64,000 nt of DNA from Streptomyces sp. CG1 (GTDB taxonomy: Bacteria > Actinomycetota > Actinomycetes > Streptomycetales > Streptomycetaceae), in NCBI RefSeq assembly GCF_041080625.1, contig NZ_CP163518.1, forward strand, positions 6,255,501 through 6,319,500, given 5' to 3'. The number at the start of each line of letters is the position of its first letter. Positions within the stretch are counted from its first letter, which is position 1. Position numbers and translations under genes: made by a program. A model generated the notes under the pieces. The model was not told where the DNA came from, searched no databases, and saw nothing but the letters and a program-made list of their open reading frames with translations. This document shows, in pieces, positions 1-64,000 of the stretch.

Positions 1-1
1 C

Positions 2-250
2 GTCATCGCGGCCACCGGCTACCGCGTCGACATCGCGGCGATGGACTTCCTCGGCCCCGAACTGCGCACCCGGCTCGCCGTGAGCCGCGGCACGCCTAAG
101 CTCGGCGCCGGTTGTGTCTCCTCCGTGCCCGGCCTGTACTTCACCGGCCTGCCGGCGGCGTCGTCGTACGGCCCGGTGATGCGCTTCGTCTGCGGTACGG
201 AGTTCGCCTCTCCGCGGCTGACGAAACACCTGGCGGCGGCCCACGGCTGA
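2..250 (+). CDS. C-terminal end of a flavin-dependent oxidoreductase/monooxygenase-like protein (partial)
   Basis: The reading frame is open from the left edge of the window to a TGA at 248-250, so only the last 82 residues are seen. The piece begins with VIAATGYR, which resembles the ATGY motif near the C-terminus of FAD/NAD(P)H-dependent monooxygenases. A Gly-rich stretch (VPGLYFTGLPAASSYGP) follows, as in the final FAD-contacting part of such enzymes. The rest of the gene lies outside the window, so substrate and subfamily cannot be given. A HAD-type gene follows on the same strand after 133 bases. Confidence 0.55.
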   Translation, partial: VIAATGYRVDIAAMDFLGPELRTRLAVSRGTPKLGAGCVSSVPGLYFTGLPAASSYGPVMRFVCGTEFASPRLTKHLAAAHG

Positions 251-383
251 ATCCGCTCAAGGCGGCGCGAGCGTCCGGAGACGTCATCAAGGAGGCGGTG
301 GGCACCACTTGGGGCTGATCAGTACGTAAGTACGCAGGACGACAAGATGAGTCGGCGGGGCGCGGTATCCGTATTCTCTGATC

Positions 384-1196
384 ATGGCAGCTTCCCCCGC
401 TTATGCACTGATCGCCACCGACCTGGACGGAACGCTGCTGCGCGGCGACGACACCGTCTCCGAACGGTCGCTCGCCGCGCTCGCGCGGGTGGCGCGGGCC
501 GGTGCCCGGCACCTGGTGGTGACGGGCCGCCCGGCCCCGCGGGTACGGCCCCTCCTCGCGCACCTCGGCTGCACGGGGCTCGCGGTGTGCGGGCAGGGCG
601 CACAGGTCTACGACGTCCGATCCGGGCGTCTGCTGTGGTCGGTGCGGCTGGACCGGGAGCTGGCCGAGACCGCGCTCGGCAAGATCGAGGCGGAGGTGGG
701 GCAGGTCTACGCGGCCGTCGACCAGGACGGCGTCGACGGGCTCACGCTCATCGAGCCCGGCTATCTGATGCCGCACCCGACCCTGCCCGCGGTGCGGGTC
801 GGGCGGCGCGACGACCTGTGGTGCGAGCCCATCAGCAAGGTGCTGCTGCGCCATGCCACCCTGTCCGACGACGAGTTGGCAGCCATCGCGCGCGCGGTGG
901 TCGGCTCGCTCGCGACGGTCACCATGTCGGGGCCGGGGACCGTGGAACTCCAGCCGTCCGGGGTGACCAAGGCGACCGGTCTCGCGCTGGCCGCCGAGCG
1001 GCTCGGCATCGCCGCACAGGAGGCCCTGGCGTTCGGCGACATGCCCAACGACATCCCGATGTTCGACTGGGCCGGACACGGCGTCGCCATGGCCAACGCA
1101 CATCCCGAACTCAAGGCGGTGGCCGATGAGATCACCTCGTCGAACGAGGCCGACGGCATCGCGGTCGTCCTCGAAAGGCTGTTCCCGACCGACTGA
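384..1196 (+). CDS. HAD superfamily hydrolase, Cof type
   Basis: This 270-residue protein is a cytosolic phosphatase of the Cof/YbiV group, which dephosphorylates sugar phosphates, nucleotides or flavin precursors. Motif I is DLDGTLL at residues 11-17, with the nucleophile Asp and the acid/base Asp two residues later. Motif II is the VVTGRP stretch. The GVTKATGLALAAERLG segment carries the conserved Lys of motif III, and GDMPNDIPMF holds the Mg-binding acids of motif IV. The cap between motifs II and III and the overall length fit the family. The ATG at 384 starts just before motif I; no strong ribosome binding site is visible. The substrate is unknown. Confidence 0.88.
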   Translation: MAASPAYALIATDLDGTLLRGDDTVSERSLAALARVARAGARHLVVTGRPAPRVRPLLAHLGCTGLAVCGQGAQVYDVRSGRLLWSVRLDRELAETALGKIEAEVGQVYAAVDQDGVDGLTLIEPGYLMPHPTLPAVRVGRRDDLWCEPISKVLLRHATLSDDELAAIARAVVGSLATVTMSGPGTVELQPSGVTKATGLALAAERLGIAAQEALAFGDMPNDIPMFDWAGHGVAMANAHPELKAVADEITSSNEADGIAVVLERLFPTD

Positions 1197-1300
1197 CCGG
1201 CACATCAGTACACAACCGAGGGACCGGCACGTCGGCACACGACCGATCGGCCGGCACATCGGTGCACGACCGGCTGACCGGCACCTCGGTGCGCGGCCGT
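1195..1300. repeat. Degenerate tandem repeat of about 27 bp, roughly four copies
   Basis: Immediately after the HAD gene stop, a unit of the form GACCGGCACATCGGTGCACGA is repeated about four times with point differences. It occupies about half of the 217-base gap before the convergent transglycosylase gene. It encodes nothing recognisable in either direction. The arrangement looks like a small minisatellite in a converging-gene spacer. Confidence 0.6.
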
Positions 1301-1413
1301 CCGTGGCAGGCCCGGTGGATCAACGACGGCCGCCCGGCACGCCCCCGTCCGTCAGGTGCGGGTGCGTGCTGGACGGCCGGTGTCATACCGGTCCGCCGGG
1401 CGGGCGGGGGCTG

Positions 1414-1908
1414 TCAGTACGCGCTGTAGACGTTGTCGATCGACCCGTAGCGCGCGGCGGCGTAGTTGCAGGCCGCGGTGATGTTGGCGACCGGATCGTA
1501 GAGGTCGTACGCCGTACCCGCCACGTGGTAGGCGTTGAAGGTCGGCTGGATGACCTGGAGCAGGCCCTTGGACGGGGTGCCGGCGGCGGCGTTGGAGTCC
1601 CAGTTGTTGATGGCCAGCGGGTTGCCGGAGGACTCCCGGATGATGTTGCGGTAAATGCCGTTGTAGCTGCCCGGGATGCCCTTCTGGGCCATGATCGCGA
1701 GCGACTCGCGGATCCAGCCGTCGAGGTTGTTCGGGTACCCGGCGCGAGTGGTGGAGGCCACCTTGTGGGTCGTCTTGCCGGTAGCCGCGGAGGCGCTGGT
1801 GGCGCCGATGAGCGGCAGGGCGAGGACGGCGGCACCGGTACCGACGACGGTGAGGGTGCGGAAGAGACGGTTGGTCCGGGTTCGGCGGTGCTGAGCGGCA
1901 GCAGGCAT
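1414..1908 (-). CDS. Secreted lytic transglycosylase (SLT fold)
   Basis: This 164-residue exported protein is predicted to cleave the glycan strands of peptidoglycan outside the cell. Residues 1-43 form a signal peptide: an Arg-rich start, a hydrophobic stretch VVGTGAAVLALPLIG, and an Ala-Xaa-Ala type site near SASAAT. The mature part is a short SLT domain with the catalytic Glu92 in RESSGNP and the SKGLLQVI substrate-binding stretch. It ends at YSAY without a LysM or other wall-binding domain. The ATG at 1908 was chosen because GGAGAGGAC lies just upstream and the signal peptide starts there; longer in-frame readings run into the riboswitch leader. Its leader carries a ydaO-type riboswitch, so expression should respond to c-di-AMP. 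Confidence 0.87.
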   Translation of the reverse strand: MPAAAQHRRTRTNRLFRTLTVVGTGAAVLALPLIGATSASAATGKTTHKVASTTRAGYPNNLDGWIRESLAIMAQKGIPGSYNGIYRNIIRESSGNPLAINNWDSNAAAGTPSKGLLQVIQPTFNAYHVAGTAYDLYDPVANITAACNYAAARYGSIDNVYSAY

Positions 1909-1921
1909 GGGGAAGTCCTCT

Positions 1922-2121
1922 CCGGCGCCTGCGAGGTGAGCTGTCGGGTTCGGGCGGGGAGGTGCCCGGCCGTGCCTCGGGAAAGGCACGGCTTCACCCC
2001 TAGCCGTTCCGGTGCGACGTGTGCCGTTCCGGTCCGGCGACTTACCTGGGTCCCCCGCTCCTGCCGTACGAATGAGGTCGTCGAGTGGGTTACGCGGGCG
2101 GCGGCAGGATTCGGCGTCCGC
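1922..2121 (-). promoter_or_regulatory. ydaO/yuaA-type cyclic-di-AMP riboswitch leader of the transglycosylase gene
   Basis: Read on the minus strand, this leader shows the conserved blocks of the ydaO motif in the right order. They are GCCGAATCC near 2115-2107, then AGGAGCGGGGGACCCA near 2061, then AGGGGTGAAGCC near 2000, and finally the pair CCCGACAGCTCACCTC and GCAGGCGCCGG just upstream of the ribosome binding site. Ydao RNAs bind c-di-AMP, and in actinomycetes they commonly precede secreted wall hydrolases such as Rpf and transglycosylases, which matches this gene. The 13-base gap to the ribosome binding site leaves room for control of elongation or translation. Boundaries are approximate because folding was done by eye. 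Confidence 0.85.
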
Positions 2122-2126
2122 CCGGT

Positions 2127-2730
2127 GGCCGGGAACGTATGCGAGAGCACATGTCGGAAACAAGTACTGGATTCACACAACGCCCTATTTGACCTTGATC
2201 TATGCCCTATGTGGTGCTTGATCCTTTGCGGTTGCCAATCCTCAACTTGCCGCCGCGGCAAGGGGGGAAGGGGTGTCGCGCGGGCGTGGGGTGCGGGAGG
2301 GTGGCAGTGACCCAACTCACGAAGTAGCAAACTAAGGCAAATCGGATATGGGGGATTTGGGTGGTTCGGTTGGGTGGTGGAACCTGTGGGGCGGTGCCCG
2401 CCGTTGTCGTGGTGGTCGCGTCCGGACGAAGGGGCACAGGGGGAGCTGTGTGGGAGAGCTGTGGGGAGGGTCGCGCGGAGGGGGATGTGCGCGTTACTCC
2501 GCTCGCCTCTCGGTTCGCGACAAAGTGGGCGGGTTCCTGTTAAGTCAATAAATGTCCGTTATTAGCACTTGATCAAAAACATACCGGTCATGATCTGATA
2601 CCGCCTGGGCTGGACCGGTGGGCGCTATCGGTGATCGAAAGAGGACCGGATACGCTGACTTGAGTGATGGCAGCGACCTATCGACAAACCGTGTAATCGC
2701 CAGCAGACACCAGCAGACAGGAGACCCCTC
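2127..2730. other. Divergent intergenic region with no gene seen
   Basis: About 600 bases separate the riboswitch leader (transcribed leftward) from the polyprenyl synthase gene (rightward), so both promoters should lie here. The stretch 2160-2230 and the stretch 2540-2600 are clearly richer in A and T than the surroundings, as expected for promoters. The middle (2340-2530) is G-rich on the plus strand and holds only short overlapping open frames without codon bias or a ribosome binding site. No RNA gene was recognised. Confidence 0.5.
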
Positions 2731-3741
2731 GTGACCGTCGTCGGGCCGTTCGGGCTGAGCGTGCGGGACCAGGCTCTGGAAGCCGATGTCCAGGTCGGAT
2801 TGGCGGCTGTCGAGGAAGGCTTGCTCGAGGCCACCAAGAGCGAGGTCCCGTTCATCACGGAGGCCGCGCAGCACCTCGTGCGAGCCGGCGGGAAGCGGTT
2901 CCGGCCGCTGCTGGTGATGCTCGCGGCCCAGTTCGGCGACCCCTACGCGCCGGGCGTCGTGCCGTCGGCCGTGGTCGTGGAGCTGACCCACCTCGCCACG
3001 CTGTACCACGACGACGTCATGGACGAGGCGGCCGTGCGGCGCGGTGTGGACAGTGCCAACACCCGCTGGGGCAACTCCGTCGCGGTCCTCACCGGCGACT
3101 TCCTCTTCGCCCGTGCCTCCCAGATCCTCGCCGACCTCGGCCCCGAGGCGGTCCGGGTGCAGGCCCTCGCGTTCGAGCGGCTGGTCACGGGCCAGATCCT
3201 GGAGACCGCCGGCCCCTCGGACGGCCGCGACCCGGTCGAGCACTATCTGGACGTTCTCGGCGGCAAGACGGGCTCGCTGGTGGCGGTCTCGTGCCGGTTC
3301 GGCGCGATGATGTCGGGCGCCGACGAGACGGTCGTCGACGTGCTCACCCAGTACGGCGAGCGACTCGGGGTCGCCTTCCAGCTCGCCGACGACGTCCTGG
3401 ACATCGCCTCCGACTCGCACGAGTCCGGCAAGACTCCCGGTACCGACCTGCGCGAGGGCATCCCCACCCTGCCCGTGCTGCGGCTGCGCGAGCGGGCGGC
3501 CCGGATCGGCCTGCCCGAGGACATCGCGCTGTGCGAGCTGCTCGCCTCCGACCTCGGCGATGACGCCCGGCACGCCGAGGCGCTGGCCGCGCTGCGCGCG
3601 CACCCCGCGCTGGAGCAGGCCCGCCGGGACACCGTCCGGTACGCGGAGGAGGCCCGCGCCGCGCTGGCGCCGCTCAGGGAATGCGACGCCAAGGCGGCGC
3701 TGATGGAGCTGTGCGACGCGGTGGTCCACCGCGCCGGCTGA
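2731..3741 (+). CDS. Trans-polyprenyl diphosphate synthase
   Basis: This 336-residue enzyme condenses isopentenyl diphosphate units onto an allylic primer to make a long all-trans prenyl diphosphate, most likely the menaquinone side chain. The first Asp-rich motif, DDVMD, is at residues 94-98. The second, DDVLD, is at residues 220-224. The KRFRP stretch near residue 55 contributes to isopentenyl diphosphate binding. Length and composition fit heptaprenyl/octaprenyl synthases of actinomycetes. The GTG start follows AGGAGACC. Chain length cannot be read safely from the residues before the first motif. A nuo-type operon lies 16 kb away, so a menaquinone role would fit the respiratory surroundings. 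Confidence 0.9.
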   Translation: MTVVGPFGLSVRDQALEADVQVGLAAVEEGLLEATKSEVPFITEAAQHLVRAGGKRFRPLLVMLAAQFGDPYAPGVVPSAVVVELTHLATLYHDDVMDEAAVRRGVDSANTRWGNSVAVLTGDFLFARASQILADLGPEAVRVQALAFERLVTGQILETAGPSDGRDPVEHYLDVLGGKTGSLVAVSCRFGAMMSGADETVVDVLTQYGERLGVAFQLADDVLDIASDSHESGKTPGTDLREGIPTLPVLRLRERAARIGLPEDIALCELLASDLGDDARHAEALAALRAHPALEQARRDTVRYAEEARAALAPLRECDAKAALMELCDAVVHRAG

Positions 3742-4118
3742 CGTCCGGCCGATCATCCCGGCCGGCCTCCGGCTGACCGCGGCGGCTATGCCCGGTCGGC
3801 CGTGTCGGCTCGCACATCGGCAGACCGCCGCCGGCCGCGGTGTCACGCCTCGCGGCGCGGCCTGGAGAACAGCCCTGCACGAGCCCTTACGACCCCCTCC
3901 GTTCCGGTGAGACCCTTACGGGTCGGGGGAGCGACTGCCCCTGCGTGTCATACCGCAGTCGTACACGGAGTTGGCTCCGTGGTCTGACGCTTCCTCAAGG
4001 CTGATTTGGTGAGATGGAAGCCACGGAAATCACCACCCCTCACCGATTCGGGTGAGAATGGCGGCTCTGGTGGACCAACGTGAGGACAGCCGCCGCCGAC
4101 GACGGAGGTAAGGCACAC
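3742..4118. other. Intergenic spacer with a small hairpin, no gene seen
   Basis: This 377-base gap holds the end of the polyprenyl synthase transcript and the promoter of the next gene. A short perfect inverted repeat, CTCACC - 6 bases - GGTGAG, lies at 4039-4056, about 60 bases before the next start. It could be an operator or a leader hairpin. No coding frame has a good start or codon bias. Confidence 0.4.
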
Positions 4119-5333
4119 ATGGCACCGTATGAATCCGACGACGCAGTGGACACCGCGCGAGCGGACGCCGCTCGGGACGAGGACCCGCGCGCCGGACGCC
4201 GCAAGGCCGCCCGCTACGCGGTCCCGGTCGCGGTGGTGGGGGTGGCGGCGGCCACGATCGGGCTGGTCCCGGCGCTCGCCGCCTCAGGTGACCCCGACCT
4301 GCCCAGGATCACTGCCAAGCAGCTCATCGAGAAGATCGCCAAGTCGGACGTGCAGCAGCTGTCCGGCACCGTGCGAGTCAGCACCGACCTCGGCCTGCCC
4401 AACCTCGGCGGCCTGGAGAACAACCTGGCCTCCGGCGCCACCAAGGGCTCCGGCGACGGTTCCTCCGCCGACCCGCAGTCCCAGCTCACCTCCCTCGTCT
4501 CCGGCACGCACACGCTGCGCGTCGCCGCCGACGGCCCGGAGAAGCAGAAGCTGTCACTGCTGGAGAGCGGCTCCGAGTACAGCCTGATCCACAACGGCAA
4601 GGACGTCTGGGGCTACGACAGCAAGAGCAACGCGGTCCACCACTCCACCTCGGCCGACTCCGGCAAGGACCGCAAGGCCGAGCCCCCGGCCACGCCGAAG
4701 GACTTCGCCGACCAGGCGCTGAAGTCGGTGGACGACACCACCTCCGTCACCGTCGACGGCACCGAGCGGGTCGCCGGCCGCGACGCCTACAAACTGCTGA
4801 TCAAGCCCAGGCAGTCCGGCACCACGGTCGGCGCGATCAGCATCGCCGTCGACGCGAAGACGGGCATGCCGCTGAAGTTCACGCTGACGCCGAAGAGCGG
4901 CGGCGCCGCCGTCCTCGACGCGGGCTTCACCCAGGTCTCCTTCGCCAAGCCGGCCGCCTCCGCCTTCGACTTCACGCCGCCCAAGGGCGCGAAGGTGACG
5001 GAGAAGAAGCAGGACTCGACGGCCCGGGAGCACGGGCGCGAGTCCGGTGAGGGCTTCGCCAAGGGCATGCAGGGCACGGGTGTCATTGGTAAGGGCTGGA
5101 CGTCCATCGCGACCTTCGACACCGGCGCCAAGGGCGGCCTGCCGACCGGTTCCAAGAGCGGTGACCTCGGCGGCTTCGTCGGCTCGCTCGGCGAGAAGGT
5201 CTCCGGCAAGTTCGGCAAGGGCACGGTCTTCTCCACCCGCCTGGTCAACGCCCTGATCACCGACAACGGCAAGGTCTACGCCGGCACGGTGACCAAGGAC
5301 GCGCTGGTGAAGGCGGCTGACGCGGGGAAGTGA
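4119..5333 (+). CDS. Exported LolA/DUF2092-like protein with one N-terminal membrane segment
   Basis: This 404-residue protein has a charged 35-residue cytosolic start, a single hydrophobic segment near residues 43-65 (VPVAVVGVAAATIGLVPALAA), and a long polar extracytoplasmic part. The 110-290 region, with alternating strands such as TLRVAADGPEKQKLSLLE and SVTVDGTERVAGRDAYKLLI, resembles the LolA/RseB-like fold found in DUF2092 proteins of actinomycetes. It is known mainly as a conserved family; a role in lipid or lipoprotein handling or in sensing the envelope is inference. The ATG at 4119 follows GGAGGTAAGG; a GTG 39 bases upstream is less likely. An ABC exporter pair starts 76 bases downstream on the same strand, suggesting a shared transcript and perhaps a shared export task. 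Confidence 0.7.
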   Translation: MAPYESDDAVDTARADAARDEDPRAGRRKAARYAVPVAVVGVAAATIGLVPALAASGDPDLPRITAKQLIEKIAKSDVQQLSGTVRVSTDLGLPNLGGLENNLASGATKGSGDGSSADPQSQLTSLVSGTHTLRVAADGPEKQKLSLLESGSEYSLIHNGKDVWGYDSKSNAVHHSTSADSGKDRKAEPPATPKDFADQALKSVDDTTSVTVDGTERVAGRDAYKLLIKPRQSGTTVGAISIAVDAKTGMPLKFTLTPKSGGAAVLDAGFTQVSFAKPAASAFDFTPPKGAKVTEKKQDSTAREHGRESGEGFAKGMQGTGVIGKGWTSIATFDTGAKGGLPTGSKSGDLGGFVGSLGEKVSGKFGKGTVFSTRLVNALITDNGKVYAGTVTKDALVKAADAGK

Positions 5334-5409
5334 GTGACCCCTTCCGGGCACGGCGGGACGTGATCGTACGTTGACCCTTCGGGGGCAGGACGAATCGAGG
5401 GGGGAGCCG

Positions 5410-6471
5410 ATGGACGAACCGTCCGCCATGGAGCGGGACGCCAGGGGTACGGGGGAAGCGGGGGACGAGCAGCGTGCCACGGCTCCGGGGCGGACAGAGG
5501 CGAGCGTCGCCGTCACCGCCGCGGAGCCGGGGCGGGCGCAGGAGGGCGTCATCGTCACCCGTGGTCTCACCAAGCGCTACCGCGGCGGACAGCTCGCCGT
5601 CGACGGGCTCGACCTGACCGTCCCGGCGGGCAGCGTCTTCGGCTTCCTCGGTCCGAACGGCTCGGGCAAGACCACCACCATCCGTATGCTGATGGGCCTG
5701 ATCGAGCCGACGGCGGGCACGGCCCGCTTGCTGGGCCGCCCAATGCCCCGGGCGGCCCGTGCCGTCCTGCCGCAGGTCGGCGCGCTCATCGAGGGCCCAG
5801 CCCTGTACGGCTTCCTCTCCGGCCGGGACAACCTGCTGCGCTACGACGCCGCCGACCCGACCGCCGACCCCCGCACCCGGCGCGCCCGTGTCGCCGCCGC
5901 GCTGGACCGGGTGGGTCTCGCGGCGGCAGCGGGCAAGAAGGCGAAGGCGTACTCGCTCGGCATGAAACAGCGCCTGGGCCTCGCCGCCGCGCTGCTCCAG
6001 CCGCGCTGGCTGCTCGTCCTGGACGAGCCCACCAACGGCCTCGACCCGCAGGGCATGCGTGAGATCCGCACCCTGATCCGGGAGTTGGCCGCCGACGGCA
6101 CCACCGTCTTCCTCTCCTCCCACCTCCTCGACGAGATCGAGCAGGTGTGCACGCACGCGGCGGTCATGGCGCGGGGCCGGCTTGTCACGCAGGGTGCGGT
6201 CGCCGACCTGGCCGCCGGGGCGCGCGGCCGGCTGGTGGTGACCACCCCGGATCCGGCCGAGGCGGCCCGGGTGCTGAAGGAGCAGGGCGTCGGGGACGTC
6301 ATCGCGGACGGCGACCGGGTGACCGGCGAACCACCCGTGCGGGACCTCGCCGAGGTGAACGCGGCGCTGGTCGCGGCGGGGGTGCGGGTCCGGGGCTTCA
6401 CGGTCGAACGGGCCTCGCTGGAGGACGCGTTCGTGGCGCTGACGGGGGAGGGATTCGATGTCGCGGGCTGA
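5410..6471 (+). CDS. ABC transporter ATP-binding protein
   Basis: This 353-residue ATPase powers the membrane protein encoded next to it. After a 45-residue polar extension, it has the Walker A motif GPNGSGKTT, the signature region YSLGMKQRLGLA, and Walker B LLVLDEPTNGLDP with the catalytic Glu. The H-loop is in LSSHLLDEIE. The C-terminal 70 residues resemble the extra domain of DrrA-type exporter ATPases. The ATG at 5410 follows a GAGGGGGGAG ribosome binding site. The gene overlaps the permease gene by 14 bases, showing translational coupling. The substrate is unknown; drug, lipid or peptide export is typical. Confidence 0.92.
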   Translation: MDEPSAMERDARGTGEAGDEQRATAPGRTEASVAVTAAEPGRAQEGVIVTRGLTKRYRGGQLAVDGLDLTVPAGSVFGFLGPNGSGKTTTIRMLMGLIEPTAGTARLLGRPMPRAARAVLPQVGALIEGPALYGFLSGRDNLLRYDAADPTADPRTRRARVAAALDRVGLAAAAGKKAKAYSLGMKQRLGLAAALLQPRWLLVLDEPTNGLDPQGMREIRTLIRELAADGTTVFLSSHLLDEIEQVCTHAAVMARGRLVTQGAVADLAAGARGRLVVTTPDPAEAARVLKEQGVGDVIADGDRVTGEPPVRDLAEVNAALVAAGVRVRGFTVERASLEDAFVALTGEGFDVAG

Positions 6472-7393
6472 GACGGCGGCCGGAGCAGAGACCGTTCCGG
6501 GATCCGAGTCGGTTGCCGGAGGCGAGTCGGTCCCCGGGTCCGCCGTACGCCGGCCGAGTCCGTTGTGGACGTTCGGGCTGCTGCGCAGCGAGCTGGTCAC
6601 GACCGTACGGCGCTGGCGCACCCTCGCCCTGCTCGGGGTGCTGGCCGCGGTGCCGGTGCTGGTCGGGATCGCCGTGAAGATCCAGACGCGGGGCGGCGGG
6701 ACGGCGGACCACAGTGGCCAGGGCCCGGCGTTCATCTCGCAGATCACCAACAACGGCCTGTTCCTGGTGTTCACGGCGCTGGCCGCGACCCTGCCGTTCT
6801 TCCTGCCGATGGCTGTCGGAGTGGTCGCGGGCGACGCCATCGCGGGCGAGGCGGGCGCGGGCACCCTGCGCTATCTGCTGGTCGCCCCAGCCGGCCGCAC
6901 CCGGCTGCTGCTCACCAAGTACACGACGGTGATGGCCTTCTGTGTGCTGGCCACCCTGGTCGTCGCCGTCTCGGCGCTGCTCGTCGGCGCGCTGCTCTTC
7001 CCGCTGGGCGACCTCACGACCATCTCCGGCACCCGGATCAGCTTCGCCGAGGGCCTCGGCCGGGCCCTGCTGATCGCCCTGGTGGTGGCCGCTTCACTGG
7101 TCGGCGTGGCGGCGCTCGGCCTGTTCGTGTCGACGCTCACGGGCAGCGGTATCGCGGCGATGGCGACCACCGTCGGCCTGGTCATCACCGTGCAGATCCT
7201 CGACCAGATACCCCAGTTGCACGCGCTCCAGCCCTACTTCTTCCCGCATTACTGGCTGTCCTTCGCCGACCTGATGCGCGATCCCGTCTACTGGGACGAC
7301 CTGGTGAAGAACCTCGGCCTCCAGGCGCTCTACGCGGCCGTGTTCGGCTCGGCGGCCTGGGCGCGGTTCACGACGAAGGACATCAGCGCCTGA
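6458..7393 (+). CDS. ABC-2 type transporter permease
   Basis: This 311-residue membrane protein is the partner of the upstream ATPase, whose gene it overlaps. A 45-residue polar start is followed by six hydrophobic segments, beginning with TLALLGVLAAVPVLVGIAV. The GDAIAGEAGAGTLRYLLVAP stretch matches the conserved cytoplasmic helix of ABC-2/BcrB-like permeases, which contacts the ATPase. The two genes are expected to form a homodimeric-ATPase exporter. The substrate is not indicated by neighbours. The gene converges with a flavodoxin-fold gene 16 bases away. Confidence 0.88.
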   Translation: MSRAETAAGAETVPGSESVAGGESVPGSAVRRPSPLWTFGLLRSELVTTVRRWRTLALLGVLAAVPVLVGIAVKIQTRGGGTADHSGQGPAFISQITNNGLFLVFTALAATLPFFLPMAVGVVAGDAIAGEAGAGTLRYLLVAPAGRTRLLLTKYTTVMAFCVLATLVVAVSALLVGALLFPLGDLTTISGTRISFAEGLGRALLIALVVAASLVGVAALGLFVSTLTGSGIAAMATTVGLVITVQILDQIPQLHALQPYFFPHYWLSFADLMRDPVYWDDLVKNLGLQALYAAVFGSAAWARFTTKDISA

Positions 7394-7408
7394 TCCTCTG
7401 GGACAGTC

Positions 7409-7996
7409 TCAGGCAGCCTGGTACGGGAAGCGGGCGAGGGGCGCGTCCTGCGCGAAGAACGTCTTCGCGCGCGCCAGCGCGTCGGCGTCCTTCAGTACGT
7501 CGCCCCGGGCGCTGCCGTTGCCCAGCAGCACCCCGCCGAAGCGCATCCCCATATAGGCGGCCGAGTTGTTGAGCGTGCCGGCGTAGGGGTCGGCGACCGA
7601 CGGCTCGCTGTCGGCGAGTGCGGCGATGCCCCAGAGCGTGCGGCCGGCCAGGGTCGCCTTGAAGCCGAGGCCGGGGACGCGCAGCCAGCCGGACCAGTGG
7701 TCCAGGTAGCGCTTGGTGAGGCTGGACACCGAGTACCAGTACAGCGGGGAGGCGATCACGATGTCCGTGGCCGCGAGGGTGGCGTCCAGCAGCAGACCGG
7801 TGGAGCTGTCCGAAGGCGGCCGTACGTGGTCACTGTCGTGCCGCAGGTCCACGAAGTCGGGCAGCGGGTGCTCGGCCAGGCGGATCCAGCGCTGTTCGAC
7901 GTCACCGGGCAGCTGCTCGGCCGCGGCGCGGGCCAGCAGCTCGGTGTTGCCCTCGGCGCGGGCGCTGCCCAGGAGGAAGAGGAAACGACGGCTCAT
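7409..7996 (-). CDS. NAD(P)H-dependent flavin oxidoreductase, flavodoxin fold
   Basis: This 195-residue protein fits the NADPH-dependent FMN reductase/quinone reductase family. The N-terminal LFLLGSARAEGNTE is the phosphate-binding loop for FMN. ASPLYWYSVSSLTKRYLDHW is the second flavin-binding element, with the typical P-x-Y-x-x-S arrangement. It probably reduces quinones, flavins or azo compounds with NAD(P)H in the cytosol. The ATG at 7996 starts directly before the first strand; an upstream in-frame ATG would add 21 residues with no family match. The long intergenic stretch to 8194 should hold divergent promoters. Confidence 0.85.
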   Translation of the reverse strand: MSRRFLFLLGSARAEGNTELLARAAAEQLPGDVEQRWIRLAEHPLPDFVDLRHDSDHVRPPSDSSTGLLLDATLAATDIVIASPLYWYSVSSLTKRYLDHWSGWLRVPGLGFKATLAGRTLWGIAALADSEPSVADPYAGTLNNSAAYMGMRFGGVLLGNGSARGDVLKDADALARAKTFFAQDAPLARFPYQAA

Positions 7997-8193
7997 GGGT
8001 CCCCCAGATGAGTACTGCCGTACGAGGAATAAAGGCACGCGCATTTTATGCACACGCAATCAACTCTGACCAGGGTCCGGCTGGTGCGAGGCTGTGACGC
8101 TGCGGTGACGCGGAAGCCGAGGCGAACCGACACACTGGTGGGCAGGACGCGTACGACCGGATCGCGCGACGCCGGGGGAGTGAGGGAAAACCG

Positions 8194-9423
8194 ATGTCTC
8201 GACTCAGCTTCGAGAAGAAGCGGGCGCAGCAGCCCGCGGCGCATCCGGCGGTGGTACCGGTCCGGGTGTTCGGCGCGGGAGGTGCGTCGGTGGGTGGGAC
8301 CTCGGTCGTGGCGGCGCCGGGCGAGGACATCCAGCAGGCCGTCCTCAACCACCTCCAGCGCCTGGCCATCAGCCTCGGCACCCCCATACGCGCCACGATC
8401 CACGACGACAGCGCGGGCTGTGTGGTTCCCCTGGAGGTCTCGGCGGACGGCTCCAGCCGGGTGACCGGGGAACCCGTACGGGTGGCTTCACCGGAGGCCG
8501 CCTGGGAGGGCGTGCCGCAGGGCGTGAACGCGGTGCCCTCACCCGTGGGGGTGCGGGACGTACCCTCGCCCGAGAACCCGGCGCCCGTGCCGGCCGGGAC
8601 GGTGCGGGTGCCGACGGGACAGTTCGGTCCGGCACCGGTCATGCCGGCCAGGCAGGCACCGACGCCCGCCACCGAGGTCCGGGACCCCGAGCCCGCCTAC
8701 ACGGCGCCCGCCTCCGCCCCGATCCCTGTGCCCACCCCCGCGGCCCCCGACTTCGCCCCGCTCCCGAACTCGACACCGGCCCCCGTGGCCCCGGCCCCCG
8801 CCCCGCTCCCGGGCTCCAAGCCGGCAACCATGGCCCCCGCCTCCGCTGCCGCCCTGTATCTCGAGCCCGACCCCGGTCCCACCCACACCCCCGCGCGAGG
8901 CTTCGACGCCGTCGCCGAGGAGGTGCTCGGGGACGGGCCCGTGACCGAGACCGCGGAGGGGGCCGAGTTGCTCACCGGGCCGATGACGCGGATCAACGAG
9001 GCCGTGCGGGCCGGGCGTATCGAGGCGGCGGCGGAACTCGCCGACCATGCGGTCATCGAGGCGACCACCGCGCTGGGCCCCCGTCACGCCGAGGTGCTGC
9101 ACCTGCGCGAACTGGCCGCCTATATCGCCTACTTGGGAGGCGAGCCGGTCCGGGCCTTCCAGCTGTCCCTGGACCTGGCCCGGCTGCGCCGGCAGGCGCG
9201 GGACGCGGAGGCCGCCTACGGCAATGTGCAGAGCGCGGCGACCGCGTGGCGTGCGGTGCGTGACCCCGAGGAGGGCCTGCGGCTGGGCCGGGACCTGATC
9301 GAACTGTGGACGGACCTCGCCACCGAGGCGGGCCCGGCAGCCGACGACCCGCAGCCGCTGGAGTCCGCCCGCGCCCGTATGGTCCGCCTGACCGACCGGG
9401 CGGCCCGCGCCGCACAGCCGTAA
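8194..9423 (+). CDS. Proline-rich protein with C-terminal helical (TPR-like) region, function unknown
   Basis: This 409-residue protein has three parts. Residues 1-100 are a compact domain (FEKKRAQQPAAHPAVVPVRVFG and onward). Residues 105-245 form a Pro/Ala-rich linker with many P-x-P steps and no predicted fold. Residues 255-405 form a run of amphipathic helices (RINEAVRAGRIEAAAELADH, EVLHLRELAAYIAYLGGEP) that looks like tetratricopeptide repeats. It has no signal peptide or membrane segment, so it should be cytosolic. TPR proteins bind partner proteins, and the linker would space the two folded ends. The gene stands alone between divergent and convergent neighbours. I do not recognise a specific function. 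Confidence 0.65.
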   Translation: MSRLSFEKKRAQQPAAHPAVVPVRVFGAGGASVGGTSVVAAPGEDIQQAVLNHLQRLAISLGTPIRATIHDDSAGCVVPLEVSADGSSRVTGEPVRVASPEAAWEGVPQGVNAVPSPVGVRDVPSPENPAPVPAGTVRVPTGQFGPAPVMPARQAPTPATEVRDPEPAYTAPASAPIPVPTPAAPDFAPLPNSTPAPVAPAPAPLPGSKPATMAPASAAALYLEPDPGPTHTPARGFDAVAEEVLGDGPVTETAEGAELLTGPMTRINEAVRAGRIEAAAELADHAVIEATTALGPRHAEVLHLRELAAYIAYLGGEPVRAFQLSLDLARLRRQARDAEAAYGNVQSAATAWRAVRDPEEGLRLGRDLIELWTDLATEAGPAADDPQPLESARARMVRLTDRAARAAQP

Positions 9424-9447
9424 CCGGGCGGCCCGCGACAACACGCC

Positions 9448-9927
9448 CTACTGCAGGCAGAATTCGTTGCCCTCCGGGTCCGTCAGCACCAGCCATTCCC
9501 CGCCGGGCTCCTTCACCTCGCGCACGACCTGCGCGCCCAGTGCCTGAAGCCGGGCCAGCTCCGCCGCGCGCCGCTCCGGGCCGGCGTGCAGATCCAGGTG
9601 GAGCCGGTTCTTGACCGTCTTCGGCTCCGGGACGCGCTGGAAGAGCAGGCGCCGGCCCCGTCCGGTGCCGGTCTCCGGGTCGTACGGGTCGTCGGGATGC
9701 CGTACGGCGATCAGGTCACGGAAGGCGGGGCGGCCGTGGTACTCGACCGTGGCCTCGCCGGGCAGCGCGCCCGCGGACAGCAGCCGTTCGACCAGGGCGC
9801 TGTTGTCCTCGGCCGTGTAGCGCAGCGCGGCGGCCCAGAAATCGGCCTGTGCGTGCGGGTCGGCCGCGTCGATGACGAGCTTCCAGTGCAGCGGGGCGGG
9901 GACCTCGGTGGGTGACTGAGTCGACAT
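9448..9927 (-). CDS. VOC family (glyoxalase/bleomycin-resistance fold) protein
   Basis: This 159-residue protein has the paired beta-alpha-beta units of the vicinal oxygen chelate fold. HWKLVIDAADPHAQADFWAAA opens the first half. LHLDLHAGPERRAAELARLQ opens the second half, and VLTDPEGNEFCLQ forms the conserved C-terminal end. These proteins act as glyoxalases, dioxygenases or drug-binding proteins. The metal ligands are not complete enough to choose. An ATG at 9927 preceded by GGTGAG was preferred to the GTG two codons earlier. It converges with the TPR-like gene. Confidence 0.85.
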   Translation of the reverse strand: MSTQSPTEVPAPLHWKLVIDAADPHAQADFWAAALRYTAEDNSALVERLLSAGALPGEATVEYHGRPAFRDLIAVRHPDDPYDPETGTGRGRRLLFQRVPEPKTVKNRLHLDLHAGPERRAAELARLQALGAQVVREVKEPGGEWLVLTDPEGNEFCLQ

Positions 9928-10024
9928 GCTCACCAGTTATAGCGGCGAGCACTGACATCAGCGGCGTCCACCGGATCGCACGCCCCAGGGGTTCGGTGGC
10001 CCACCGGTTCGGGGATCCGCCGGT

Positions 10025-10975
10025 TCAGGCCTCCACGGGTGCGGAGTCGGGCGTGTCCACCCGGGGCGGGCCAAGAGGCTCCCTCGGCCTGCGTGCGGTG
10101 CGCAGCGCGTCGCCCGTGAGCAGCAGCAGCGCCAGCCATACGAGCGCGAACCCGGCCCAGCGCTCGGGCGGCATGGCCTCGTGGAAGTAGAGGATGCCGA
10201 GCAGGAACTGGAAGACGGGCGCCAGATACTGCAGCAGGCCCAGCGTGGACAGCGGCACGCGGATGGCCGCCGCGCCGAAGCAGACCAGCGGCAGCGCGGT
10301 GACGACACCGGTGGAGGCGAGCAGGGCCGCGTGCCCGGCGCCGTCGTTCAGGAAGCTCGCCTTGCCGTGCGCGCCGAGCCACAGGAGATAGCCGAGCGCG
10401 GGCAGGAACTGGATCGCGGTCTCGGCGGCCAGCGACTCGACACCGCCGAGGCCGACCTTCTTCTTGACCAGGCCGTACGTGGCGAACGAGAAGGCGAGGA
10501 CCAGCGAGATCCACGGCGGCCGGCCGTAGCCGACGGTCAGGACGACGACGGCGGCGAAGCCGGTCGCGACCGCAACCCACTGCACCGGCCGCAGCCGCTC
10601 CTTCAGCAGCAGCACGCCCATCGCGATGGTCACCAGCGGGTTGATGAAGTACCCGAGGGAGGCCTCGACCACATGGCCGGAGTTCACGGACCAGATGTAG
10701 ACGCCCCAGTTCACGGTGATGACGGAGGCGGCCAGGGCGACCAGCCCGAGCCGGCGCGGCTGGCGCAGCAGCTCTCCGGCCCAGGCCCAGCGCCGTACGA
10801 AGAGCAGGGCCACGGCGACGACGGCGAGGGACCACACCATGCGGTGGGCGAGGATCTCCACCGCTCCGGCGGGCTTCAGCAGCGGCCAGAACAGGGGCAC
10901 CAGACCCCACATGCCGTAGGCGGCGAAGCCGTTGAGCAGGCCTATTCGGTGCTCACCCCTGGACGTCCCGGTCAC
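10025..10975 (-). CDS. rarD: EamA/RarD family transporter
   Basis: This 316-residue membrane protein has about ten hydrophobic segments and the RarD pattern: an opening GFAAYGMWGLVPLFWPLLK, then EILAHRMVWS, and later WGVYIWSVNSGHVVEASLGY with FINPLV. The family belongs to the drug/metabolite transporters; its cargo is not firmly known, though chloramphenicol resistance has been linked to some members. The start is chosen at the ATG giving MTGTSRGEHR. No partner genes are adjacent. Confidence 0.9.
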   Translation of the reverse strand: MTGTSRGEHRIGLLNGFAAYGMWGLVPLFWPLLKPAGAVEILAHRMVWSLAVVAVALLFVRRWAWAGELLRQPRRLGLVALAASVITVNWGVYIWSVNSGHVVEASLGYFINPLVTIAMGVLLLKERLRPVQWVAVATGFAAVVVLTVGYGRPPWISLVLAFSFATYGLVKKKVGLGGVESLAAETAIQFLPALGYLLWLGAHGKASFLNDGAGHAALLASTGVVTALPLVCFGAAAIRVPLSTLGLLQYLAPVFQFLLGILYFHEAMPPERWAGFALVWLALLLLTGDALRTARRPREPLGPPRVDTPDSAPVEA

Positions 10976-11084
10976 CGGCCCCTCCCTCTCACATCAGGCA
11001 TGCGAGAACGAAGGTAGCGCCGGGCGCCCCGCCTGTCATGTGTGTATCGGCATACGGTCATGACAGGCGAGGGTAGGGGAGAGA

Positions 11085-11939
<855 letters not shown>

Positions 11940-12004
11940 GGTTCAGAACTCCTAGTGGGGGTGCCTTGTGACACTCACCCTAGGAGGTGCACTAACCAAA
12001 CGAA

Positions 12005-12029
12005 AGTACCCACTTTGAAGTAAGGTACT
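12005..12029. promoter_or_regulatory. Candidate HxlR operator
   Basis: AGTACC at 12005-12010 and GGTACT at 12024-12029 form a perfect 6-base inverted repeat separated by 13 bases. It sits three bases before the HxlR gene start and about 70 bases from the divergent reductase start. HxlR proteins bind such GTAC-type repeats as dimers, so this site could control both genes. Confidence 0.5.
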
Positions 12030-12032
12030 GGC

Positions 12033-12437
12033 ATGGCAGTAAGCAAGAACGCGGTGGACGTCGAGGCCATGTGCCCCTACCGGCTCATCCTGGAGCACGT
12101 CACCAGCCGCTGGGGTGTCCTCGTCCTGATCGGGCTGCTGGAGCGGCCGTACCGGTTCAGCGAGCTGCGCCGGGCGATCAGTGGCTTCGGTGGGCGGACC
12201 GTCAGCGAGAAGATGCTCACCCAGACCCTGCAGACCCTGGAGCGCGACGGCCTGGTCCACCGGGACGCCAAGCCGGTCATCCCGCCCCGTGTCGACTACT
12301 CGCTCACCGGCCTCGGCCGTGAGGCGGCGGAGCAGGTGCGCTCCCTGGCCCAGTGGACACATGACCGCATGCCGGCGGTCGAAAAGGCCCGCCAGGCATA
12401 CGACGAGGCCCGGGAAATCCAGTCCCGGGCCTCGTAG
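12033..12437 (+). CDS. HxlR family winged-helix regulator
   Basis: This 134-residue regulator has the HxlR layout. A Cys-containing start (MCPYRLILEHVTSRWGVLVL) precedes the winged helix with FSELRRAISGFGGRTVSEKMLTQTLQTL, and the wing is VPPRVDYSLT-like (here IPPRVDYSLTGLG). Single conserved Cys residues in this family sense quinones and aldehydes; Cys at residue 13 is a candidate. It is read away from the NmrA-like reductase, which it probably represses, and also likely controls itself through the inverted repeat overlapping its leader. Confidence 0.9.
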   Translation: MAVSKNAVDVEAMCPYRLILEHVTSRWGVLVLIGLLERPYRFSELRRAISGFGGRTVSEKMLTQTLQTLERDGLVHRDAKPVIPPRVDYSLTGLGREAAEQVRSLAQWTHDRMPAVEKARQAYDEAREIQSRAS

Positions 12438-12450
12438 CCAAGCGAAGGTG

Positions 12451-13504
<1,054 letters not shown>

Positions 13505-13512
<8 letters not shown>

Positions 13513-15433
13513 CGATGGCCTCCTTCAGCGCCGCGGCGAGCTGTTCCGCCTTGAACGGCATGCCGTTGACCTGGTTGTAGGAGTGGGCGTCGACCAGGTA
13601 CTTCGCCCGGATCAGGGTGGCGAGCTGCCCGAGGTTCATCTCGGGGATCACCACCTTGTCGTACGACGTGACCACCGCCCCGAGATTGCCCGGGAACGGG
13701 TTGAGGTGGCGCAGATGGGCCTGGGCGATGGACTCGCCGGCGCGGCGCAGCCGCCGTACCGCCGCCGTGATCGGTCCGTACGTCGAGCCCCAGCCCAGCA
13801 CCAGCGTCTTCGCGCCGTCAGGGTCGTCGACCTCGAGGTCCGGGACCTCGATCCCGTCGACCTTGGCCTGCCGGGTGCGGACCATGAAGTCGTGGTTGGC
13901 GGGGTCGTAGGAGATGTTGCCCGTGCCGTCCTGCTTCTCGATGCCGCCGATACGGTGCTCCAGACCCGGCGTGCCCGGGATCGCCCACGGCCGGGCGAGG
14001 GTCTGCGGATCCCGCTTGTACGGCCAGAAGACCTCAGTGCCGTCCTCCAGTGTGTGGTTCGCGGCGGAGGCGAACTGCACACGCAGATCCGGCAGCTCGT
14101 CCAGGTCCGGGATCCGCCATGGCTCGGAGCCGTTGGCCAGATAGCCGTCGGAGAGCAGCATCACCGGCGTGCGGTACGTCAGCGCGATCCGGGCCGCCTC
14201 CAGAGCGGCCTCGAAGCAGTCCGCCGGGGTCCGCGGCGCGACGATCGGCACCGGCGCCTCGCCGTTGCGGCCGAACATCGCCTGCAGCAGGTCCGCCTGC
14301 TCGGTCTTGGTCGGCAGACCCGTGGAGGGGCCGCCGCGCTGGATGTCGACGACCAGCAGCGGCAGCTCCAGGGAGACCGCGAGGCCGATCGTCTCGCTCT
14401 TCAGAGCGACACCGGGACCGGACGTCGTCGTCACCGCGAGCGAGCCGCCGAACGCCGCGCCCAGCGCCGCGCCGATGCCCGCGATCTCGTCCTCCGCCTG
14501 GAAGGTCCGCACGCCGAAGTTCTTGTGCCGGCTCAGCTCGTGCAGGATGTCCGAGGCCGGCGTGATCGGGTACGAGCCCAGGAACAGCGGCAGGTCCGCC
14601 TGCTGGGAGGCGGTGATCAGGCCGTAGGCCAGGGCGAGGTTGCCGGAGATGTTGCGGTAGGTGCCCACGGGGAAGGCCTGGGCGGCCGGGGCGACCTCGT
14701 AGGAGACCGCGAAGTCCTCCGTCGTCTCGCCGAAGTTCCAGCCGGCGCGGAACGCGGCGATGTTCGCCGCCATGATCTCCGGCTTCTTCGCGAACTTCGA
14801 CTTCAGGAACTTCTCGGTGCCCTCGGTGGGCCGGTGGTACATCCACGACAGCAGACCCAGCGCGAACATGTTCTTGCTGCGCTCGGCCTCCTTGCGGGAG
14901 AGGTCGAACTCCTTCAGCGCCTCCACCGTGAGGGTGGTCAGCGGCACCGGGTGGATGTTGTAGCCGTCCAGCGAGCCGTCCTCCAGCGGGGAGGCGGCAT
15001 AGCCGACCTTCTGCAGGGCGCGCTTGGTGAACTCGTCCGTGTTGACGATGATCTCGGCGCCGCGCGGCAGATCGCCGACGTTCGCCTTCAGCGCGGCCGG
15101 GTTCATGGCGACGAGCACGTTCGGCGCGTCGCCCGGGGTGAGGATGTCGTGATCGGCGAAGTGGAGCTGGAAGCTGGAGACGCCGGGCAGGGTGCCGGCG
15201 GGCGCGCGGATCTCGGCAGGGAAGTTCGGAAGGGTGGAGAGGTCGTTGCCGAAGGACGCGGTCTCCGAGGTGAACCGGTCACCGGTGAGCTGCATACCGT
15301 CACCCGAGTCCCCCGCGAACCGGATGATCACCCGGTCCAGGCGCCGCACGTCCTTCGCGCCGCCCGGTGTGCGCTGCTCTCCCACGACAGTTCCGTCGGC
15401 CTGCTCCGTTGGGCTGCTGACCTGGCTGGTCAC
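13505..15433 (-). CDS. korA: 2-oxoacid:ferredoxin oxidoreductase alpha subunit (gamma-alpha fusion)
   Basis: This 642-residue protein fuses the gamma domain (residues about 30-210, beginning RVIIRFAGDSGDGMQLTG) to the alpha domain. The alpha domain starts near ISGNLALAYGLITASQQADL, with the YPITPASDILHEL stretch typical of the family. It forms a heterotetramer with KorB and feeds low-potential electrons to ferredoxin. The GTG at 15433 follows GAAGGAGGTCC at ideal spacing; the longer open frame upstream lacks family similarity. The pair is read away from the two-component cluster. Since a nuo operon without the NADH-oxidising subunits lies 4.4 kb away, a ferredoxin link between them is possible but is inference. 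Confidence 0.93.
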
Positions 15434-15682
15434 TGAACTGGACCTCCTTCGAGGCGGCTGTCCGGGGCGTGGTCGTCCCACGGACCATCCCAGGATCAAC
15501 ACTACGTCGGTTAGGGTCGCCTTCCCGAGGCGATCCGCAGATTGGTCGACATTTCGAGTCGGCATGTAGCGCTGTCGAAGCGGCATTCAGCGCTGGATCG
15601 AGTCGGCCTTGAGCGCCGAAGCTCCGGAACGTCCTTCCCCCGTTGCCTCCTCCGGTCTTCCACCTTGTTGTCCGGCTTCGTT

Positions 15683-15707
15683 GTCCGGCTTCCCACAGAA
15701 GCCGGAC
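15683..15707 (-). terminator. Hairpin terminator after the response regulator gene
   Basis: GTCCGGCTTC at 15683-15692 and GAAGCCGGAC at 15698-15707 form a perfect 10-base stem with a 5-base loop. It lies about 85 bases past the stop of the leftward response regulator gene. There is no T-run, as is common in Streptomyces. A direct copy of TTGTCCGGCTTC sits just to its left. Confidence 0.5.
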
Positions 15708-15790
15708 GGTCTGACGCGTTGCTGACGGCGTGTGCGGACAGGGTGCGGACAGAGCGTGCGGACGGATTGCGCCGACCGGGTGTCGTGCGC

Positions 15791-16462
15791 TCAGGAGTTC
15801 AGATAGGTGAGCACGGCCAGAACACGCCGGTGATCACCGTCGCTCGGGGCCAGGCCGAGCTTCAGGAAGATGTTGCTGACGTGCTTTTCCACGGCCCCGT
15901 CGCTGACCACCAGCTGCCGGGCGATCGCCGAGTTCGTCCGTCCCTCGGCCATCAGCCCGAGCACCTCGCGTTCGCGCGGGGTCAGCCCGGCGAGCACGTC
16001 CTGCTTGCGGCTGCGGCCGAGCAGCTGCGCGACCACCTCCGGGTCCAGCGCCGTACCGCCCTCGGCCACCCGCACCACCGCGTCCACGAACTCGCGCACC
16101 TCGGCGACCCGGTCCTTGAGCAGATAGCCCACACCCCGGCTGGAACCGGCCAGCAGCTCCGTGGCGTAGCGCTCCTCCACGTACTGCGACAGCACCAGCA
16201 CCCCGAGCCCCGGATGCGCCTTCCGCAGCCGTACGGCCGCCCGGACGCCCTCGTCGGTGTGCGTCGGCGGCATCCGTACGTCCGCCACGACCACGTCGGG
16301 CAGCGTGCCCTGGGCCTCCAGATCGGCGACGGTCTTCACCAGCGCCTCCGCGTCCCCCACGCCGGCCACGACATCGTGCCCGCGGTCGGTCAGCAGCCGG
16401 GTCAGGCCCTCCCTGAGCAGCACTGAGTCCTCGGCGATGACCACCCGCACCCTGTTCTCCAC
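15791..16462 (-). CDS. NarL/LuxR-type response regulator
   Basis: This 223-residue protein has an N-terminal receiver domain with the acidic pair in VVIAEDSVLL, phospho-acceptor Asp61 in VVVADVRMPP, and the KDR lysine near residue 125. The C-terminal LuxR helix-turn-helix is LTPREREVLGLMAEGRTN to LKLGL. It should bind DNA as a dimer after phosphorylation by the adjacent kinases. The GTG at 16462 follows GGAGATC and starts at the first strand. The frame stays open upstream through an 8-bp repeat array, but that extension is not part of the fold. The upstream kinase gene is 300 bases away, so the array lies in its own leader or promoter. Confidence 0.9.
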   Translation of the reverse strand: MENRVRVVIAEDSVLLREGLTRLLTDRGHDVVAGVGDAEALVKTVADLEAQGTLPDVVVADVRMPPTHTDEGVRAAVRLRKAHPGLGVLVLSQYVEERYATELLAGSSRGVGYLLKDRVAEVREFVDAVVRVAEGGTALDPEVVAQLLGRSRKQDVLAGLTPREREVLGLMAEGRTNSAIARQLVVSDGAVEKHVSNIFLKLGLAPSDGDHRRVLAVLTYLNS

Positions 16463-16510
16463 GATCTCCTGGCCCCCCAAGCCCGATCCCTCTCCGACGA
16501 CGGTCGTCGG

Positions 16511-16614
16511 TACGTCGGTACGTCGGTACGTCGGTACGTCGGTACGTCGGTACGCCGGTACGCCGGTACGCCGGTACGCCGGTACGCCGGTACGCCGGTA
16601 CGCCGGTACGCCGG
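16511..16614. repeat. Octanucleotide tandem array, 5 copies TACGTCGG then 8 copies TACGCCGG
   Basis: Thirteen perfect head-to-tail 8-base units form two blocks that differ by a single base: five TACGTCGG (16511-16550) followed by eight TACGCCGG (16551-16614). The array lies about 50 bases upstream of the response regulator start, between it and the kinase gene. All three frames remain open across it on the minus strand, giving a RRTGVPAY-type eight-residue repeat in one. Copy number of such arrays changes by slippage. Confidence 0.95.
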
Positions 16615-16763
16615 TACGTCGTACGAAGGTCCAGCATTCCAGCATTCGGTCCGTGCCGCCGCCCCACCAGAACAATCCCCCGCCGGGGGAGGGCGGGGGG
16701 ACCGGCGGTGTCGCCGTGAGTGACGAGTGGATGACGACTGAGTGATGGGGACGGGCCCGGGTT

Positions 16764-18107
16764 TCAGGTCCGCCAGGGCAGTTCCGCGATCACCCGGGTG
16801 GGGCCGCCCGTGGGGGAGTCCACGACGAGGACGCCGTCCACCGCGTCCAGGCGTCCGGCGAGACCGGCCAGGCCCGAGCCGCGGGAGACGTCCGCGCCGC
16901 CCACACCGTCGTCGGTCACCTGCAGCATCAGCCGGTCCTCGGTGCGCCAGACGTCCACCGTCGCGGACCGGGCCCGGCTGTGCTTGCTGATGTTCTGCAG
17001 CAGTTCGGAGACCGTGAAGTAGGCGATGCCCTCGATGGCCGGCACCGGGCGGGCCGGCAGATCGACCTCGACCCGCACCGGGACCGTGCAGCGGGAGGCG
17101 ACCGCGGACAGCGCCGCGTCCAGACCGCGGTCGGTCAGCACGGCCGGGTGGATGCCGCGGGCGAGATCGCGCAGCTCCTGCAGCGCCGTCTTCACCTCGC
17201 CGTGCGCCTCGTCCACCATCCGTGCCGCCGCCCGCGGATCCTCCTGGAGCTTCTCCTTCGCCAGCCCCAGATCCATGGCCAGGTTCACCAGCCGGGCCTG
17301 CGCCCCGTCGTGCAGGTCGCGCTCGATGCGCCGCAGGTCGGCGGCGGCCGTGTCGACCACGACGCCGCGATCCGACTCCAGCTCCACCACCCGCGCCGAC
17401 AGCAGCGACGGCCCCAGCAGCCCCCGGACCAGCAGCCCGTCGACCGTCGTCAGGGCCCGTACGATCCACGGCGTGGCCAGCGTGAACAGCAGCCCGACCA
17501 GCGCGGTCACGGTGATCTCGAACGGGTTGTCCAGATAGACGCTGTGGTGCTCGTCGCCGTACAGCTGCAGCCCGCCCTGGCCGGCGTACGCCGGGAAGAC
17601 CCAGAACCACAGCGGGTATGTCAGCAGCGTCCAGCCCATCGTCCACAGACTGACCGCCACCGAGAACGAGAACACCGCCCAGGGGAACTGCAGCAACGCG
17701 TACAGCGCGTTGCGCCAGGAGGCACCGCTCTTGAGCACCGCGCCGATCCAGGCCAGCGCGCCCGGCCCGCGCGTCCGCAGCGGCTCCGGCTCGGCCACGT
17801 CCAGCCGGAGCAGCCCGCGCGCCCGCGCCCGCTCCAGCGCGCCGAAGCCCCGGCAGCCGGCGAGCGCCGCCGCGAGCACCGGGATGCCGATGAAGGTCAC
17901 CAGCAGGCCGGCACCGAGCGACACCATGGTGACCGTCCAGGTGAACAGCACGATGGACAGCGGCAGGCTCAGCAGGACGTAGCCGAACTCGCGCCGGCTG
18001 CGCGCCTCGAACGGCGCCCGCAGTGCGGCGGGCAGCCGGTGGCCGGTTCCGGTGGATCCGCCGTCCTTCCGCCCGTACCCGTACCCGTGTCCGTGCTCCG
18101 TGGCCAT
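16764..18107 (-). CDS. Two-component sensor histidine kinase (HisKA_3 type), first copy
   Basis: This 448-residue membrane kinase has a 25-residue Gly/His-rich start and a sensor domain with four hydrophobic segments (for example YVLLSLPLSIVLFTWTVTMV and LAALAG-containing stretches). The dimerisation/phosphoacceptor helix holds His in [17 protein letters not shown]. The ATPase domain ends with GSGLAGLAGRLDAVDGVL, and DDGVGG is the G1 box. It should phosphorylate the response regulator encoded just downstream. The ATG at 18107 follows GGGACGAGA. Its sensor domain contains no recognisable ligand fold, so the signal is probably membrane-related. A second kinase of very similar sequence lies directly upstream. 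Confidence 0.9.
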   Translation of the reverse strand: MATEHGHGYGYGRKDGGSTGTGHRLPAALRAPFEARSRREFGYVLLSLPLSIVLFTWTVTMVSLGAGLLVTFIGIPVLAAALAGCRGFGALERARARGLLRLDVAEPEPLRTRGPGALAWIGAVLKSGASWRNALYALLQFPWAVFSFSVAVSLWTMGWTLLTYPLWFWVFPAYAGQGGLQLYGDEHHSVYLDNPFEITVTALVGLLFTLATPWIVRALTTVDGLLVRGLLGPSLLSARVVELESDRGVVVDTAAADLRRIERDLHDGAQARLVNLAMDLGLAKEKLQEDPRAAARMVDEAHGEVKTALQELRDLARGIHPAVLTDRGLDAALSAVASRCTVPVRVEVDLPARPVPAIEGIAYFTVSELLQNISKHSRARSATVDVWRTEDRLMLQVTDDGVGGADVSRGSGLAGLAGRLDAVDGVLVVDSPTGGPTRVIAELPWRT

Positions 18108-18420
18108 GGATCTCGTCCCGTTCTCGTCGTCCGTGCGGCGGTTCAGCCGTGTTTCCAGAGTCGTGCGCCGTGGGGGTGCCGGGCCATGGAGGCCGTCGGC
18201 GTCTTGGGGCGGGGGTTTTCCCCACCCTGGCCTCCGGCGGTTCGGCCCTTGCCTGGTTCCGGTTGGTTCCGGGGCTTCTTGATGCCTTGGGCGCGGTTGC
18301 CGTAGGGGAGCGCCGTAGGGGTTCTGTCGTCGGCCGGGTGCGGCTCTCGTCGTGGCCGGTCGCGTGGTTCCCCGCGCCCCAGGAGGGTCCAGCGGCCGCG
18401 GCCTCAAGGGGAACTGCCGG

Positions 18421-19605
18421 CTACTCCGTGCGGTCTCGCCATGGCAGCTCGGCCGTGACGACCGTCGGGCCGCCCTTCGGTGAGTCGAGTACGAAGAGTC
18501 CGTCCACCGCGCCCAGCCGTTCCGCCAGGCCGCGCATGCCCGTACCGGCCTCCAGGCGGGCGCCGCCTCGGCCGTTGTCCTGGACCTGGATGAGCAGCCG
18601 GTTCTCCGCGCGCCAGACGTCCACCGAGGCGGACCGGGCCTGGCTGTGCTTGCTGATGTTCTGCAGCAGTTCGGAGACCGTGAAGTAGGCGATGCCCTCG
18701 ATGGCCGGGGCCGGTCGGTCGGGCAGGTCCACGGTGACCTTCACCGGGACCGTGCAGCGGGAGGCGACCGAGGACAGGGCCGCGTCCAGGCCCCGGTCCG
18801 TGAGCACGGCCGGGTGGATGCCGCGGGCGAGATCGCGCAGCTCCTGCAGGGCCAGCTTCACCTCGCCGTGCGCCTCCTCCACCATCGCGGCCGCCGAGTC
18901 GGGGTCCTCCAGCAGCTTCTCCTTGGCCAGACCGAGCCCCATGGCGAGGTTGACCAGCCGGGCCTGCGCCCCGTCGTGCAGGTCCCGTTCGATGCGGCGC
19001 AGGTCGGCGGCGGCCGTGTCGACCACGACCCCGCGGTCCGACTCCAGCTCGGCGATACGGCGTTCCAGCTCGTCCGAGGGCGACAGCAGCCCGCGCACCA
19101 TGAGGCGGTCCACGTTGGCGAGGGCCCGCGCAAGATACGGCAGTACCGGCCACAGCACGATCAGCGAGGTCAGCACGGTGCAGAAGGTGACTACGCCCCA
19201 GGGCAGCCGGATGACGTCGTACAGCAGCGTCCGCCAGCCCACCGGGTCCTTCAGCGCCATCCACAGCCGCTGCATCGGCCCGCCGCTCCTCGCGAGCGGC
19301 AGCGGTGTCGGCTCTTCCACCCGCACCCCGAGCAGCCACCGCGCGCGGGCCCGCTCCAGCTTCCCCAGCTGCCGCGCGCCCAGCAGACTGAACGCGAGCA
19401 GCGGGAGACCGATGACGGTGATCGTCAGGGACCCGCCGATGGACAGCGCGGCGATCGCGTAGACGAAGCCGAACACCGTCACCGGCAGGTTCAGCAGGAG
19501 ATAAAGGATCTCCCTCCACGTGTGCGCCTCGTACGCCGACCGGATCGGCGGCAGCTGGTCGGTGCCGTCCGCCGGGCCGCGGGCGGAGCTGCTGGTAGCG
19601 GTCAT
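18421..19605 (-). CDS. Two-component sensor histidine kinase (HisKA_3 type), second copy
   Basis: This 394-residue kinase has the same layout as its neighbour: four hydrophobic segments in the N-terminal half, then [20 protein letters not shown], and the phosphoacceptor His in [12 protein letters not shown]. The G1 box is DNGRGG and the end is [13 protein letters not shown]. The catalytic halves of the two kinases are nearly the same over long stretches, while the sensor halves differ, pointing to a tandem duplication with diverged input. Both are read in the same direction toward one response regulator. The ATG at 19605 is the likely start, though its ribosome binding site is weak and an upstream ATG 90 bases away is possible. 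Confidence 0.88.
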
Positions 19606-19768
19606 ACCGGTCAGCCTGCCGTGCCCGGCGCCCTGCGCGCCATGCGGTACGCCGCCCTCCGCCGACGGGGGAAAACCCCACCCCGGGCTCGTCACCTTGT
19701 CTCACGCCGTGACGGGCTGCTTACCGGTTCTTTATCAGGGCCTAGACTCCCGTGCGTACGGACAGATC

Positions 19769-19799
19769 GTCGAATCACGGTGCGTCAGTCGAATCACGG
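19769..19799. promoter_or_regulatory. Direct repeat upstream of the nuo operon
   Basis: GTCGAATCACGG occurs at 19769-19780 and again at 19788-19799, a 19-base period, about 60-90 bases before the nuoA start in the 253-base divergent spacer. Such a spacing suits a regulator binding the same face of the helix in two steps. The regulator is unknown. Confidence 0.4.
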
Positions 19800-19858
19800 C
19801 GCGCTCAGGGTTCACGGTTCACTCGGGACACGAGGTCAGGGAGCGAGGTCGGACGACG

Positions 19859-20278
19859 GTGCGGGAGACGTTGGGGAACTCGACGGCCGCCGCGGCGCAG
19901 GTCATCGCGGCCGGATACTTCCGGTCGTACTCGGTGGTGGGCCTGCTCGCTCTCATCGGCGTGCTGTTCGTCGCCGTCGCCTTCGGCGCCGGCCGCCTGC
20001 TGCGCCCGGTCGTGCCGACACCCGAGAAACTCCTGACCTACGAATGCGGCGTCGACCCCGTCGGCGAGGGCTGGGCCCACACCCAGGTCCGCTACTACGT
20101 CTACGCCTTCCTGTACGTGATCTTCGCGGTCGACTCGATCTTCCTCTTCCCCTGGGCGACGGTCTTCGCCGCGCCCGGTTACGGCGCCACGACCCTGGTG
20201 GAGATGTTCGTCTTCCTCGGCTTCCTCGCCGTAGGCCTGCTGTACGCATACAAGAAGGGGGTGCTGGCATGGACGTGA
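19859..20278 (+). CDS. nuoA: NADH-quinone oxidoreductase-like subunit A
   Basis: This 139-residue protein has the three hydrophobic helices of NuoA and the family signature [15 protein letters not shown] in the first loop, followed by the acidic helix [12 protein letters not shown]. It is part of the proton-pumping membrane arm. The GTG at 19859 gives the expected N-terminus. It is the first gene of a ten-gene operon in which almost every stop overlaps the next start; here nuoB begins ten bases before the nuoA stop. Confidence 0.92.
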
Positions 20279-20871
20279 CCCCGGATCCCGTTTACCTGCC
20301 GGAGCCAAAGCGGCTCGGCGCCCTGGCCCGCATGGCCCCCGAGCCGATGAAGGTGGTCCTCAACTGGGGCCGCCGCTACTCGCTCTGGGTCTTCAACTTC
20401 GGCCTCGCCTGCTGCGCGATCGAGTTCATCGCCGCGTCGATGGCCCGGCACGACTTCATCCGCCTCGGCGTGATCCCGTTCGCGCCCGGACCCCGCCAGG
20501 CCGACCTGATGGTCGTCTCGGGCACGGTGACGGACAAGATGGCCCCGGCCGTGAAGCGCCTCTACGAGCAGATGCCCGAGCCGAAGTACGTCATCTCCTT
20601 CGGCGCCTGCTCCAACTGCGGCGGCCCCTACTGGGACTCGTACTCCGTCACCAAGGGCGTCGACCAGATCATCCCGGTGGACGTGTACGTCCCCGGCTGC
20701 CCGCCGCGCCCGGAGGCGCTGCTCCAGGGCATCCTCAAGCTCCAGGAGAAGATCGCCCGCGAGTCGCTGGGGGAGCGGTACGGCGACTCCCGCCCGTCGG
20801 TGGCCGCGCTGACCAGCGACCTGGTGAAGCCCCCGGTCCCGGCCACTGCCACCGAGGGGGATACCCGATGA
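20269..20871 (+). CDS. nuoB: NADH-quinone oxidoreductase-like subunit B
   Basis: This 200-residue subunit carries cluster N2 at the quinone site. All four ligands are present: the tandem Cys48-Cys49 ([10 protein letters not shown]), Cys114 in FGACSNCGG and Cys144 in VPGCPPRPE. The cluster is therefore expected to be functional although the usual partner NuoD is not encoded here. The C-terminal 40 residues are longer and more polar than usual. The gene overlaps both neighbours. Confidence 0.94.
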
Positions 20872-22229
20872 GCACGGTCGGCTGGCTCCCCGCCCCGGTC
20901 GAGGACCTCTTCGGTACGGACGCCACGGCCGAGGAGTCGTACGACCTCCTGACCGTGGACGTCCCGCCGTCCTCCTGGCTGACCGCCCTGGAGACGGCCC
21001 GTACGACCCTGGGCTGCACCTACTTCGACTGGCTGAGCGCGGTCGACGAACCGGGCGCGGGCTTCCGCGTCTCGGCCCATGTCGTCGCCCTGCACCCGGT
21101 CCGCCGCCTCCTCGTCCGTACGACCGTCCCGCACGAGGCGCCGACGCTGCCCTCCGCCGTCGGCGTCTACGCGGGCGCCGCCTGGCACGAGCGCGAGACC
21201 CACGAGATGTTCGGCGTCCACTTCGAGGGCCACCCGTCGCTGGAGCACCTCCTCCTCCCCGAGAACTTCGAGGGCCACCCCCTCCGCAAGGACTTCGTCC
21301 TCGCCGCCCGCGTCGCCAAGGCCTGGCCCGGCGCGAAGGAGCCCGGAGAATCCGAACACGGCGGCCCCAAGCGCCGCCAGATGCTGCCCCCGGGCGTCCC
21401 GGACCCCAACGAGTGGGGCCCCCTGAAGGGCCAGCTCCCACCCGCCCCGGCCCGCCCGGCGCGTGGCGCGGGGGCGGCGGGGCGTGCGGCCGGCGAGCGT
21501 CCGGCCCGCGCGGCCGGGGAGCGTCCGGTACGGCGCACCCGTACGGCGGCGGAGGGCTCGGCGAGCCAGCCGGCACCGGCGGCCGGCGAGGCCGTTCCGG
21601 GGGCCGGGGCTCCCGGTGCCGATGCGGGTGCGAATGCGGGTGCCGCCGCCGGAGCCGGTGCCCGGCCGCGCCGGACGCGGAGCGCGAGCCAGGGATCGGT
21701 GAGCCAGACGGCGGCGCAGTCCGCGGCCGAGCATGAGGCCGGACAGGCGCCGTCGCAGGGCGCGCCCGCCCCGGCCGGCCCGCGCCGCGCGCGCAGCGCC
21801 TCGGAGGGTTCGGCCTCACAACGGGCCGAGGCCCAGCCGCCGAAGCCGGAGCAGGAGCAGCCGTCTGCACCGGCGCAGGAGCACGCACCGGCGGAGCCGG
21901 AGGGCACGGCCCGCCGCAGCACCGCCCCGCGCAGCTCGGACGCTCCGTGGCACCACGCCCGACCGGCCTTCGACGAGCCGGCACCGAAGCCTGAGTCGGC
22001 ACCGGAGCCGGCACCGAAGCCCGAGCCGGCACCGGAGCCCGAGCCAGTACCGGTACCAGAGCCGGAGCCCGCGCCCGAGGCGAAGCCGGAACCTGGACCG
22101 CAGCGCGAGCAACCTGGGCCGAAGCCCGAACCCGAGCCCGAACCCGAGCGGCCGGAGCCGCAGAGCGGGCAAGCCGAACCGCCCGTCCCCGAAACCCCCG
22201 ACGACGACCCCACAGGAGGCCCGCAGTGA
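20868..22229 (+). CDS. nuoC: NADH-quinone oxidoreductase-like subunit C with a long disordered C-terminal tail
   Basis: Residues 1-195 of this 453-residue protein match NuoC, including the signature [19 protein letters not shown] near residue 107 and the end motif LRKDFVL. The remaining 255 residues are not found in ordinary NuoC: an Ala/Gly/Arg-rich part followed by a Pro/Glu/Lys-rich part with many P-E-P and P-K-P steps. Within the first part a 13-residue unit of the form RR-x-R-x-A-x-x-GS-x-SQ occurs three times, at residues 222-234, 268-280 and 306-318. The gene overlaps nuoB and nuoH. In the usual order nuoD would follow, but it is absent. The tail could anchor a partner or be a dispensable expansion; its function is unknown. 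Confidence 0.9.
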
Positions 22230-23194
22230 ACGGCGCGCTGGACGTCGCCCTGCGACTCCTGGTCGTGTTCGTCGTCTTCCTCACGTTCCCGCTGATCGTC
22301 GGCCAGACCGAGCACAAGGTGATGGCCCATATGCAGGGCCGCCTCGGCCCGATGTACGCGGGTGGCTTCCACGGCTGGGCCCAGCTCATCGCCGACGGTG
22401 TGAAGTTCGCGCAGAAGGAGGACGTGGTCCCGGCCGGCGCTGACCGCCGCGTCTTCCAACTCGCCCCCGCCGTCGCCCTGCTGCCGTACCTCCTCGTGCT
22501 GCTCGCCATCCCGATCGGCCCGAGCGAGGGCGCGGTCGGCCAGGTCCTGGACGCGGGCGTGTTCTTCGTGCTCGCGGTGATGGGTGTCGGCGTGCTCGGC
22601 TCGCTCATGGCCGGCTGGGCCAGCGCGAACAAGTTCTCCCTTCTCGGCGGTCTGCGCACGGCCGCCCAGTTGCTCGCCTACGAACTCCCGATGCTGCTCG
22701 CCGCGGCCTCGGTCGCCATGGCCGCGGGAACGGTCTCCCTGCCCGGCATCCTGCACTCCTTCCACTGGTGGTGGGTGCCCTGGCAGATCGTCGGCGCGGT
22801 CGTGTTCTTCGTCGCCGGACTCGCCGAACTGCAGCGCCCGCCGTTCGACATGCCCGTCGCCGACTCGGAGATCATCTTCGGCGCGTACACCGAGTACACG
22901 GGCCTGCGTTTCGCACTCTTCCTCCTCGCCGAGTACGCCGGCATCGTCGTCCTGTGCGGCCTGACCACCGTCCTCTTCCTGGGCGGCTGGCACGGGCCCT
23001 GGGGTGCCGACGGCCTCGGCTGGCTGTGGACCCTGCTGAAGGCCGCGATCCTCGCCTTCCTCGTCATCTGGCTTCGCGTCACCTACCCGCGGCTGCGCGA
23101 GGACCAGCTCCAGAAGCTCTCCTGGACCCTCCTCGTCCCCCTCTCCCTCGCTCAGATCGCCCTCACCGGCATCGTCAAGGTGGTGATCTCGTAG
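22226..23194 (+). CDS. nuoH: NADH-quinone oxidoreductase-like subunit H
   Basis: This 322-residue membrane protein has eight hydrophobic helices and the NuoH hallmarks that build the quinone tunnel: [17 protein letters not shown] in the first loop, [15 protein letters not shown], and [17 protein letters not shown]. NuoH links the hydrophilic arm to the proton pumps. The start overlaps the nuoC stop. Helices and conserved acids look complete. Confidence 0.93.
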
Positions 23195-23745
23195 TGGCCC
23201 CCATCCCTGGCTCCGGCCTCGCCAAAGGCCTGGCCGTCACCCTGCGCACGATGACCAGGAAGTCGGTCACGCAGCAGTACCCGGAAGCCCAGCCCGCACT
23301 GCCGCCCCGTACCCGCGGGGTGATCGGCCTGTTCGAGGAGAACTGCACGGTCTGCATGCTCTGCGCCCGTGAGTGCCCGGACTGGTGCATCTACATCGAC
23401 TCCCACAAGGAGACGGTCCCGCCGGCCGCCCCCGGTGGCCGTGAGCGCAGCCGCAACGTCCTCGACCGGTTCGCCATCGACTTCTCCCTGTGCATGTACT
23501 GCGGTATCTGCATCGAGGTCTGTCCTTTCGACGCGCTGTTCTGGTCCCCGGAGTTCGAGTACGCCGAGACCGACATCCGCGACCTCACCCACGAGCGGGA
23601 CAAGCTCCGCGAGTGGATGTGGACCGTCCCGGCCCCGCCGGCCCTGGATCCCGCTGCCGAGGAGCCGAAGGAGATCGCCACCGCCCGCAAAACCGCCGAG
23701 AAGCTGGCCGCCGCGCAGCCCGAGCCGGGGGAGGGCGACGCGTGA
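23194..23745 (+). CDS. nuoI: NADH-quinone oxidoreductase-like subunit I
   Basis: This 183-residue protein carries two 4Fe-4S clusters. The first set of ligands is [15 protein letters not shown] and the second [12 protein letters not shown]; all eight cysteines are present. In a complex I without the NADH module, this ferredoxin-like subunit is the natural place for an outside electron donor to dock. The C-terminal 50 residues are polar and Ala/Glu-rich. The GTG start shares bases with the nuoH stop. Confidence 0.93.
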
Positions 23746-24398
23746 GACTTGCCTCGTCCCTGAGCCCGGCCGCGGCGCAGCACGGCTTCCTGTCCCCGAC
23801 CGGTGTCGAGATCGCCTTCCTCCTCGTCGGCCTGGTCACCTTCGGCGCCGCGCTGGTCACCGTCACCACCCGCCAGCTGGTGCACGCCGCCCTGTGGCTG
23901 GTGGCCGCGCTCGGCGGTCTCGCCGTCGAATACCTGCTGCTCACGGCCGAGTTCATCGCCTGGGTGCAGGTCCTGATCTATGTCGGTTCCGTCGTCGTCC
24001 TCCTTCTGTTCGGTCTCATGCTCACCAAGGCGCCCATCGGCCGCTCCCCGGACGCCGACTCCGGCAACCGCTGGGCCGCCCTGACCGTCGCGGTCGCCGC
24101 CGCCGTCGCCCTGGTGTGGGTGGTCGTCGACGCCTTCCGTACGACGTGGATCGACCTCAACGGCCCCGCCGCCGGCTCCACCCGGGTCACCGGTGAGAGC
24201 CTCTTCCGGAACTGGGTGCTGCCCTTCGAGGCCCTGTCCGTCCTTCTCCTCGCGGCGCTGGTCGGCGCGATCGTCCTGTCCCGCAAGGCGAAGGCGGAGT
24301 CGAGTCCTCCCCCTGTGAACTCCCGGACGGTCACCGAGAGTTCCCCTTCCGTCACGGATTCCGGAATTCACCCGGTCGAGCAGGAAGGCGCCCCCTGA
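23742..24398 (+). CDS. nuoJ: NADH-quinone oxidoreductase-like subunit J
   Basis: This 218-residue protein has five hydrophobic helices and the NuoJ core ([20 protein letters not shown], then [20 protein letters not shown]), including the pi-bulge helix used in coupling. The last 40 residues form a polar Ser/Pro-rich tail beyond the usual end. The gene overlaps nuoI by four bases and nuoK by one. Confidence 0.92.
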
Positions 24399-24787
24399 TG
24401 CACCTCGCCTACCCGGCCGTACTCTCCGCCCTCCTCTTCTGCACGGGCCTGTACGGCGTCCTCGCCCGCCGCAACGCCATCCTGGTCCTCATGTCGGTCG
24501 AGCTGATGCTCAACGCCGTCAACCTCAACCTGGTCGCCTTCGACGTCTGGCTCAGCCGGGCCGCAAAGGAGACCCTGCACTCCGGCCAGGCGCTGACTCT
24601 GTTCACCATCGCCATCGCCGCCGCCGAGATCGGCATCGGCCTGGCGATCGTGCTCGCCGTCTACCGCAACCGCGGCACCTCCGACATCGACAAGCTCCGC
24701 GACACCGCCGAGGGCCCCGACACGGCCGGTCCCGACACCGAGGGTCCCGGCACCTCCGCGGCCGAGAAGGCTGAGGCCACCGCGTGA
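24398..24787 (+). CDS. nuoK: NADH-quinone oxidoreductase-like subunit K
   Basis: This 129-residue protein has the three helices of NuoK, with the membrane-buried Glu in [13 protein letters not shown] and a second in [13 protein letters not shown], both needed for proton transfer. About 30 extra polar residues (Asp/Gly/Pro/Thr-rich) follow the usual C-terminus. It overlaps nuoJ and nuoL. Confidence 0.93.
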
Positions 24788-26799
24788 CCACGACCACCCT
24801 CGCCGTCCTCGTCCCCCTCCTGCCGTTCCTGGGCGCCGCGGCCGGACTGCTGCTCGGCCGCACCGCGCCCGGGTTCGTCCGCCCGCTCGCCGTGCTGCCG
24901 CCGCTGGCCTCGCTCGTCCTGGCCGCGCTGGTCGCCATGCGCCAGGGCGGCGACCAGGCCGTCGACGCCCACACCGAGCTGACGCCCACCGGGTCGGTCC
25001 CGATCGAACTGGCGCTGCACATCGACGGCTTCGCCGCGCTCGTCGCGATCCTGGTCGCGTTCGTCGCGTCCTGCGTGCAGATCTACTCGACGGGCTATCT
25101 GCGCGACGACCCGCGCTACCCCTCGTACGCCGCTCTCGTCTCCCTGTTCACCTCCGCGATGCTCCTGGTCGTCTACTCCGGCGACCTGATCGTGCTGCTG
25201 GTCGGCTGGGAAGTCATGGGCATCTGCTCCTACTTCCTGGTCGGCCACTACTGGGAGACCCCCGAGGCCCGCGCCGCCTCCCTGAAGGCCTTCCTGGTCA
25301 CCAAGCTCGGCGACGTGCCGTTCCTCATCGGCCTGTTCGCCCTGGCCACCGACGCCGGGTCCTTCCGCATCACCCGCGTCCTCGGCACCGTGGCGAGCGG
25401 CCACCTGCACCACCCGACGCTGATCGCCCTGCTGCTCCTCGCGGGCGTCGCGGGCAAGTCGGCGCAGTTCCCGCTGCACACCTGGCTCCCGGACGCGATG
25501 GCGGGCCCGACGCCCGTCTCGGCGCTGATCCACGCCGCGACGATGGTCGCCGCCGGTGTCTACTTCATCGCCCGTCTCCTTCCCGTCTTCGAGGCATCCT
25601 CGGCCGCGATGGTGGTCCTCGCCGTCATGGCCGCCGTCACCATGGCCGGCTCTGCACTCGCCGCGCTCGCCCAGGACGACATCAAGCGCGTCCTCGCCTA
25701 CTCGACGATCGGCCAGCTCGGCTACATGACCGGCGCCCTGGCCGTCGGCGACCGCGGAGCCGCCGTCTTCCACCTCCTGTCCCACGGCGCCTTCAAGGCG
25801 CTGCTGTTCCTCGCGGCGGGCGTGATCATCCACGCCGCCGGCACCAACTCGCTGGCCGCCATGTCCCGCATGCAGGGCCTGCGCGACCGCGTCCCGGACG
25901 CCTACTGGACGATGACCGTGGCGCTCCTCGCGCTCGCCGCGATCCCGCCGTTCAGCGGCTTCTTCTCCAAGGAGTCCGTCCTCGGTGCCGCCGAGCACGT
26001 CGCAACCGGGAGCACCGGCCACGCCCCGGGCGCCGCCGGCTGGATCGTCCTCGTCGCCGGCCTGCTCACCGCGCTGCTCACCGCCGCCTACGCGGCCCGG
26101 CTGTGGCTGCTGGCCTTCCGCGGCCGGGGCGCCGAGGCCCCCGACCACGGCCGTCAGCCGCTGACGATGACCATGGTGCTCTGGGTCCTCGCTGTGCCGT
26201 CCCTGGCTTTCGGCGGGCTCGCCTACCGCTCGCTGCCCGGCTGGTTCGACGGCCGCGACCTCACCCCGACCCTGCTCACCTCCATCCTCAGCACCGGCCT
26301 CGCCCTGGTCGGCGGGCTGCTCGCCTACGGCGCCTGGCAGCGCACCAGCGCGCTCGCCTCCCGGGTCCCGGCGGCGCCCGCGCCCTCCTTCGAGTGGGAG
26401 CACCTCCAGGGCGAGGCCGCCGCGCACCCGGAGGGCGACGCGAGCCTGGTCGAGGCCCATGCCCTCGCCGACCACGGGCCGACCGACCTCGCCCACGCGC
26501 CCGACCCAGGCCGGCTGCTCCTAGGCCCGCTCTATCGGCACGCGGCCGCCGGCTTCCACCTGGACGCCGTGTACACGGCGCTGTTCGTCCGCCCGGTCCA
26601 GGCCGGGGCGAGTCTCGTCCGCTTCCTCGACAGCGAGGTCGTCGAGACCTACGTGCGCGGCGCGGCCGCGCTGCCCCGGCTGCTCGGGGCCGCCGTACGG
26701 CGGGCACAGACCGGCAATGTGCAGACCTATGTGAGCGCGCTGCTCGCCGGCACCGTCGTCCTGGCGGTCGCCGTCGTCCTCGTCGCCACGGGAGCGTGA
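24784..26799 (+). CDS. nuoL: NADH-quinone oxidoreductase-like subunit L
   Basis: This 671-residue subunit is an antiporter-like proton channel with about 16 helices. Conserved features are [20 protein letters not shown], the Lys in [12 protein letters not shown], and the [16 protein letters not shown] and [18 protein letters not shown] helices. The C-terminal long amphipathic helix region that runs along the membrane arm is present (near residues 540-600), although its linker is unusually rich in Ala, Glu and His. It sits between nuoK and nuoM in the operon. Confidence 0.94.
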
Positions 26800-26805
26800 G
26801 CAGGC

Positions 26806-28380
26806 GTGATCGATATCAACGAGTCCGTGATGCAGTTCCTTCTGGCGTTCGTCGTCGTCGGCCCGCTCCTCGGCGCCGTCGCCGCTCTCCTGCCGGCCCC
26901 GCCCGGGCTGAAGGGGAAGTCGCCCGCGCAGGCCGTGCTGCGGCACGGTGTGACCGTGACCGGCGCGATCCTCATCGCCGCGATCGTCCTCGCGCTCTGC
27001 TTCGACCACGACCATCCGTCGAAAATGCAGGCCACGACCGACATCAGCTGGATCCCCGCGCTCGACGTGCGGATCCACCTCGGCATCGACGGCATCTCCC
27101 TCCCCCTTCTGGTCCTGACCGCGCTGCTGACCTTCCTCTGCGCGCTCTATTCCTACTTCAAGCCGCCCGCGGGCGGCTCTCCGAAGGCGTTCGTCGCGCT
27201 GCTGCTCCTGCTCGAATCCGGCACCCTCGCGACCTTCGCCGTCCTCGACCTGCTGCTGTTCTTCCTCGCGTTCGAGATGGTGCTCATCCCGATGTACTTC
27301 CTCATCGCCCGCTGGGGCGGCGAGGGCCGGACCCGGGCCGCGTGGAAGTTCATCCTGTTCACGCTGCTCGGCTCCGTCGTCATGCTGCTCGGCCTGCTCC
27401 TGATCGGAATCAAGGCGGGCACGTTCGACATGGTGGCACTCGCCACTGACAACGGTCGGTCGCTGACCCCATCCGTGCAGGTCATCGCCGTTCTGGCGAT
27501 CGGGATCGGGCTCGCGGTGAAGGCGCCGATGTGGCCGCTGCACAGCTGGCTGCCGGATGCCCACACCGCGGCGCCGACCGTCGGCTCGGTCCTGCTGGCC
27601 GGCGTCCTGCTCAAGATGGGTACGTACGGGTTCGTCCGGATTTTGTTGCCGATCGCACCGCACGGCTTCCACACCTTCGCGCCGTACCTCGCCGCGTTCG
27701 CCGTGGTCGGGATCATCTACGGATCCCTGGCCTGCCTGGCCCTGGCCAAGCGCGGCGCGAAGGGCGACCTCAAGCGGCTGATCGCCTACTCCTCCGTCGG
27801 CCACATGGGCTTCGTCCTGCTGGGCATCGCCACCATGACCCCGACCGGCGTCAACGGCGCCCTGTTCGCCAACATCGCCCACGGCCTCATCACCGGCCTG
27901 CTGTTCTTCCTGGTCGGCTCGCTGAAGGACCGCACCGGCACTACCGACCTCGACTCCTTGGCCGAGGAGACCGGCGCCGCGCTGTACGGCAGGGCGCCCC
28001 GCCTCGGCGGGCTGCTCGCCTTCGGCGCCGTCGCCTCGCTCGGCCTGCCGGGCCTCGCCGGGTTCTGGGGGGAGATGCTGGCCCTGTTCGGCGCGTACAA
28101 GCCCGCCGCCGACCTCAGCCGGCCCGCGTTCCTCACCTTCATGGCGATCGGCGCGTTCGGCACCCTGCTGACGGCCGCCTACATGCTGATCGTGGTCCGC
28201 CGCGTCTGCATGGGTGGCGTGGAACAGGAAGTCCCGAAGCTCGCCGACGTCCACGGCTACGAGTTCGCCGCCTGGACTCCGCTCGTCGCCCTCACCGTCG
28301 TCGCCGGACTGTGGCCGAGGGCGCTGCTCGGCCTGACCGACCCGGCCGTGCACCAGCTTCTCGCAGGAGGCACCCGATGA
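26806..28380 (+). CDS. nuoM: NADH-quinone oxidoreductase-like subunit M
   Basis: This 524-residue antiporter-like subunit has about 14 helices. Conserved elements are FEMVLIPMYFLIARWGG with the key Glu, VKAPMWPLHSWLPDAHTAAP with the key Lys, and LKRLIAYSSVGHMGFVLLG. It forms the middle pump of the membrane arm. The GTG start follows GGAGCGTGAG, and the stop overlaps the nuoN start. Confidence 0.94.
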   Translation: MIDINESVMQFLLAFVVVGPLLGAVAALLPAPPGLKGKSPAQAVLRHGVTVTGAILIAAIVLALCFDHDHPSKMQATTDISWIPALDVRIHLGIDGISLPLLVLTALLTFLCALYSYFKPPAGGSPKAFVALLLLLESGTLATFAVLDLLLFFLAFEMVLIPMYFLIARWGGEGRTRAAWKFILFTLLGSVVMLLGLLLIGIKAGTFDMVALATDNGRSLTPSVQVIAVLAIGIGLAVKAPMWPLHSWLPDAHTAAPTVGSVLLAGVLLKMGTYGFVRILLPIAPHGFHTFAPYLAAFAVVGIIYGSLACLALAKRGAKGDLKRLIAYSSVGHMGFVLLGIATMTPTGVNGALFANIAHGLITGLLFFLVGSLKDRTGTTDLDSLAEETGAALYGRAPRLGGLLAFGAVASLGLPGLAGFWGEMLALFGAYKPAADLSRPAFLTFMAIGAFGTLLTAAYMLIVVRRVCMGGVEQEVPKLADVHGYEFAAWTPLVALTVVAGLWPRALLGLTDPAVHQLLAGGTR

Positions 28381-29894
28381 GCGCCCAGCCCGTCGCCGAG
28401 TCGCTCGTCCAGTCCGTCGACTGGCTCGCCGTCGCCCCGCCGACCCTCGCCGCCGCCGTGGGACTCGTCGTCCTGGTCGCCGACCTGTTCCTGCCCGAGG
28501 CCCGCAAGGCCGTCCTGGGCTGGATCTCGGTCGTCGGCCTGGCCGTGGCAGCGCTGATGCTCCTGCCCCTCCTGAACGGCGGCCGCAGGACCTTCTGCGT
28601 GGACGGCACCGCGCGCGCGTGCAGCTACGTGGCGGACCACTTCACGCTCGTCATCCAGTTCCTCGTCCTCGGCGGCGCGCTGCTCGCCGCCCTGCTGTCC
28701 GTCACGAACATCAAGGACGACGAGCGGCGTGTGCCGCCGGGCGAGTTCTGGTTCCTGCTGCTGTCCTCCGCGGCCGGCGCCGCGCTGCTGCCCGCCTCCC
28801 GCGACCTGGCCACCCTGATCGTCGCCCTGGAGGTCGCCTCCCTGCCGGCCTTCGCCCTCGTCGGCATCCGGCACGGCGACAAGCGGTCCTCCGAGGCCGC
28901 CCTGAAGTTCTTCCTGTCCTCGGTGACCGCCACCGCGGTCAGCCTGATGGGCATCAGCTTCGTCTACGCCGCCACCGGCACCCTCTACCTCACCCAGGTC
29001 GCCCAGCGCTTGCCGCACGCAGACGGCCAGCTGCACACGCTCGCCCAGGCGGGTGTCGTCCTCACCCTGATCGGCTTCGCCTTCAAGACGGCCGCCGTCC
29101 CCTTCCACTTCTGGGTGCCCGACACCTACGTCGGCGCGCCGCTGCCGGTCGCCGCCTATCTGTCGGTCGTCGGCAAGGCGGTCGGCTTCTCCGGCCTGAT
29201 CCTCGTCACCGTCGTCGCGTTCCCCTCGTACGCCGACGTCTGGGGACCCGCGCTCGCCGCCCTGGCGGCCCTCACCATGACCGTGGGCAACGTCGGCGCC
29301 CTGCGCCAGCAGGCCACGCGCGCGTACAGCGCCGTACGGCTGCTCGCCTGGTCCTCCGTCGGCCAGGCCGGCTACCTGCTGGTGCCGATCGCCGCCGCCG
29401 GCTACGCCAAGGACCCGCAGAAGGCGATCGGCTCCACGGTGGCCTACGCGCTGATGTACGCCGCCGTGAACCTCGGCGCGTTCGCGGTGGCCGCCCTGGT
29501 GGGGCGTAGCCGGGCCCTGAACCGGATCAGCGACTACCGGGGCCTGTACGCCACCAACCCGCTCACCGCGCTCCTGCTCGCGTTCTTCCTGCTGTGCCTG
29601 GCCGGGCTGCCGCCGGGCGTCATCGGGCTGTTCGCCAAGGTCACGGTGTTCTCGGCAGCCGTCGATGCGGGCCTCGGCTGGCTCGCCGTCGTCATGGCCG
29701 TGAACGTGGTGATCGCCCTCTTCTACTACCTGCAGTGGACGGCCCTGCTGTTCCGCGCCCCCGAGGGCGAACCCGCCCGGCACCGCGTCCCGGCCCCCCT
29801 CACGGCCGCCCTCGCCCTCACCGGCGTCCTCGGCGTCGCCCTGTCCGGAGCACCCCAGCTGGTCCTCCGCTTCGCGGCCACCGGCCTGTTCTGA
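28377..29894 (+). CDS. nuoN: NADH-quinone oxidoreductase-like subunit N
   Basis: This 505-residue protein is the third antiporter-like subunit, with about 14 helices. It contains ALEVASLPAFALVGIR with the channel Glu, KTAAVPFHFWVPDTYVGAP with the Lys, and YSAVRLLAWSSVGQAGYLL. It closes the operon. The next gene, htpX, is 243 bases further and has its own ribosome binding site. Confidence 0.94.
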   Translation: MSAQPVAESLVQSVDWLAVAPPTLAAAVGLVVLVADLFLPEARKAVLGWISVVGLAVAALMLLPLLNGGRRTFCVDGTARACSYVADHFTLVIQFLVLGGALLAALLSVTNIKDDERRVPPGEFWFLLLSSAAGAALLPASRDLATLIVALEVASLPAFALVGIRHGDKRSSEAALKFFLSSVTATAVSLMGISFVYAATGTLYLTQVAQRLPHADGQLHTLAQAGVVLTLIGFAFKTAAVPFHFWVPDTYVGAPLPVAAYLSVVGKAVGFSGLILVTVVAFPSYADVWGPALAALAALTMTVGNVGALRQQATRAYSAVRLLAWSSVGQAGYLLVPIAAAGYAKDPQKAIGSTVAYALMYAAVNLGAFAVAALVGRSRALNRISDYRGLYATNPLTALLLAFFLLCLAGLPPGVIGLFAKVTVFSAAVDAGLGWLAVVMAVNVVIALFYYLQWTALLFRAPEGEPARHRVPAPLTAALALTGVLGVALSGAPQLVLRFAATGLF

Positions 29895-30137
29895 GCCTCA
29901 GAGAAGGCCACCGGACCGTTCCGAGGACAACACCGGACGGCTGCCAGAAGCCGCCCCGCGCGCGTGGCGCGTCCACGCCGCCACGCGTGCGTGCGCGCGA
30001 ACGAGCACGTCACCCGTACGGCCGATCGGCTCTCGCGCAGGTGACAGGGAACTCGTGGCCGTCGCCTGGCGTTGTCACAAGCGGGAGGGTCCACTGGACC
30101 AAAGTGTTCCCCAACTGCACGACTTGGAGGGCGCACG

Positions 30138-31001
30138 GTGCACCGCCGGCACAACGGGCTCAGGACCGCAGTACTCCTCGGGGGACTGTCCGCACTCATC
30201 ATCGTCATCGGCAGCTTCTTCGGCCGCATGGGGCTGATCGTCGCCGTCCTGATCGCCCTCGGCACGAACGCGTACGCGTACTGGAACAGCGACAAGCTGG
30301 CGCTCCGCGCGATGCGCGCCCGCCCGGTCAGCGAGTTCGAAGCCCCGGCGCTCTACCGCATGGTCCGCGAGCTGTCCACGCAGGCTCGCCAGCCCATGCC
30401 CAGGCTGTACATCTCGCCCACGGAGGCCCCCAACGCCTTCGCGACGGGCCGCAACCCGCGCAACGCCGCGGTGTGCTGCACCGAGGGCATCCTGCGCCTG
30501 CTGGACGAGCGCGAGCTGCGCGGCGTCATCGGCCATGAGCTGAGCCATGTCTACAACCGGGACATCCTCATCTCCTCGGTCGCCGGCGCGCTCGCCTCGG
30601 TGATCATGTTCCTGGTGAACTTCGCCTGGCTCATCCCGATCGGCCGCTCGGACGACGACGAGGGCCCCGGCCTGCTCGGCATGCTCCTGATCATGATCCT
30701 CGGCCCGCTCGCCGCCAGCCTCATCCAGCTGGCCATCAGCCGCTCCCGCGAGTACGAGGCGGACGCCTCCGGCGCTCAGCTCACCGGTGACCCGCTGGCC
30801 CTCGCCAGTGCCCTGCGCAAGCTGGAGGCCGGCACCCAGCAGCTCCCGCTGCCCCCCGAGCCCCGGATCGAGACCGCCAGCCACATGATGATCGCGAACC
30901 CCTTCCGCGCGGGCCAGGGACTGACCAAGATGTTTTCGACGCACCCGCCGATGGCGGACCGCATCGCCCGGCTGGAGAAGATGGCAGGTCGCTACCAGTG
31001 A
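30138..31001 (+). CDS. htpX: HtpX family membrane zinc metalloprotease
   Basis: This 287-residue membrane protease degrades damaged membrane proteins during envelope stress. Two N-terminal hydrophobic helices (residues 12-45) precede the catalytic domain. The zinc site is HELSH at residues 133-137, with the third ligand Glu in [10 protein letters not shown], and two more hydrophobic helices lie between them. The GTG at 30138 was chosen because GGAGG lies eight bases upstream. The stop overlaps the start of a YccF gene that is cut off by inserted DNA. Confidence 0.93.
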
Positions 31002-31120
31002 AGACCATCCTGAACGCCATTTGGCTCATCCTCAGCGGCTTCTGGATGTTCCTGGGCTACCTGTTCGCCGGCGTCCTGCTGTGCATCACGATCATCGGCA
31101 TCCCCTTCGGGATCGTCCTT
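30998..31120 (+). pseudogene. 5' fragment of a YccF-domain membrane protein gene
   Basis: The GTG at 30998 overlaps the htpX stop and reads [20 protein letters not shown] and on to TIIGIPFGI, which is the first half of a YccF protein. From about 31121 the frame runs into sequence of an inserted IS5-family transposase and stops at TGA 31160-31162. A stretch matching the end of the same family lies at 35456-35554 on the same strand. The original gene therefore seems to have been split, with the middle lost. Confidence 0.8.
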
Positions 31121-31460
31121 CTGGGTGCAGCGTCGCGCTCGGGTCGACGCGCCCTTCGATGATCATCGGAGCCAATAGCGCAGGCTCAGGCAGGGGGACC
31201 CGTTCGACATCCGCCAAGGCAGCGTTCACCCGGTCCCAGGTGCCATCGGTAGTCCATGCGTTGAAGTGCTTCGAGGCTTGGCGGGTAGCGCCGGTCTCCT
31301 TGACCACATCGGGCCATGATTTCCCCGTGCGCGCCTTGTAGAAGATCGCCTCCACGGAACGCCGGACGATGTCCATCCGTCCCTTCGGCAGCAATGGAGC
31401 AACCTTGGCCCAGTCGTCATCCGATAGCGAAACTGCGGGGATGTCGAGGCCGGTAGCGGT
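31121..31460 (-). pseudogene. Remnant of an IS5-family transposase
   Basis: On the minus strand an open frame reads SLSDDDWAKVAPLLPKGRMD, then RRSVEAIFYKARTGKSWPDV and HFNAWTTDGTWDRVNAAL. This is the N-terminal part of IS5/IS1182-like transposases found in Streptomyces. The catalytic DDE half is absent: the frame ends where the yccF fragment begins. At the other side it is cut by the IS4-type element at 31461. Confidence 0.75.
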
Positions 31461-33044
31461 GCAATGCCACTTATTTAAGAAACGGCCAGGATTTTGATGT
31501 GGGGCGGGTTCGGATGACGGGTTGTGGTTTCGGTGGGGAGTTTCTTCCTGTAGGCGTGGACGTGGATGCGTTTGACGGCGCGTGGGCTACTGCGGTTCCT
31601 CCGGCGGGGGGGGGGAGTCTTTCGGTGATTTCGGCGCGTGCCATTCCAAGGGCGTTCAAGAGGTGGGGAGGGGGAAAAGCTCGCCTGGTCTGTGACCTGA
31701 CGTCGGATAATGCGCAGTGACCGCATGAAGGACAGTCGGTCGGGGTCGATGTCAGCCTCGTCGGCTGCCTCGCACATGAGATGCCGGACTGCGTAGTGGG
31801 TGAGGAGCAGTGCCCAGATTTCCTGCTCGATCATGTCCGGTGTCTTCGAGCGCAGTACGCCGCCACGGCCTCGCTGATGAGTTTTGATCTCGTCCAGGCT
31901 GGATTCGAATTCCCAGCGTTCGGCATAGGCGGCCGCGAGTTCAGCGGAACTTGCCTCGTCGGGGTCCATGATGGTGGTGATCAGGCAGAAGATCTCTCCC
32001 TTGCCTTCACGGTTCGTCACTTCGTATTCGATGACCCGGACCGGAAGTCCGGACGGTTCCTCGATGTTCACCGATCCGCGGTGTCGCTGGACCGCGCGCC
32101 GTTGACGGACCTTCGGGTTGAGCAGGAACGACTCGTACGACCCGTCCTTCAGGGGCCGCACCACTGGCAGATGGGGCCCGTCAGGCATGCGCCACAGCAG
32201 ATCCGCGCCGGTAGCCACGGCAGCTTCCCACAGACGGTACGCATAGAATCCCCGGTCAGCGGTGACCAGCATGCCCGGTTCGAAATCGACGACGAGTTCC
32301 CCGGCGAGAACACCTTCGTCCACGCGCCAGGGCCCCAGCCGCGCTGCTACCACGGCATGTGTCCCGCATTCGCCCAGTCCCACGATCTTCACCTGGGGAA
32401 AAGGCGCCGGATTCTTCGTGCCTCCGGACCGGCCGAACCTCACGTCATTCGCAGGGGTATCGGGAATGTCCAGCACGAAACCGTCGATGGCCATCAGCCG
32501 CCACTGCCCCAGCCACGCCCCTTGCGTGCCCCGCCGCGCGCAGGGCAGCGCCACCCGCTCGAACAGCACCCGCAACGGCTCCGGTCCCAGACGCCGACGC
32601 GCCTGGGAAATCGCACCTGTCGTGGGAACTGTCCAGTCCTTGCGTCATGTCCCCAGAAAACGCAGACCGTTGACGAGAAGCCGCATCACTTCCTCGTACG
32701 ACTCGCCGAAGAACAGACACAAACCCATCACGTAATAGACAACAACATGCGCCGGCAGCAGACGTGACCGCTTTTCCCCCGGCCCGTCTCGACGAGAACC
32801 TCATCTACCAGATCACGGTCAACCAGACGCGTCAGAACACCAACACCCACCCGGTCAGTCAGACGCACGCCTGAAACAGCCGCCGAGCCATCCAGCACCC
32901 CACCCATAGACGAGGAAGGTAGCCGGTCTCCTGGAAACAACAAAGCACCGGGACTTGCATGGTTGACCATCCACAGGCAGCCCGAGTGTGTCGCTGTGGA
33001 AAAGTGGACGACTGGACGCCAGCCGCTTATCTAAGTGGCATTGC
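31461..33044 (-). mobile_element. Decayed IS4-family insertion sequence
   Basis: About 1.58 kb is bounded by imperfect terminal inverted repeats. The left end reads GCAATGCCACTTATTTAAG (31461-31479). The right end, read inward on the minus strand, is GCAATGCCACTTAGATAAG (33044-33026); 17 of 19 positions match. Inside is a broken transposase gene. No target-site duplication is visible, which suggests flanking rearrangement after insertion, in line with the truncated IS5 remnant on its left. Confidence 0.8.
31475..32907 (-). pseudogene. IS4-family transposase, frameshifted and interrupted
   Basis: The protein can be followed only by changing frames. It begins with RLTDRVGVGVLTRLVDRDL, shifts frame near 32778 into EKRSRLLPAHVVVYYVMGL, meets an in-frame TGA at 32645-32647, and continues as ISQARRRLGPEPLRVLFERV. 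The DDE domain then shows MAIDGFVLDIPDTPAN, VTADRGFYAYRLW and the YERW/E region in AAYAERWEFESSLDEIKTH. Two more shifts affect the C-terminal tail, one at a run of ten G (31606-31615). It cannot make an active enzyme. Confidence 0.88.
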
Positions 33045-33372
33045 CCTCTGCATGAGGGGAATTCCCTGACGGCGGCAACGAGGGGGCCAAAATATCTCAC
33101 CACATGGTGGGTGCTGCAGTATCCCATCATTGGGGCGACTATCGCCTCGTCGAAAGAGGGGGAGAATGTTAGGCCTACAGCGCGATATTCAGACCTCCTT
33201 GCTGCTCGGTACGGACTTGAAATGGCTGATAGTGGGATTATTGAGATGCCTGTGGGGCCTTGACGAAGGGTCAGTGAGGGCTACTGAAATTGAATTCGTG
33301 ATGTCGGCCTTGCGGGGCCAAGCAGTGTCACTCAACTCTGGGGGGCGGATGCCATTCGCGGGTCATGTCCCC
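33045..33372. other. AT-richer remnant DNA, nothing recognised
   Basis: This stretch right of the insertion sequence is less GC-rich than the host genes. A plus-strand open frame entering from the insertion sequence runs to a TGA at 33261-33263, but its protein (for example YLTTWWVLQYPIIGATIASS) matches no family I know. It is probably debris of earlier insertions. Confidence 0.35.
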
Positions 33373-33819
33373 TCATCCCGGCCGGCCGTGGGAGCCCGCC
33401 TCGAGGGTTGCGCGAAGGATGGCCAGGGTTGAGGCGATGCGGGCCAGGTCGTCGGGGGGAACCGCCGCGGTCAGTGAGATGAGCTCGCCTTCGACAATGG
33501 GGCGGGAAGCGGACAACTGCTTCTCACCCGCGGATGTGAGGCGGAGGACGGACGAGCGGCGGTCCTGGGGGTGCGCGACCCGCACGCACCAGCCCGCAGC
33601 CACCAGCCGGTCGACCGCCTTGCTGACGGCCCCCACGGTGATCGCCAGTTCGCCGACGATGTCGAGCACGCGGCACCCCGGCACGCGGTCGATGATCTCC
33701 AAAAGCTCGAACTGCCCCAGCCCCAGCCCTTGTTCGGCGCGCAACCGGGCGCTCACCGCGTTGTAGAGCCGGGTCTCGACGCGGACCAGATCGGTGAAGA
33801 TCGGGGTGATGTGGCTCAC
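33373..33819 (-). CDS. MarR family regulator
   Basis: This 148-residue protein has the winged-helix core of MarR: LGLGQFELLEIIDRVPGCRV, the recognition helix region ELAITVGAVSKAVDRLVAAG, and the wing HPQDRRSSVLRLTSAG, which carries the conserved D-R-R. MarR dimers bind palindromes and let go on binding small aromatic ligands. It is read divergently from an esterase gene; three TTCC-N2-GGAA palindromes in the 108-base spacer are the likely operators. Confidence 0.92.
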   Translation of the reverse strand: MSHITPIFTDLVRVETRLYNAVSARLRAEQGLGLGQFELLEIIDRVPGCRVLDIVGELAITVGAVSKAVDRLVAAGWCVRVAHPQDRRSSVLRLTSAGEKQLSASRPIVEGELISLTAAVPPDDLARIASTLAILRATLEAGSHGRPG

Positions 33820-33832
33820 ATTAGCTCCAGTG

Positions 33833-33895
33833 GATTCCTGGGAATCATCTTCCTTGGAATCCGGTTGGGGTCAGGCAGGTGGATTCCCAGGAATC
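33833..33895. promoter_or_regulatory. MarR operator cluster between the regulator and the esterase gene
   Basis: Two perfect 14-base palindromes of the form GATTCC-N2-GGAATC lie at 33833-33846 (centre TG) and 33882-33895 (centre CA). A third, imperfect one (TCTTCC-TT-GGAATC) lies at 33848-33861. They fill the divergent promoter region and are the evident binding sites of the adjacent MarR protein. Confidence 0.75.
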
Positions 33896-33927
33896 CATCC
33901 TCGCACCCCGACCCATGGAGGCCCCGC

Positions 33928-34857
33928 ATGTCCCGACAGCAGCGCGACGCCCTGGACGCCCTACTCCGTTCCGCCCCTCGCAGCAAGATGCGGCCCACCC
34001 CCGAGGAGCAGCGCAGCGGTTTCGCCGCAGCTGTCACCCGCCCCGCGCCGGAGGGCGTGGTCACCCGCAGGACCGTCCTGGGCGGGCGGCCGGTACTGGA
34101 GCTGGAGCCGGCTGAAGCCTCCGGCCGCGGCCGACTGCTCTACCTGCACGGCGGCGGCTACGTCATCGGCTCACCGGACACCCACGCAGGGCTGGTCGGT
34201 GAACTGGCCCGCCGCGCCGGGCTGCGCGCGACGTCGGTGGACTACCGGCTGGCGCCCGAGCACCCTTTCCCCGCGGCTGTCGACGACGGGCTCGCGGCCT
34301 ACCGCGAGCTACTGGCGTCGGGCACCGACCCACGGGACCTCGTCATGGCCGGTGACTCCGCCGGTGGCGGATTGAGCATCGCCACGCTGCTCGCCGCCCG
34401 GGAGGCCGGGCTGCCGCAACCAGCCGCCGTGGTCGTCTTCTCCCCCTGGGCCGACCTCACCCTCGCTGGAGGAAGCATCCGTTCCAAGGAGAGCGCCGAC
34501 CCCATTTTCACAGAGGCCGACCTTCGCGCCTACGCCGATCTCTACGTCGGCACAGGCGACAGGGCGCATCCCCTGGCCAGTCCGGTGTTCGCCGACCTCA
34601 CCGGACTGCCCCCACTCCTCGTGCAGGTCGGGGCGAACGAGGTGCTCCTCGACGATGCGGTCCGGCTGGCCGGCCGCGCGGGCGCCGACGGCGTCGAGGT
34701 CACGCTCGAAGTCGGCCCCGGCCTTCCCCACGTCTTCCAGCACCACTACGGCCGCCTCGACGAGGCGGACGCCGCACTCGACCGCGCCGCCCGCTTCCTC
34801 ACCGCCCACCTGAGCGCCGGGCGCCCCGGCGCCGACCATCTCGAACCGGTCCGCTGA
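33928..34857 (+). CDS. Alpha/beta hydrolase of the HSL (hormone-sensitive lipase) esterase family
   Basis: This 309-residue esterase has the oxyanion-hole motif YLHGGGYVIGS, the nucleophile elbow GDSAGGG, an acidic residue near LLVQVGANEVLLDDA and the catalytic His in GLPHVFQHHYG. It should hydrolyse short to medium acyl esters in the cytosol. The ATG at 33928 follows ATGGAGG at good spacing; the much longer open frame upstream crosses the MarR operators. Co-location with MarR suggests induction by a substrate-like compound. The pair lies within a 4.3-kb segment inserted into a yccF gene. Confidence 0.9.
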   Translation: MSRQQRDALDALLRSAPRSKMRPTPEEQRSGFAAAVTRPAPEGVVTRRTVLGGRPVLELEPAEASGRGRLLYLHGGGYVIGSPDTHAGLVGELARRAGLRATSVDYRLAPEHPFPAAVDDGLAAYRELLASGTDPRDLVMAGDSAGGGLSIATLLAAREAGLPQPAAVVVFSPWADLTLAGGSIRSKESADPIFTEADLRAYADLYVGTGDRAHPLASPVFADLTGLPPLLVQVGANEVLLDDAVRLAGRAGADGVEVTLEVGPGLPHVFQHHYGRLDEADAALDRAARFLTAHLSAGRPGADHLEPVR

Positions 34858-34932
34858 CACCGACCCCGGCGGCCTCCACACGATGTCGGCAACGGCCGCA
34901 GGAGCACCATCGCCGACATCACAGGTTCAGTT

Positions 34933-35337
34933 TCAGTAGCGTCCGCCGAAGGTCTGGTCCGTGGGTACGACCTCTCGCCCTAGAGGCATGAGCGAGATCG
35001 GGATGAGCTTCAGGTTCGCCCAGCCGAAGGGGATCCCGATGATCGACAAGAATAGAGGGATGCTGGTAATCAGGTGCGCCAGCGCCAGCCACCATCCCGC
35101 GAAGATCACCCAGATCACGTTGCCGATGCACGACGGGGCGCCGGCGTCCGGCCGCTCCACGGTGGTACGGCCGAACGGCCACAGGACGAACCCGGCGATA
35201 CGCAGCGACGCGATGCCGAACGGGATGGTGACGATGAAGATGAAGCAGATCACCGCAGCGATCACGTAGCCGATCGCCATCCAGAGGCCGCAGAAGAAGA
35301 GCCACAGGAGGTTGAGCAGCAGGTTGAACAGCTTCAT
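34933..35337 (-). CDS. YccF-domain membrane protein, intact copy
   Basis: This 134-residue protein has two YccF units, each with a hydrophobic pair of helices and an IPFG turn: VTIPFGIASLRIAGFVLWPF in the first and IIGIPFGWANLKLIPISLMP in the second. Function is unknown; the family is widespread in bacterial inner membranes. The ATG at 35337 follows GGAGAAGGA. It is read opposite to the broken copy that starts at 30998, and its C-terminus (PLGREVVPTDQTF) closely matches the 3' remnant at 35456-35554. Confidence 0.88.
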   Translation of the reverse strand: MKLFNLLLNLLWLFFCGLWMAIGYVIAAVICFIFIVTIPFGIASLRIAGFVLWPFGRTTVERPDAGAPSCIGNVIWVIFAGWWLALAHLITSIPLFLSIIGIPFGWANLKLIPISLMPLGREVVPTDQTFGGRY

Positions 35338-35455
35338 GATCGATCCTTCTCCAGGTCGCTCCGTCGGCAGGGCCTGCTTCCACAAGTATCAGCTGATCAG
35401 GCGTCCAGGCGGAACCGGAGGGGCCTTGTAGCGCGATCGGGAACGTTCCGAGACG

Positions 35456-35554
35456 ATTCCGTTCGGCATCGCCAACTTCAAGCTGGCCCCGGTCTCCCTG
35501 CTGCCGCTGGGCCGCGAAATCGTCCCCACGGACCAGCCGTTCGCGACCCGCTGA
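35456..35554 (+). pseudogene. 3' remnant of a YccF-domain gene
   Basis: This plus-strand piece reads IPFGIANFKLAPVSLLPLGR and ends EIVPTDQPFATR followed by TGA. It is the last third of a YccF protein with no start. It lies in the same direction as the 5' fragment after htpX, and together they cover both ends of one gene, interrupted by about 4.3 kb. No other explanation for an isolated YccF tail is apparent. Confidence 0.75.
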
Positions 35555-35559
35555 GCACA

Positions 35560-36271
35560 CGGGCATACGTAGGACACCGAGCACCGCGACGGCCACGCAC
35601 GCGTACACCACAGGTGCGATCCCCAGGGCCAACGGGAGCGCACGCGGAATCGTGCGCGCCGGATCCCGTACCTCCTCCCCGAGAGTCGCGATCCGTGCGT
35701 ACCCGGCGAACGCGAAGAACAGCAGCCCGGCCGCCTGGAACACCCCGCCCTCACCCGACGACAGCCCGATGTCCAGCCGCCCGGCGGCGGCCCGCCCGGA
35801 GGCCAGGCACACGACCACCACGGCCGCGAGCACGGCCGGCACCACCGCCACGATCAGGCGCGTCAGCCACGCCGACTTCTGGATACCGACGTAGTTCACG
35901 GCGGTCAGGGCCACCACGGCCGCGACCGCCACCGCGTGCGCCTGCCCGGACAGACGTACGTGCCCACGGTGAGCGCCATGGCCGCACAGGACGCCGTCTT
36001 GCCGACCACGAACGCCCAGCCCGCGAGAGATACCCCCAGAAGGGGCCCAGTCGCTCCCGCCCGTACACGTACGTCCCGCCGGAGGCCGGGCAGCGGGCCG
36101 CGAGACGGGCCGAGGGCATGGCGTTGCAGTAGGCCACCACGGCCGCGAGCGCCAGCCCGGGCAGCAGCCCTGTGCCGGCCGCGCGGGCGGCGGGGCTGAG
36201 AAGACACCGGCCCCGATCATCGATCCGAGACCGACGACCACGGCGTCCCGCATGCTCGGAGCGCGGCGCAT
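35560..36271 (-). pseudogene. Frameshifted N-terminal half of an APC-type amino-acid permease
   Basis: The start MRDAVVVGLGSMIGAGVFSA is the classic first helix of amino-acid permeases. The protein then continues only by switching frames: CNAMPSARLAARCPASGGTY and VYGRERLGPFWGYL in a second frame, WAFVVGKTASCAAMAL in a third, and back to VNYVGIQKSAWLTRLIV and FFAFAGYARIATLGEEVRDP. At least three shifts are needed. The C-terminal half is missing; the sequence ends at the yccF 3' remnant, so this junction is a rearrangement point. Confidence 0.85.
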
Positions 36272-36444
36272 CGGTGCCGGAAGGCGTCATGCGCGGCACC
36301 CTGCTGAGCGCGGCAACCGTGTGGCGGATCCGTGGCGTCCTCTTCATCGACACGGCACGAACACGCGCGCGTGGACAGCGGGTCCTCACCGGATTTTCAG
36401 CGACAGGACAGTGCGGGCACAGCGCGGAAGGGCAGGTTCACGGC

Positions 36445-36711
36445 ATGGGCATCATCGCTTGGATCATCCTGGGACTGCTGGCCGGAGCCATCGCCAAGCT
36501 CCTCCTGCCGGGCCGCGACCCCGGCGGCTTCATCGGCACGACCCTCATCGGCATCGCGGGCGCGTTCATCGGCGGCTGGATCTCCGCGCGTTGGCTGCAC
36601 CACCCGATCACCAAGAACTTCTACGACGGCGCCACCTGGGCCGCGGCCATCGGCGGCTCCCTGGTGCTGCTGATCATCTACCGCATCCTGTTCGGGAACT
36701 CACGCGACTGA
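36445..36711 (+). CDS. GlsB/YeaQ/YmgE family stress-response membrane protein
   Basis: This 88-residue protein has three hydrophobic segments with Gly-rich turns: IIAWIILGLLAGAIAKLLLP, FIGTTLIGIAGAFIGGWIS and AAIGGSLVLLIIYRI. The GRDPGG loop after the first helix is typical of the transglycosylase-associated (GlsB) family, small membrane proteins linked to general stress. The ATG at 36445 follows GGAAGGGCAGG. A strong terminator lies 50 bases downstream. Confidence 0.9.
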   Translation: MGIIAWIILGLLAGAIAKLLLPGRDPGGFIGTTLIGIAGAFIGGWISARWLHHPITKNFYDGATWAAAIGGSLVLLIIYRILFGNSRD

Positions 36712-36760
36712 GCGAGGCGTCGAGGGCGCGGAGCCGGCAACACGGAGTCGAGAGCACGGA

Positions 36761-36790
36761 AGGGTGGGCACCGCTCGAGGTGCCCACCCT
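36761..36790. terminator. Bidirectional hairpin terminator
   Basis: AGGGTGGGCACC (36761-36772) and GGTGCCCACCCT (36779-36790) form a perfect 12-base stem with a 6-base loop. It lies between the convergent GlsB-type gene and yajQ, serving both. Confidence 0.85.
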
Positions 36791-36834
36791 TGATGCCGCT
36801 TGCCTCGTGCCTCTTGCCGATGTCCGCCGGTCTC

Positions 36835-37323
36835 TTACCGGTAGTTCACGAACTGCAGCGCGAAGTCGAAGTCCTTGCCCTTCAGCAGCGCGATCACGGC
36901 CTGCAGATCGTCCCGGCTCTTGGAGGAGACGCGCAGTTCGTCGCCCTGGACCTGGGCCTTCACGCCCTTCGGGCCCTCGTCGCGGATGATCTTCGCCACC
37001 TTCTTCGCGTTGTCCTGGGAGATGCCCTCCTCGATCGACGCGAAGATCTTGTACTCCTTGCCGGACAGCTGGGGCTCACCCGCGTCCAGGGCCTTCAGCG
37101 AGATACCGCGCTTGATCAGCTTGGACTGGAAGACGTCGAGGACAGCCTTCACCCGGTCCTCGGAGTTCGCCTCCATGAGGATCTTGTCACCGGACCACGA
37201 GATCGAGGCGCCCACGCCCTTGAAGTCGTAGCGCTGCGAGATCTCCTTGGCGGCCTGGTTGAGGGCGTTGTCGACCTCCTGCCGCTCGACCTTCGAGACG
37301 ATGTCGAAACTGGAGTCGGCCAT
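36835..37323 (-). CDS. yajQ: YajQ family nucleotide-binding protein
   Basis: This 162-residue cytosolic protein begins [20 protein letters not shown] and ends [16 protein letters not shown], both classic for YajQ. It has two ferredoxin-like domains. Members bind nucleotides and in some bacteria bind c-di-GMP and act on transcription; the role in Streptomyces is not settled. The ATG at 37323 follows AAGGAGCC. It lies just before the tRNA-Tyr gene used by the integrated element. Confidence 0.93.
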
Positions 37324-37559
37324 GTCCTGTGGCTCCTTGTATCGGGGTGCGAATTGGGTGCGAACCGGGTGCGTGCCGGCGTGCGCGCGACGGCCGCCGG
37401 GCCCGGCCTGACGCCGGGCCGCATCCGCACCAGCCTAGTCACCTCACGAGCCAAGGGGTGGAGATCAACCGGGTGGCGGAGCACCCCTGTGTATCGGGTA
37501 TTGTTTACGACGTCGCCAGGGAGCACCGCCGCAGAGTGGTTCGATCTGGTGGCCGACCC

Positions 37560-37641
37560 GGCGGTGTGCCCGAGCGGCCAAAGGGAGCAGACTGTAAATC
37601 TGCCGGCTCAGCCTTCCCAGGTTCGAATCCTGGCGCCGCCA
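37560..37641 (+). tRNA. tRNA-Tyr (anticodon GTA)
   Basis: An 82-base class II tRNA with a long variable arm. The acceptor stem pairs GGCGGTG with CGCCGCC, and A is the discriminator base. The anticodon GTA is at 37594-37596, and GGTTCGAATCC is the T-loop region. CCA is not encoded. The 3' part from 37590 on is also the attL core of the integrated element, which supplies an identical 3' end, so the tRNA stays whole. Confidence 0.96.
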
Positions 37642-37650
37642 CACGGGAAC
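37590..37650 (+). repeat. attL: left 61-bp core repeat of the integrated element
   Basis: These 61 bases (the tRNA-Tyr 3' half from just before the anticodon, plus nine bases downstream) recur without a difference at 55550-55610. The sequence left of 37590 and right of 37650 differs from that around the second copy, which fixes the ends of the repeat. Site-specific recombination between the two would excise the element and leave one intact tRNA gene. Confidence 0.97.
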
Positions 37651-37695
37651 TAAGGGCCCTGTGACCTGCCGAAACGGCAGGTCACAGGGCCCTTA
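37651..37695 (+). terminator. Element-borne terminator after tRNA-Tyr
   Basis: A perfect 21-base stem with a 3-base loop (37651-37671 with 37675-37695; arm starts TAAGGGCCCTGTGACC) follows attL at once. As it lies inside the element, it replaces the chromosomal tRNA terminator displaced to 55611. Confidence 0.9.
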
Positions 37696-37765
37696 GTCAT
37701 GTGCCCCGGTGATCGGCGAACTGTCTCACTCTGTCTCGCGTTCGAACGCCCCGTCTCGGGCTCTG

Positions 37766-37783
37766 TGGACGGGGCGTGGACGG
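37766..37783 (+). repeat. Candidate integrase arm site, left
   Basis: TGGACGGGGCGTGGACGG lies 116 bases inside attL. A copy with a single difference lies at 55460-55477 inside attR, in the same orientation. In the circular form the two flank the attP core, as arm-type integrase or Xis sites do. Confidence 0.5.
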
Positions 37784-37796
37784 GATTTTCAGCCCC

Positions 37797-39161
37797 TCAC
37801 GCGCTCTGGCCCAGACGGGCAGAGATCTTGGCGTTCGCGGCCTCGTCTCCGTCCTTGAGGAACTTGGCGTACACGCGGAAGAGCACGGCCACGCTGTGGC
37901 CGGCGCGCTCCGCCACAAGCTGAGGTTCGACGCCGGAGCTGAGCCACGTGGACACCGCAGCATGACGAAGGTCGTACGGCCGCTTGGCCAACACCGACTC
38001 GAACTCCGTCGGGGTCAGTGCTCGCGAGCGAGCCTCAGCCCAGACTTCGCCGTAACCGGTGTCCTGGATCAACCCGCCGCGCATCGTCTGGAACACCCGA
38101 AGGTCGGCGGCCGTGCCATATGCGGTGAGATGCCATCGCAGCAGGGCGACCAGTTCAGGCGGAATCGGCACGCGCCGAACCGCTTTACGTGGGCGATGCT
38201 TCAGTCCCTTCTTCTCGTGTGCCTCGCCACTGTCCGTCCAGGCCGTACCGGAGCGGGGGCGTGTCTCACGGAGCCGGAGCAGACCCCACCCGCGACGCGG
38301 CAGATCACAGTCCCCGACTCGCAATCCGATGACTTCGGCTGGCCGTGCAGCCGCGTAGTACATGCAGCCGAAGAAAGCCATGAGCCGTCGGCCACGCTTG
38401 CTCTGATCCCGCACAGCAGCCAGCAGCTTCGCCGCTTGCGCGGGATTCGGCACGCATTCCGGGTCCACCTCCTCTACAACCTGCTCGGGTGCCGTCCACT
38501 TGATCCGATCCAATGGGTTGTCGCTGAGCAATTCAGCGTCTACCGCGAATTCGAGCGAGTTGTAGAAGATTGCGCGCTTTCGGCTGATTGTTCCCGGTGC
38601 AGCGGTCGTCCCGTCCAGCTTCTTCGACAACGCGCTCAGAGCGGCGCGTACTACAAGGCGGTCGGACAGCGCCGACATAGGCAGCGACTTGCGCTTGAAC
38701 CAGTCCAGAACCTTGACCACGTCGGCGGGGGTTTCCTCGTCCCACCGGTTCTTGTTGAAGGCCCAACTGTAGAGGGCACGTCGGACATCCCTCTTGTCCG
38801 GCATTCCCTTTGTGTCCTTCACGAAGGCGGGCGTCACTGTGGCCATGGCCTCAGCCAGCGTGCGGCGGGTATTGCCGGGGGAGTCGTCCCACTTCATCGC
38901 GATGTAGTTCCGGGCGTGCTCGTACCACGAGATGTCCCGGTTCTTGTCGACCATGGACTTCGGCAGACCGCTGTCCACGTCGAACGGCTCTCCGTCGCGC
39001 GCAGCCGAGATGAGTTGGGCTCGGCGACTGTCCGCCAGGCCCTGAGTGAGGAATGACTCCGAATGAGGGCGGGTGCCCACCTTCCAACGGAGTTGATAGG
39101 GCTTCCGGTAATCACGCTTCCGGATGGCCCAGATCTTGACGGTGTAGCTCCACTCAGTCAC
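37797..39161 (-). CDS. int: Tyrosine-recombinase integrase of the element
   Basis: This 454-residue enzyme inserts and excises the element at tRNA-Tyr. The N-terminal part holds an arm-binding region, then a SAM-like core-binding domain (near SMVDKNRDISWYEHARNYIA and on), then the catalytic domain. Catalytic residues visible are Arg in ARPAEVIGLRVGD, the H-x-x-R-type box in YDLRHAAVSTW, and the nucleophile Tyr in AGHSVAVLFRVYAKFL. The GTG at 39161 overlaps the xis stop by four bases, so int is translated after xis. The gene reads toward attL, as in pSAM2 and SLP1. Confidence 0.95.
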   Translation of the reverse strand: MTEWSYTVKIWAIRKRDYRKPYQLRWKVGTRPHSESFLTQGLADSRRAQLISAARDGEPFDVDSGLPKSMVDKNRDISWYEHARNYIAMKWDDSPGNTRRTLAEAMATVTPAFVKDTKGMPDKRDVRRALYSWAFNKNRWDEETPADVVKVLDWFKRKSLPMSALSDRLVVRAALSALSKKLDGTTAAPGTISRKRAIFYNSLEFAVDAELLSDNPLDRIKWTAPEQVVEEVDPECVPNPAQAAKLLAAVRDQSKRGRRLMAFFGCMYYAAARPAEVIGLRVGDCDLPRRGWGLLRLRETRPRSGTAWTDSGEAHEKKGLKHRPRKAVRRVPIPPELVALLRWHLTAYGTAADLRVFQTMRGGLIQDTGYGEVWAEARSRALTPTEFESVLAKRPYDLRHAAVSTWLSSGVEPQLVAERAGHSVAVLFRVYAKFLKDGDEAANAKISARLGQSA

Positions 39162-39367
39162 GCGGCTTCCAATTCTTCCTTGAAGGCGTCCAGGACACTC
39201 CGGCGCACGCAAATGCGGCCGGACGGCGTACGGCGGGCTTCCGGCGCGTAACCGCGATCGCGCCACCGATACCAGGTAGGGCGGCTGATGCCGAGTTCGT
39301 CCAGGACGTCAGGCAGGGGTACCAGCTCGTCCTTCGGCGCACGGCGCCGACGGGTCGGCGTGCTCAT
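39158..39367 (-). CDS. xis: Excisionase (MerR-like helix-turn-helix)
   Basis: This 69-residue protein is of the excisionase type: PLPDVLDELGISRPTWYRWR is the helix-turn-helix, followed by the short wing GRICVRRSVLDAF. It bends att DNA to direct the integrase toward excision. The ATG follows GAGGAGATC. The stop overlaps the int start. An Arg-rich stretch at its start (TRRRRAP) is usual in the actinomycete family. Confidence 0.92.
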   Translation of the reverse strand: MSTPTRRRRAPKDELVPLPDVLDELGISRPTWYRWRDRGYAPEARRTPSGRICVRRSVLDAFKEELEAA

Positions 39368-39480
39368 ACGGAGATCTCCTCGGGGCGGGAGGGCAGGGCG
39401 GGGGTGTGGTTGGCGTCACAACGCTGTGGGTCGCGGCTCGCCCTTGCGGAGGGCAGGGGCAGGGGTGTCCGATAGGCGCC

Positions 39481-39888
39481 ATGACTGAAGCGTTAGCGGC
39501 CCCTGGGGGCGCAGATGGATCGGACGACCAGGACCTTCTGTACCGGGACGGGGAGTGGACCCGGATTCCGTCCCCGATATCGGGTGAGGGGGACTGGGAC
39601 AAGGCAGTCTCTGAAGCCGGATACAAGGAATTTTTCGGGTCTGGGGACCCGGATTCGAACTACGTGACCATCCATCTGTATCGGGGGCCGTCGAACTACC
39701 TGATCGATCTGTCGTCGAATGTGTCGAGCGAGGTGGTGTATGCCGCCACGTTGCCGGATGCCATGGACCTTCTCGCCAAGTGGATGCCAGTCGTCAGCTC
39801 GGCCAGCTTGGGCTGTTTGCTTACCGAGCTTGACCGAGGCGAATCAGCGCTGGGCCAGTTGATCGTCAAGGCTGTCGGGAAGCAGTGA
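39481..39888 (+). CDS. Hypothetical acidic protein on the strand opposite to its neighbours
   Basis: This 135-residue protein matches no family I know. It is acidic, without a membrane segment, and has a likely alpha/beta make-up (NYVTIHLYRGPSNYLIDLSS and YAATLPDAMDLLAKWM). The gene sits between xis and the candidate origin, reads opposite to both, and is less GC-rich than its neighbours, so it may be a later addition or immunity-type cargo. A 19-base direct repeat flanks it (39418-39436 and 39958-39976, one difference). The ATG at 39481 lacks a strong ribosome binding site, and starts further upstream are possible. Confidence 0.6.
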   Translation: MTEALAAPGGADGSDDQDLLYRDGEWTRIPSPISGEGDWDKAVSEAGYKEFFGSGDPDSNYVTIHLYRGPSNYLIDLSSNVSSEVVYAATLPDAMDLLAKWMPVVSSASLGCLLTELDRGESALGQLIVKAVGKQ

Positions 39889-39967
39889 GGCCGCTTGGCC
39901 GCCGGTGCCGTCGGCGGGTTTGAGTCAGGCGTCCGCTCGTGCCGATCGGTGGGGCTAACAATGCTGT

Positions 39968-40131
39968 GGGTCGCGGACCATCGCGGACCACCTTGTTTGA
40001 CCTGCGGTTTTGGTGGGGTGACGGTGCGGACCATCGCGGACCACGGGGCTTTGGCCGGTCCGCGATGGTCTGCTCTGCGGTTCGGTGTAATCCGCAGGTC
40101 ATGAGGGGTGGTCCGCGATGGTCCGCGACCC
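39968..40131. other. Candidate replication origin with iteron-like inverted repeats
   Basis: A 25-base sequence with core TCGCGGACCATCGCGGACCA at 39968-39992 is repeated perfectly in inverted orientation at 40107-40131. Between them, GCGGACCATCGCGGACCA recurs at 40026-40043 and its inverted form (one difference) at 40057-40073. So four copies of CGGACCATCGCGGACC are arranged as nested inverted pairs within 164 bases, directly downstream of the replication gene. This is what an iteron origin bound by a replication protein would look like. Confidence 0.6.
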
Positions 40132-40145
40132 GGCGGATTGTGGAA

Positions 40146-41546
40146 CTAGCTCTGGTCGGCGGCGCAGAGCGCGACCCCGGTGTAGGTGCGTACCCGGCTT
40201 TCGCCGTCGCGGGGGCGGGTGAGGGTGAGTTGGGGGATGACGGCGAGCAGGTTGCGGCCGAAGACCTGTTTGGTGCCGGGGCGGACGTTGTTGTCTTCGG
40301 CCCACTCCCGCCAGACCGTCCACAGCGCGTCCACGGGCACACTGCACGTGGGTCCGGTGGCGCAGCGTTCGCGGACGAACGCGCTGGTGGGCGACGCGGT
40401 GTCCTGCATGGTGGTGACCGCTTCACGGCTGGATGCCGGTTCGGTGATCCGGCCCGTCTGCTGGAGGCGGGCGAGTCCGTCCAGGGCCCAATTGAGGATG
40501 CCGGGCATCTCGGCAACCAGCCGGTCGAAGAGGGTGGGGTCTTCCTTGCCCAGCCACGACACCCGCATGTTGAGCAGCACGAACCGCTTGGCGATGACGC
40601 CGGAGGAGTCGCCGAAGTGCGGCAGCTCGTTGGACAGGATCACCAGCCGCGTGGGGAGCTTGCCGGTCCACACTTCCCGGTACTTGCGGTCGATGTCGAT
40701 CGTGTCCTCACCCGAGATGGTCAGCAGCCGCTCTACAACCCCGCTGTTGTCGTTGCCGGACAGCCGGGCGTCGGAGATGACCGCGAGCGGCTTGCCGATC
40801 AGGGTGGACAGACCGAAGTTCGTGCCGAGTCCGGCCAGGGTCGGACCGGCGAGGTTCTCCTTGCCGACCAGCTCTTTCAATACGCGGGCGATGGTGCCCT
40901 TGCCGGAACGGGACGGGCCGACCATGAGAAGGATCTTCTGTTGGTCGGTGCGGCCGGAGAGGACGTAACCGAACCACTGCTGAAGCGCGGTGATGGCGTC
41001 GGGGTCCTCGGGCCAGATCTGCGACAGGAAGTGATGCCATGTCGGCGCGGTCGCGGTGGGGTCGTAGGGGAAGGGCACGGAGACGAGGTTGAAGAAGCCG
41101 GGGCTGTGCGGCAGCAGCGCGCGGTCCCGGATGCGCAGCAGCCCGTTCTCACACGCCACGATCGGGCCGTCGTCCTGCCCGCCCTCGCCGTCGAGCCACA
41201 CGGGGGCGTCCAAGTCGGTGGGCAGCAGGGTGATGGCTCCGAGCGCGTCGAACAGGTTGCTGATCTTCTGCTTGGTGGGGGCCCAGGCGCGTTCCTCGAA
41301 CTCCCCGTCCTTGACCGGGGCGAGGTAGACGACGTGTTCCAGGCGCTCGTACATGGCTTTGCGTACCTGGGCTTCGTCCAGCTCCCGCCAGCAGATACCC
41401 GTCCAGCGCATCCACGAGCCGCGCCAGCGCCGGTAGACAAGCTGTCCGTCCTCGCTCTGCCAGTCGGGCAGGAGACGTCGGGCGACGGCCAGGGGGTTGG
41501 ACGGCGCGGGAAGTTCCTCGGTCTCGGGGGCGGGGCGGTCCATCAT
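40146..41546 (-). CDS. P4-family plasmid/phage primase-helicase (replication protein)
   Basis: This 466-residue protein has an N-terminal D5_N-like part and an SF3-type helicase domain with Walker A VGPSRSGKGT, a Walker B/acidic stretch near LAVISDARLSG, and sensor region LVILSNELPHFGD. The C-terminal winged part ends with the SRVRTYTGVAL stretch. It is expected to unwind the element at its origin and act with the prim-pol encoded two genes upstream. The ATG at 41546 overlaps the previous stop (ATGA). The plus-strand GC-rich antisense frames across it are shadows. The candidate origin lies right after its stop. Confidence 0.9.
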   Translation of the reverse strand: MMDRPAPETEELPAPSNPLAVARRLLPDWQSEDGQLVYRRWRGSWMRWTGICWRELDEAQVRKAMYERLEHVVYLAPVKDGEFEERAWAPTKQKISNLFDALGAITLLPTDLDAPVWLDGEGGQDDGPIVACENGLLRIRDRALLPHSPGFFNLVSVPFPYDPTATAPTWHHFLSQIWPEDPDAITALQQWFGYVLSGRTDQQKILLMVGPSRSGKGTIARVLKELVGKENLAGPTLAGLGTNFGLSTLIGKPLAVISDARLSGNDNSGVVERLLTISGEDTIDIDRKYREVWTGKLPTRLVILSNELPHFGDSSGVIAKRFVLLNMRVSWLGKEDPTLFDRLVAEMPGILNWALDGLARLQQTGRITEPASSREAVTTMQDTASPTSAFVRERCATGPTCSVPVDALWTVWREWAEDNNVRPGTKQVFGRNLLAVIPQLTLTRPRDGESRVRTYTGVALCAADQS

Positions 41547-41893
41547 GCGGCGTGCCTCCCTTCCTGCGGGTTGCGGAGCGGGCATGCGTCGCGGTGGGCT
41601 TCGTGGTCGGCGATCAGGGCCAGTACGCGACGCGCGCCGAACGCGCGTCGATCCCAACCGCACAGGCACGTCGACGTTGCCGTCGGCGTGGCGCCGCGCG
41701 GCGCGGTGATGCGCAGCCACGCCACGGGGTACCGGCCGTCGCCTGCCTCCGGGGCAGAACCAAGAGCAGTTCGGACGCCCTTGCGGGCGGCGCCTTTCGG
41801 CTCGCCTACGGCCGCCATGTCCACAGGCTGTGGAGCGGCAGGCGGGCGGCCGGTGGCCGGGGCAAGGCTCTTAGAAGGCGGCGGATTGGTCAT
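41543..41893 (-). CDS. Small protein with a Cys/His cluster between the two replication genes
   Basis: This 116-residue protein has a Pro/Ala-rich first half and a compact second half. The second half holds C-x-C, then H-x2-H-x3-C in TCLCGWDRR and ADHEAHRDACPLRN, a likely zinc site. Its start overlaps the prim-pol stop, and its stop overlaps the helicase start, so the three are coupled. It may help the replication proteins; no known family is assigned. Confidence 0.75.
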   Translation of the reverse strand: MTNPPPSKSLAPATGRPPAAPQPVDMAAVGEPKGAARKGVRTALGSAPEAGDGRYPVAWLRITAPRGATPTATSTCLCGWDRRAFGARRVLALIADHEAHRDACPLRNPQEGRHAA

Positions 41894-42813
41894 GCCGCCC
41901 TCCCACCAGGCGTGTTCTCGCTGATGGACCAGTCCAGGGCGCGCCGGATTACGTCGTCGTAGTAGCGCTGGGACTGGGTTGCGTTGCCCGCCACCGAACT
42001 ACTAAGAGCCTGCTCAACCTCGACGCGGGTGAGGTCGCCGGATGCGACCAGCCGACCCAGTGCGCGTGCGGCCCGCAGCAGGGTGGCGTTGCGGGTGCCG
42101 TCGGGGGCGTGGGCCACGTTGGCGGCCTCGTTGCGCAAGGCTGCCGCCGCGTATCCGCCTGTACGGGTGGTGAACGGCACCAGGGCCACCTGTGCGGGCT
42201 TCTGAGGCGGCTTCAGGGCCTCGAACAGCCAGTCGGGCAGGGGGACAGGATCGCGGTCGTCCAGGACCGTGTACGAGCCGTCCCGGGTGGTGCTGCCGGC
42301 AGCGACCACGTACCCGCCCCACCCTCGGGTGTCGATCTTCTTGGCCAGTCGTCCGGCAGTGTTGTGCAGGCGGACGCCGGGGGGCTGAGTGAAGTACAGA
42401 TGCTCACCACCGCGTGCGGTCCGCACCCGGTAGGTCGCAGGGGCAGCCTCTCCGGCGCGCTCGCAGAGCGCTGTGAAGTTGGTGACGCCGTCAGGCGTTC
42501 CTTTTGGTTCTTGAGGCTTGAGCGTGTCCAGGTCCACCACGAGCAGCCCGGACGGGCCGGTGGCGATCCCGACGTTGTACGGCTGCTGAGCCCAGGCGGC
42601 GATCAGAAGTTCGGTGTCGGTGGTGGCGCGCTGCTCGGGCTTCTTGTGCCCGTCGGCGCACCGACCGGTGCCGGGGCAGTGCTCCTCTGCGTGCCCGGCC
42701 GGCCGCTTGTCCCAGGGGCGCAGCGGGATGACGTGCCAGCCACGCTGCGTGGCCTGCGTCGCCCACGCCAGCAGGCCCAGACGGACCAGATCCGTGGTCG
42801 CGAGCGCGGTCAC
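41890..42813 (-). CDS. Bifunctional DNA primase/polymerase (prim-pol)
   Basis: This 307-residue protein has the archaeo-eukaryotic primase fold of plasmid prim-pols. It starts with the region RGWHVIPLRPWDKRPAGHAE. Motif I is LLVVDLDTL with paired acids. Motif II is RTARGGEHLYF, and the GGYVVAAGS strand completes the site. A helical PriCT-like region follows at residues 240-300 (NATLLRAARALGRL). It should make primers, and perhaps extend them, for the SF3 helicase encoded downstream. A Cys-containing insert (EEHCPGTGRCADGH) near residue 40 could bind zinc. The GTG start overlaps the stop of a 31-codon reading frame. Confidence 0.9.
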   Translation of the reverse strand: MTALATTDLVRLGLLAWATQATQRGWHVIPLRPWDKRPAGHAEEHCPGTGRCADGHKKPEQRATTDTELLIAAWAQQPYNVGIATGPSGLLVVDLDTLKPQEPKGTPDGVTNFTALCERAGEAAPATYRVRTARGGEHLYFTQPPGVRLHNTAGRLAKKIDTRGWGGYVVAAGSTTRDGSYTVLDDRDPVPLPDWLFEALKPPQKPAQVALVPFTTRTGGYAAAALRNEAANVAHAPDGTRNATLLRAARALGRLVASGDLTRVEVEQALSSSVAGNATQSQRYYDDVIRRALDWSISENTPGGRAA

Positions 42814-42905
42814 GCTGCCACCCCGAGACGAGCGGTGGCGCGGGCGGTGAGGAAGGTGCGGCCGGACAGGGCGTGCACTCGCCCGATGTCGGTCGGATGG
42901 GTCAT
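42810..42905 (-). CDS. 31-codon reading frame coupled to the prim-pol gene
   Basis: ATG at 42905 follows TGGAGG at ideal spacing. The frame reads MTHPTDIGRVHALSGRTFLT and ends with TGA overlapping the prim-pol GTG (GTGA). This is either a real small protein or a leader that couples translation of the replication genes. It is too short to show codon bias. The alternative, a prim-pol starting further upstream, is less likely because the in-frame upstream sequence has no good ribosome binding site. Confidence 0.55.
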   Translation of the reverse strand: MTHPTDIGRVHALSGRTFLTARATARLGVAA

Positions 42906-42993
42906 GCTGGGTGACCTCCACTGTTCAGTTGGATGGGTGGATCAAGGGCGGCCCCGGGTCTTTGGCGAGATGAGGGGGCCGCCCTTGGCGTAG

Positions 42994-43224
42994 CTAGGAG
43001 TGGGCCGGGCTCAGCGCGTAGCAGCGCCGGTGGCGCGGCCCGTGTTCGGTCAGAAGCCCGAGCCGGGCAAGTGCCTTCAGGTCGCCGCGGGCGGTGGCCC
43101 GCTTGGGGGCGATGCCGAGCTGCTGATAGAGGCCCATCACGCGGCCGGTGGTGATCTGTGCGCGCGGGTTGTGGTGCGCGTCGATCAGCAGGGCGGTCAG
43201 GCGTCGAGCTTGGTTCGATGTCAC
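42994..43224 (-). CDS. Small winged-helix-like protein
   Basis: This 76-residue basic protein (ARRLTALLIDAHHNPRAQIT, then GLYQQLGIAPKRATARGDLK and ALARLGLLTEHG) looks like a winged helix-turn-helix: a helix pair, a recognition helix and a short wing ending HRRCYALSP. It probably binds DNA and could regulate replication or transfer genes. The GTG at 43224 is the likely start; a longer frame upstream overlaps the next gene. Confidence 0.65.
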   Translation of the reverse strand: MTSNQARRLTALLIDAHHNPRAQITTGRVMGLYQQLGIAPKRATARGDLKALARLGLLTEHGPRHRRCYALSPAHS

Positions 43225-43243
43225 CGCTCGTACTCCTTCGTGG

Positions 43244-43753
43244 TCAGTCGTCGCAGTCGCAGTTCTCGGGGAGCTGCCGGCAGTCGGAGCATCGGGGGCA
43301 GTCGCAGCCGCAGGGGTGCAGGACGCCGACGCATGAGCACTGGCACATGCCCTCGCCGCACGGCTCCTCTTCGGGCCCGTTGTCCGGCCCGCTGTAGGTG
43401 AGGGGGCTTGCGGCGCTGTGGGCAAGGTCCAGGCACTGGGCGAGACCACTGGCCTGTTCCATAGCCGTGACCAGGAATTCCTGGACGTGGGCGACATGCC
43501 TGTTGGGATCCTCACCGTCGGCGGATCCGAGGTGCCCGATGGTGGCCAGGACGTCCAGAGCCGTTCCGATCTGCTCGATGGCCTGCGGGAGCCGTTGGGC
43601 GAGCGTCTTGAAAGCGCCGATGGCGTCGTACGCGTCGCCCGGATACGGAAAGGTTGGCGTCTGGTCGGGGCGGGGGAAGGTGAGGTGGTTGAACTCGCGG
43701 ACGGCTTGAGCAGCGTCACGGGCGAGCTGCGCGGGGTCCGTGGCGGTGGTCAC
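43244..43753 (-). CDS. Hypothetical protein with Cys-rich C-terminus
   Basis: This 169-residue protein has an alpha-helical body (residues 1-110) and a tail with many cysteines: CGEGMCQCSCVG, then CGCDCPRCSDC, then ENCDCDD. Twelve Cys in about 38 residues suggest metal binding or a structural metal cluster. The function is unknown. It lies in the operon of small genes between replication and transfer genes. Confidence 0.7.
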   Translation of the reverse strand: MTTATDPAQLARDAAQAVREFNHLTFPRPDQTPTFPYPGDAYDAIGAFKTLAQRLPQAIEQIGTALDVLATIGHLGSADGEDPNRHVAHVQEFLVTAMEQASGLAQCLDLAHSAASPLTYSGPDNGPEEEPCGEGMCQCSCVGVLHPCGCDCPRCSDCRQLPENCDCDD

Positions 43754-43764
43754 GGTGGGGTCTC

Positions 43765-43947
43765 CTAGCTGAGTTCGATGTGGGTGGCGTGCCAGGTGCG
43801 GTTCTTGCGGGCGCCGTCTTGGCGGACCCAGTCGGCGACGAGCGTGCGGGCTTCGGCATCGGAGTTGGCCCGGACGGTTCCGGCGGCTTCACCGTCGTGG
43901 TGCTTGCCGTCGCTGACAGTGGCGGTCCAGCGGTAAGTGCGCTTCAT
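43765..43947 (-). CDS. Small hypothetical protein
   Basis: This 60-residue polar protein (YRWTATVSDGKHHDGEAAGT) has likely three strands and one helix. It starts at an ATG preceded by GGAGAGG. It resembles short uncharacterised proteins of actinomycete elements, but no function is known. Confidence 0.65.
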   Translation of the reverse strand: MKRTYRWTATVSDGKHHDGEAAGTVRANSDAEARTLVADWVRQDGARKNRTWHATHIELS

Positions 43948-43958
43948 TGGCCTCTCCG

Positions 43959-44450
43959 CTACTGCTGGTTGTTGGTCTTGGCCCACACGCCGCGCGTCGT
44001 GGTGGTGACGTTGCGCTGGTCCTGGTAGACGGGCCCCTCGTAGTGCTGGTGCACGTCCGGGGCGGGCTGGGCCCGCTTGGCGAACTTGGCGAGCGCGAGC
44101 ACGAAGGCGGTGGGGGCGCCGAAGACGACGGCGCACACCACGGGGTTGGCGGACTGGGAGACGTACATGAGAACGGCCGCAGTGAGCCCGGTCATGGAGA
44201 CGGCCGCTCCGCCGGAGAGCATGAGGACGCTGGCGTCGGTGGCGCTCTGACTCATCGGCGGCCGGCCGGGCTGAGCCACGGGCGGGGTGCTGCCGTAGGC
44301 GGGCACGGGAGCGTTGTCGCGGTAGGTGGTGGGCGTCTCGGGCGCGGGCCGGTAGGCGTCCGCGATGATCCGGCGGGCCTCAACGGTGGCCTCGTCCTCG
44401 GTCATCCCGACAGCCGTGGGGGCTGTCGCGGGGGTGTTCTCGTGGGTCAT
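43959..44450 (-). CDS. Membrane protein with two hydrophobic segments, probable spread function
   Basis: This 163-residue protein has a 70-residue Pro/Ala/Thr-rich cytosolic start, two adjacent hydrophobic helices near residues 73-120 (LMLSGGAAVSMTGLTAAVLM and VVCAVVFGAPTAFVLALAKF), and a polar tail. Its position between the transfer gene and replication genes fits a Spd protein that spreads the element along mycelium, but this is inferred from context. Confidence 0.65.
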   Translation of the reverse strand: MTHENTPATAPTAVGMTEDEATVEARRIIADAYRPAPETPTTYRDNAPVPAYGSTPPVAQPGRPPMSQSATDASVLMLSGGAAVSMTGLTAAVLMYVSQSANPVVCAVVFGAPTAFVLALAKFAKRAQPAPDVHQHYEGPVYQDQRNVTTTTRGVWAKTNNQQ

Positions 44451-44475
44451 GCGGAATCCCTTCCGGTGCTGGGTG

Positions 44476-44653
44476 AGGGAGGCGACGGCACCCCCTTCGG
44501 GGTGCTGTGTAGAGGGGGTTTTTCGGGGCCTCTGCTGCGGGCCTCCCTGACTCCCTGATGGATCATCTGTGCTGGTCAGGGCCAGGGAGGCGGGTCAGGG
44601 AGGGCTTCAGGGAGTTCTCCCTGCCTCGCTGACCCGGCGGGGGTCGCCTCCCT
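44476..44653. repeat. Cluster of eight AGGGAG/CTCCCT hexamers, candidate clt transfer locus
   Basis: Eight copies of AGGGAG, in both directions, lie within 178 bases: 44476, 44543, 44551, 44584, 44597, 44609, 44617 and 44648. Several are part of TCAGGGAG or CTCCCTGA. The cluster lies between the stop of the FtsK-like transfer gene and the next gene. Actinomycete TraB proteins recognise clustered short repeats called clt, usually next to traB. This spot and structure fit, although the sequence differs from published 8-mers. Confidence 0.55.
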
Positions 44654-44657
44654 GTGA

Positions 44658-46781
44658 TCAGGAAGCGGAAGTGGAACCGGTGTCGTCGCGGTCGGCGAGC
44701 GCGCGGGCGATGCGGTCGCGGGCGATGGTCATCTTGCCGTCGGACTTGTACGGCTCGGCTCCGGTGCCGTCCAGCACACCGGTGAGGTTCAGGAACGACC
44801 AGCCGCCGTAGGTGTCAGCGTCCAGCGCGGCGAGCCGGGCGAGGACGTCCTTGGTGCGCATGCGGGCCGCATCTCCGATCACCTGCGCGATGTCGGCGAG
44901 CGGATCCCGTTCCTCGTCGTCGGACTCGATGGCGTGGAGGGTGACGACGCCGGAGCGCAGGGCCTTGGCCCGGTCGGCGATGACCTGCGCGTCGTCGTCG
45001 CTGATGTAGTGCGTGCGCACGGTGATGGACGACTGGCCCTTGGGGATGTCGATGCCGCTGGACGCGACGACCAGGGTCCCCTGGTCCAGGCCGGGGCGCA
45101 GCAGGTTCGGCGCGGCGCCGCCGTCGACCGCCTTGTCCCCGAGCGCCATGCGGGCCTGCGACTCGGTGCCCAGGGCGAGCGCGGCGCGGGTGTGGGCGCC
45201 CTCACGGACCAGCTTGGGAAGGTTCTGGTCGGTGGGGTCCTGCGTGCCCTGCCACATCAGCACGTTCACGGCACGCCCCTGGTTGTGGATCTTCCGGACG
45301 GCCATGAAATAGCGGGACGTGGCCTTGGAACCGCCGTAGGGGCGGCCGTCCTCGTCCTTGACCGGGCACATGAACGCCACCTGGGCCTCGTCCACGAGGC
45401 AGATCAGCGGCGGGAATTCGATGCCCGGCTCGAACTGACGGGCCTCGATGCGGCGGTTCATCTCATCCACCACGCCTTCGGCCATCTCGGTCGCCTGGAT
45501 GACGTGGTCATCGGTCGGGCCCTGGATAAGCACCGTGGCCAGGCCATCGAACATGACCCAGTCACCGCCCTTGAGATCGGCGAGACGGAACTCCACCGTC
45601 TTGTCGAGCGCGGCCCACAGGGCGAGCGAGCGCAAGGACGCGGTCTTGCCCTGGTTGGACAGACCAGTGATGAGCAGATGGCGCTGATACAGGCTCAGAG
45701 CCGCCGCATCCCCGCGCAGGTCCTGACCCCACGGGGCCCTGCCGGTCTTGTAGTTCGCCGTCATCGTCTCGTCGGTGACCAGCGGAGACGGCCCGATCGG
45801 CTCGTCCAGCGCACCGGAGTCGGCCACCCACAGCCGGACCGTGCGGGCCGCTTGCGGGATGGTGATGAACACCTCGTGCTCATGCCGGGAGAGGTTCTCC
45901 GCCAGCTTGCGGCGGCGCTGCTGGACCTCGACCGTGGACACGCCGGAGGGAAGGGTGACGTCGACCTCGACCCCGCACCCGGCGATGGTGATCGGCCCGA
46001 GCATGGACGCGCCGGCGTCGCCCATCTCCGTGATCGCCTTCCGCAGCGCGGGCACCCCGAGGTCGCGCAGGGCCTTGACCACGATGGACGGGGTGATCGG
46101 CTCGCCCTCACCGCTGCGGACGTTGGCCGGCAGGGCCCACTGAGGGGCTGCCTGCTGGTGGGCGCCGACCGACCACAGGGCGAGCAGCGCCAGGAACGGG
46201 CCGATCGTGATGGCCGGGCCCCACACCACGCGCACGATGGTGATCATCAGGTTGATGAACTTGATGACCGCCATCAGCGGCGTGACCACCTCGGTGGCGT
46301 CCTTGGTGGCGATGGCCATCGCGATACCGAGCAAGACCAGACCGCCGACGCCCATCCCTGCACTGACGGCCGCACCCTTCGCGGCATCGAGCGGCGAGTG
46401 GAGCAGGTCCATGCGGCGGCGGTGACGTGCCTCACGGAAACGCTGCCCGCGCTCTTCCCACTCGGCAGCCGCCTCGTGGTTGCCCGCGGCTTCCGCCGCA
46501 CGGAGCATCCGCTCGTAGCGGGCGGCGGTGCGGCCGTCCCAGGTGCGGCGGGCCGCGATCCGGGCGCCGCCGTAGACGTAGAGGGTGTGCCGGGCGACCG
46601 CGCGGGCGGTGGTCCGGGTGCTCTCGTGGGTGACAAAGACCTTGATGGCGCGGCCGGAGCGCACCCACAGCGGCACGGGCGCCGGCGGTGCGGGGTCGGG
46701 GACCACTGTCAGCGTGGTCACGCTCGCCTCATCGGCGATCGGGTCGGTGTTCTTGTGCAGGTGAACGACGTTCTCGGTCAT
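44658..46781 (-). CDS. FtsK/SpoIIIE-type DNA translocase, conjugal transfer protein (TraB/TraSA type)
   Basis: This 707-residue protein is expected to pump double-stranded element DNA between cells. It has a basic N-terminal region, a pair of hydrophobic helices near residues 138-158 and 170-205, a region resembling the FtsK alpha/beta domain, and the motor domain. Walker A is LLITGLSNQGKTA; Walker B is ICLVDEAQ. The C-terminal 70 residues look like a small winged gamma-type DNA-binding end (ARLAALDADTYGGWSFLNLT). Its start lies in the coupled operon downstream of small zinc-protein genes, and the candidate clt repeats follow its stop. No relaxase is present in the element, consistent with FtsK-type transfer. 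Confidence 0.92.
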   Translation of the reverse strand: MTENVVHLHKNTDPIADEASVTTLTVVPDPAPPAPVPLWVRSGRAIKVFVTHESTRTTARAVARHTLYVYGGARIAARRTWDGRTAARYERMLRAAEAAGNHEAAAEWEERGQRFREARHRRRMDLLHSPLDAAKGAAVSAGMGVGGLVLLGIAMAIATKDATEVVTPLMAVIKFINLMITIVRVVWGPAITIGPFLALLALWSVGAHQQAAPQWALPANVRSGEGEPITPSIVVKALRDLGVPALRKAITEMGDAGASMLGPITIAGCGVEVDVTLPSGVSTVEVQQRRRKLAENLSRHEHEVFITIPQAARTVRLWVADSGALDEPIGPSPLVTDETMTANYKTGRAPWGQDLRGDAAALSLYQRHLLITGLSNQGKTASLRSLALWAALDKTVEFRLADLKGGDWVMFDGLATVLIQGPTDDHVIQATEMAEGVVDEMNRRIEARQFEPGIEFPPLICLVDEAQVAFMCPVKDEDGRPYGGSKATSRYFMAVRKIHNQGRAVNVLMWQGTQDPTDQNLPKLVREGAHTRAALALGTESQARMALGDKAVDGGAAPNLLRPGLDQGTLVVASSGIDIPKGQSSITVRTHYISDDDAQVIADRAKALRSGVVTLHAIESDDEERDPLADIAQVIGDAARMRTKDVLARLAALDADTYGGWSFLNLTGVLDGTGAEPYKSDGKMTIARDRIARALADRDDTGSTSAS

Positions 46782-46940
46782 GCTGGGATTGCTCCTGACT
46801 ACCCCGAACGGGGCGGGAGTTGAAGAAGAAGGGGTACCGGGGCGGTCGGGTCCGTGGCAGGGACGGCCGCCCCGGCAGTCGAGGCGTACGGGCCGCGTTT
46901 CAGGCCGCGGGAAGAGCGCGCGGCGGGAGCGTGGTCACCA

Positions 46941-47111
46941 TCAGCGGGACGGCGTCTTGGACACCAGGTAGGGGCAGCCGTTGACCATGTGGTCCACGCA
47001 CTACGGGCAGTCCTCACGGGGCCGCAGCTTGCGGTGAATGCTCCGGTCGTAGGCGTGCTGCCAGCACTGCGGGCACTCGCCCGGAGGCGTCTCCCGTACC
47101 TGCACGGTCAC
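46941..47111 (-). pseudogene. Small Cys-pair protein of the transfer region, interrupted by TAG
   Basis: GTG at 47111 overlaps the previous stop and reads MTVQVRETPPGECPQCWQHA, then YDRSIHRKLRPREDCP, and meets TAG at 47001-47003. The frame stays clearly related past the stop: CVDHMVNGCPYLVSKTPSR, ending at TGA 46941-46943. Restoring one sense codon would give a 56-residue protein with CPxC and CP-x-C pairs, like small zinc mobile-element transfer proteins of actinomycetes. One base change of a GAG codon makes TAG. The protein is either truncated before the last Cys or the stop is read through. Confidence 0.7.
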
Positions 47112-47425
47112 CACCACCCCGAGGACTTCTTGGCGGCCTTGGCCTGCGCGTGCTCGGTCACAACGCGCTGCCGCTCCATCTGCAGAGCCGTGATCTCCGA
47201 GGTCAGCCGGACCTCGGCGCTTTGCCACGCGGTGTCCAGCTTCCGGTCCGCGCGGTCGGTGCCGTTGCCCCGGTGGAGGCTGTAGGCGCCGGAGCCGATG
47301 GCGCCCAGAACGGCGCGGCGCTCGCGGCCGTTCAGCGGCCACATCTCGCGGTTCTGGACCGCCTCCAGCATGCGAGTGGTCTGCTGGATCGCCTTGTCCA
47401 GGCGGCGAGTGTCGGGCTTGCCCAT
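47108..47425 (-). CDS. Hypothetical helical protein of the transfer operon
   Basis: This 105-residue protein is mostly helical and basic at its C-terminus (AQAKAAKKSSGWW). The region LNGRERRAVLGAIGSGAYSL has a turn rich in Gly. No family is recognised. Its stop overlaps the start of the interrupted zinc-protein gene, so it belongs to the same coupled operon. Confidence 0.65.
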   Translation of the reverse strand: MGKPDTRRLDKAIQQTTRMLEAVQNREMWPLNGRERRAVLGAIGSGAYSLHRGNGTDRADRKLDTAWQSAEVRLTSEITALQMERQRVVTEHAQAKAAKKSSGWW

Positions 47426-47427
47426 GG

Positions 47428-47694
47428 TCAGGCGCTCCTCGGGGTCGTGTTGTTGGCGAGCGCGGCGGGGGAGATGCGGCCGGGCAGCAGGCTGATGGCG
47501 CGGGAGATGTCCGCCGGGACGGTGCAGCCGCGTCCGTGCAGCCAGGCGGCGATCAGCCGGTAGGTCTGCTCACGGGGCGTGCACGCCGGGACGGTCACGT
47601 GTCCCGATGCCCATGCCTGGCCGTGGCCGGGGACGGTGACCCACCCGAACCAGTAGTGGGTCACCTCGCACGGGGCAGCGTTGTTGCTGTTCAC
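47428..47694 (-). CDS. Small hypothetical protein
   Basis: This 88-residue protein has Cys at residues 9, 38 and 57 and short strand-like stretches (THYWFGWVTVPGHGQAWASG). The GTG at 47694 follows CAGGAGTCC. It is in the operon of small genes upstream of the translocase gene. Function unknown. Confidence 0.6.
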   Translation of the reverse strand: MNSNNAAPCEVTHYWFGWVTVPGHGQAWASGHVTVPACTPREQTYRLIAAWLHGRGCTVPADISRAISLLPGRISPAALANNTTPRSA

Positions 47695-47723
47695 GACAGG
47701 ACTCCTGACGGTGAGTGAGACGT

Positions 47724-48059
47724 TCAGGCGGTGGCGCGCTCGGGGTAGGCGCAGGGCACGCACGTGCCGAGTGAGGCGGGGATGACGTATCCGGCGTCGC
47801 GCCGGCAGGTCGGGCAGGTGCGGCGGGCGGTGTTGGCCTTGGCCAGGGCCGCCCACCGGGCGGGGGTCATGGGCCGTACCGGTTTGGCCAGGTCGACGCG
47901 GTAGAGGTAGGCGACCAGCGGGCCGCGTCGGCGACGTGGGCGCTGCAGCTCTGCGGCCACGGGTTGACCGCCGGGGCGCAGACCGTGCGCCCGCAGCTGT
48001 CGGCGGGTGGCGTAGCCGTCCGGGGCAAGGCGCCACCGGAACACCAACAGCGCGGCCAC
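47724..48059 (-). CDS. RRQRL-motif zinc-binding protein of actinomycete mobile elements
   Basis: This 111-residue protein has the block YATRRQLRAHGLRPGGQPVA, typical of the RRQRL-motif proteins, and a CPTCRRDAGYVIPASLGTC-VPC zinc knuckle near its end. These are almost confined to actinomycete mobile elements, where they accompany transfer genes; the molecular role is unknown. Start GTG at 48059 shares a base with the stop of the DUF2637-type gene upstream. Confidence 0.85.
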   Translation of the reverse strand: MAALLVFRWRLAPDGYATRRQLRAHGLRPGGQPVAAELQRPRRRRGPLVAYLYRVDLAKPVRPMTPARWAALAKANTARRTCPTCRRDAGYVIPASLGTCVPCAYPERATA

Positions 48060-48919
48060 TAGGCAGCCACCACGCGTTTCCAGGCGGCCCTGAGGCGGAC
48101 CTCGGAGGCGGAGTGGCCGGCCGCGCGGAAGCGGGTGGCCATCTCCCGGTAGGACAGGGCCGGGTCCTCGCTGGTGCGGATCTCATCGACCAGCCGGTCA
48201 AGAGCCGCATCTGTGAGTGCCGGTCCGGTCTCCAGCGCGGGAACCGGCTCGGTCGGTCCCCATACCGGCAGCTCCCACCGGGAAGCGACGCCTGGCGTGA
48301 CGCGGCTCGTCACGCTGGTCAGGGCCCGTCCGGTTTCCTCGCCCGCCCGTGTCGCCTCCAGCGTCGACCACGCCCGGGACAAGGTCTGTGCGGTCTTGGC
48401 CTGCACCCGTGCGACGCGGGCACCGGCGCCCGTCACGGCCGTCAGCCGGGTCTCCTCGGTGGTCGCTTCGGCGCGGAGTCGGGCGCGGGCCACGGCCGCC
48501 TCGTCGCGGGCCTCCTGCTGGATGCCCCGGATCGCGTCCAGCGCGGCCGGAGTGAGCGCGGTGCGCTCCCACATCCCGTGGACCAGCCACAGCGCCTTGG
48601 CCGCGATGGGCAGCCACGCCACGGCCAGCCACGCAGCCGTAGAGCCGGTGGCGGTGAGCGCGTGGGCCACCAGGACGCCGGCCGCGATGAGGCCGAAGCA
48701 CCAGCCGACGCCGGTCACGGCGTTGCTGTGGTCGCCCTGCGCGGCGAGTCGGCGTTCGTAGGCGAGGGTGGCCAGCCATCCACCGTCGATCCCGAGACCG
48801 ACGACCAGCGCGACCGGCCACGGCACGGCCGTACCCAGCCACATCACGACCACGGCCAGGGTAAGGACCATGGACACCGCCGTCATCGCCACGGCGGGCA
48901 GCACGGTCTTGGCTTTCAC
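48059..48919 (-). CDS. DUF2637/SpdB-like membrane protein, probable spread protein
   Basis: This 286-residue protein has an N-terminal membrane part with four hydrophobic helices (LPAVAMTAVSMVLTLAVVVM, VALVVGLGIDGGWLATLAYE, CFGLIAAGVLVAHALTA and WLAVAWLPIAAKALWLVHG). A long helical middle (ALTPAALDAIRGIQQEARDE) and a C-terminal helix-turn-helix-like end follow. This matches SpdB-type (DUF2637) proteins, which with the translocase spread plasmids between mycelial compartments. GTG start overlaps the small gene upstream. An open frame of 459 codons ends at the same stop but is rejected as start. Confidence 0.85.
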   Translation of the reverse strand: MKAKTVLPAVAMTAVSMVLTLAVVVMWLGTAVPWPVALVVGLGIDGGWLATLAYERRLAAQGDHSNAVTGVGWCFGLIAAGVLVAHALTATGSTAAWLAVAWLPIAAKALWLVHGMWERTALTPAALDAIRGIQQEARDEAAVARARLRAEATTEETRLTAVTGAGARVARVQAKTAQTLSRAWSTLEATRAGEETGRALTSVTSRVTPGVASRWELPVWGPTEPVPALETGPALTDAALDRLVDEIRTSEDPALSYREMATRFRAAGHSASEVRLRAAWKRVVAA

Positions 48920-49185
48920 GCCGCGCCGCCCGGCAGGCTCGCGGTGGCGGTGCGGTTGGTCAGTGCTGCTCGCTCGGCGAGCACCCGGCGGCGGGCCCGG
49001 CGGATACGGCGGGCGTCCAACTCGGTCGGCGTGCGGTCCAGCGTGATGATCTGCGCGTCCAACAGGTCGACCTCCGCCAGGATCGCGGGCATCTCCTGCT
49101 CGATCGCGTCCAGCTCCGCGTCCGTCGGCTCGATCCAGTCGGCGAACGCGGTAACAGCGTCCTGAACAGTCACGATGGGGTTCAT
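48916..49185 (-). CDS. Small helical protein of mobile-element type (DUF6284-like)
   Basis: This 89-residue protein has two long helices (DAELDAIEQEMPAILAEVDL, then ELDARRIRRARRRVLAERAA) and an acidic start MNPIVTVQDAVTAFADWIEP. Similar short proteins head the transfer operons of actinomycete elements; I recall the label DUF6284 but could not check it. Start ATG follows GAAGGGAACC. The C-terminus overlaps the DUF2637-type start. Confidence 0.75.
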   Translation of the reverse strand: MNPIVTVQDAVTAFADWIEPTDAELDAIEQEMPAILAEVDLLDAQIITLDRTPTELDARRIRRARRRVLAERAALTNRTATASLPGGAA

Positions 49186-49761
49186 GGGTCGTGGTTCCCT
49201 TCGCAGTGGAACGGCCCAACTGCGGCTCCGGTGTTCCCGCACCGGAGCCGCGCCGTTGAAGTCGGAACATCCGGCTCCCCACGCCCCCGCCCGTCCGGCT
49301 CCGCCGAAGCGAGCCGTACGGGCGGGAGAGGCAGCCGGCCGCAGCGCTCAGCACTGCGAAGCCGGAGCGGACCGGAACGGGTGGTGCGGTGCAGCCGGCC
49401 GGTCCATCCGGCAGCACCGTCGTATGTCGTCGGCTCATGCCGACCTCCCTGTTGAGCGCAGGGGCTACAGAGCACGGCTCTGTGCCGCGCCGATCCGTCT
49501 TTTCGACTCGGGGAGACGGGGCCCACCTATGCAGTTGTCAAGGAACGACCAGCTCAGGGCCCCACGTGCACGAGCTATCCCGAACCGGACGGCTACGAAG
49601 GCAAACCAAAGGAGGCCCCTCCGTATCGCTCCGCTGGTGCGGCGGCGATGGACTGACCGTATCGCTATTCGCGAAAGGTGGCAAGGTTGGGGGTGAAGAC
49701 CGTATCGCTTACTGTGTAAAGCAGTGAGGTTGGCAGCCGAACGGACAGAGATGGGGACCAA
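49186..49761. promoter_or_regulatory. Divergent regulatory region with three direct repeats
   Basis: This 576-base gap separates the leftward transfer operon from the rightward regulator genes. CCGTATCGCT occurs three times in the same direction at 49621-49630, 49657-49666 and 49700-49709, with centres 36 and 43 bases apart. The repeats run up to about 50 bases from the first regulator start and are likely operators for the GntR/UTRA regulator of the element. Open frames on both strands in this stretch look non-coding. Confidence 0.5.
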
Positions 49762-50307
49762 GTGAGCAGCAGCGATTGGGTCAGTAGCTCGGTGCCGTAC
49801 GTGGTACCTCGGGCGAAGGGGGAGGGCGACGCGTGGCAGGACGAAGCCGCAGCCAGGGGAGGGGTGGGCAGTCAGCGCATCGTCCGGGCTGGCGAGGTGC
49901 CCGCGCCTTCGGAAGTGGCGGCGCTGCTGGCGATCGAAGAAGCCAGCGACGTAGTGGTGCGACAGCGGGTCATCTACCTGGATGACCAGCCGACCGAACT
50001 GACCGACACCTACTATCCGGTGGACGTGGCCCGCGGCACGCGACTGGAGGGGGTCGCCAAGATTCGGGGTGGCGCGGTCACGCTCCTCGCTGAACTGGGC
50101 TACACCGCGCATCGCGTCCGCGAGGAAGTTTCGGCGCGGATGCCCACTGGGGCCGAACGGCAAGTACTCGTTCTCACAGACGCCGACCCCGTTCTGTGCA
50201 TGACCCGGGTGACGCTGGACGCCGCCGGTCGGCCCTTCCAGGTTGACGTGTCCGTCTTCCCTGCAAGCGGGCAGCGACTTCGCTACGAACTCGAACCGAG
50301 GAGCTGA
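49762..50307 (+). CDS. UTRA-domain-only protein, a GntR-like protein without the DNA-binding domain
   Basis: This 181-residue protein matches only the ligand-binding (UTRA) part of GntR-type regulators: VVRQRVIYLDDQPTELTDTY, then YYPVDVARGT, IRGGAVTLLAELGYTA and VSARMPTGAER. A winged helix is missing; the first 40 residues are short and polar. The next gene encodes a full GntR-UTRA regulator with the same motifs. Two paralogues in tandem suggest duplication with loss of the HTH; the short form could sense the ligand or heterodimerise with the full form. The GTG start is 49762; a ribosome binding site is weak (GGGGACC). Confidence 0.85.
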   Translation: MSSSDWVSSSVPYVVPRAKGEGDAWQDEAAARGGVGSQRIVRAGEVPAPSEVAALLAIEEASDVVVRQRVIYLDDQPTELTDTYYPVDVARGTRLEGVAKIRGGAVTLLAELGYTAHRVREEVSARMPTGAERQVLVLTDADPVLCMTRVTLDAAGRPFQVDVSVFPASGQRLRYELEPRS

Positions 50308-50308
50308 C

Positions 50309-51076
50309 GTGCCTAAGGCTGAGCAAGACGCCTACGATCGGCGTCCCCTTCACGAGCGCATCGCAGCCGATCTGCGCGACGAGATCATGTCGGGCGATCT
50401 CCCGCCCGGGGCCAGTCTCCCGTCGACTCAGCGGCTCAAGGATCGGTTCGAGGCATCCAACGCGACCGTGCAGAAAGCGCTCCAGGTCCTGAAGGATGAA
50501 CGACTCGTCATCGGCCGCGCCGGCGCGAGCGTCACCGTTCGGGAGCACCGGCAGGACACCATCCGACCGGCCGACACCGGACAGCCGGCACCCCCTGGTG
50601 AGCAGTACTCGTGGCTCACCGTGGCCAACAGGAGAGGAAAGCGCGGCAGCATCGAACTGTTGGATGTCGCGGAAGTGCAGCCGCCGGCGGACGTGACCGC
50701 AGCGCTCGGGCTAAGCGAGGGGGGGACGGCCGTCATGAGGAGCCAAGTCCTCTCGTACGACGACGTGCCGGTTGAACTGGTGAAGTCCTACTATCCTGTC
50801 GAGCTTGCCAGGGGGACAGCGATGACCGAGCGACGGAAGATTCGCGGCGGAACGCCCGCCCTCCTCGCCGAGATCGGGTACCCGCCGCGCCATACGGTGG
50901 ACCGAGTGTCGGCCCGTGTGCCTACTCAGGAGCAGTTCGAGGCGCTGCAATTGCCCAGCGACCTGCCGGTGCTTCGCACGTTCCGCGTGGTCTACAGCGA
51001 CGGTGAACGTCCCATTGAGGTCACGGTGATGGCCAAGGCAGGGCATCTCTATGAGCTTCAGTACGAGTTCGTCTGA
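50309..51076 (+). CDS. GntR family regulator (HutC subfamily, KorSA-like)
   Basis: This 255-residue regulator has the GntR winged helix at residues 8-75 (RIAADLRDEIMSGDLPPGAS and TVQKALQVLKDERLVIGRAG), followed by a UTRA ligand domain with YYPVELARGT and IRGGTPALLAEIGY. In pSAM2 a GntR protein (KorSA) represses the replication and transfer activator; this one probably does the same for the present element. The GTG start follows GAGGAGC, one base past the stop of the UTRA-only gene. A strong hairpin terminator follows. Confidence 0.92.
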   Translation: MPKAEQDAYDRRPLHERIAADLRDEIMSGDLPPGASLPSTQRLKDRFEASNATVQKALQVLKDERLVIGRAGASVTVREHRQDTIRPADTGQPAPPGEQYSWLTVANRRGKRGSIELLDVAEVQPPADVTAALGLSEGGTAVMRSQVLSYDDVPVELVKSYYPVELARGTAMTERRKIRGGTPALLAEIGYPPRHTVDRVSARVPTQEQFEALQLPSDLPVLRTFRVVYSDGERPIEVTVMAKAGHLYELQYEFV

Positions 51077-51098
51077 CCCGAACATTCCCCCAGGTCGA

Positions 51099-51133
51099 CC
51101 AGGACGGCCCGGCGTCCTGCCGGGCCGTCCTGG
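51099..51133 (+). terminator. Strong hairpin terminator after the GntR gene
   Basis: CCAGGACGGCCCGGC (51099-51113) pairs perfectly with GCCGGGCCGTCCTGG (51119-51133), with a 5-base loop. It ends the regulator transcript 22 bases after the stop. Confidence 0.88.
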
Positions 51134-51499
51134 CGTGTGTGTCCAGCTAGACCCAGGTGCACAGCCACATCCGCGACCGCCAGGAGTCGATGTCGCGACC
51201 GGGCCCTCCTCGGGGCGCGCGAGACGGATGGTTGTCCCCTGCGGCCCTCCTCACCCTTGCGTCAGTCGGGCGACGTTCCCGGCCACCCACCAGAGCTTTG
51301 AACGCGCTTTGACTTGCTTCGTCTCTTAGCCATGCGACAGTACGTGCCCACGCTTGGGAGAGCACGCACTCGATTTCCAGCCGATGCCGGGCCGTTCTCT
51401 CGCTTCAGGTGATCGACGGCCCAGACAGGCGGGGCCGGGTCGGCTGCGATGATGGGCGTTCGCCTGATTAACGGTGTGACCACCTGCGACGATGTGAGC

Positions 51500-51892
51500 A
51501 TGCCGACGCATGGAACGCCTCTCTCAGCTGCACTCATCCCCGACTGCACCAAAGCGGAAGCTCACCACGCGGCCTACAGAAGCGCCAAGGCCAACGACGC
51601 GGTCTTTGTGTGTATCGCCCGCCAGGGCCAGCGCTGGATGGTGGAGCTTGACGCTATGGCCAGCAGCGGGCCCACCATCCCGGACCAGGCAGTGGCAGTC
51701 CTGCAGTCCGCGGTTGAAACATTGGTGGTTGCTGGCACAGTGGCGCAGGCCAGTATCGCGCCTGACTACATCTCCATGGGGGCGATCGAGACCGAGGCGA
51801 AGGCGCGCGACATCGCGGCTGCGTTCCATGCCGCTCTGCACGGACTCCGGCAGCTATACATCGCCGTTCCGAGCCAGCGCGGAAGGGCCTAG
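51500..51892 (+). CDS. Hypothetical protein in the cargo region
   Basis: This 130-residue protein is mixed alpha/beta (AYRSAKANDAVFVCIARQGQ and VAVLQSAVETLVVAGTVAQA) and has no known family. It lies between the regulator terminator and the NACHT gene on the same strand. The ATG at 51500 was chosen; an ATG at 51449 adds 17 residues. Composition is lower in GC than the transfer genes, as for the neighbouring cargo gene. Confidence 0.55.
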   Translation: MPTHGTPLSAALIPDCTKAEAHHAAYRSAKANDAVFVCIARQGQRWMVELDAMASSGPTIPDQAVAVLQSAVETLVVAGTVAQASIAPDYISMGAIETEAKARDIAAAFHAALHGLRQLYIAVPSQRGRA

Positions 51893-52409
51893 CCTCCGAG
51901 GCCCGAGGCACTTCTCGGCGGCGGGCGGTCCGGCCAGCGAATCACGGATTCGAGTCAACGGCTGTCGAGTGGCTGACTCCCGATGAAGTCGCGAAGTGGA
52001 TGGGTGAGGTCTACGCCGTGCGCGTGCTGGACGCACTGGAAGCCACGATGGCGCCCCACGTGCGTGCCCACGACGGGCGCCACCTGCTTGAATCCGCCTG
52101 AGTCGCGCCGCAGGGCGACACCAGCCCGTACGCCACAGCAGCGCACAACTACGGCTACGGGCCGTCACGTCAAGTGGTGCTCGAACCGCTCACCCGTCGG
52201 ACGGCTCAACGTCCCAGAGGCGCAGCTTTGCCCAGCGGCTGCCGAAGTGGTCGCGCGCGTTCGCCGTAGATGCGCCACGGCGCCGATGCCTCCTCACCAG
52301 CGCGCCAGCGTGCGCTCAGCTGGCATCTTGTCGTCAGAGCTCCCGCTTCCTGGGAGCCTCTTTGGGGAAACTTGCAGCGTCCACCGCGCAGCATCGGCAC
52401 GATGTGAGG
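51893..52409. other. Spacer with a possible coding remnant before the NACHT gene
   Basis: A plus-strand frame ending at TGA 52099-52101 reads ESTAVEWLTPDEVAKWMGEV and then YAVRVLDALEATMAPHVRAH. This looks like protein sequence, but it has no start with a ribosome binding site and may be part of a broken gene. The remaining 300 bases show no convincing gene and probably carry the NACHT promoter. Confidence 0.4.
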
Positions 52410-55328
52410 ATGGACTACGACCTGACGCGCCTGGGAAGTCGAGAGTTCGAGCATCTGACCCAAGCTCTGGCCATACAGGTCCTGGGGCCGGGCGTGCAAG
52501 CTTTCGGCGATGGGCCCGACGGCGGGCGCGAGGCCGAATTCCGGGGTCGCCTCAACTTTCCTCACCCTAGTCCGCACGGCCCTTGGAATGGATACGGCGT
52601 TCTGCAGGCCAAGTTCTTGCAGCGACCGCGAGACACAGCAAGAGATACTGCTTGGCTTCTGGCACAACTACGCGCGGAGCTTCGACAGTGGGCAAATCCC
52701 AAGTCGAAGAGGTCTCGCGCAGGGGCAGCACCGGATTACCTGCTATTCGCAACCAACGTTGTCTTGTCGGCAGATCCGGAAGTCGGCGGTATTGACCTTT
52801 TCGAGCGCACTGCGAAAAATCTCGTGGTTGAGCTAAAGTTGTCCGTCAAAGATGTGAAGGTTTGGCATTTCGATCAACTTTGCCGATATTTGGATCTATA
52901 CCCCGGTGTACGGCAGACGTATGGCGGATTGACTACGGCTGGGGACGTGCTATTCCGGCTACGGGACTTCCTCGGCGGCACAGCTGCAGAGTTGGGAGAG
53001 CTTCTTGCTAATCACAGCAGCAAGGAGCTGGCCACTGACCAGTGGGTCAAGCTGGGGCAGGCGGGTGAGGCCGACAATCAGCGTCTGCCGCTGGCCGAAC
53101 TCGCCATTGACCCTACCGCCTCCTACACATCCCCGGACGGAACCCAAGAAGTCGTTTCCCTCGTGAGCCATGTGCTTTCACATGGTGACACTGTTCTCAG
53201 GCCGACTTGCAAGCAAGGGTCACCAGCGCATATCGCAGTGATCGGGGGGCCTGGACAAGGCAAATCAACTGCCAGTCAGATTCTGTGTCAGGTCTATCGA
53301 GTCGCTCTACTGCAAGATGCAAATCATCGTCTTACGTCAGAGACGACTGAAATCATAACGACTTTCATCAATGAGATGGGGAGGATTGGTCTGGATATCC
53401 CCGCCGCGAGGCGATGGCCGATCCGAATAAACCTTAGCGAGTATGCGGATGCAGTTGCCGCAGGCGAAGTTGTCAGCCTTCTCCGATACATTGCAACGGA
53501 GATAAGTCGTCGGACACCGGATATTTCTCCTAATCAGCTGCGTTCTTGGTTGCGGGCATGGCCATGGCTCCTAGTTCTAGACGGTCTGGACGAAGTAGCA
53601 TCGGTTCAGGCGCGCGACGCGGTGATGGAAAGAGTGAACGACTTCATCTTGGAGGCTGCTTCCGTTGATGCTGATCTCCTAATCGTGGCGACTTCACGTC
53701 CGCAAGGTTACAGAGAGGAATTCTCTCCACGGAGTTTTGTTCACATGAGGCTGGAACCGATGGCGGCGAATGAGGCTGTAAGCTATGCGTCCCAGCTTGC
53801 TCGCATCCGTCATTATGGCGACCCTGACACCGCCGAACGCGTTCTGCAAAGGTTGGAAGAAGCTGCCCAGGAAGAGCTCACCTCTAGGCTCATGGGAACA
53901 CCTTTGCAGGTGACGATCATGGCGATCCTGCTTGAACGCCGCGAACGAGTGCCGCAGCAGCGCTACCGTCTCTTCCTTGACTACTACCAGACGATCTACA
54001 ACCGCGAGGCAAGTAAGCCGGGGTATTTGGCTAAGCTCATCGATGATCACCGCGCAGCCATCAATCACTTGCACGAGCGTGTCGGCCTTTTCCTGCAAGC
54101 ACTTTCAGAGCGTCGAGGTGAATCAGACGCCGCCCTTCACCGCTCTGATGTTTCTCAAATTATTGAGGTCTATCTGCATGAAGAGGGGTACAGTTACGCC
54201 GATGCCGCTGCACTTGCCGAACGCATCGTAGATGCCGCTATGCGTCGGTTGATTTTGCTTGTTCCCCACAAGGAAGAGAGCGTGGGCTTTGAGGTGCGAA
54301 GCCTGCAAGAGTTCATGGCGGCACGCGCAATCGTATCTGAAAACCTGAGTGAAACTTGTGCGTTCTTGATCGCTATTTCAGGTTCGGCGCACTGGCGCAA
54401 CACGTGGCTGCTGGCCGCTGGATGCATCTTTAATGATCGTCCGGCAGCACGTGACAGGCTGGTTAACCTGCTCGACGAAATTCAGGTTGCGGATGAACTT
54501 AGCCTGTTCGTCAAACCCGGATCATCCCTTGCCGTGGCGATGATCACTGATGATGTCGCGGCAAAGGCACCTCGCTTCCTCCGAATGCTTACCAAGCATG
54601 CTCTCGAACTACTCGAAGATCCGACCGAGGAATTCGAAGCCTATGACCTGTGCGATGCCTTGTGGAACGTCGGACGCGTGGATGACCCGTCACGTCAAGC
54701 TATCGAACGCGCAATCATAAAGAATGTTGCTGCGGGGAGTCATGGGGCAGTCAATACCTTGCTCACGCTCGGTGCCGAATGGGAAGAAGCGTCTGGTCCG
54801 CTTGCGTATCAGGTGAGAAAACTCGTTCTGGAAGCACGAGAGAAAAAGGAAGACTTGGCGGCCCAACTTGGCGCAAAGCTCCTCTGGCCCTCGCATCTAG
54901 TCAATGGCCTCAACTCGGGTGCCATCAAATTGAAGATGCGTGGATTCTGGGAGGTGATGCGCCCATACGTTGAAACGTCAGGAAATCGCATAGCGGCTGA
55001 TGTGTGTCGCGACATTTTTAATGGCGACAGTATTGGCTTTATGGGCACCCCTGACGGTCAAGAAGTTGCCGTGAATTATCGGACCAAGGGTGGCAATCAA
55101 ACGTACTGGTTGAAGCAAGATACGGGATGGATTGCTTGCCTAATCTCTGTGGCCGAGGCTGTTCCAATTGAGCTATGGATGATCAGGCATCAGATCTGGC
55201 GTACTCTACAGTCCTACCAAGAACGGAAGCCAGTGGACTTCTCGGTTCTCAAGTCGACGCCGACTTTCGAGGACCTAGTCCACTTCCTCGAGCGTCCGAA
55301 TGACGTCCCCCTGCAGTCAGAGTTCTAA
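52410..55328 (+). CDS. Mrr-like nuclease-NACHT NTPase fusion, probable anti-phage defence protein
   Basis: This 972-residue protein joins three parts. Residues 1-150 look like a restriction-endonuclease (Mrr/PD-(D/E)xK) domain: LGSREFEHLTQAL, then FGDGPDGGREAE with Asp37, and LQAKF with Gln66-x-Lys68. Residues 270-560 are a NACHT NTPase: Walker A VIGGPGQGKST (K285), Walker B LLVLDGLDEV (D391 to E395) and ATSRPQGY as the sensor region. Residues 570-972 are helical with no known repeats; this end is the likely sensor. Bacterial NACHT and related STAND proteins bind a phage component, oligomerise, and then fire a nuclease. Composition is clearly AT-richer than its neighbours, so it was acquired separately. 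The ATG at 52410 was chosen because it starts the domain; an upstream TTG is in frame. Confidence 0.88.
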   Translation: MDYDLTRLGSREFEHLTQALAIQVLGPGVQAFGDGPDGGREAEFRGRLNFPHPSPHGPWNGYGVLQAKFLQRPRDTARDTAWLLAQLRAELRQWANPKSKRSRAGAAPDYLLFATNVVLSADPEVGGIDLFERTAKNLVVELKLSVKDVKVWHFDQLCRYLDLYPGVRQTYGGLTTAGDVLFRLRDFLGGTAAELGELLANHSSKELATDQWVKLGQAGEADNQRLPLAELAIDPTASYTSPDGTQEVVSLVSHVLSHGDTVLRPTCKQGSPAHIAVIGGPGQGKSTASQILCQVYRVALLQDANHRLTSETTEIITTFINEMGRIGLDIPAARRWPIRINLSEYADAVAAGEVVSLLRYIATEISRRTPDISPNQLRSWLRAWPWLLVLDGLDEVASVQARDAVMERVNDFILEAASVDADLLIVATSRPQGYREEFSPRSFVHMRLEPMAANEAVSYASQLARIRHYGDPDTAERVLQRLEEAAQEELTSRLMGTPLQVTIMAILLERRERVPQQRYRLFLDYYQTIYNREASKPGYLAKLIDDHRAAINHLHERVGLFLQALSERRGESDAALHRSDVSQIIEVYLHEEGYSYADAAALAERIVDAAMRRLILLVPHKEESVGFEVRSLQEFMAARAIVSENLSETCAFLIAISGSAHWRNTWLLAAGCIFNDRPAARDRLVNLLDEIQVADELSLFVKPGSSLAVAMITDDVAAKAPRFLRMLTKHALELLEDPTEEFEAYDLCDALWNVGRVDDPSRQAIERAIIKNVAAGSHGAVNTLLTLGAEWEEASGPLAYQVRKLVLEAREKKEDLAAQLGAKLLWPSHLVNGLNSGAIKLKMRGFWEVMRPYVETSGNRIAADVCRDIFNGDSIGFMGTPDGQEVAVNYRTKGGNQTYWLKQDTGWIACLISVAEAVPIELWMIRHQIWRTLQSYQERKPVDFSVLKSTPTFEDLVHFLERPNDVPLQSEF

Positions 55329-55366
55329 GCTCGCATGACCTCGCTTACGAACCTGGAAGGCGTTAT

Positions 55367-55394
55367 GCGTACCGCTGGCTGGCCAGCAGTACGC
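55367..55394 (+). terminator. Hairpin after the NACHT gene
   Basis: GCGTACCGCTGGC (55367-55379) can pair with GCCAGCAGTACGC (55382-55394) with one mismatch and a very short loop. It lies 38 bases past the NACHT stop and may end that transcript. Confidence 0.4.
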
Positions 55395-55459
55395 ACACAG
55401 CGGGCGGGTGGACGTCGGGCCACCTGTGTGCCGTCTGAAGACAGCTCACGACGATTCTC

Positions 55460-55477
55460 TGGACGGGGTGTGGACGG
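55460..55477 (+). repeat. Candidate integrase arm site, right
   Basis: TGGACGGGGTGTGGACGG matches 17 of 18 bases of the site at 37766-37783 and has the same orientation. It is 73 bases left of attR, in element DNA. Together they would flank the attP core in the circle. Confidence 0.5.
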
Positions 55478-55549
55478 CGAGGGGGCGTGTCCATGGACGG
55501 CGTTGCGTCTCCGCAGGTCGCAGCTGCTGCAGGAGCGTGAACCTGTGAG

Positions 55550-55610
55550 GACTGTAAATCTGCCGGCTCAGCCTTCCCAGGTTCGAATCCTGGCGCCGCC
55601 ACACGGGAAC
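55550..55610 (+). repeat. attR: right 61-bp core repeat
   Basis: All 61 bases are identical to attL at 37590-37650. It holds only the 3' half of tRNA-Tyr; the sequence before it does not form the tRNA 5' half, so it is not a gene. Host DNA resumes right after it. Confidence 0.97.
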
Positions 55611-55650
55611 GAGAGCCCCGTGATCTGTGAGAGCAGATCACGGGGCTCTC
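55611..55650 (+). terminator. Original chromosomal terminator of tRNA-Tyr, displaced by the element
   Basis: GAGAGCCCCGTGATCT (55611-55626) pairs perfectly with AGATCACGGGGCTCTC (55635-55650), with an 8-base loop. It follows attR directly and belongs to the host. Before integration it would have ended the tRNA-Tyr transcript; it may now end the cargo transcript and also serves the convergent peroxidase gene. Confidence 0.88.
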
Positions 55651-55664
55651 GTCGTTGCGTACCG

Positions 55665-56147
55665 TCAGTGGAACTTGGCGACCATGCCGGCCTCGTAGTC
55701 GCCGGCGGGCTGCTGGGTGATGACGTTTCCGCGGTTGAAGGCGTTGATGACGGCGATCTGCGTCACCAGGTCGGCGAGCTGCTCCTCGTCGTAGTACTTG
55801 GCCGCGTCGGCCCAGACCTCGTCCGGGACGCCGCCGGCCGCGTCCGCGATGCGGGTGCCCTGCTCCGTCAGTTCCAGCGCGGCGCGCTCGGCGTCGGTGA
55901 AGACCTTGGCCTCCCTCCAGGCGGCGACCAGGTGAAGGCGCACCGCGGTCTCCCCGGCCGCGGCGGCCTCCTTGGTGTGCATGTCGATGCATCCGGCACA
56001 GCCGTTGATCTGGCTGGCGCGGAGCATCATCAGTTCGCGCGTCGAGGCCGGCACGGTGGATTCCGAGAGCGCCTTGCCCGCAGCGATGATGTGCTTGAAG
56101 GCCTTGGCGGCGACCGGGCTGGCCATGACGTTCAAACGAGCTTCCAC
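55665..56147 (-). CDS. Carboxymuconolactone decarboxylase/AhpD family alkyl hydroperoxidase
   Basis: This 160-residue protein has the AhpD-like helical core with the redox pair C50-A-G-C53 and the proton-relay His57 in GCAGCIDMHTKE. It likely reduces alkyl peroxides by a thiol cycle. The C-terminal half (LADLVTQIAVINAFNRGNVI) is the second helix bundle of the family. Partner reductases are not adjacent. It converges with the integrated element. Confidence 0.9.
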   Translation of the reverse strand: MEARLNVMASPVAAKAFKHIIAAGKALSESTVPASTRELMMLRASQINGCAGCIDMHTKEAAAAGETAVRLHLVAAWREAKVFTDAERAALELTEQGTRIADAAGGVPDEVWADAAKYYDEEQLADLVTQIAVINAFNRGNVITQQPAGDYEAGMVAKFH

Positions 56148-56410
56148 GGTGTGCTCCTGCGTTCATTGTCCGATGGCTACGCCTCTTAGACCGAACAGCT
56201 CCGCGCGCTGTGACAGCAGCGAATGTGACCTGCGTCGCAGTGGCGCGGGTTGTCGCACGGATCCCCCGAGGCCCTACCGAGCGCGGACCGAAGGAGATTA
56301 CGTCGAAGGGGCGTTCCCGCATGTGCGTCGCGCCGCTCCGGCGCCGCGCTGGGGATTCTGGAACGACCGGTCCGGGTGCGGGCGCGGGTGGTCCGGACGA
56401 TGCTGGAGCC

Positions 56411-56635
56411 ATGGCCGGGAAGCGACCCATCATCGTGCAGCAGCCGTCCCCGTCCGGCGGCCGCCGGGTCCGGGTGCACGGTGAGATCCTCGGCCTGGCG
56501 CACAGCGTGCGGGACCTGGTGGAGTTCCTGCGCCGGGCGGGGCTGGAGATCGAGCCGGAGCAGGTGGCCGACTCGCCGCTGATCGACTGGCGCGGGGTGG
56601 GCTCCGACCGCTGGGAAGCCGAGACCCGCACCTGA
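56411..56635 (+). CDS. Conserved small protein, function unknown
   Basis: This 74-residue protein has an Arg/Pro-rich start and a helix-rich core (GEILGLAHSVRDLVEFLRRA, then PEQVADSPLIDWRG). The ATG at 56411 opens a frame with strong GC3 bias, and the protein looks like a conserved Streptomyces product without known role. It is followed closely by another small gene on the same strand. Confidence 0.65.
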   Translation: MAGKRPIIVQQPSPSGGRRVRVHGEILGLAHSVRDLVEFLRRAGLEIEPEQVADSPLIDWRGVGSDRWEAETRT

Positions 56636-56676
56636 CGGCGGTGTGGCCGCCGCCCCGGCACGGGCAGACTGACGGC

Positions 56677-56889
56677 ATGTCCTCCCGACGCAGAACCTGC
56701 CCCGTGTGCCGCCGCGACATCGCCGTCGTCGCGGGCCGCTTCGCGCGGCACGACCCGCCCGGGGCGCGGGAGAACGGTGAACTCGTCTCCTGTGCCGGGT
56801 CACGGCAGCAGGCGCAACTCGGGTCTGTCCAGCCGGCGTTGGACGGTTACGCCGTACCGGAGTTTCCCGGGCAGCTGCCTCTGTTCTGA
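56677..56889 (+). CDS. Small zinc-ribbon-like protein
   Basis: This 70-residue protein has CPVCRRDIAV near its start and a single Cys later (ELVSCAGSR). The CxxC pair followed by a basic strand (GRFARHDPPGARENG) resembles half a zinc ribbon, so a dimer or an added ligand would be needed. Start ATG at 56677. Function unknown. Confidence 0.65.
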   Translation: MSSRRRTCPVCRRDIAVVAGRFARHDPPGARENGELVSCAGSRQQAQLGSVQPALDGYAVPEFPGQLPLF

Positions 56890-57033
56890 GCCGCCGGGGG
56901 CGTGCGGCGGAGTGATGGTGGGGGGAAAGCAGCACTGCGGGATCTGACGGGGCGACAGCGGGCGGTGTTGGAGGGCTTGGTGGCGGACCCAACCGTCTGC
57001 GGCCGGTGACCGTTCAACGGGCGGTGGCTGCCG

Positions 57034-57690
57034 TCAGTTCCCGGCCACCGACTTCACCGCGACCGACACCGGCGTTGACCCGCTGATCAGCTCCAGCGTC
57101 AGGCCGGTCGTCGCCGGGGTGTCCACCAACTCCGCGAGGACGGCCGCCACATCGTCCCGGGGGATCGCACCGCGCCCGGTGTGCGCCTCCAGACGGACCA
57201 GACCGGTGCCCGCGTCGTCCATGAGCGAGCCGGGGCGCAGGATCGTCCAGTCCAGGGCCTCCTGGCGGGTGACGTACGCGTCCGCCTCGCCCTTGGCGCG
57301 CAGATACGCGTCGAAGACCTCGTCGCCCTGGTGCGCGGGATCGGCGCCCATCGAGGACACGACCACGAAACGGCGCACCCCCGCGCGGACAGCCGCGTCC
57401 GCGAACAGCACCGCCGCGCCCCTGTCCACCGTCTCCTTGCGGCCCACTCCGCTGCCCGGGCCCGCGCCGGCCGCGAAGATCGCCGCGTCGGCACCCTGAA
57501 GGTGCGCCGCGACCTCCTCCACCGAGGCGGACTCCAGGTCGAGCAGGACCGGTTCGGCACCGGCCGCCCGAAGATCGTCGCCCTGCTCGGACTTGCGGAT
57601 GATCCCCGCGACCTCGTCCCCGCGCGCGGAGAGCAGGCGCTCCAGCCGCAGCGCGATCTGACCATGACCACCGGCAATGACAATGCGCAT
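57034..57690 (-). CDS. NAD(P)-binding SDR-type protein (YwnB/YhfK-like)
   Basis: This 218-residue protein starts MRIVIAGGHGQIALRLERLL, a GxxGxxx nucleotide loop of the atypical SDR group. RFVVVSSMGADPAHQG and LDWTILRPGSLMDDAG are typical of the SDR_a5 family. It lacks the usual YxxxK pair. Likely an NADPH-binding sensor or reductase; the partner is unknown. The ATG at 57690 is directly before the first strand. Confidence 0.87.
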   Translation of the reverse strand: MRIVIAGGHGQIALRLERLLSARGDEVAGIIRKSEQGDDLRAAGAEPVLLDLESASVEEVAAHLQGADAAIFAAGAGPGSGVGRKETVDRGAAVLFADAAVRAGVRRFVVVSSMGADPAHQGDEVFDAYLRAKGEADAYVTRQEALDWTILRPGSLMDDAGTGLVRLEAHTGRGAIPRDDVAAVLAELVDTPATTGLTLELISGSTPVSVAVKSVAGN

Positions 57691-57898
57691 GATTCCGACC
57701 GTACGCCGGAAGGGGCGCATCCGCCGCACGAGTTAACCGGCATGGCCGGAGCGCGCCGGGCTCTCCCGAGCCAGCACGCGCCTGGCGTGCACGGGTATGC
57801 GAGGGGCGCGCTTAGGGTCGCGCGCGAGGCACACGAACGCGCCCACGCGCCGGGGTGCCCTTACGGCTGCCCGAGCCGCCTCACCACGCCGGGCCACC

Positions 57899-57947
57899 TC
57901 ACGACAGCCTTGGCCGCTCCACGACAGCCTTGGCCACCTCACGACAG
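57899..57947. repeat. 20-bp tandem repeat, about 2.5 copies
   Basis: CTCACGACAGCCTTGGCC and near-identical copies follow one another with 20-base period, overlapping the last codons of the amidohydrolase gene. It looks like a small slippage product at the gene end. No function is evident. Confidence 0.7.
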
Positions 57948-59204
57948 TTCGCCCCGCCCTTGCCGTGGCAATCCGAGTTCCACCGAGACCGCCGAGTTGC
58001 AGTACTCCCGCACCGCGCTCGTGCGCGCCACCACCCGGCCCCGGTGGACCACGATCCGGCTGTAGGCCAGGGACAGGGCGCCGGGCAGGCGGTCGCCGCG
58101 CACCGCCAGGAGGTCGGCGGGGAAGCCCGCCTCCACGCGAACCTCCGGCAGGCCCAACACCGAGCGGGCCGAGCCGCTCACGGCCTCGTAGGCGTCCTCG
58201 GGGCGCAGGCCGTGGGCGGAGGCGAGGAGGTAGGCCGCCTCCAGGGGATCGCCGCGGCCGACGGGGTTCGAGGCGTCGCGCAGGGCGCCGCTGCCGGCCG
58301 CCACGCGCACCCCGGCCGAGCGCAGCAGCCGTACCGGAGCGGTGTCCCGGCGGTCGGCGCCGCAGCAGCCGCCCTGGGGCAGGCACACGACCGTCACGCC
58401 GGCCGCCGCGAGCTGGTCCACGGCACGTGACGCGGCCTCGGGGGGCAGGCGCGTGATACCGGCGCACGGCCCGATCGTCACGCCGGGGCGCAAGCCGCCC
58501 GCCATGGCCGCGAGCCGGGACAACCGGGCCGGGTCGGAGGCGTCCGTGTGCAGGTCCACCGGGCAGCCGTGTTCGGAGGCCACCTCCAGGACGGCCTCGA
58601 CGTAGCCCGTGGGATCCGGGTCCAGGTCGGGGCAGCCGCCCACCACGGAGGCGCCCATCTTGACCGCGTCGCGTAGCATCGCCAGCCCGTCGGCCCCGGC
58701 CGCGCCGGTCAGCAGCCGCGGCATCGCCACCGTCGTCAGCTCCGAGAGCCCGCGCAGCGAGCGCCGGGCGTGCAGGACGGCGCCCAGCGCGCCGAGCCCC
58801 TGGACGTCGCCCACGCGCACGTGCGCGCGTACCGCCGTCGCCCCGTGCCCGAGCTGCAGCAGGGCCGCCTCCGTCGCCCGGCGCTGGACGTCCTCCGGGG
58901 CGTAGGACACCGGGCCGGGGCGCTCGGCGGACAGCGCGGTGTCACCGTGGGCGTGCGGTTCGGCGGGGGCCGGCAGGAGCAGGTAGCCGCTCAGGTCCAC
59001 GCGCGTGGCGCCCGACCGGGCCTGGCCCGGCGCCAGACTGCCCGCCGTGCCCACCGCCTCGATGTGTCCGCCTCCCAGCCGTACGTCCACGGTCCGGCCG
59101 TCGGTGAGCCGCGCCCCGCACAACAGCAGGGTGGCCGGGTCGGACTGTCCCGAGGATCCCGAGGAGTTCGACGGCGGGTGGGGTTGCGGCTGGCTGTCGG
59201 GCAT
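57939..59204 (-). CDS. Amidohydrolase family protein
   Basis: This 421-residue protein belongs to the cytosine deaminase/amidohydrolase group. The metal motif is PAPAEPHAHGDTALSAERP near residue 78, with the His-x-His. Further elements are VDLHTDASD (catalytic region) and AAGSGALRDASNPVGRGDPL near the C-terminal metal site. The frame TIGPCAGITRLPPEAAS is like that of deaminases. The N-terminus is Ser/Gln/Pro-rich. Several usual metal ligands look altered (His to Asp or Cys), so catalytic activity is uncertain; the substrate is unknown. Confidence 0.8.
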   Translation of the reverse strand: MPDSQPQPHPPSNSSGSSGQSDPATLLLCGARLTDGRTVDVRLGGGHIEAVGTAGSLAPGQARSGATRVDLSGYLLLPAPAEPHAHGDTALSAERPGPVSYAPEDVQRRATEAALLQLGHGATAVRAHVRVGDVQGLGALGAVLHARRSLRGLSELTTVAMPRLLTGAAGADGLAMLRDAVKMGASVVGGCPDLDPDPTGYVEAVLEVASEHGCPVDLHTDASDPARLSRLAAMAGGLRPGVTIGPCAGITRLPPEAASRAVDQLAAAGVTVVCLPQGGCCGADRRDTAPVRLLRSAGVRVAAGSGALRDASNPVGRGDPLEAAYLLASAHGLRPEDAYEAVSGSARSVLGLPEVRVEAGFPADLLAVRGDRLPGALSLAYSRIVVHRGRVVARTSAVREYCNSAVSVELGLPRQGRGELS

Positions 59205-59754
59205 CGCGCTCCAGGGTCGGTGCCGGGGGCTCGGGCGCGCCCCCGCGTCAGGGATCGGGGCGCGGGCGCCCGAAGATCACGCAGAGTGAGTCGAGCCTAG
59301 GGTGGTGAGCCGCGCGGGGCGCGCAGGAGCGCAATAGTCGTACCGGTGTGGTCCGCACTTGGCGGTACATCTGTCGCCCACCCGCGTGGCCTCGGCCCAC
59401 CTCGACGAGGCCCACCCGAGTCGCTCCGGCTCGCCTGGGCGACGGCCACGCGCGCGTAGCCCCACCGATCTCGGCAACATCCCCGCGCAACGACCTCCCG
59501 CGCGTGGCCCTGCCCCTCCCGACGACGTCCACGCGCGCGTGCCCGCTCCCCGCACCGCATGCTCGATGTTCGGCGCTCGGCGAGCGACGCACACGCCCCG
59601 CTCCGTGACCGGTCCGGCCTCCTCTCCCACGGCTGTCGGCCGGCTGCCGCCGCGGGTCATGTGGCCGTTGCGAGGGCCGGGATGAGAGGTGTGGAGGGCG
59701 GCCGGATACGGATTTGGGTGAACGGCGGCGGACCGTGTAATGTCTTCATCGCTC
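59205..59754. other. Intergenic region before the tRNA pair, no gene recognised
   Basis: About 550 GC-rich bases hold overlapping short open frames on both strands with no codon-bias winner. CGCGCGTGG-like words occur several times between 59450 and 59545, some in inverted pairs. The tRNA-Thr promoter should be in the last 100 bases, where A and T are more frequent. Confidence 0.45.
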
Positions 59755-59827
59755 GCCCCAATAGCTCAGTCGGCAGAGCGTCTCCATGGTAAGGAGAAGG
59801 TCAACGGTTCGATTCCGTTTTGGGGCT
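59755..59827 (+). tRNA. tRNA-Thr (anticodon GGT)
   Basis: A 73-base tRNA with acceptor GCCCCAA pairing TTGGGGC, D-loop region AGCTCAGTCGGCAGAGC, and anticodon GGT at 59788-59790 in the loop ATGGTAA. T-loop GGTTCGATTCC is present. CCA is not encoded. tRNA-Met follows 45 bases later. Confidence 0.96.
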
Positions 59828-59872
59828 CTGGTGTGAGAGGTTCCCGTCGAAAGGCGGGTCCGATCGCATCGC

Positions 59873-59945
59873 AGCGGTGTAGCTCAGTCGGTAGAGCAAG
59901 CGGCTCATAATCGCTGTGTCACCGGTTCAAGTCCGGTCACCGCTA
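59873..59945 (+). tRNA. tRNA-Met (anticodon CAT), elongator type
   Basis: A 73-base tRNA with acceptor AGCGGTG pairing CACCGCT, discriminator A, anticodon CAT at 59906-59908, and T-loop GGTTCAAGTCC. The A1-T72 closing pair and lack of three G-C anticodon-stem pairs point to elongator rather than initiator tRNA. rpmG follows 90 bases later. Confidence 0.94.
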
Positions 59946-60035
59946 CTGACAGTAGCCGATTGCGGGGTCGGTCCTTCGATCGGCTACTCTTTCTTGCGTT
60001 GAATCAGTCCATCTGTTCGTCTTAGGAGCACTCAC

Positions 60036-60200
60036 GTGGCTGCCACCGACGTCCGCCCGAAGATCACGCTGGCCTGCGTGGAGTGCAAGGAGCGGAACTA
60101 CATCACCAAGAAGAACCGGCGTAACAACCCGGACCGTCTTGAGATGAAGAAGCACTGCCCGCGTTGCAACGCGCACACCGCGCACCGCGAGACGCGATAA
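60036..60200 (+). CDS. rpmG: 50S ribosomal protein L33 (zinc form)
   Basis: This 54-residue ribosomal protein begins [20 protein letters not shown] and ends with [10 protein letters not shown]. Both CxxC pairs are present (CVEC and CPRC), so it is the zinc-binding form; Streptomyces also keep a zinc-free form for zinc limitation elsewhere. The GTG start follows AGGAGCACTC. It lies right after tRNA-Thr and tRNA-Met, as in other Streptomyces, and is followed by a strong terminator. Confidence 0.97.
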
Positions 60201-60210
60201 ACAGGCTCGT

Positions 60211-60248
60211 ACGCGAGGCCGTCCCCTTCCGGGGGGACGGCCTCGCGT
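60211..60248 (+). terminator. Hairpin terminator after rpmG
   Basis: ACGCGAGGCCGTCCCC (60211-60226) and GGGGACGGCCTCGCGT (60233-60248) form a perfect 16-base stem with a 6-base loop, 10 bases past the rpmG stop. Confidence 0.92.
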
Positions 60249-60376
60249 CGTTCACGGCTCACCCGCTGGGCGGTCACCGGCTCAACCGCTGGTCGGCCAC
60301 CCGTCCCCCGCGCAATTCCCGCCCGGGATCCGGCTAATTTGGGGCCAGCACAGCAAAGATCAGGAGGTGCCGGGCC

Positions 60377-60829
60377 ATGGCGCTCGACCAGTCCTTCGTA
60401 GGACGGACCTATCCGCCCACCGCGCCCTATGAAGTGGGCCGGGAGAAGATCCGCGAATTCGCCGAGGCGGTGGGCGAGACCAACCCGGTGTACACGGACC
60501 CCGAGGCCGCGAAGGCGTTCGGTCATCCTGATGTGATCGCCCCGCCGACCTTCGTGTTCTCGATCACTTTCCGGGCCGCGGGACGGGTCGTCGAGGACCC
60601 CCAACTCGGCCTCGACTACAGCCGCGTGGTGCACGGCGACCAGAAGTTCGCCTACAGCCGTCCGGTGCGCGCCGGCGACCGGCTCACGGTCACCTCCGCC
60701 ATCGAGGGGATCAAGTCCCTCGCGGGCAACGACATCCTGGACATCCGCGGTGAGGTGCACGACGAGGCGGGCGAGCACGTCGTGACCGCCTGGACCAAGC
60801 TCGTGGCCCGTGCGGCCGGGGAGGCGTGA
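60377..60829 (+). CDS. MaoC-like dehydratase, first subunit (HadA-type, UPF0336)
   Basis: This 150-residue hot-dog protein resembles the HadA subunit of mycobacterial (3R)-hydroxyacyl-ACP dehydratase: FVGRTYPPTAPYEVGREKIR, then EFAEAVGETNPVYTDPEAAK and APPTFVFSIT. It lacks the catalytic Asp-His motif and works as the substrate-holding partner of the next gene product. ATG follows AGGAGG. The next start is seven bases past its stop. Confidence 0.88.
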   Translation: MALDQSFVGRTYPPTAPYEVGREKIREFAEAVGETNPVYTDPEAAKAFGHPDVIAPPTFVFSITFRAAGRVVEDPQLGLDYSRVVHGDQKFAYSRPVRAGDRLTVTSAIEGIKSLAGNDILDIRGEVHDEAGEHVVTAWTKLVARAAGEA

Positions 60830-60836
60830 GGACCTG

Positions 60837-61265
60837 ATGACGGCGAAGATCGCGTACGACGACGTCGAGGTCGGCACCGAACTGCCGGCGCAGACCTTCC
60901 CCGTGACCCGTGCCACGCTCGTGCGGTACGCGGGTGCCTCCGGGGACTTCAACCCGATCCACTGGAACGAGAAGTTCGCCAAGGAGGTGGGCCTGCCGGA
61001 CGTCATCGCGCACGGCATGTTCACCATGGCCGAAGCGATCCGTGTGGTCACCGACTGGACCGGGGACCCGGGCGCGGTCGTGGAGTACGGCGTCCGCTTC
61101 ACCAAGCCCGTCGTCGTTCCGAACGACGATCAGGGCGCCCTGATCGAGGTCAGCGGCAAGGTCGCGGCCAAGCTCGACGACAACGCCGTACGCGTGGACC
61201 TGACGGCGATCAGCGACGGCCAGAAGGTGCTGGGCATGTCCCGGGCGGTCGTACGACTGGCCTGA
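60837..61265 (+). CDS. MaoC-like dehydratase, second (catalytic) subunit (HadB-type)
   Basis: This 142-residue hot-dog protein has the hydratase-2 motif YAGASGDFNPIHWNEKFAKE, with the catalytic Asp and His, and IAHGMFTMAEAIR. It should form a heterodimer with the protein encoded just upstream and dehydrate 3-hydroxyacyl substrates. In mycobacteria this pair is for fatty acid elongation; in Streptomyces its place next to rpmG is conserved but its exact substrate is not settled. Confidence 0.9.
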   Translation: MTAKIAYDDVEVGTELPAQTFPVTRATLVRYAGASGDFNPIHWNEKFAKEVGLPDVIAHGMFTMAEAIRVVTDWTGDPGAVVEYGVRFTKPVVVPNDDQGALIEVSGKVAAKLDDNAVRVDLTAISDGQKVLGMSRAVVRLA

Positions 61266-61348
61266 CGGCTTGCGCGCAGTACTGAGGTAAGGGGCGTCCT
61301 CCAGGCGGGGCGCCCCTTACATGTGTCTGCGTTCGGAGGAACTTGCCA

Positions 61349-61370
61349 AGTTAGTGATTGAGTACTAACT
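61349..61370. promoter_or_regulatory. TetR operator overlapping the TetR leader
   Basis: AGTTAGT (61349-61355) and ACTAACT (61364-61370) form a perfect inverted repeat with 8-base spacer. The same arms and the same 22-base length recur upstream of the MFS gene (61989-62010). This site overlaps the start region of the TetR gene and explains self-control. Confidence 0.8.
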
Positions 61371-61387
61371 TACGACCTGTGGTCAGG

Positions 61388-61948
61388 ATGAGCGCAGAGG
61401 AGCGGCGTGAGAGCGTCATCCGTGCGGCGATCGAGGAGTTCGCACAGAAGGGCTTCTACGGCACGTCCACGGAAGCGATCGCGAACCGCGTGGGTGTCTC
61501 ACAGCCGTACCTCTTCCGGCTCTTCGCGGGCAAGAAGGCGATCTTCGCCGCCGCGTCGCTGCGGTGCGTGGAGGACACGTGCCGGGTCTTCGAGGAGGCG
61601 GCCGGGGGGCTGGAGGGCGAGGAGGCCCTGCACGCCATGGCGAACGCGTATGTGCGGCTGATCACGGAGCAGCCCGAGAAGCTCCAGATGCAGATGCAGA
61701 CGTACATCACGGTCGCGGCGGCCGAGGCGGAGGGTGACCACGAGTTCGGTGAGGCCGTACGGGCCGCCTGGATGAGGCTCTGGGACACGGTCCATCTGCC
61801 GCTGGGGGCCGACGACGGGGAGACCACGACCTTCCTGGCGTACGGAATGCTCATCAACACCCTGGCCGCCATGGGGTTTCCGCCCGAACACCGGGTCTGG
61901 CAGGGAATGTATCCGTCGGCTCGGATGACCGGGCGGCTGGAGAAGTAG
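61388..61948 (+). CDS. TetR family regulator of the downstream efflux gene
   Basis: This 186-residue repressor (counting from ATG 61388) has the TetR helix-turn-helix: RRESVIRAAIEEFAQKGFYG, then TEAIANRVGVSQPYLFRLFA and GKKAIFAAAS. The C-terminal helical part (residues 65-186) would bind the inducer and form the dimer. TTG at 61358 and GTG at 61379 are also in frame; they lie in or near the operator, so 61388 was preferred. It is followed by an MFS exporter gene whose promoter has the same operator. Confidence 0.9.
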   Translation: MSAEERRESVIRAAIEEFAQKGFYGTSTEAIANRVGVSQPYLFRLFAGKKAIFAAASLRCVEDTCRVFEEAAGGLEGEEALHAMANAYVRLITEQPEKLQMQMQTYITVAAAEAEGDHEFGEAVRAAWMRLWDTVHLPLGADDGETTTFLAYGMLINTLAAMGFPPEHRVWQGMYPSARMTGRLEK

Positions 61949-61988
61949 CGCATCGAGGCGGTGGCCCCGCCTCTTTCATGCCCGAAGA

Positions 61989-62010
61989 AGTTAGTTATCA
62001 ATAACTAACT
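61989..62010. promoter_or_regulatory. TetR operator before the MFS gene
   Basis: AGTTAGTTAT (61989-61998) and ATAACTAACT (62001-62010) form a perfect 10-base inverted repeat with a 2-base centre. It shares AGTTAGT-N8-ACTAACT with the operator at 61349-61370. It lies 22 bases before the MFS gene start, so bound repressor would block it. Confidence 0.85.
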
Positions 62011-62032
62011 AGAGATGCCCCCTGGGGGAGAG

Positions 62033-63565
62033 ATGTCGGATCGGACAGCGCAGGGCAGCGCGCGGCGCGGAAGCGCCGCCTGGGCTCTCGTCATCACCAG
62101 CGTCGCCGGATTCATGGCGGCCCTCGACAACCTCGTCGTCACCACCGCCCTGCCCTCCATCCGGAAGGATCTCGGCGGCGCGCTGGACGACCTCGAGTGG
62201 ACCGTGAGCGCCTACACGCTCACCTTCGCCGTCCTGCTGATGTTCGGCGCGGCGCTCGGCGACCGCTTCGGGCGCCGCCGGCTCTTCATGGCCGGACTCG
62301 CCGTCTTCACCGGCGCCTCCGCCGCCGCGGCCATGGCTCCCGGCATCGGCTCCCTGATCGCCGCCCGCGCGGTCCAGGGCGTCGGCGCAGCCGTGATGAT
62401 GCCGCTCACGCTCACCCTGCTGACCGCGGCCGTGCCCGCCGCCAAACGCGGGACCATGTACGGCATCTGGGGCGCCGTCAACGGACTCGCCGTCGCCTCC
62501 GGACCGCTCATCGGCGGCAGCCTCACCGAGCATGTCTCCTGGCACTGGATCTTCTGGCTGAACGTCCCGCTCGGCCTGGTCACGCTGCCCCTCGCCCGTC
62601 TGCGCCTCGCCGAGTCCCACGGCGCCGGAGCCGCGCTCGACGTCCCCGGCACCCTGCTCGCCAGCGGCGGGCTCTTCGGGATCGTGTACGGCCTGGTCCG
62701 CGGCCCCGCCGACGGCTGGACCGACGCCGTGGTGCTCACCGCGCTGTCCCTAGGCGCTGCGCTGCTCGCCGGCTTCGTGCACCACGGCATCCACAACAAG
62801 AACCCCATGCTCCCCATGCGGCTGTTCCGGTCCCGCGCCTTCTCCGGGATCAACGCGGCCAGCCTGCTGATGTTCGTCGGCATGTTCGGCTCGATCTTCC
62901 TGCTCAGCCAGTACATGCAGGGCGTGCTCGGCTACTCGCCCACCGAGGCGGGCCTGAGGATGCTGCCCTGGACCGGCATGCCGATGCTCGTCGCGCCGGT
63001 GGCCGGGATCCTCTCCGACCGCGTCGGCGGCCGGCCGGTCGTCGCCGCGGGCCTGTTGCTGCAGGCCGTCGGCCTCGGCTACATGGCCGTCGTGGCCACC
63101 GCGGACGCCTCCTACGTCGCCCAGCTGCCCGCCCTGATCATCAGCGGGGTCGGCATGGCCCTGTACTTCGCGCCGGCCGCCAACCTGGTCATGTCCAGCG
63201 TCCGTCCGCAGGAGCAGGGCATCGCCTCCGGTGCCAACAACGCGCTGCGCGAGGTGGGCGGTGCGCTCGGTATCGCGGTGATGTCGTCGATCTTCTCCGC
63301 GCAGGGCGGCTACGAGAGCGCGCAGAGCTTCGTGGACGGCCTGCGGCCCGCCCTGCTCACCGGCTCGGCGGTCGTCGCCCTCGCCGCGGTCGCGGCCCTG
63401 GTGATCCCGGCCCGGCGGAACACCGCCAGGCTCGCCGCGGGGGACGGGCGGACGCCCGCGAGCGGCCCGGCGGCCGCCGCCGAGGCCCCCGCCATGGAGA
63501 CGCCCGCCACGGCCTCGCGGACCACGACTCCGCAGACCACGGCCCTGGAGAGCACCGCCCGCTGA
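62033..63565 (+). CDS. MFS multidrug efflux transporter (DHA2/14-TMS family)
   Basis: This 510-residue membrane protein has about 14 hydrophobic segments and the DHA2 marks: LDNLVVTTALPSI (motif D1), GDRFGRRRLF (motif A), and GAVNGLAVASGPLIGGSL (motif C), typical of drug/H+ antiporters. The C-terminal 45 residues are Ala/Thr/Pro-rich. ATG 62033 follows GGGGGAG and was preferred to ATG 62015. It is under TetR control by a palindromic operator. The exported compound is unknown. Confidence 0.92.
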   Translation: MSDRTAQGSARRGSAAWALVITSVAGFMAALDNLVVTTALPSIRKDLGGALDDLEWTVSAYTLTFAVLLMFGAALGDRFGRRRLFMAGLAVFTGASAAAAMAPGIGSLIAARAVQGVGAAVMMPLTLTLLTAAVPAAKRGTMYGIWGAVNGLAVASGPLIGGSLTEHVSWHWIFWLNVPLGLVTLPLARLRLAESHGAGAALDVPGTLLASGGLFGIVYGLVRGPADGWTDAVVLTALSLGAALLAGFVHHGIHNKNPMLPMRLFRSRAFSGINAASLLMFVGMFGSIFLLSQYMQGVLGYSPTEAGLRMLPWTGMPMLVAPVAGILSDRVGGRPVVAAGLLLQAVGLGYMAVVATADASYVAQLPALIISGVGMALYFAPAANLVMSSVRPQEQGIASGANNALREVGGALGIAVMSSIFSAQGGYESAQSFVDGLRPALLTGSAVVALAAVAALVIPARRNTARLAAGDGRTPASGPAAAAEAPAMETPATASRTTTPQTTALESTAR

Positions 63566-63625
63566 AGCCCGCCCAGGAACCTCGCCCCGGAACTCGCCCG
63601 GAAACCTCGCCACAAGGAGATCGCG

Positions 63626-64000
63626 ATGCCCGGAATCCCCGCACTTCCCTGGATCGTGCCGAACACTCCGCCGCAGGACACCGAGGTGCACGTCTTCGCC
63701 TCGCGCTTCGAGACCCGCACCCTGTGGGGCGCGCTCCGCTTCCTCGTCCGTACGCCGGCCGTGTGGCGGCAGGTCGGCCGGGCGCCCGGCGCCTATGGGG
63801 CCTCCCTCAAGGCACAGCCGCTGCGGAAGACCTTCTGGACGCTGTCGGCCTGGGAGTCCGCCGACGCGCTGAAGGCCTTCGCCCGCTCCGGCGCCCACCG
63901 GCCCACCTCGCGCGCCCTGGCCGCCCAGATGCGCGACGCGGCGTTCGCCGGCTGGCAGACCTCCAGCGACCAGCTGCCGGTGAGCTGGGAGGAGGCGGAG
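63626..64000 (+). CDS. DUF3291-like monooxygenase-fold protein, partial at the right edge
   Basis: The frame is open from ATG 63626 (after AAGGAGATCGCG) to the end of the window, 125 codons. It reads EVHVFASRFETRTLWGALRF and SLKAQPLRKTFWTLSAWESA, like the antibiotic-biosynthesis-monooxygenase fold proteins of the DUF3291 type. It lies 60 bases after the MFS gene and may share its transcript. The C-terminus lies outside the window. Confidence 0.7.
   Translation, partial: MPGIPALPWIVPNTPPQDTEVHVFASRFETRTLWGALRFLVRTPAVWRQVGRAPGAYGASLKAQPLRKTFWTLSAWESADALKAFARSGAHRPTSRALAAQMRDAAFAGWQTSSDQLPVSWEEAE

Follow-up and report, generated by a model that had tools for sequence, protein, structure and literature searches.

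A nuclease-NACHT protein as probable exchangeable immune cargo of a tRNA-Tyr-integrating element in Streptomyces

Introduction

The locus studied here raises the question of what a lone gene that combines an N-terminal nuclease-like part with a NACHT NTPase does at the edge of an integrated mobile element. The gene lies in a stretch of 64,000 nucleotides from Streptomyces sp. CG1, which was analysed as a whole and is called the window below. An earlier note had read it as a nuclease-NACHT defence gene carried as cargo by a mobile element, an interpretation that, taken as a whole, is supported by the computational analysis reported here.

Results

The gene, P0001 (52410..55328, + strand), is a single uninterrupted frame of 972 codons with zero internal stops. 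The first 170 residues of the product (52410..52919, + strand) were assigned by fold modelling and profile comparison to a nuclease domain of the PD-(D/E)xK class and the Mrr/Avs4 type. The Mrr-like pattern noticed earlier (D37, Q66-x-K68) is indeed present and conserved, and the nuclease fold on which that reading depended was recovered when residues 1-195 were modelled alone, with the N-terminus of Avs4 (PDB 8dgf) as the top-ranked solved structure. In hhalign, the domain was aligned with Mrr_cat (PF04471) with a probability of 93.2 over 73 columns and with the catalytic motif in common, though PF04471 is absent from the six Pfam families that match the protein at E <= 1. The alignment pairs D37-G-G-R-E41 (52518..52532, + strand) with the DGGVD motif of Mrr, placing E41 opposite its second Asp, and Q66-A-K68 (52605..52613, + strand) with the QxK motif. 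Among 120 aligned sequences, D37 is invariant in all 114, and K68 in all 117, that have a letter at the position, and D37, E/D41, Q66, and K68 are kept even in distant relatives.

The nuclease domain is found on other kinds of protein as well. A search with residues 1-190 gave 347 matches, and the 120 listed include, besides NACHT relatives, TPR-repeat proteins of 1,097-1,548 residues, two WD40 proteins (P0142 and P0146), and one nSTAND1 protein (P0125). Proteins of these three classes, including the TPR proteins P0121-P0123, share 50-59% identity with the query across the nuclease domain. A more distant copy, with 33.7% identity over residues 2-170, belongs to an ABC-three component operon carried by a plasmid of Agrobacterium (L241). 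One nuclease module is thus combined with varying NTPase and sensor parts, which is the pattern expected of an effector.

The NACHT NTPase core (residues 269-470; 53214..53819, + strand) contains an intact Walker A (GGPGQGKST, residues 279-287) and the DGLDE Walker B (residues 391-395), both of which had been recognised before, and K285, D391, D394, and E395 are invariant in 120/120 aligned sequences. A helical and winged-helix region follows (residues 471-645; 53820..54344, + strand), ending near RSLQEFMAAR (residues 630-639), and the central part as a whole is a NACHT-winged-helix unit resembling those of NOD2, NLRC4, and NLRP3; the Pfam NACHT score is under the curated cut-off for P0001 and over it in 3 of 10 relatives. 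The 400-residue helical end described in the earlier note is helical, as claimed, but residues 471-645 still belong to the NACHT-associated region, and the variable end comprises only about residues 646-972, the roughly 330 residues after the winged helix, in which small strands occur at 842-891. Of this end, residues 646-770 (54345..54719, + strand) are moderately conserved, and variability in the alignment is greatest in the last 200 residues (771-972; 54720..55325, + strand), which are likely the sensor. The short windows 241-270, 301-330, and 571-600 are variable as well, so variability is not limited to the C-terminal end. No C-terminal NACHT-associated domain (NCH or SNaCT), one of which, NCH3, is represented in Pfam, appeared among the Pfam matches at E 1, and no PADLOC model spans the whole protein; partial PADLOC matches were an Argonaute-associated nuclease model (residues 1-44, E 4e-4), mad8 (NTPase part, residues 271-549, E 1.3e-3), and PDC-S73 (residues 1-39, E 0.02).

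The gene is carried by an 18-kb element bounded by attL (37590..37650) and attR (55550..55610), core repeats identical over 61 bp, the former overlapping the tRNA-Tyr gene (37560..37642, + strand) that is the integration site. The element has the features of an SLP1-type backbone: besides the tRNA-Tyr gene and direct repeats, it encodes a 489-residue tyrosine integrase (37797..39266, - strand; Pfam score of 26.6 bits, just under the cut-off of 27.1), a 69-residue excisionase-like HTH_17 protein (39158..39367, - strand), a Prim-Pol replication protein (41890..42921, - strand) with a D5_N/DUF5906 helicase (40146..41720, - strand) as the second replication gene, and a TraB-like transfer protein of the FtsK/SpoIIIE type (44658..46781, - strand). 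Ten of its proteins were scanned for domains. A gene for a UTRA-domain protein in which no GntR DNA-binding domain was detected (49762..50307, + strand) overlaps that for a full GntR/UTRA regulator (50243..51076, + strand), which the UTRA-only protein may bind and modulate. The nuclease-NACHT gene ends 221 bp before attR. Its GC content (55.3%; 57.6% at third positions) is far below the 68.7% of the element from the tRNA-Tyr end up to the gene, which bears out the statement that it is AT-richer than its surroundings. The hypothetical gene at 51449..51892 (+ strand), part of which (51500-51892) had been suggested to belong with the nuclease-NACHT gene, was rejected as its partner. Its product has no Pfam match at E 0.01; a counterpart (85% DNA and 78% protein identity) occurs in L153, an element in which no NACHT relative was found over the 19.9 kb covered, and a partial one in L179, while among the other loci compared it was found in none, including that of the nearest NACHT relative (L024). 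Judging from these comparisons, it belongs to the element and not to the NACHT gene.

The family of the whole protein is large, with 1,473 members including the query at E <= 0.001 from 7,993 scored candidates. In the named-genome collection, 289 stretches were confirmed and 80 retained; most are from Actinomycetota, and the others from Pseudomonadota, Chloroflexota, Planctomycetota, Acidobacteriota, Thermodesulfobacteriota, and Riflebacteria. The gene is patchy in the host genus, with a match at E 1e-60 in 4/392 genomes, the host's own counted, and at E 1e-100 in 4/393 genomes of a second draw from the genus by a different centre. Of 72,556 plasmid records, 51 match, many over part of the protein only and four with 80% coverage, and none of 50,697 phage records matches at E 1e-5. 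One plasmid relative, in Rhodococcus (NZ_CP042915.1, 543-4260), is split in two, with an annotated IS3 transposase beneath the match, and nine distant relatives (L107-L115) lie on contigs classed as viral. The gene has a lower GC content than its flanks in 65/76 loci. At the loci of 80 relatives, a tyrosine recombinase was detected in only 6; the custom profile used for this failed to recognise the integrase of L024 too. With simple ORF calling, no recurrent neighbour was found in 106 loci and the window, the top non-family cluster occurring in 7 of these 107 sources; the nuclease-NACHT gene thus looks like a single-gene system.

The nearest relative in the 78-row tree (SH-aLRT 100), with 66% identity, is that of Streptantibioticus silvisoli, which also lies in a tRNA-Tyr gene. 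Its island of about 5.0 kb (L024, 8012-13120) contains only an integrase (55% identity to that of the window), an excisionase-like gene, and the NACHT gene, between the tRNA-Tyr gene (8012-8096) and a degenerate repeat of it (13078-13120; 17 and 14 identical bases, one base out of step). A test that detects close types only, since it missed TraB in several full-size elements, gave nothing there related to the helicase, Prim-Pol, or TraB-like protein of the window. The locus is either a mini-island or a deletion remnant.

Relatives of the integrase are common, occurring at E 1e-90 in 211/392 genomes of the genus, and 40 such loci were fetched for comparison. The integrase adjoins tRNA-Tyr in 32 of them, an att repeat (28-117 bp) allowed 22 to be closed, and none of the 40 has a relative of the NACHT protein. 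We defined the attR-end stretch as that from the last gene common to at least three other elements to attR. It exceeds 500 bp in 21 of the 22 closed elements, and in all 21 its GC content is below that of the rest (mean 0.613 vs 0.698). The genes in it differ mostly between elements, and a few are common to two or three (L160/L172/L173, L174/L183, L186/L189). Annotation of 30 of the 49 frames of at least 150 residues, covering 18 of the 22 elements, revealed clear conflict families in five slots, which is to be read as a bare count with no background rate beside it: GmrSD_N in L167; DarTG and a DUF4365 protein in L170; ApeA/HEPN in L178; GmrSD_N with STAND-TPR and RelA/SpoT proteins in L185; and an OLD/AriA-like ATPase with DndB in L188. 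Cargo of three more is suggestive, namely a protein kinase (L160), a weak DzbB match (L155), and a WD40 protein (L169). The other 13 of the 18 thus hold no clear defence family, and ten of them no recognised one; creatininase, glycosyltransferase, pentapeptide-repeat, and acetyltransferase proteins were found among these ten. Several genes in the slots of L155-L189 (in L159, L165, L186, L189, and others) have no Pfam or PADLOC match at E 0.001 and are candidates for unknown immune genes. In L185 (oriented, 296-10785), the integrase and excisionase genes are accompanied by the GmrSD_N, RelA/SpoT-like, and STAND-TPR cargo, with no TraB-like or Prim-Pol gene detected. In L183, backbone segments are duplicated in tandem, suggesting that two elements have accreted at one tRNA-Tyr gene.

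Discussion

The nuclease fold with its conserved motif, the NACHT-winged-helix fold, the order of the domains, the conserved core with a variable end, and the mobility context were all found by computation, and together they make it probable that the gene by itself encodes an intracellular immune receptor and travels as exchangeable cargo of an actinomycete element that integrates in tRNA-Tyr. Autoinhibition, oligomerisation, the trigger, the DNA target, and the protective outcome are what we infer from there, by analogy with bNACHT25 and bNACHT32 as described in PMC12169576 and with the nuclease fold of Avs4. In the resting state, the NACHT unit would be ADP-bound and the protein inactive. 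The variable C-terminus might recognise a product of a phage or mobile element, or the effect of such a product on a host protein; nucleotide exchange would then allow the NACHT units to assemble, bringing together the Mrr/Avs4-type nuclease domains to cut DNA, by which the invader would be stopped or the cell killed. Several results weigh against the immune-receptor reading: the merely partial PADLOC matches and the low Pfam NACHT score of P0001, the variability outside the C-terminal end, the small share of relatives' loci with a detected tyrosine recombinase, the lack of matches in the phage records, the absence of the gene from all 40 related integrase loci, and the 13 annotated slots with no clear defence family.

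A rather unlikely but serious alternative is that the protein excludes other elements, being triggered by rival plasmids or integrative elements through their replication or transfer proteins or DNA marks; what it shields would then be the tRNA-Tyr site with its resident element, and not the cell against phages. It is serious because the site is contested, as the frequency of related integrases, their position beside tRNA-Tyr, and the tandem backbone pieces of L183 indicate, and ScoMcrA of SLP1 is described as directed at a DNA modification system that an element carries (PMC3009677). The family, however, extends far beyond tRNA-Tyr elements and actinomycetes, and the characterised nuclease-NACHT proteins described in PMC12169576 sense phage. 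Since the two readings differ in the trigger only, they overlap. That the nuclease is instead a toxin punishing loss of the element is very improbable: a nuclease encoded alone at the border of mobile DNA and the DarTG toxin-antitoxin cargo of the sister slot L170 would suit such an addiction module, but no antitoxin candidate emerged, no neighbour recurring among 106 loci and the window, and the architecture with its variable C-terminus is that of a receptor. Some STAND proteins of actinomycetes are regulators, but such a regulatory role, or one in DNA binding, with a nuclease-fold domain that does not cut, is scarcely to be expected here, given the conserved motif residues in distant relatives and the patchy, AT-rich gene without fixed context.

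A wider picture can be offered, though it is more doubtful than not. In tRNA-Tyr elements of the SLP1 type, the attR end might serve as a permanent cargo slot where immune or conflict genes are swapped as entire units, and integrase-excisionase pairs that are close relatives would thereby bring different immune genes to a single chromosomal address; the smallest form would be the 5-kb integrase-excisionase-NACHT island, which moves only its own receptor, and the receptor family would join one nuclease module to several sensor classes. Independent support for the slot comes from SLP1, in which a type IV restriction gene, sco4631 (ScoMcrA), lies near attR in tRNA-Tyr according to the legend of figure S3 of PMC3009677. 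That such elements carry variable cargo, partly anti-phage, is already in print (PMC9513070), and the bacterial nuclease-STAND kind, to which P0001 belongs, is already known. As far as our searches go, three things are new: a family with exactly this build, the occurrence of its nuclease module at high identity on proteins of several sensor classes, and the attR slot together with the compact form of the island. These findings connect NLR-type receptors, the Avs4/Mrr nuclease module, and the model mobile elements of actinomycetes, which are usually studied separately. Because this large family combines a conserved core with a variable end, sensor specificity can be tested by swapping ends between close relatives in laboratory Streptomyces, and because many cargo genes there have no known family, the attR slot is a simple place to seek further immune genes.

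Among known systems, the ABC-three component system of L241 has the nuclease domain in an operon of several genes, which also encodes a middle component and a DUF2326 protein, whereas neither a middle component nor an ABC ATPase is among the ten scanned element proteins, and none recurs beside the relatives. Mrr restriction endonucleases share the aligned FE, DGGxD/E, and QxK motifs; P0001 has no Pfam Mrr sequence match and is not a stand-alone restriction enzyme. Avs4 shares the N-terminal Mrr-like nuclease, but its chain (PDB 8dgf) has 1,534 residues with a long C-terminal sensor. SLP1 of Streptomyces coelicolor, by its published description (PMC3009677, PMC3218068), shares the tRNA-Tyr site, the Prim-Pol and second replication genes, and a restriction gene near attR, but its cargo is the HNH type IV restriction enzyme ScoMcrA and that of the window element is a nuclease-NACHT protein. 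The clade 6 proteins bNACHT25 and bNACHT32, also compared by description, have an NCH1 C-terminal domain, a kind of domain that gave no Pfam match in P0001, and share with P0001 the N-terminal PD-(D/E)xK nuclease as effector domain, the central NACHT with Walker A and B motifs and winged helix, and the C-terminal helical region; in them, the nuclease is described as degrading DNA after phage sensing, and one active-site change ends defence (PMC12169576).
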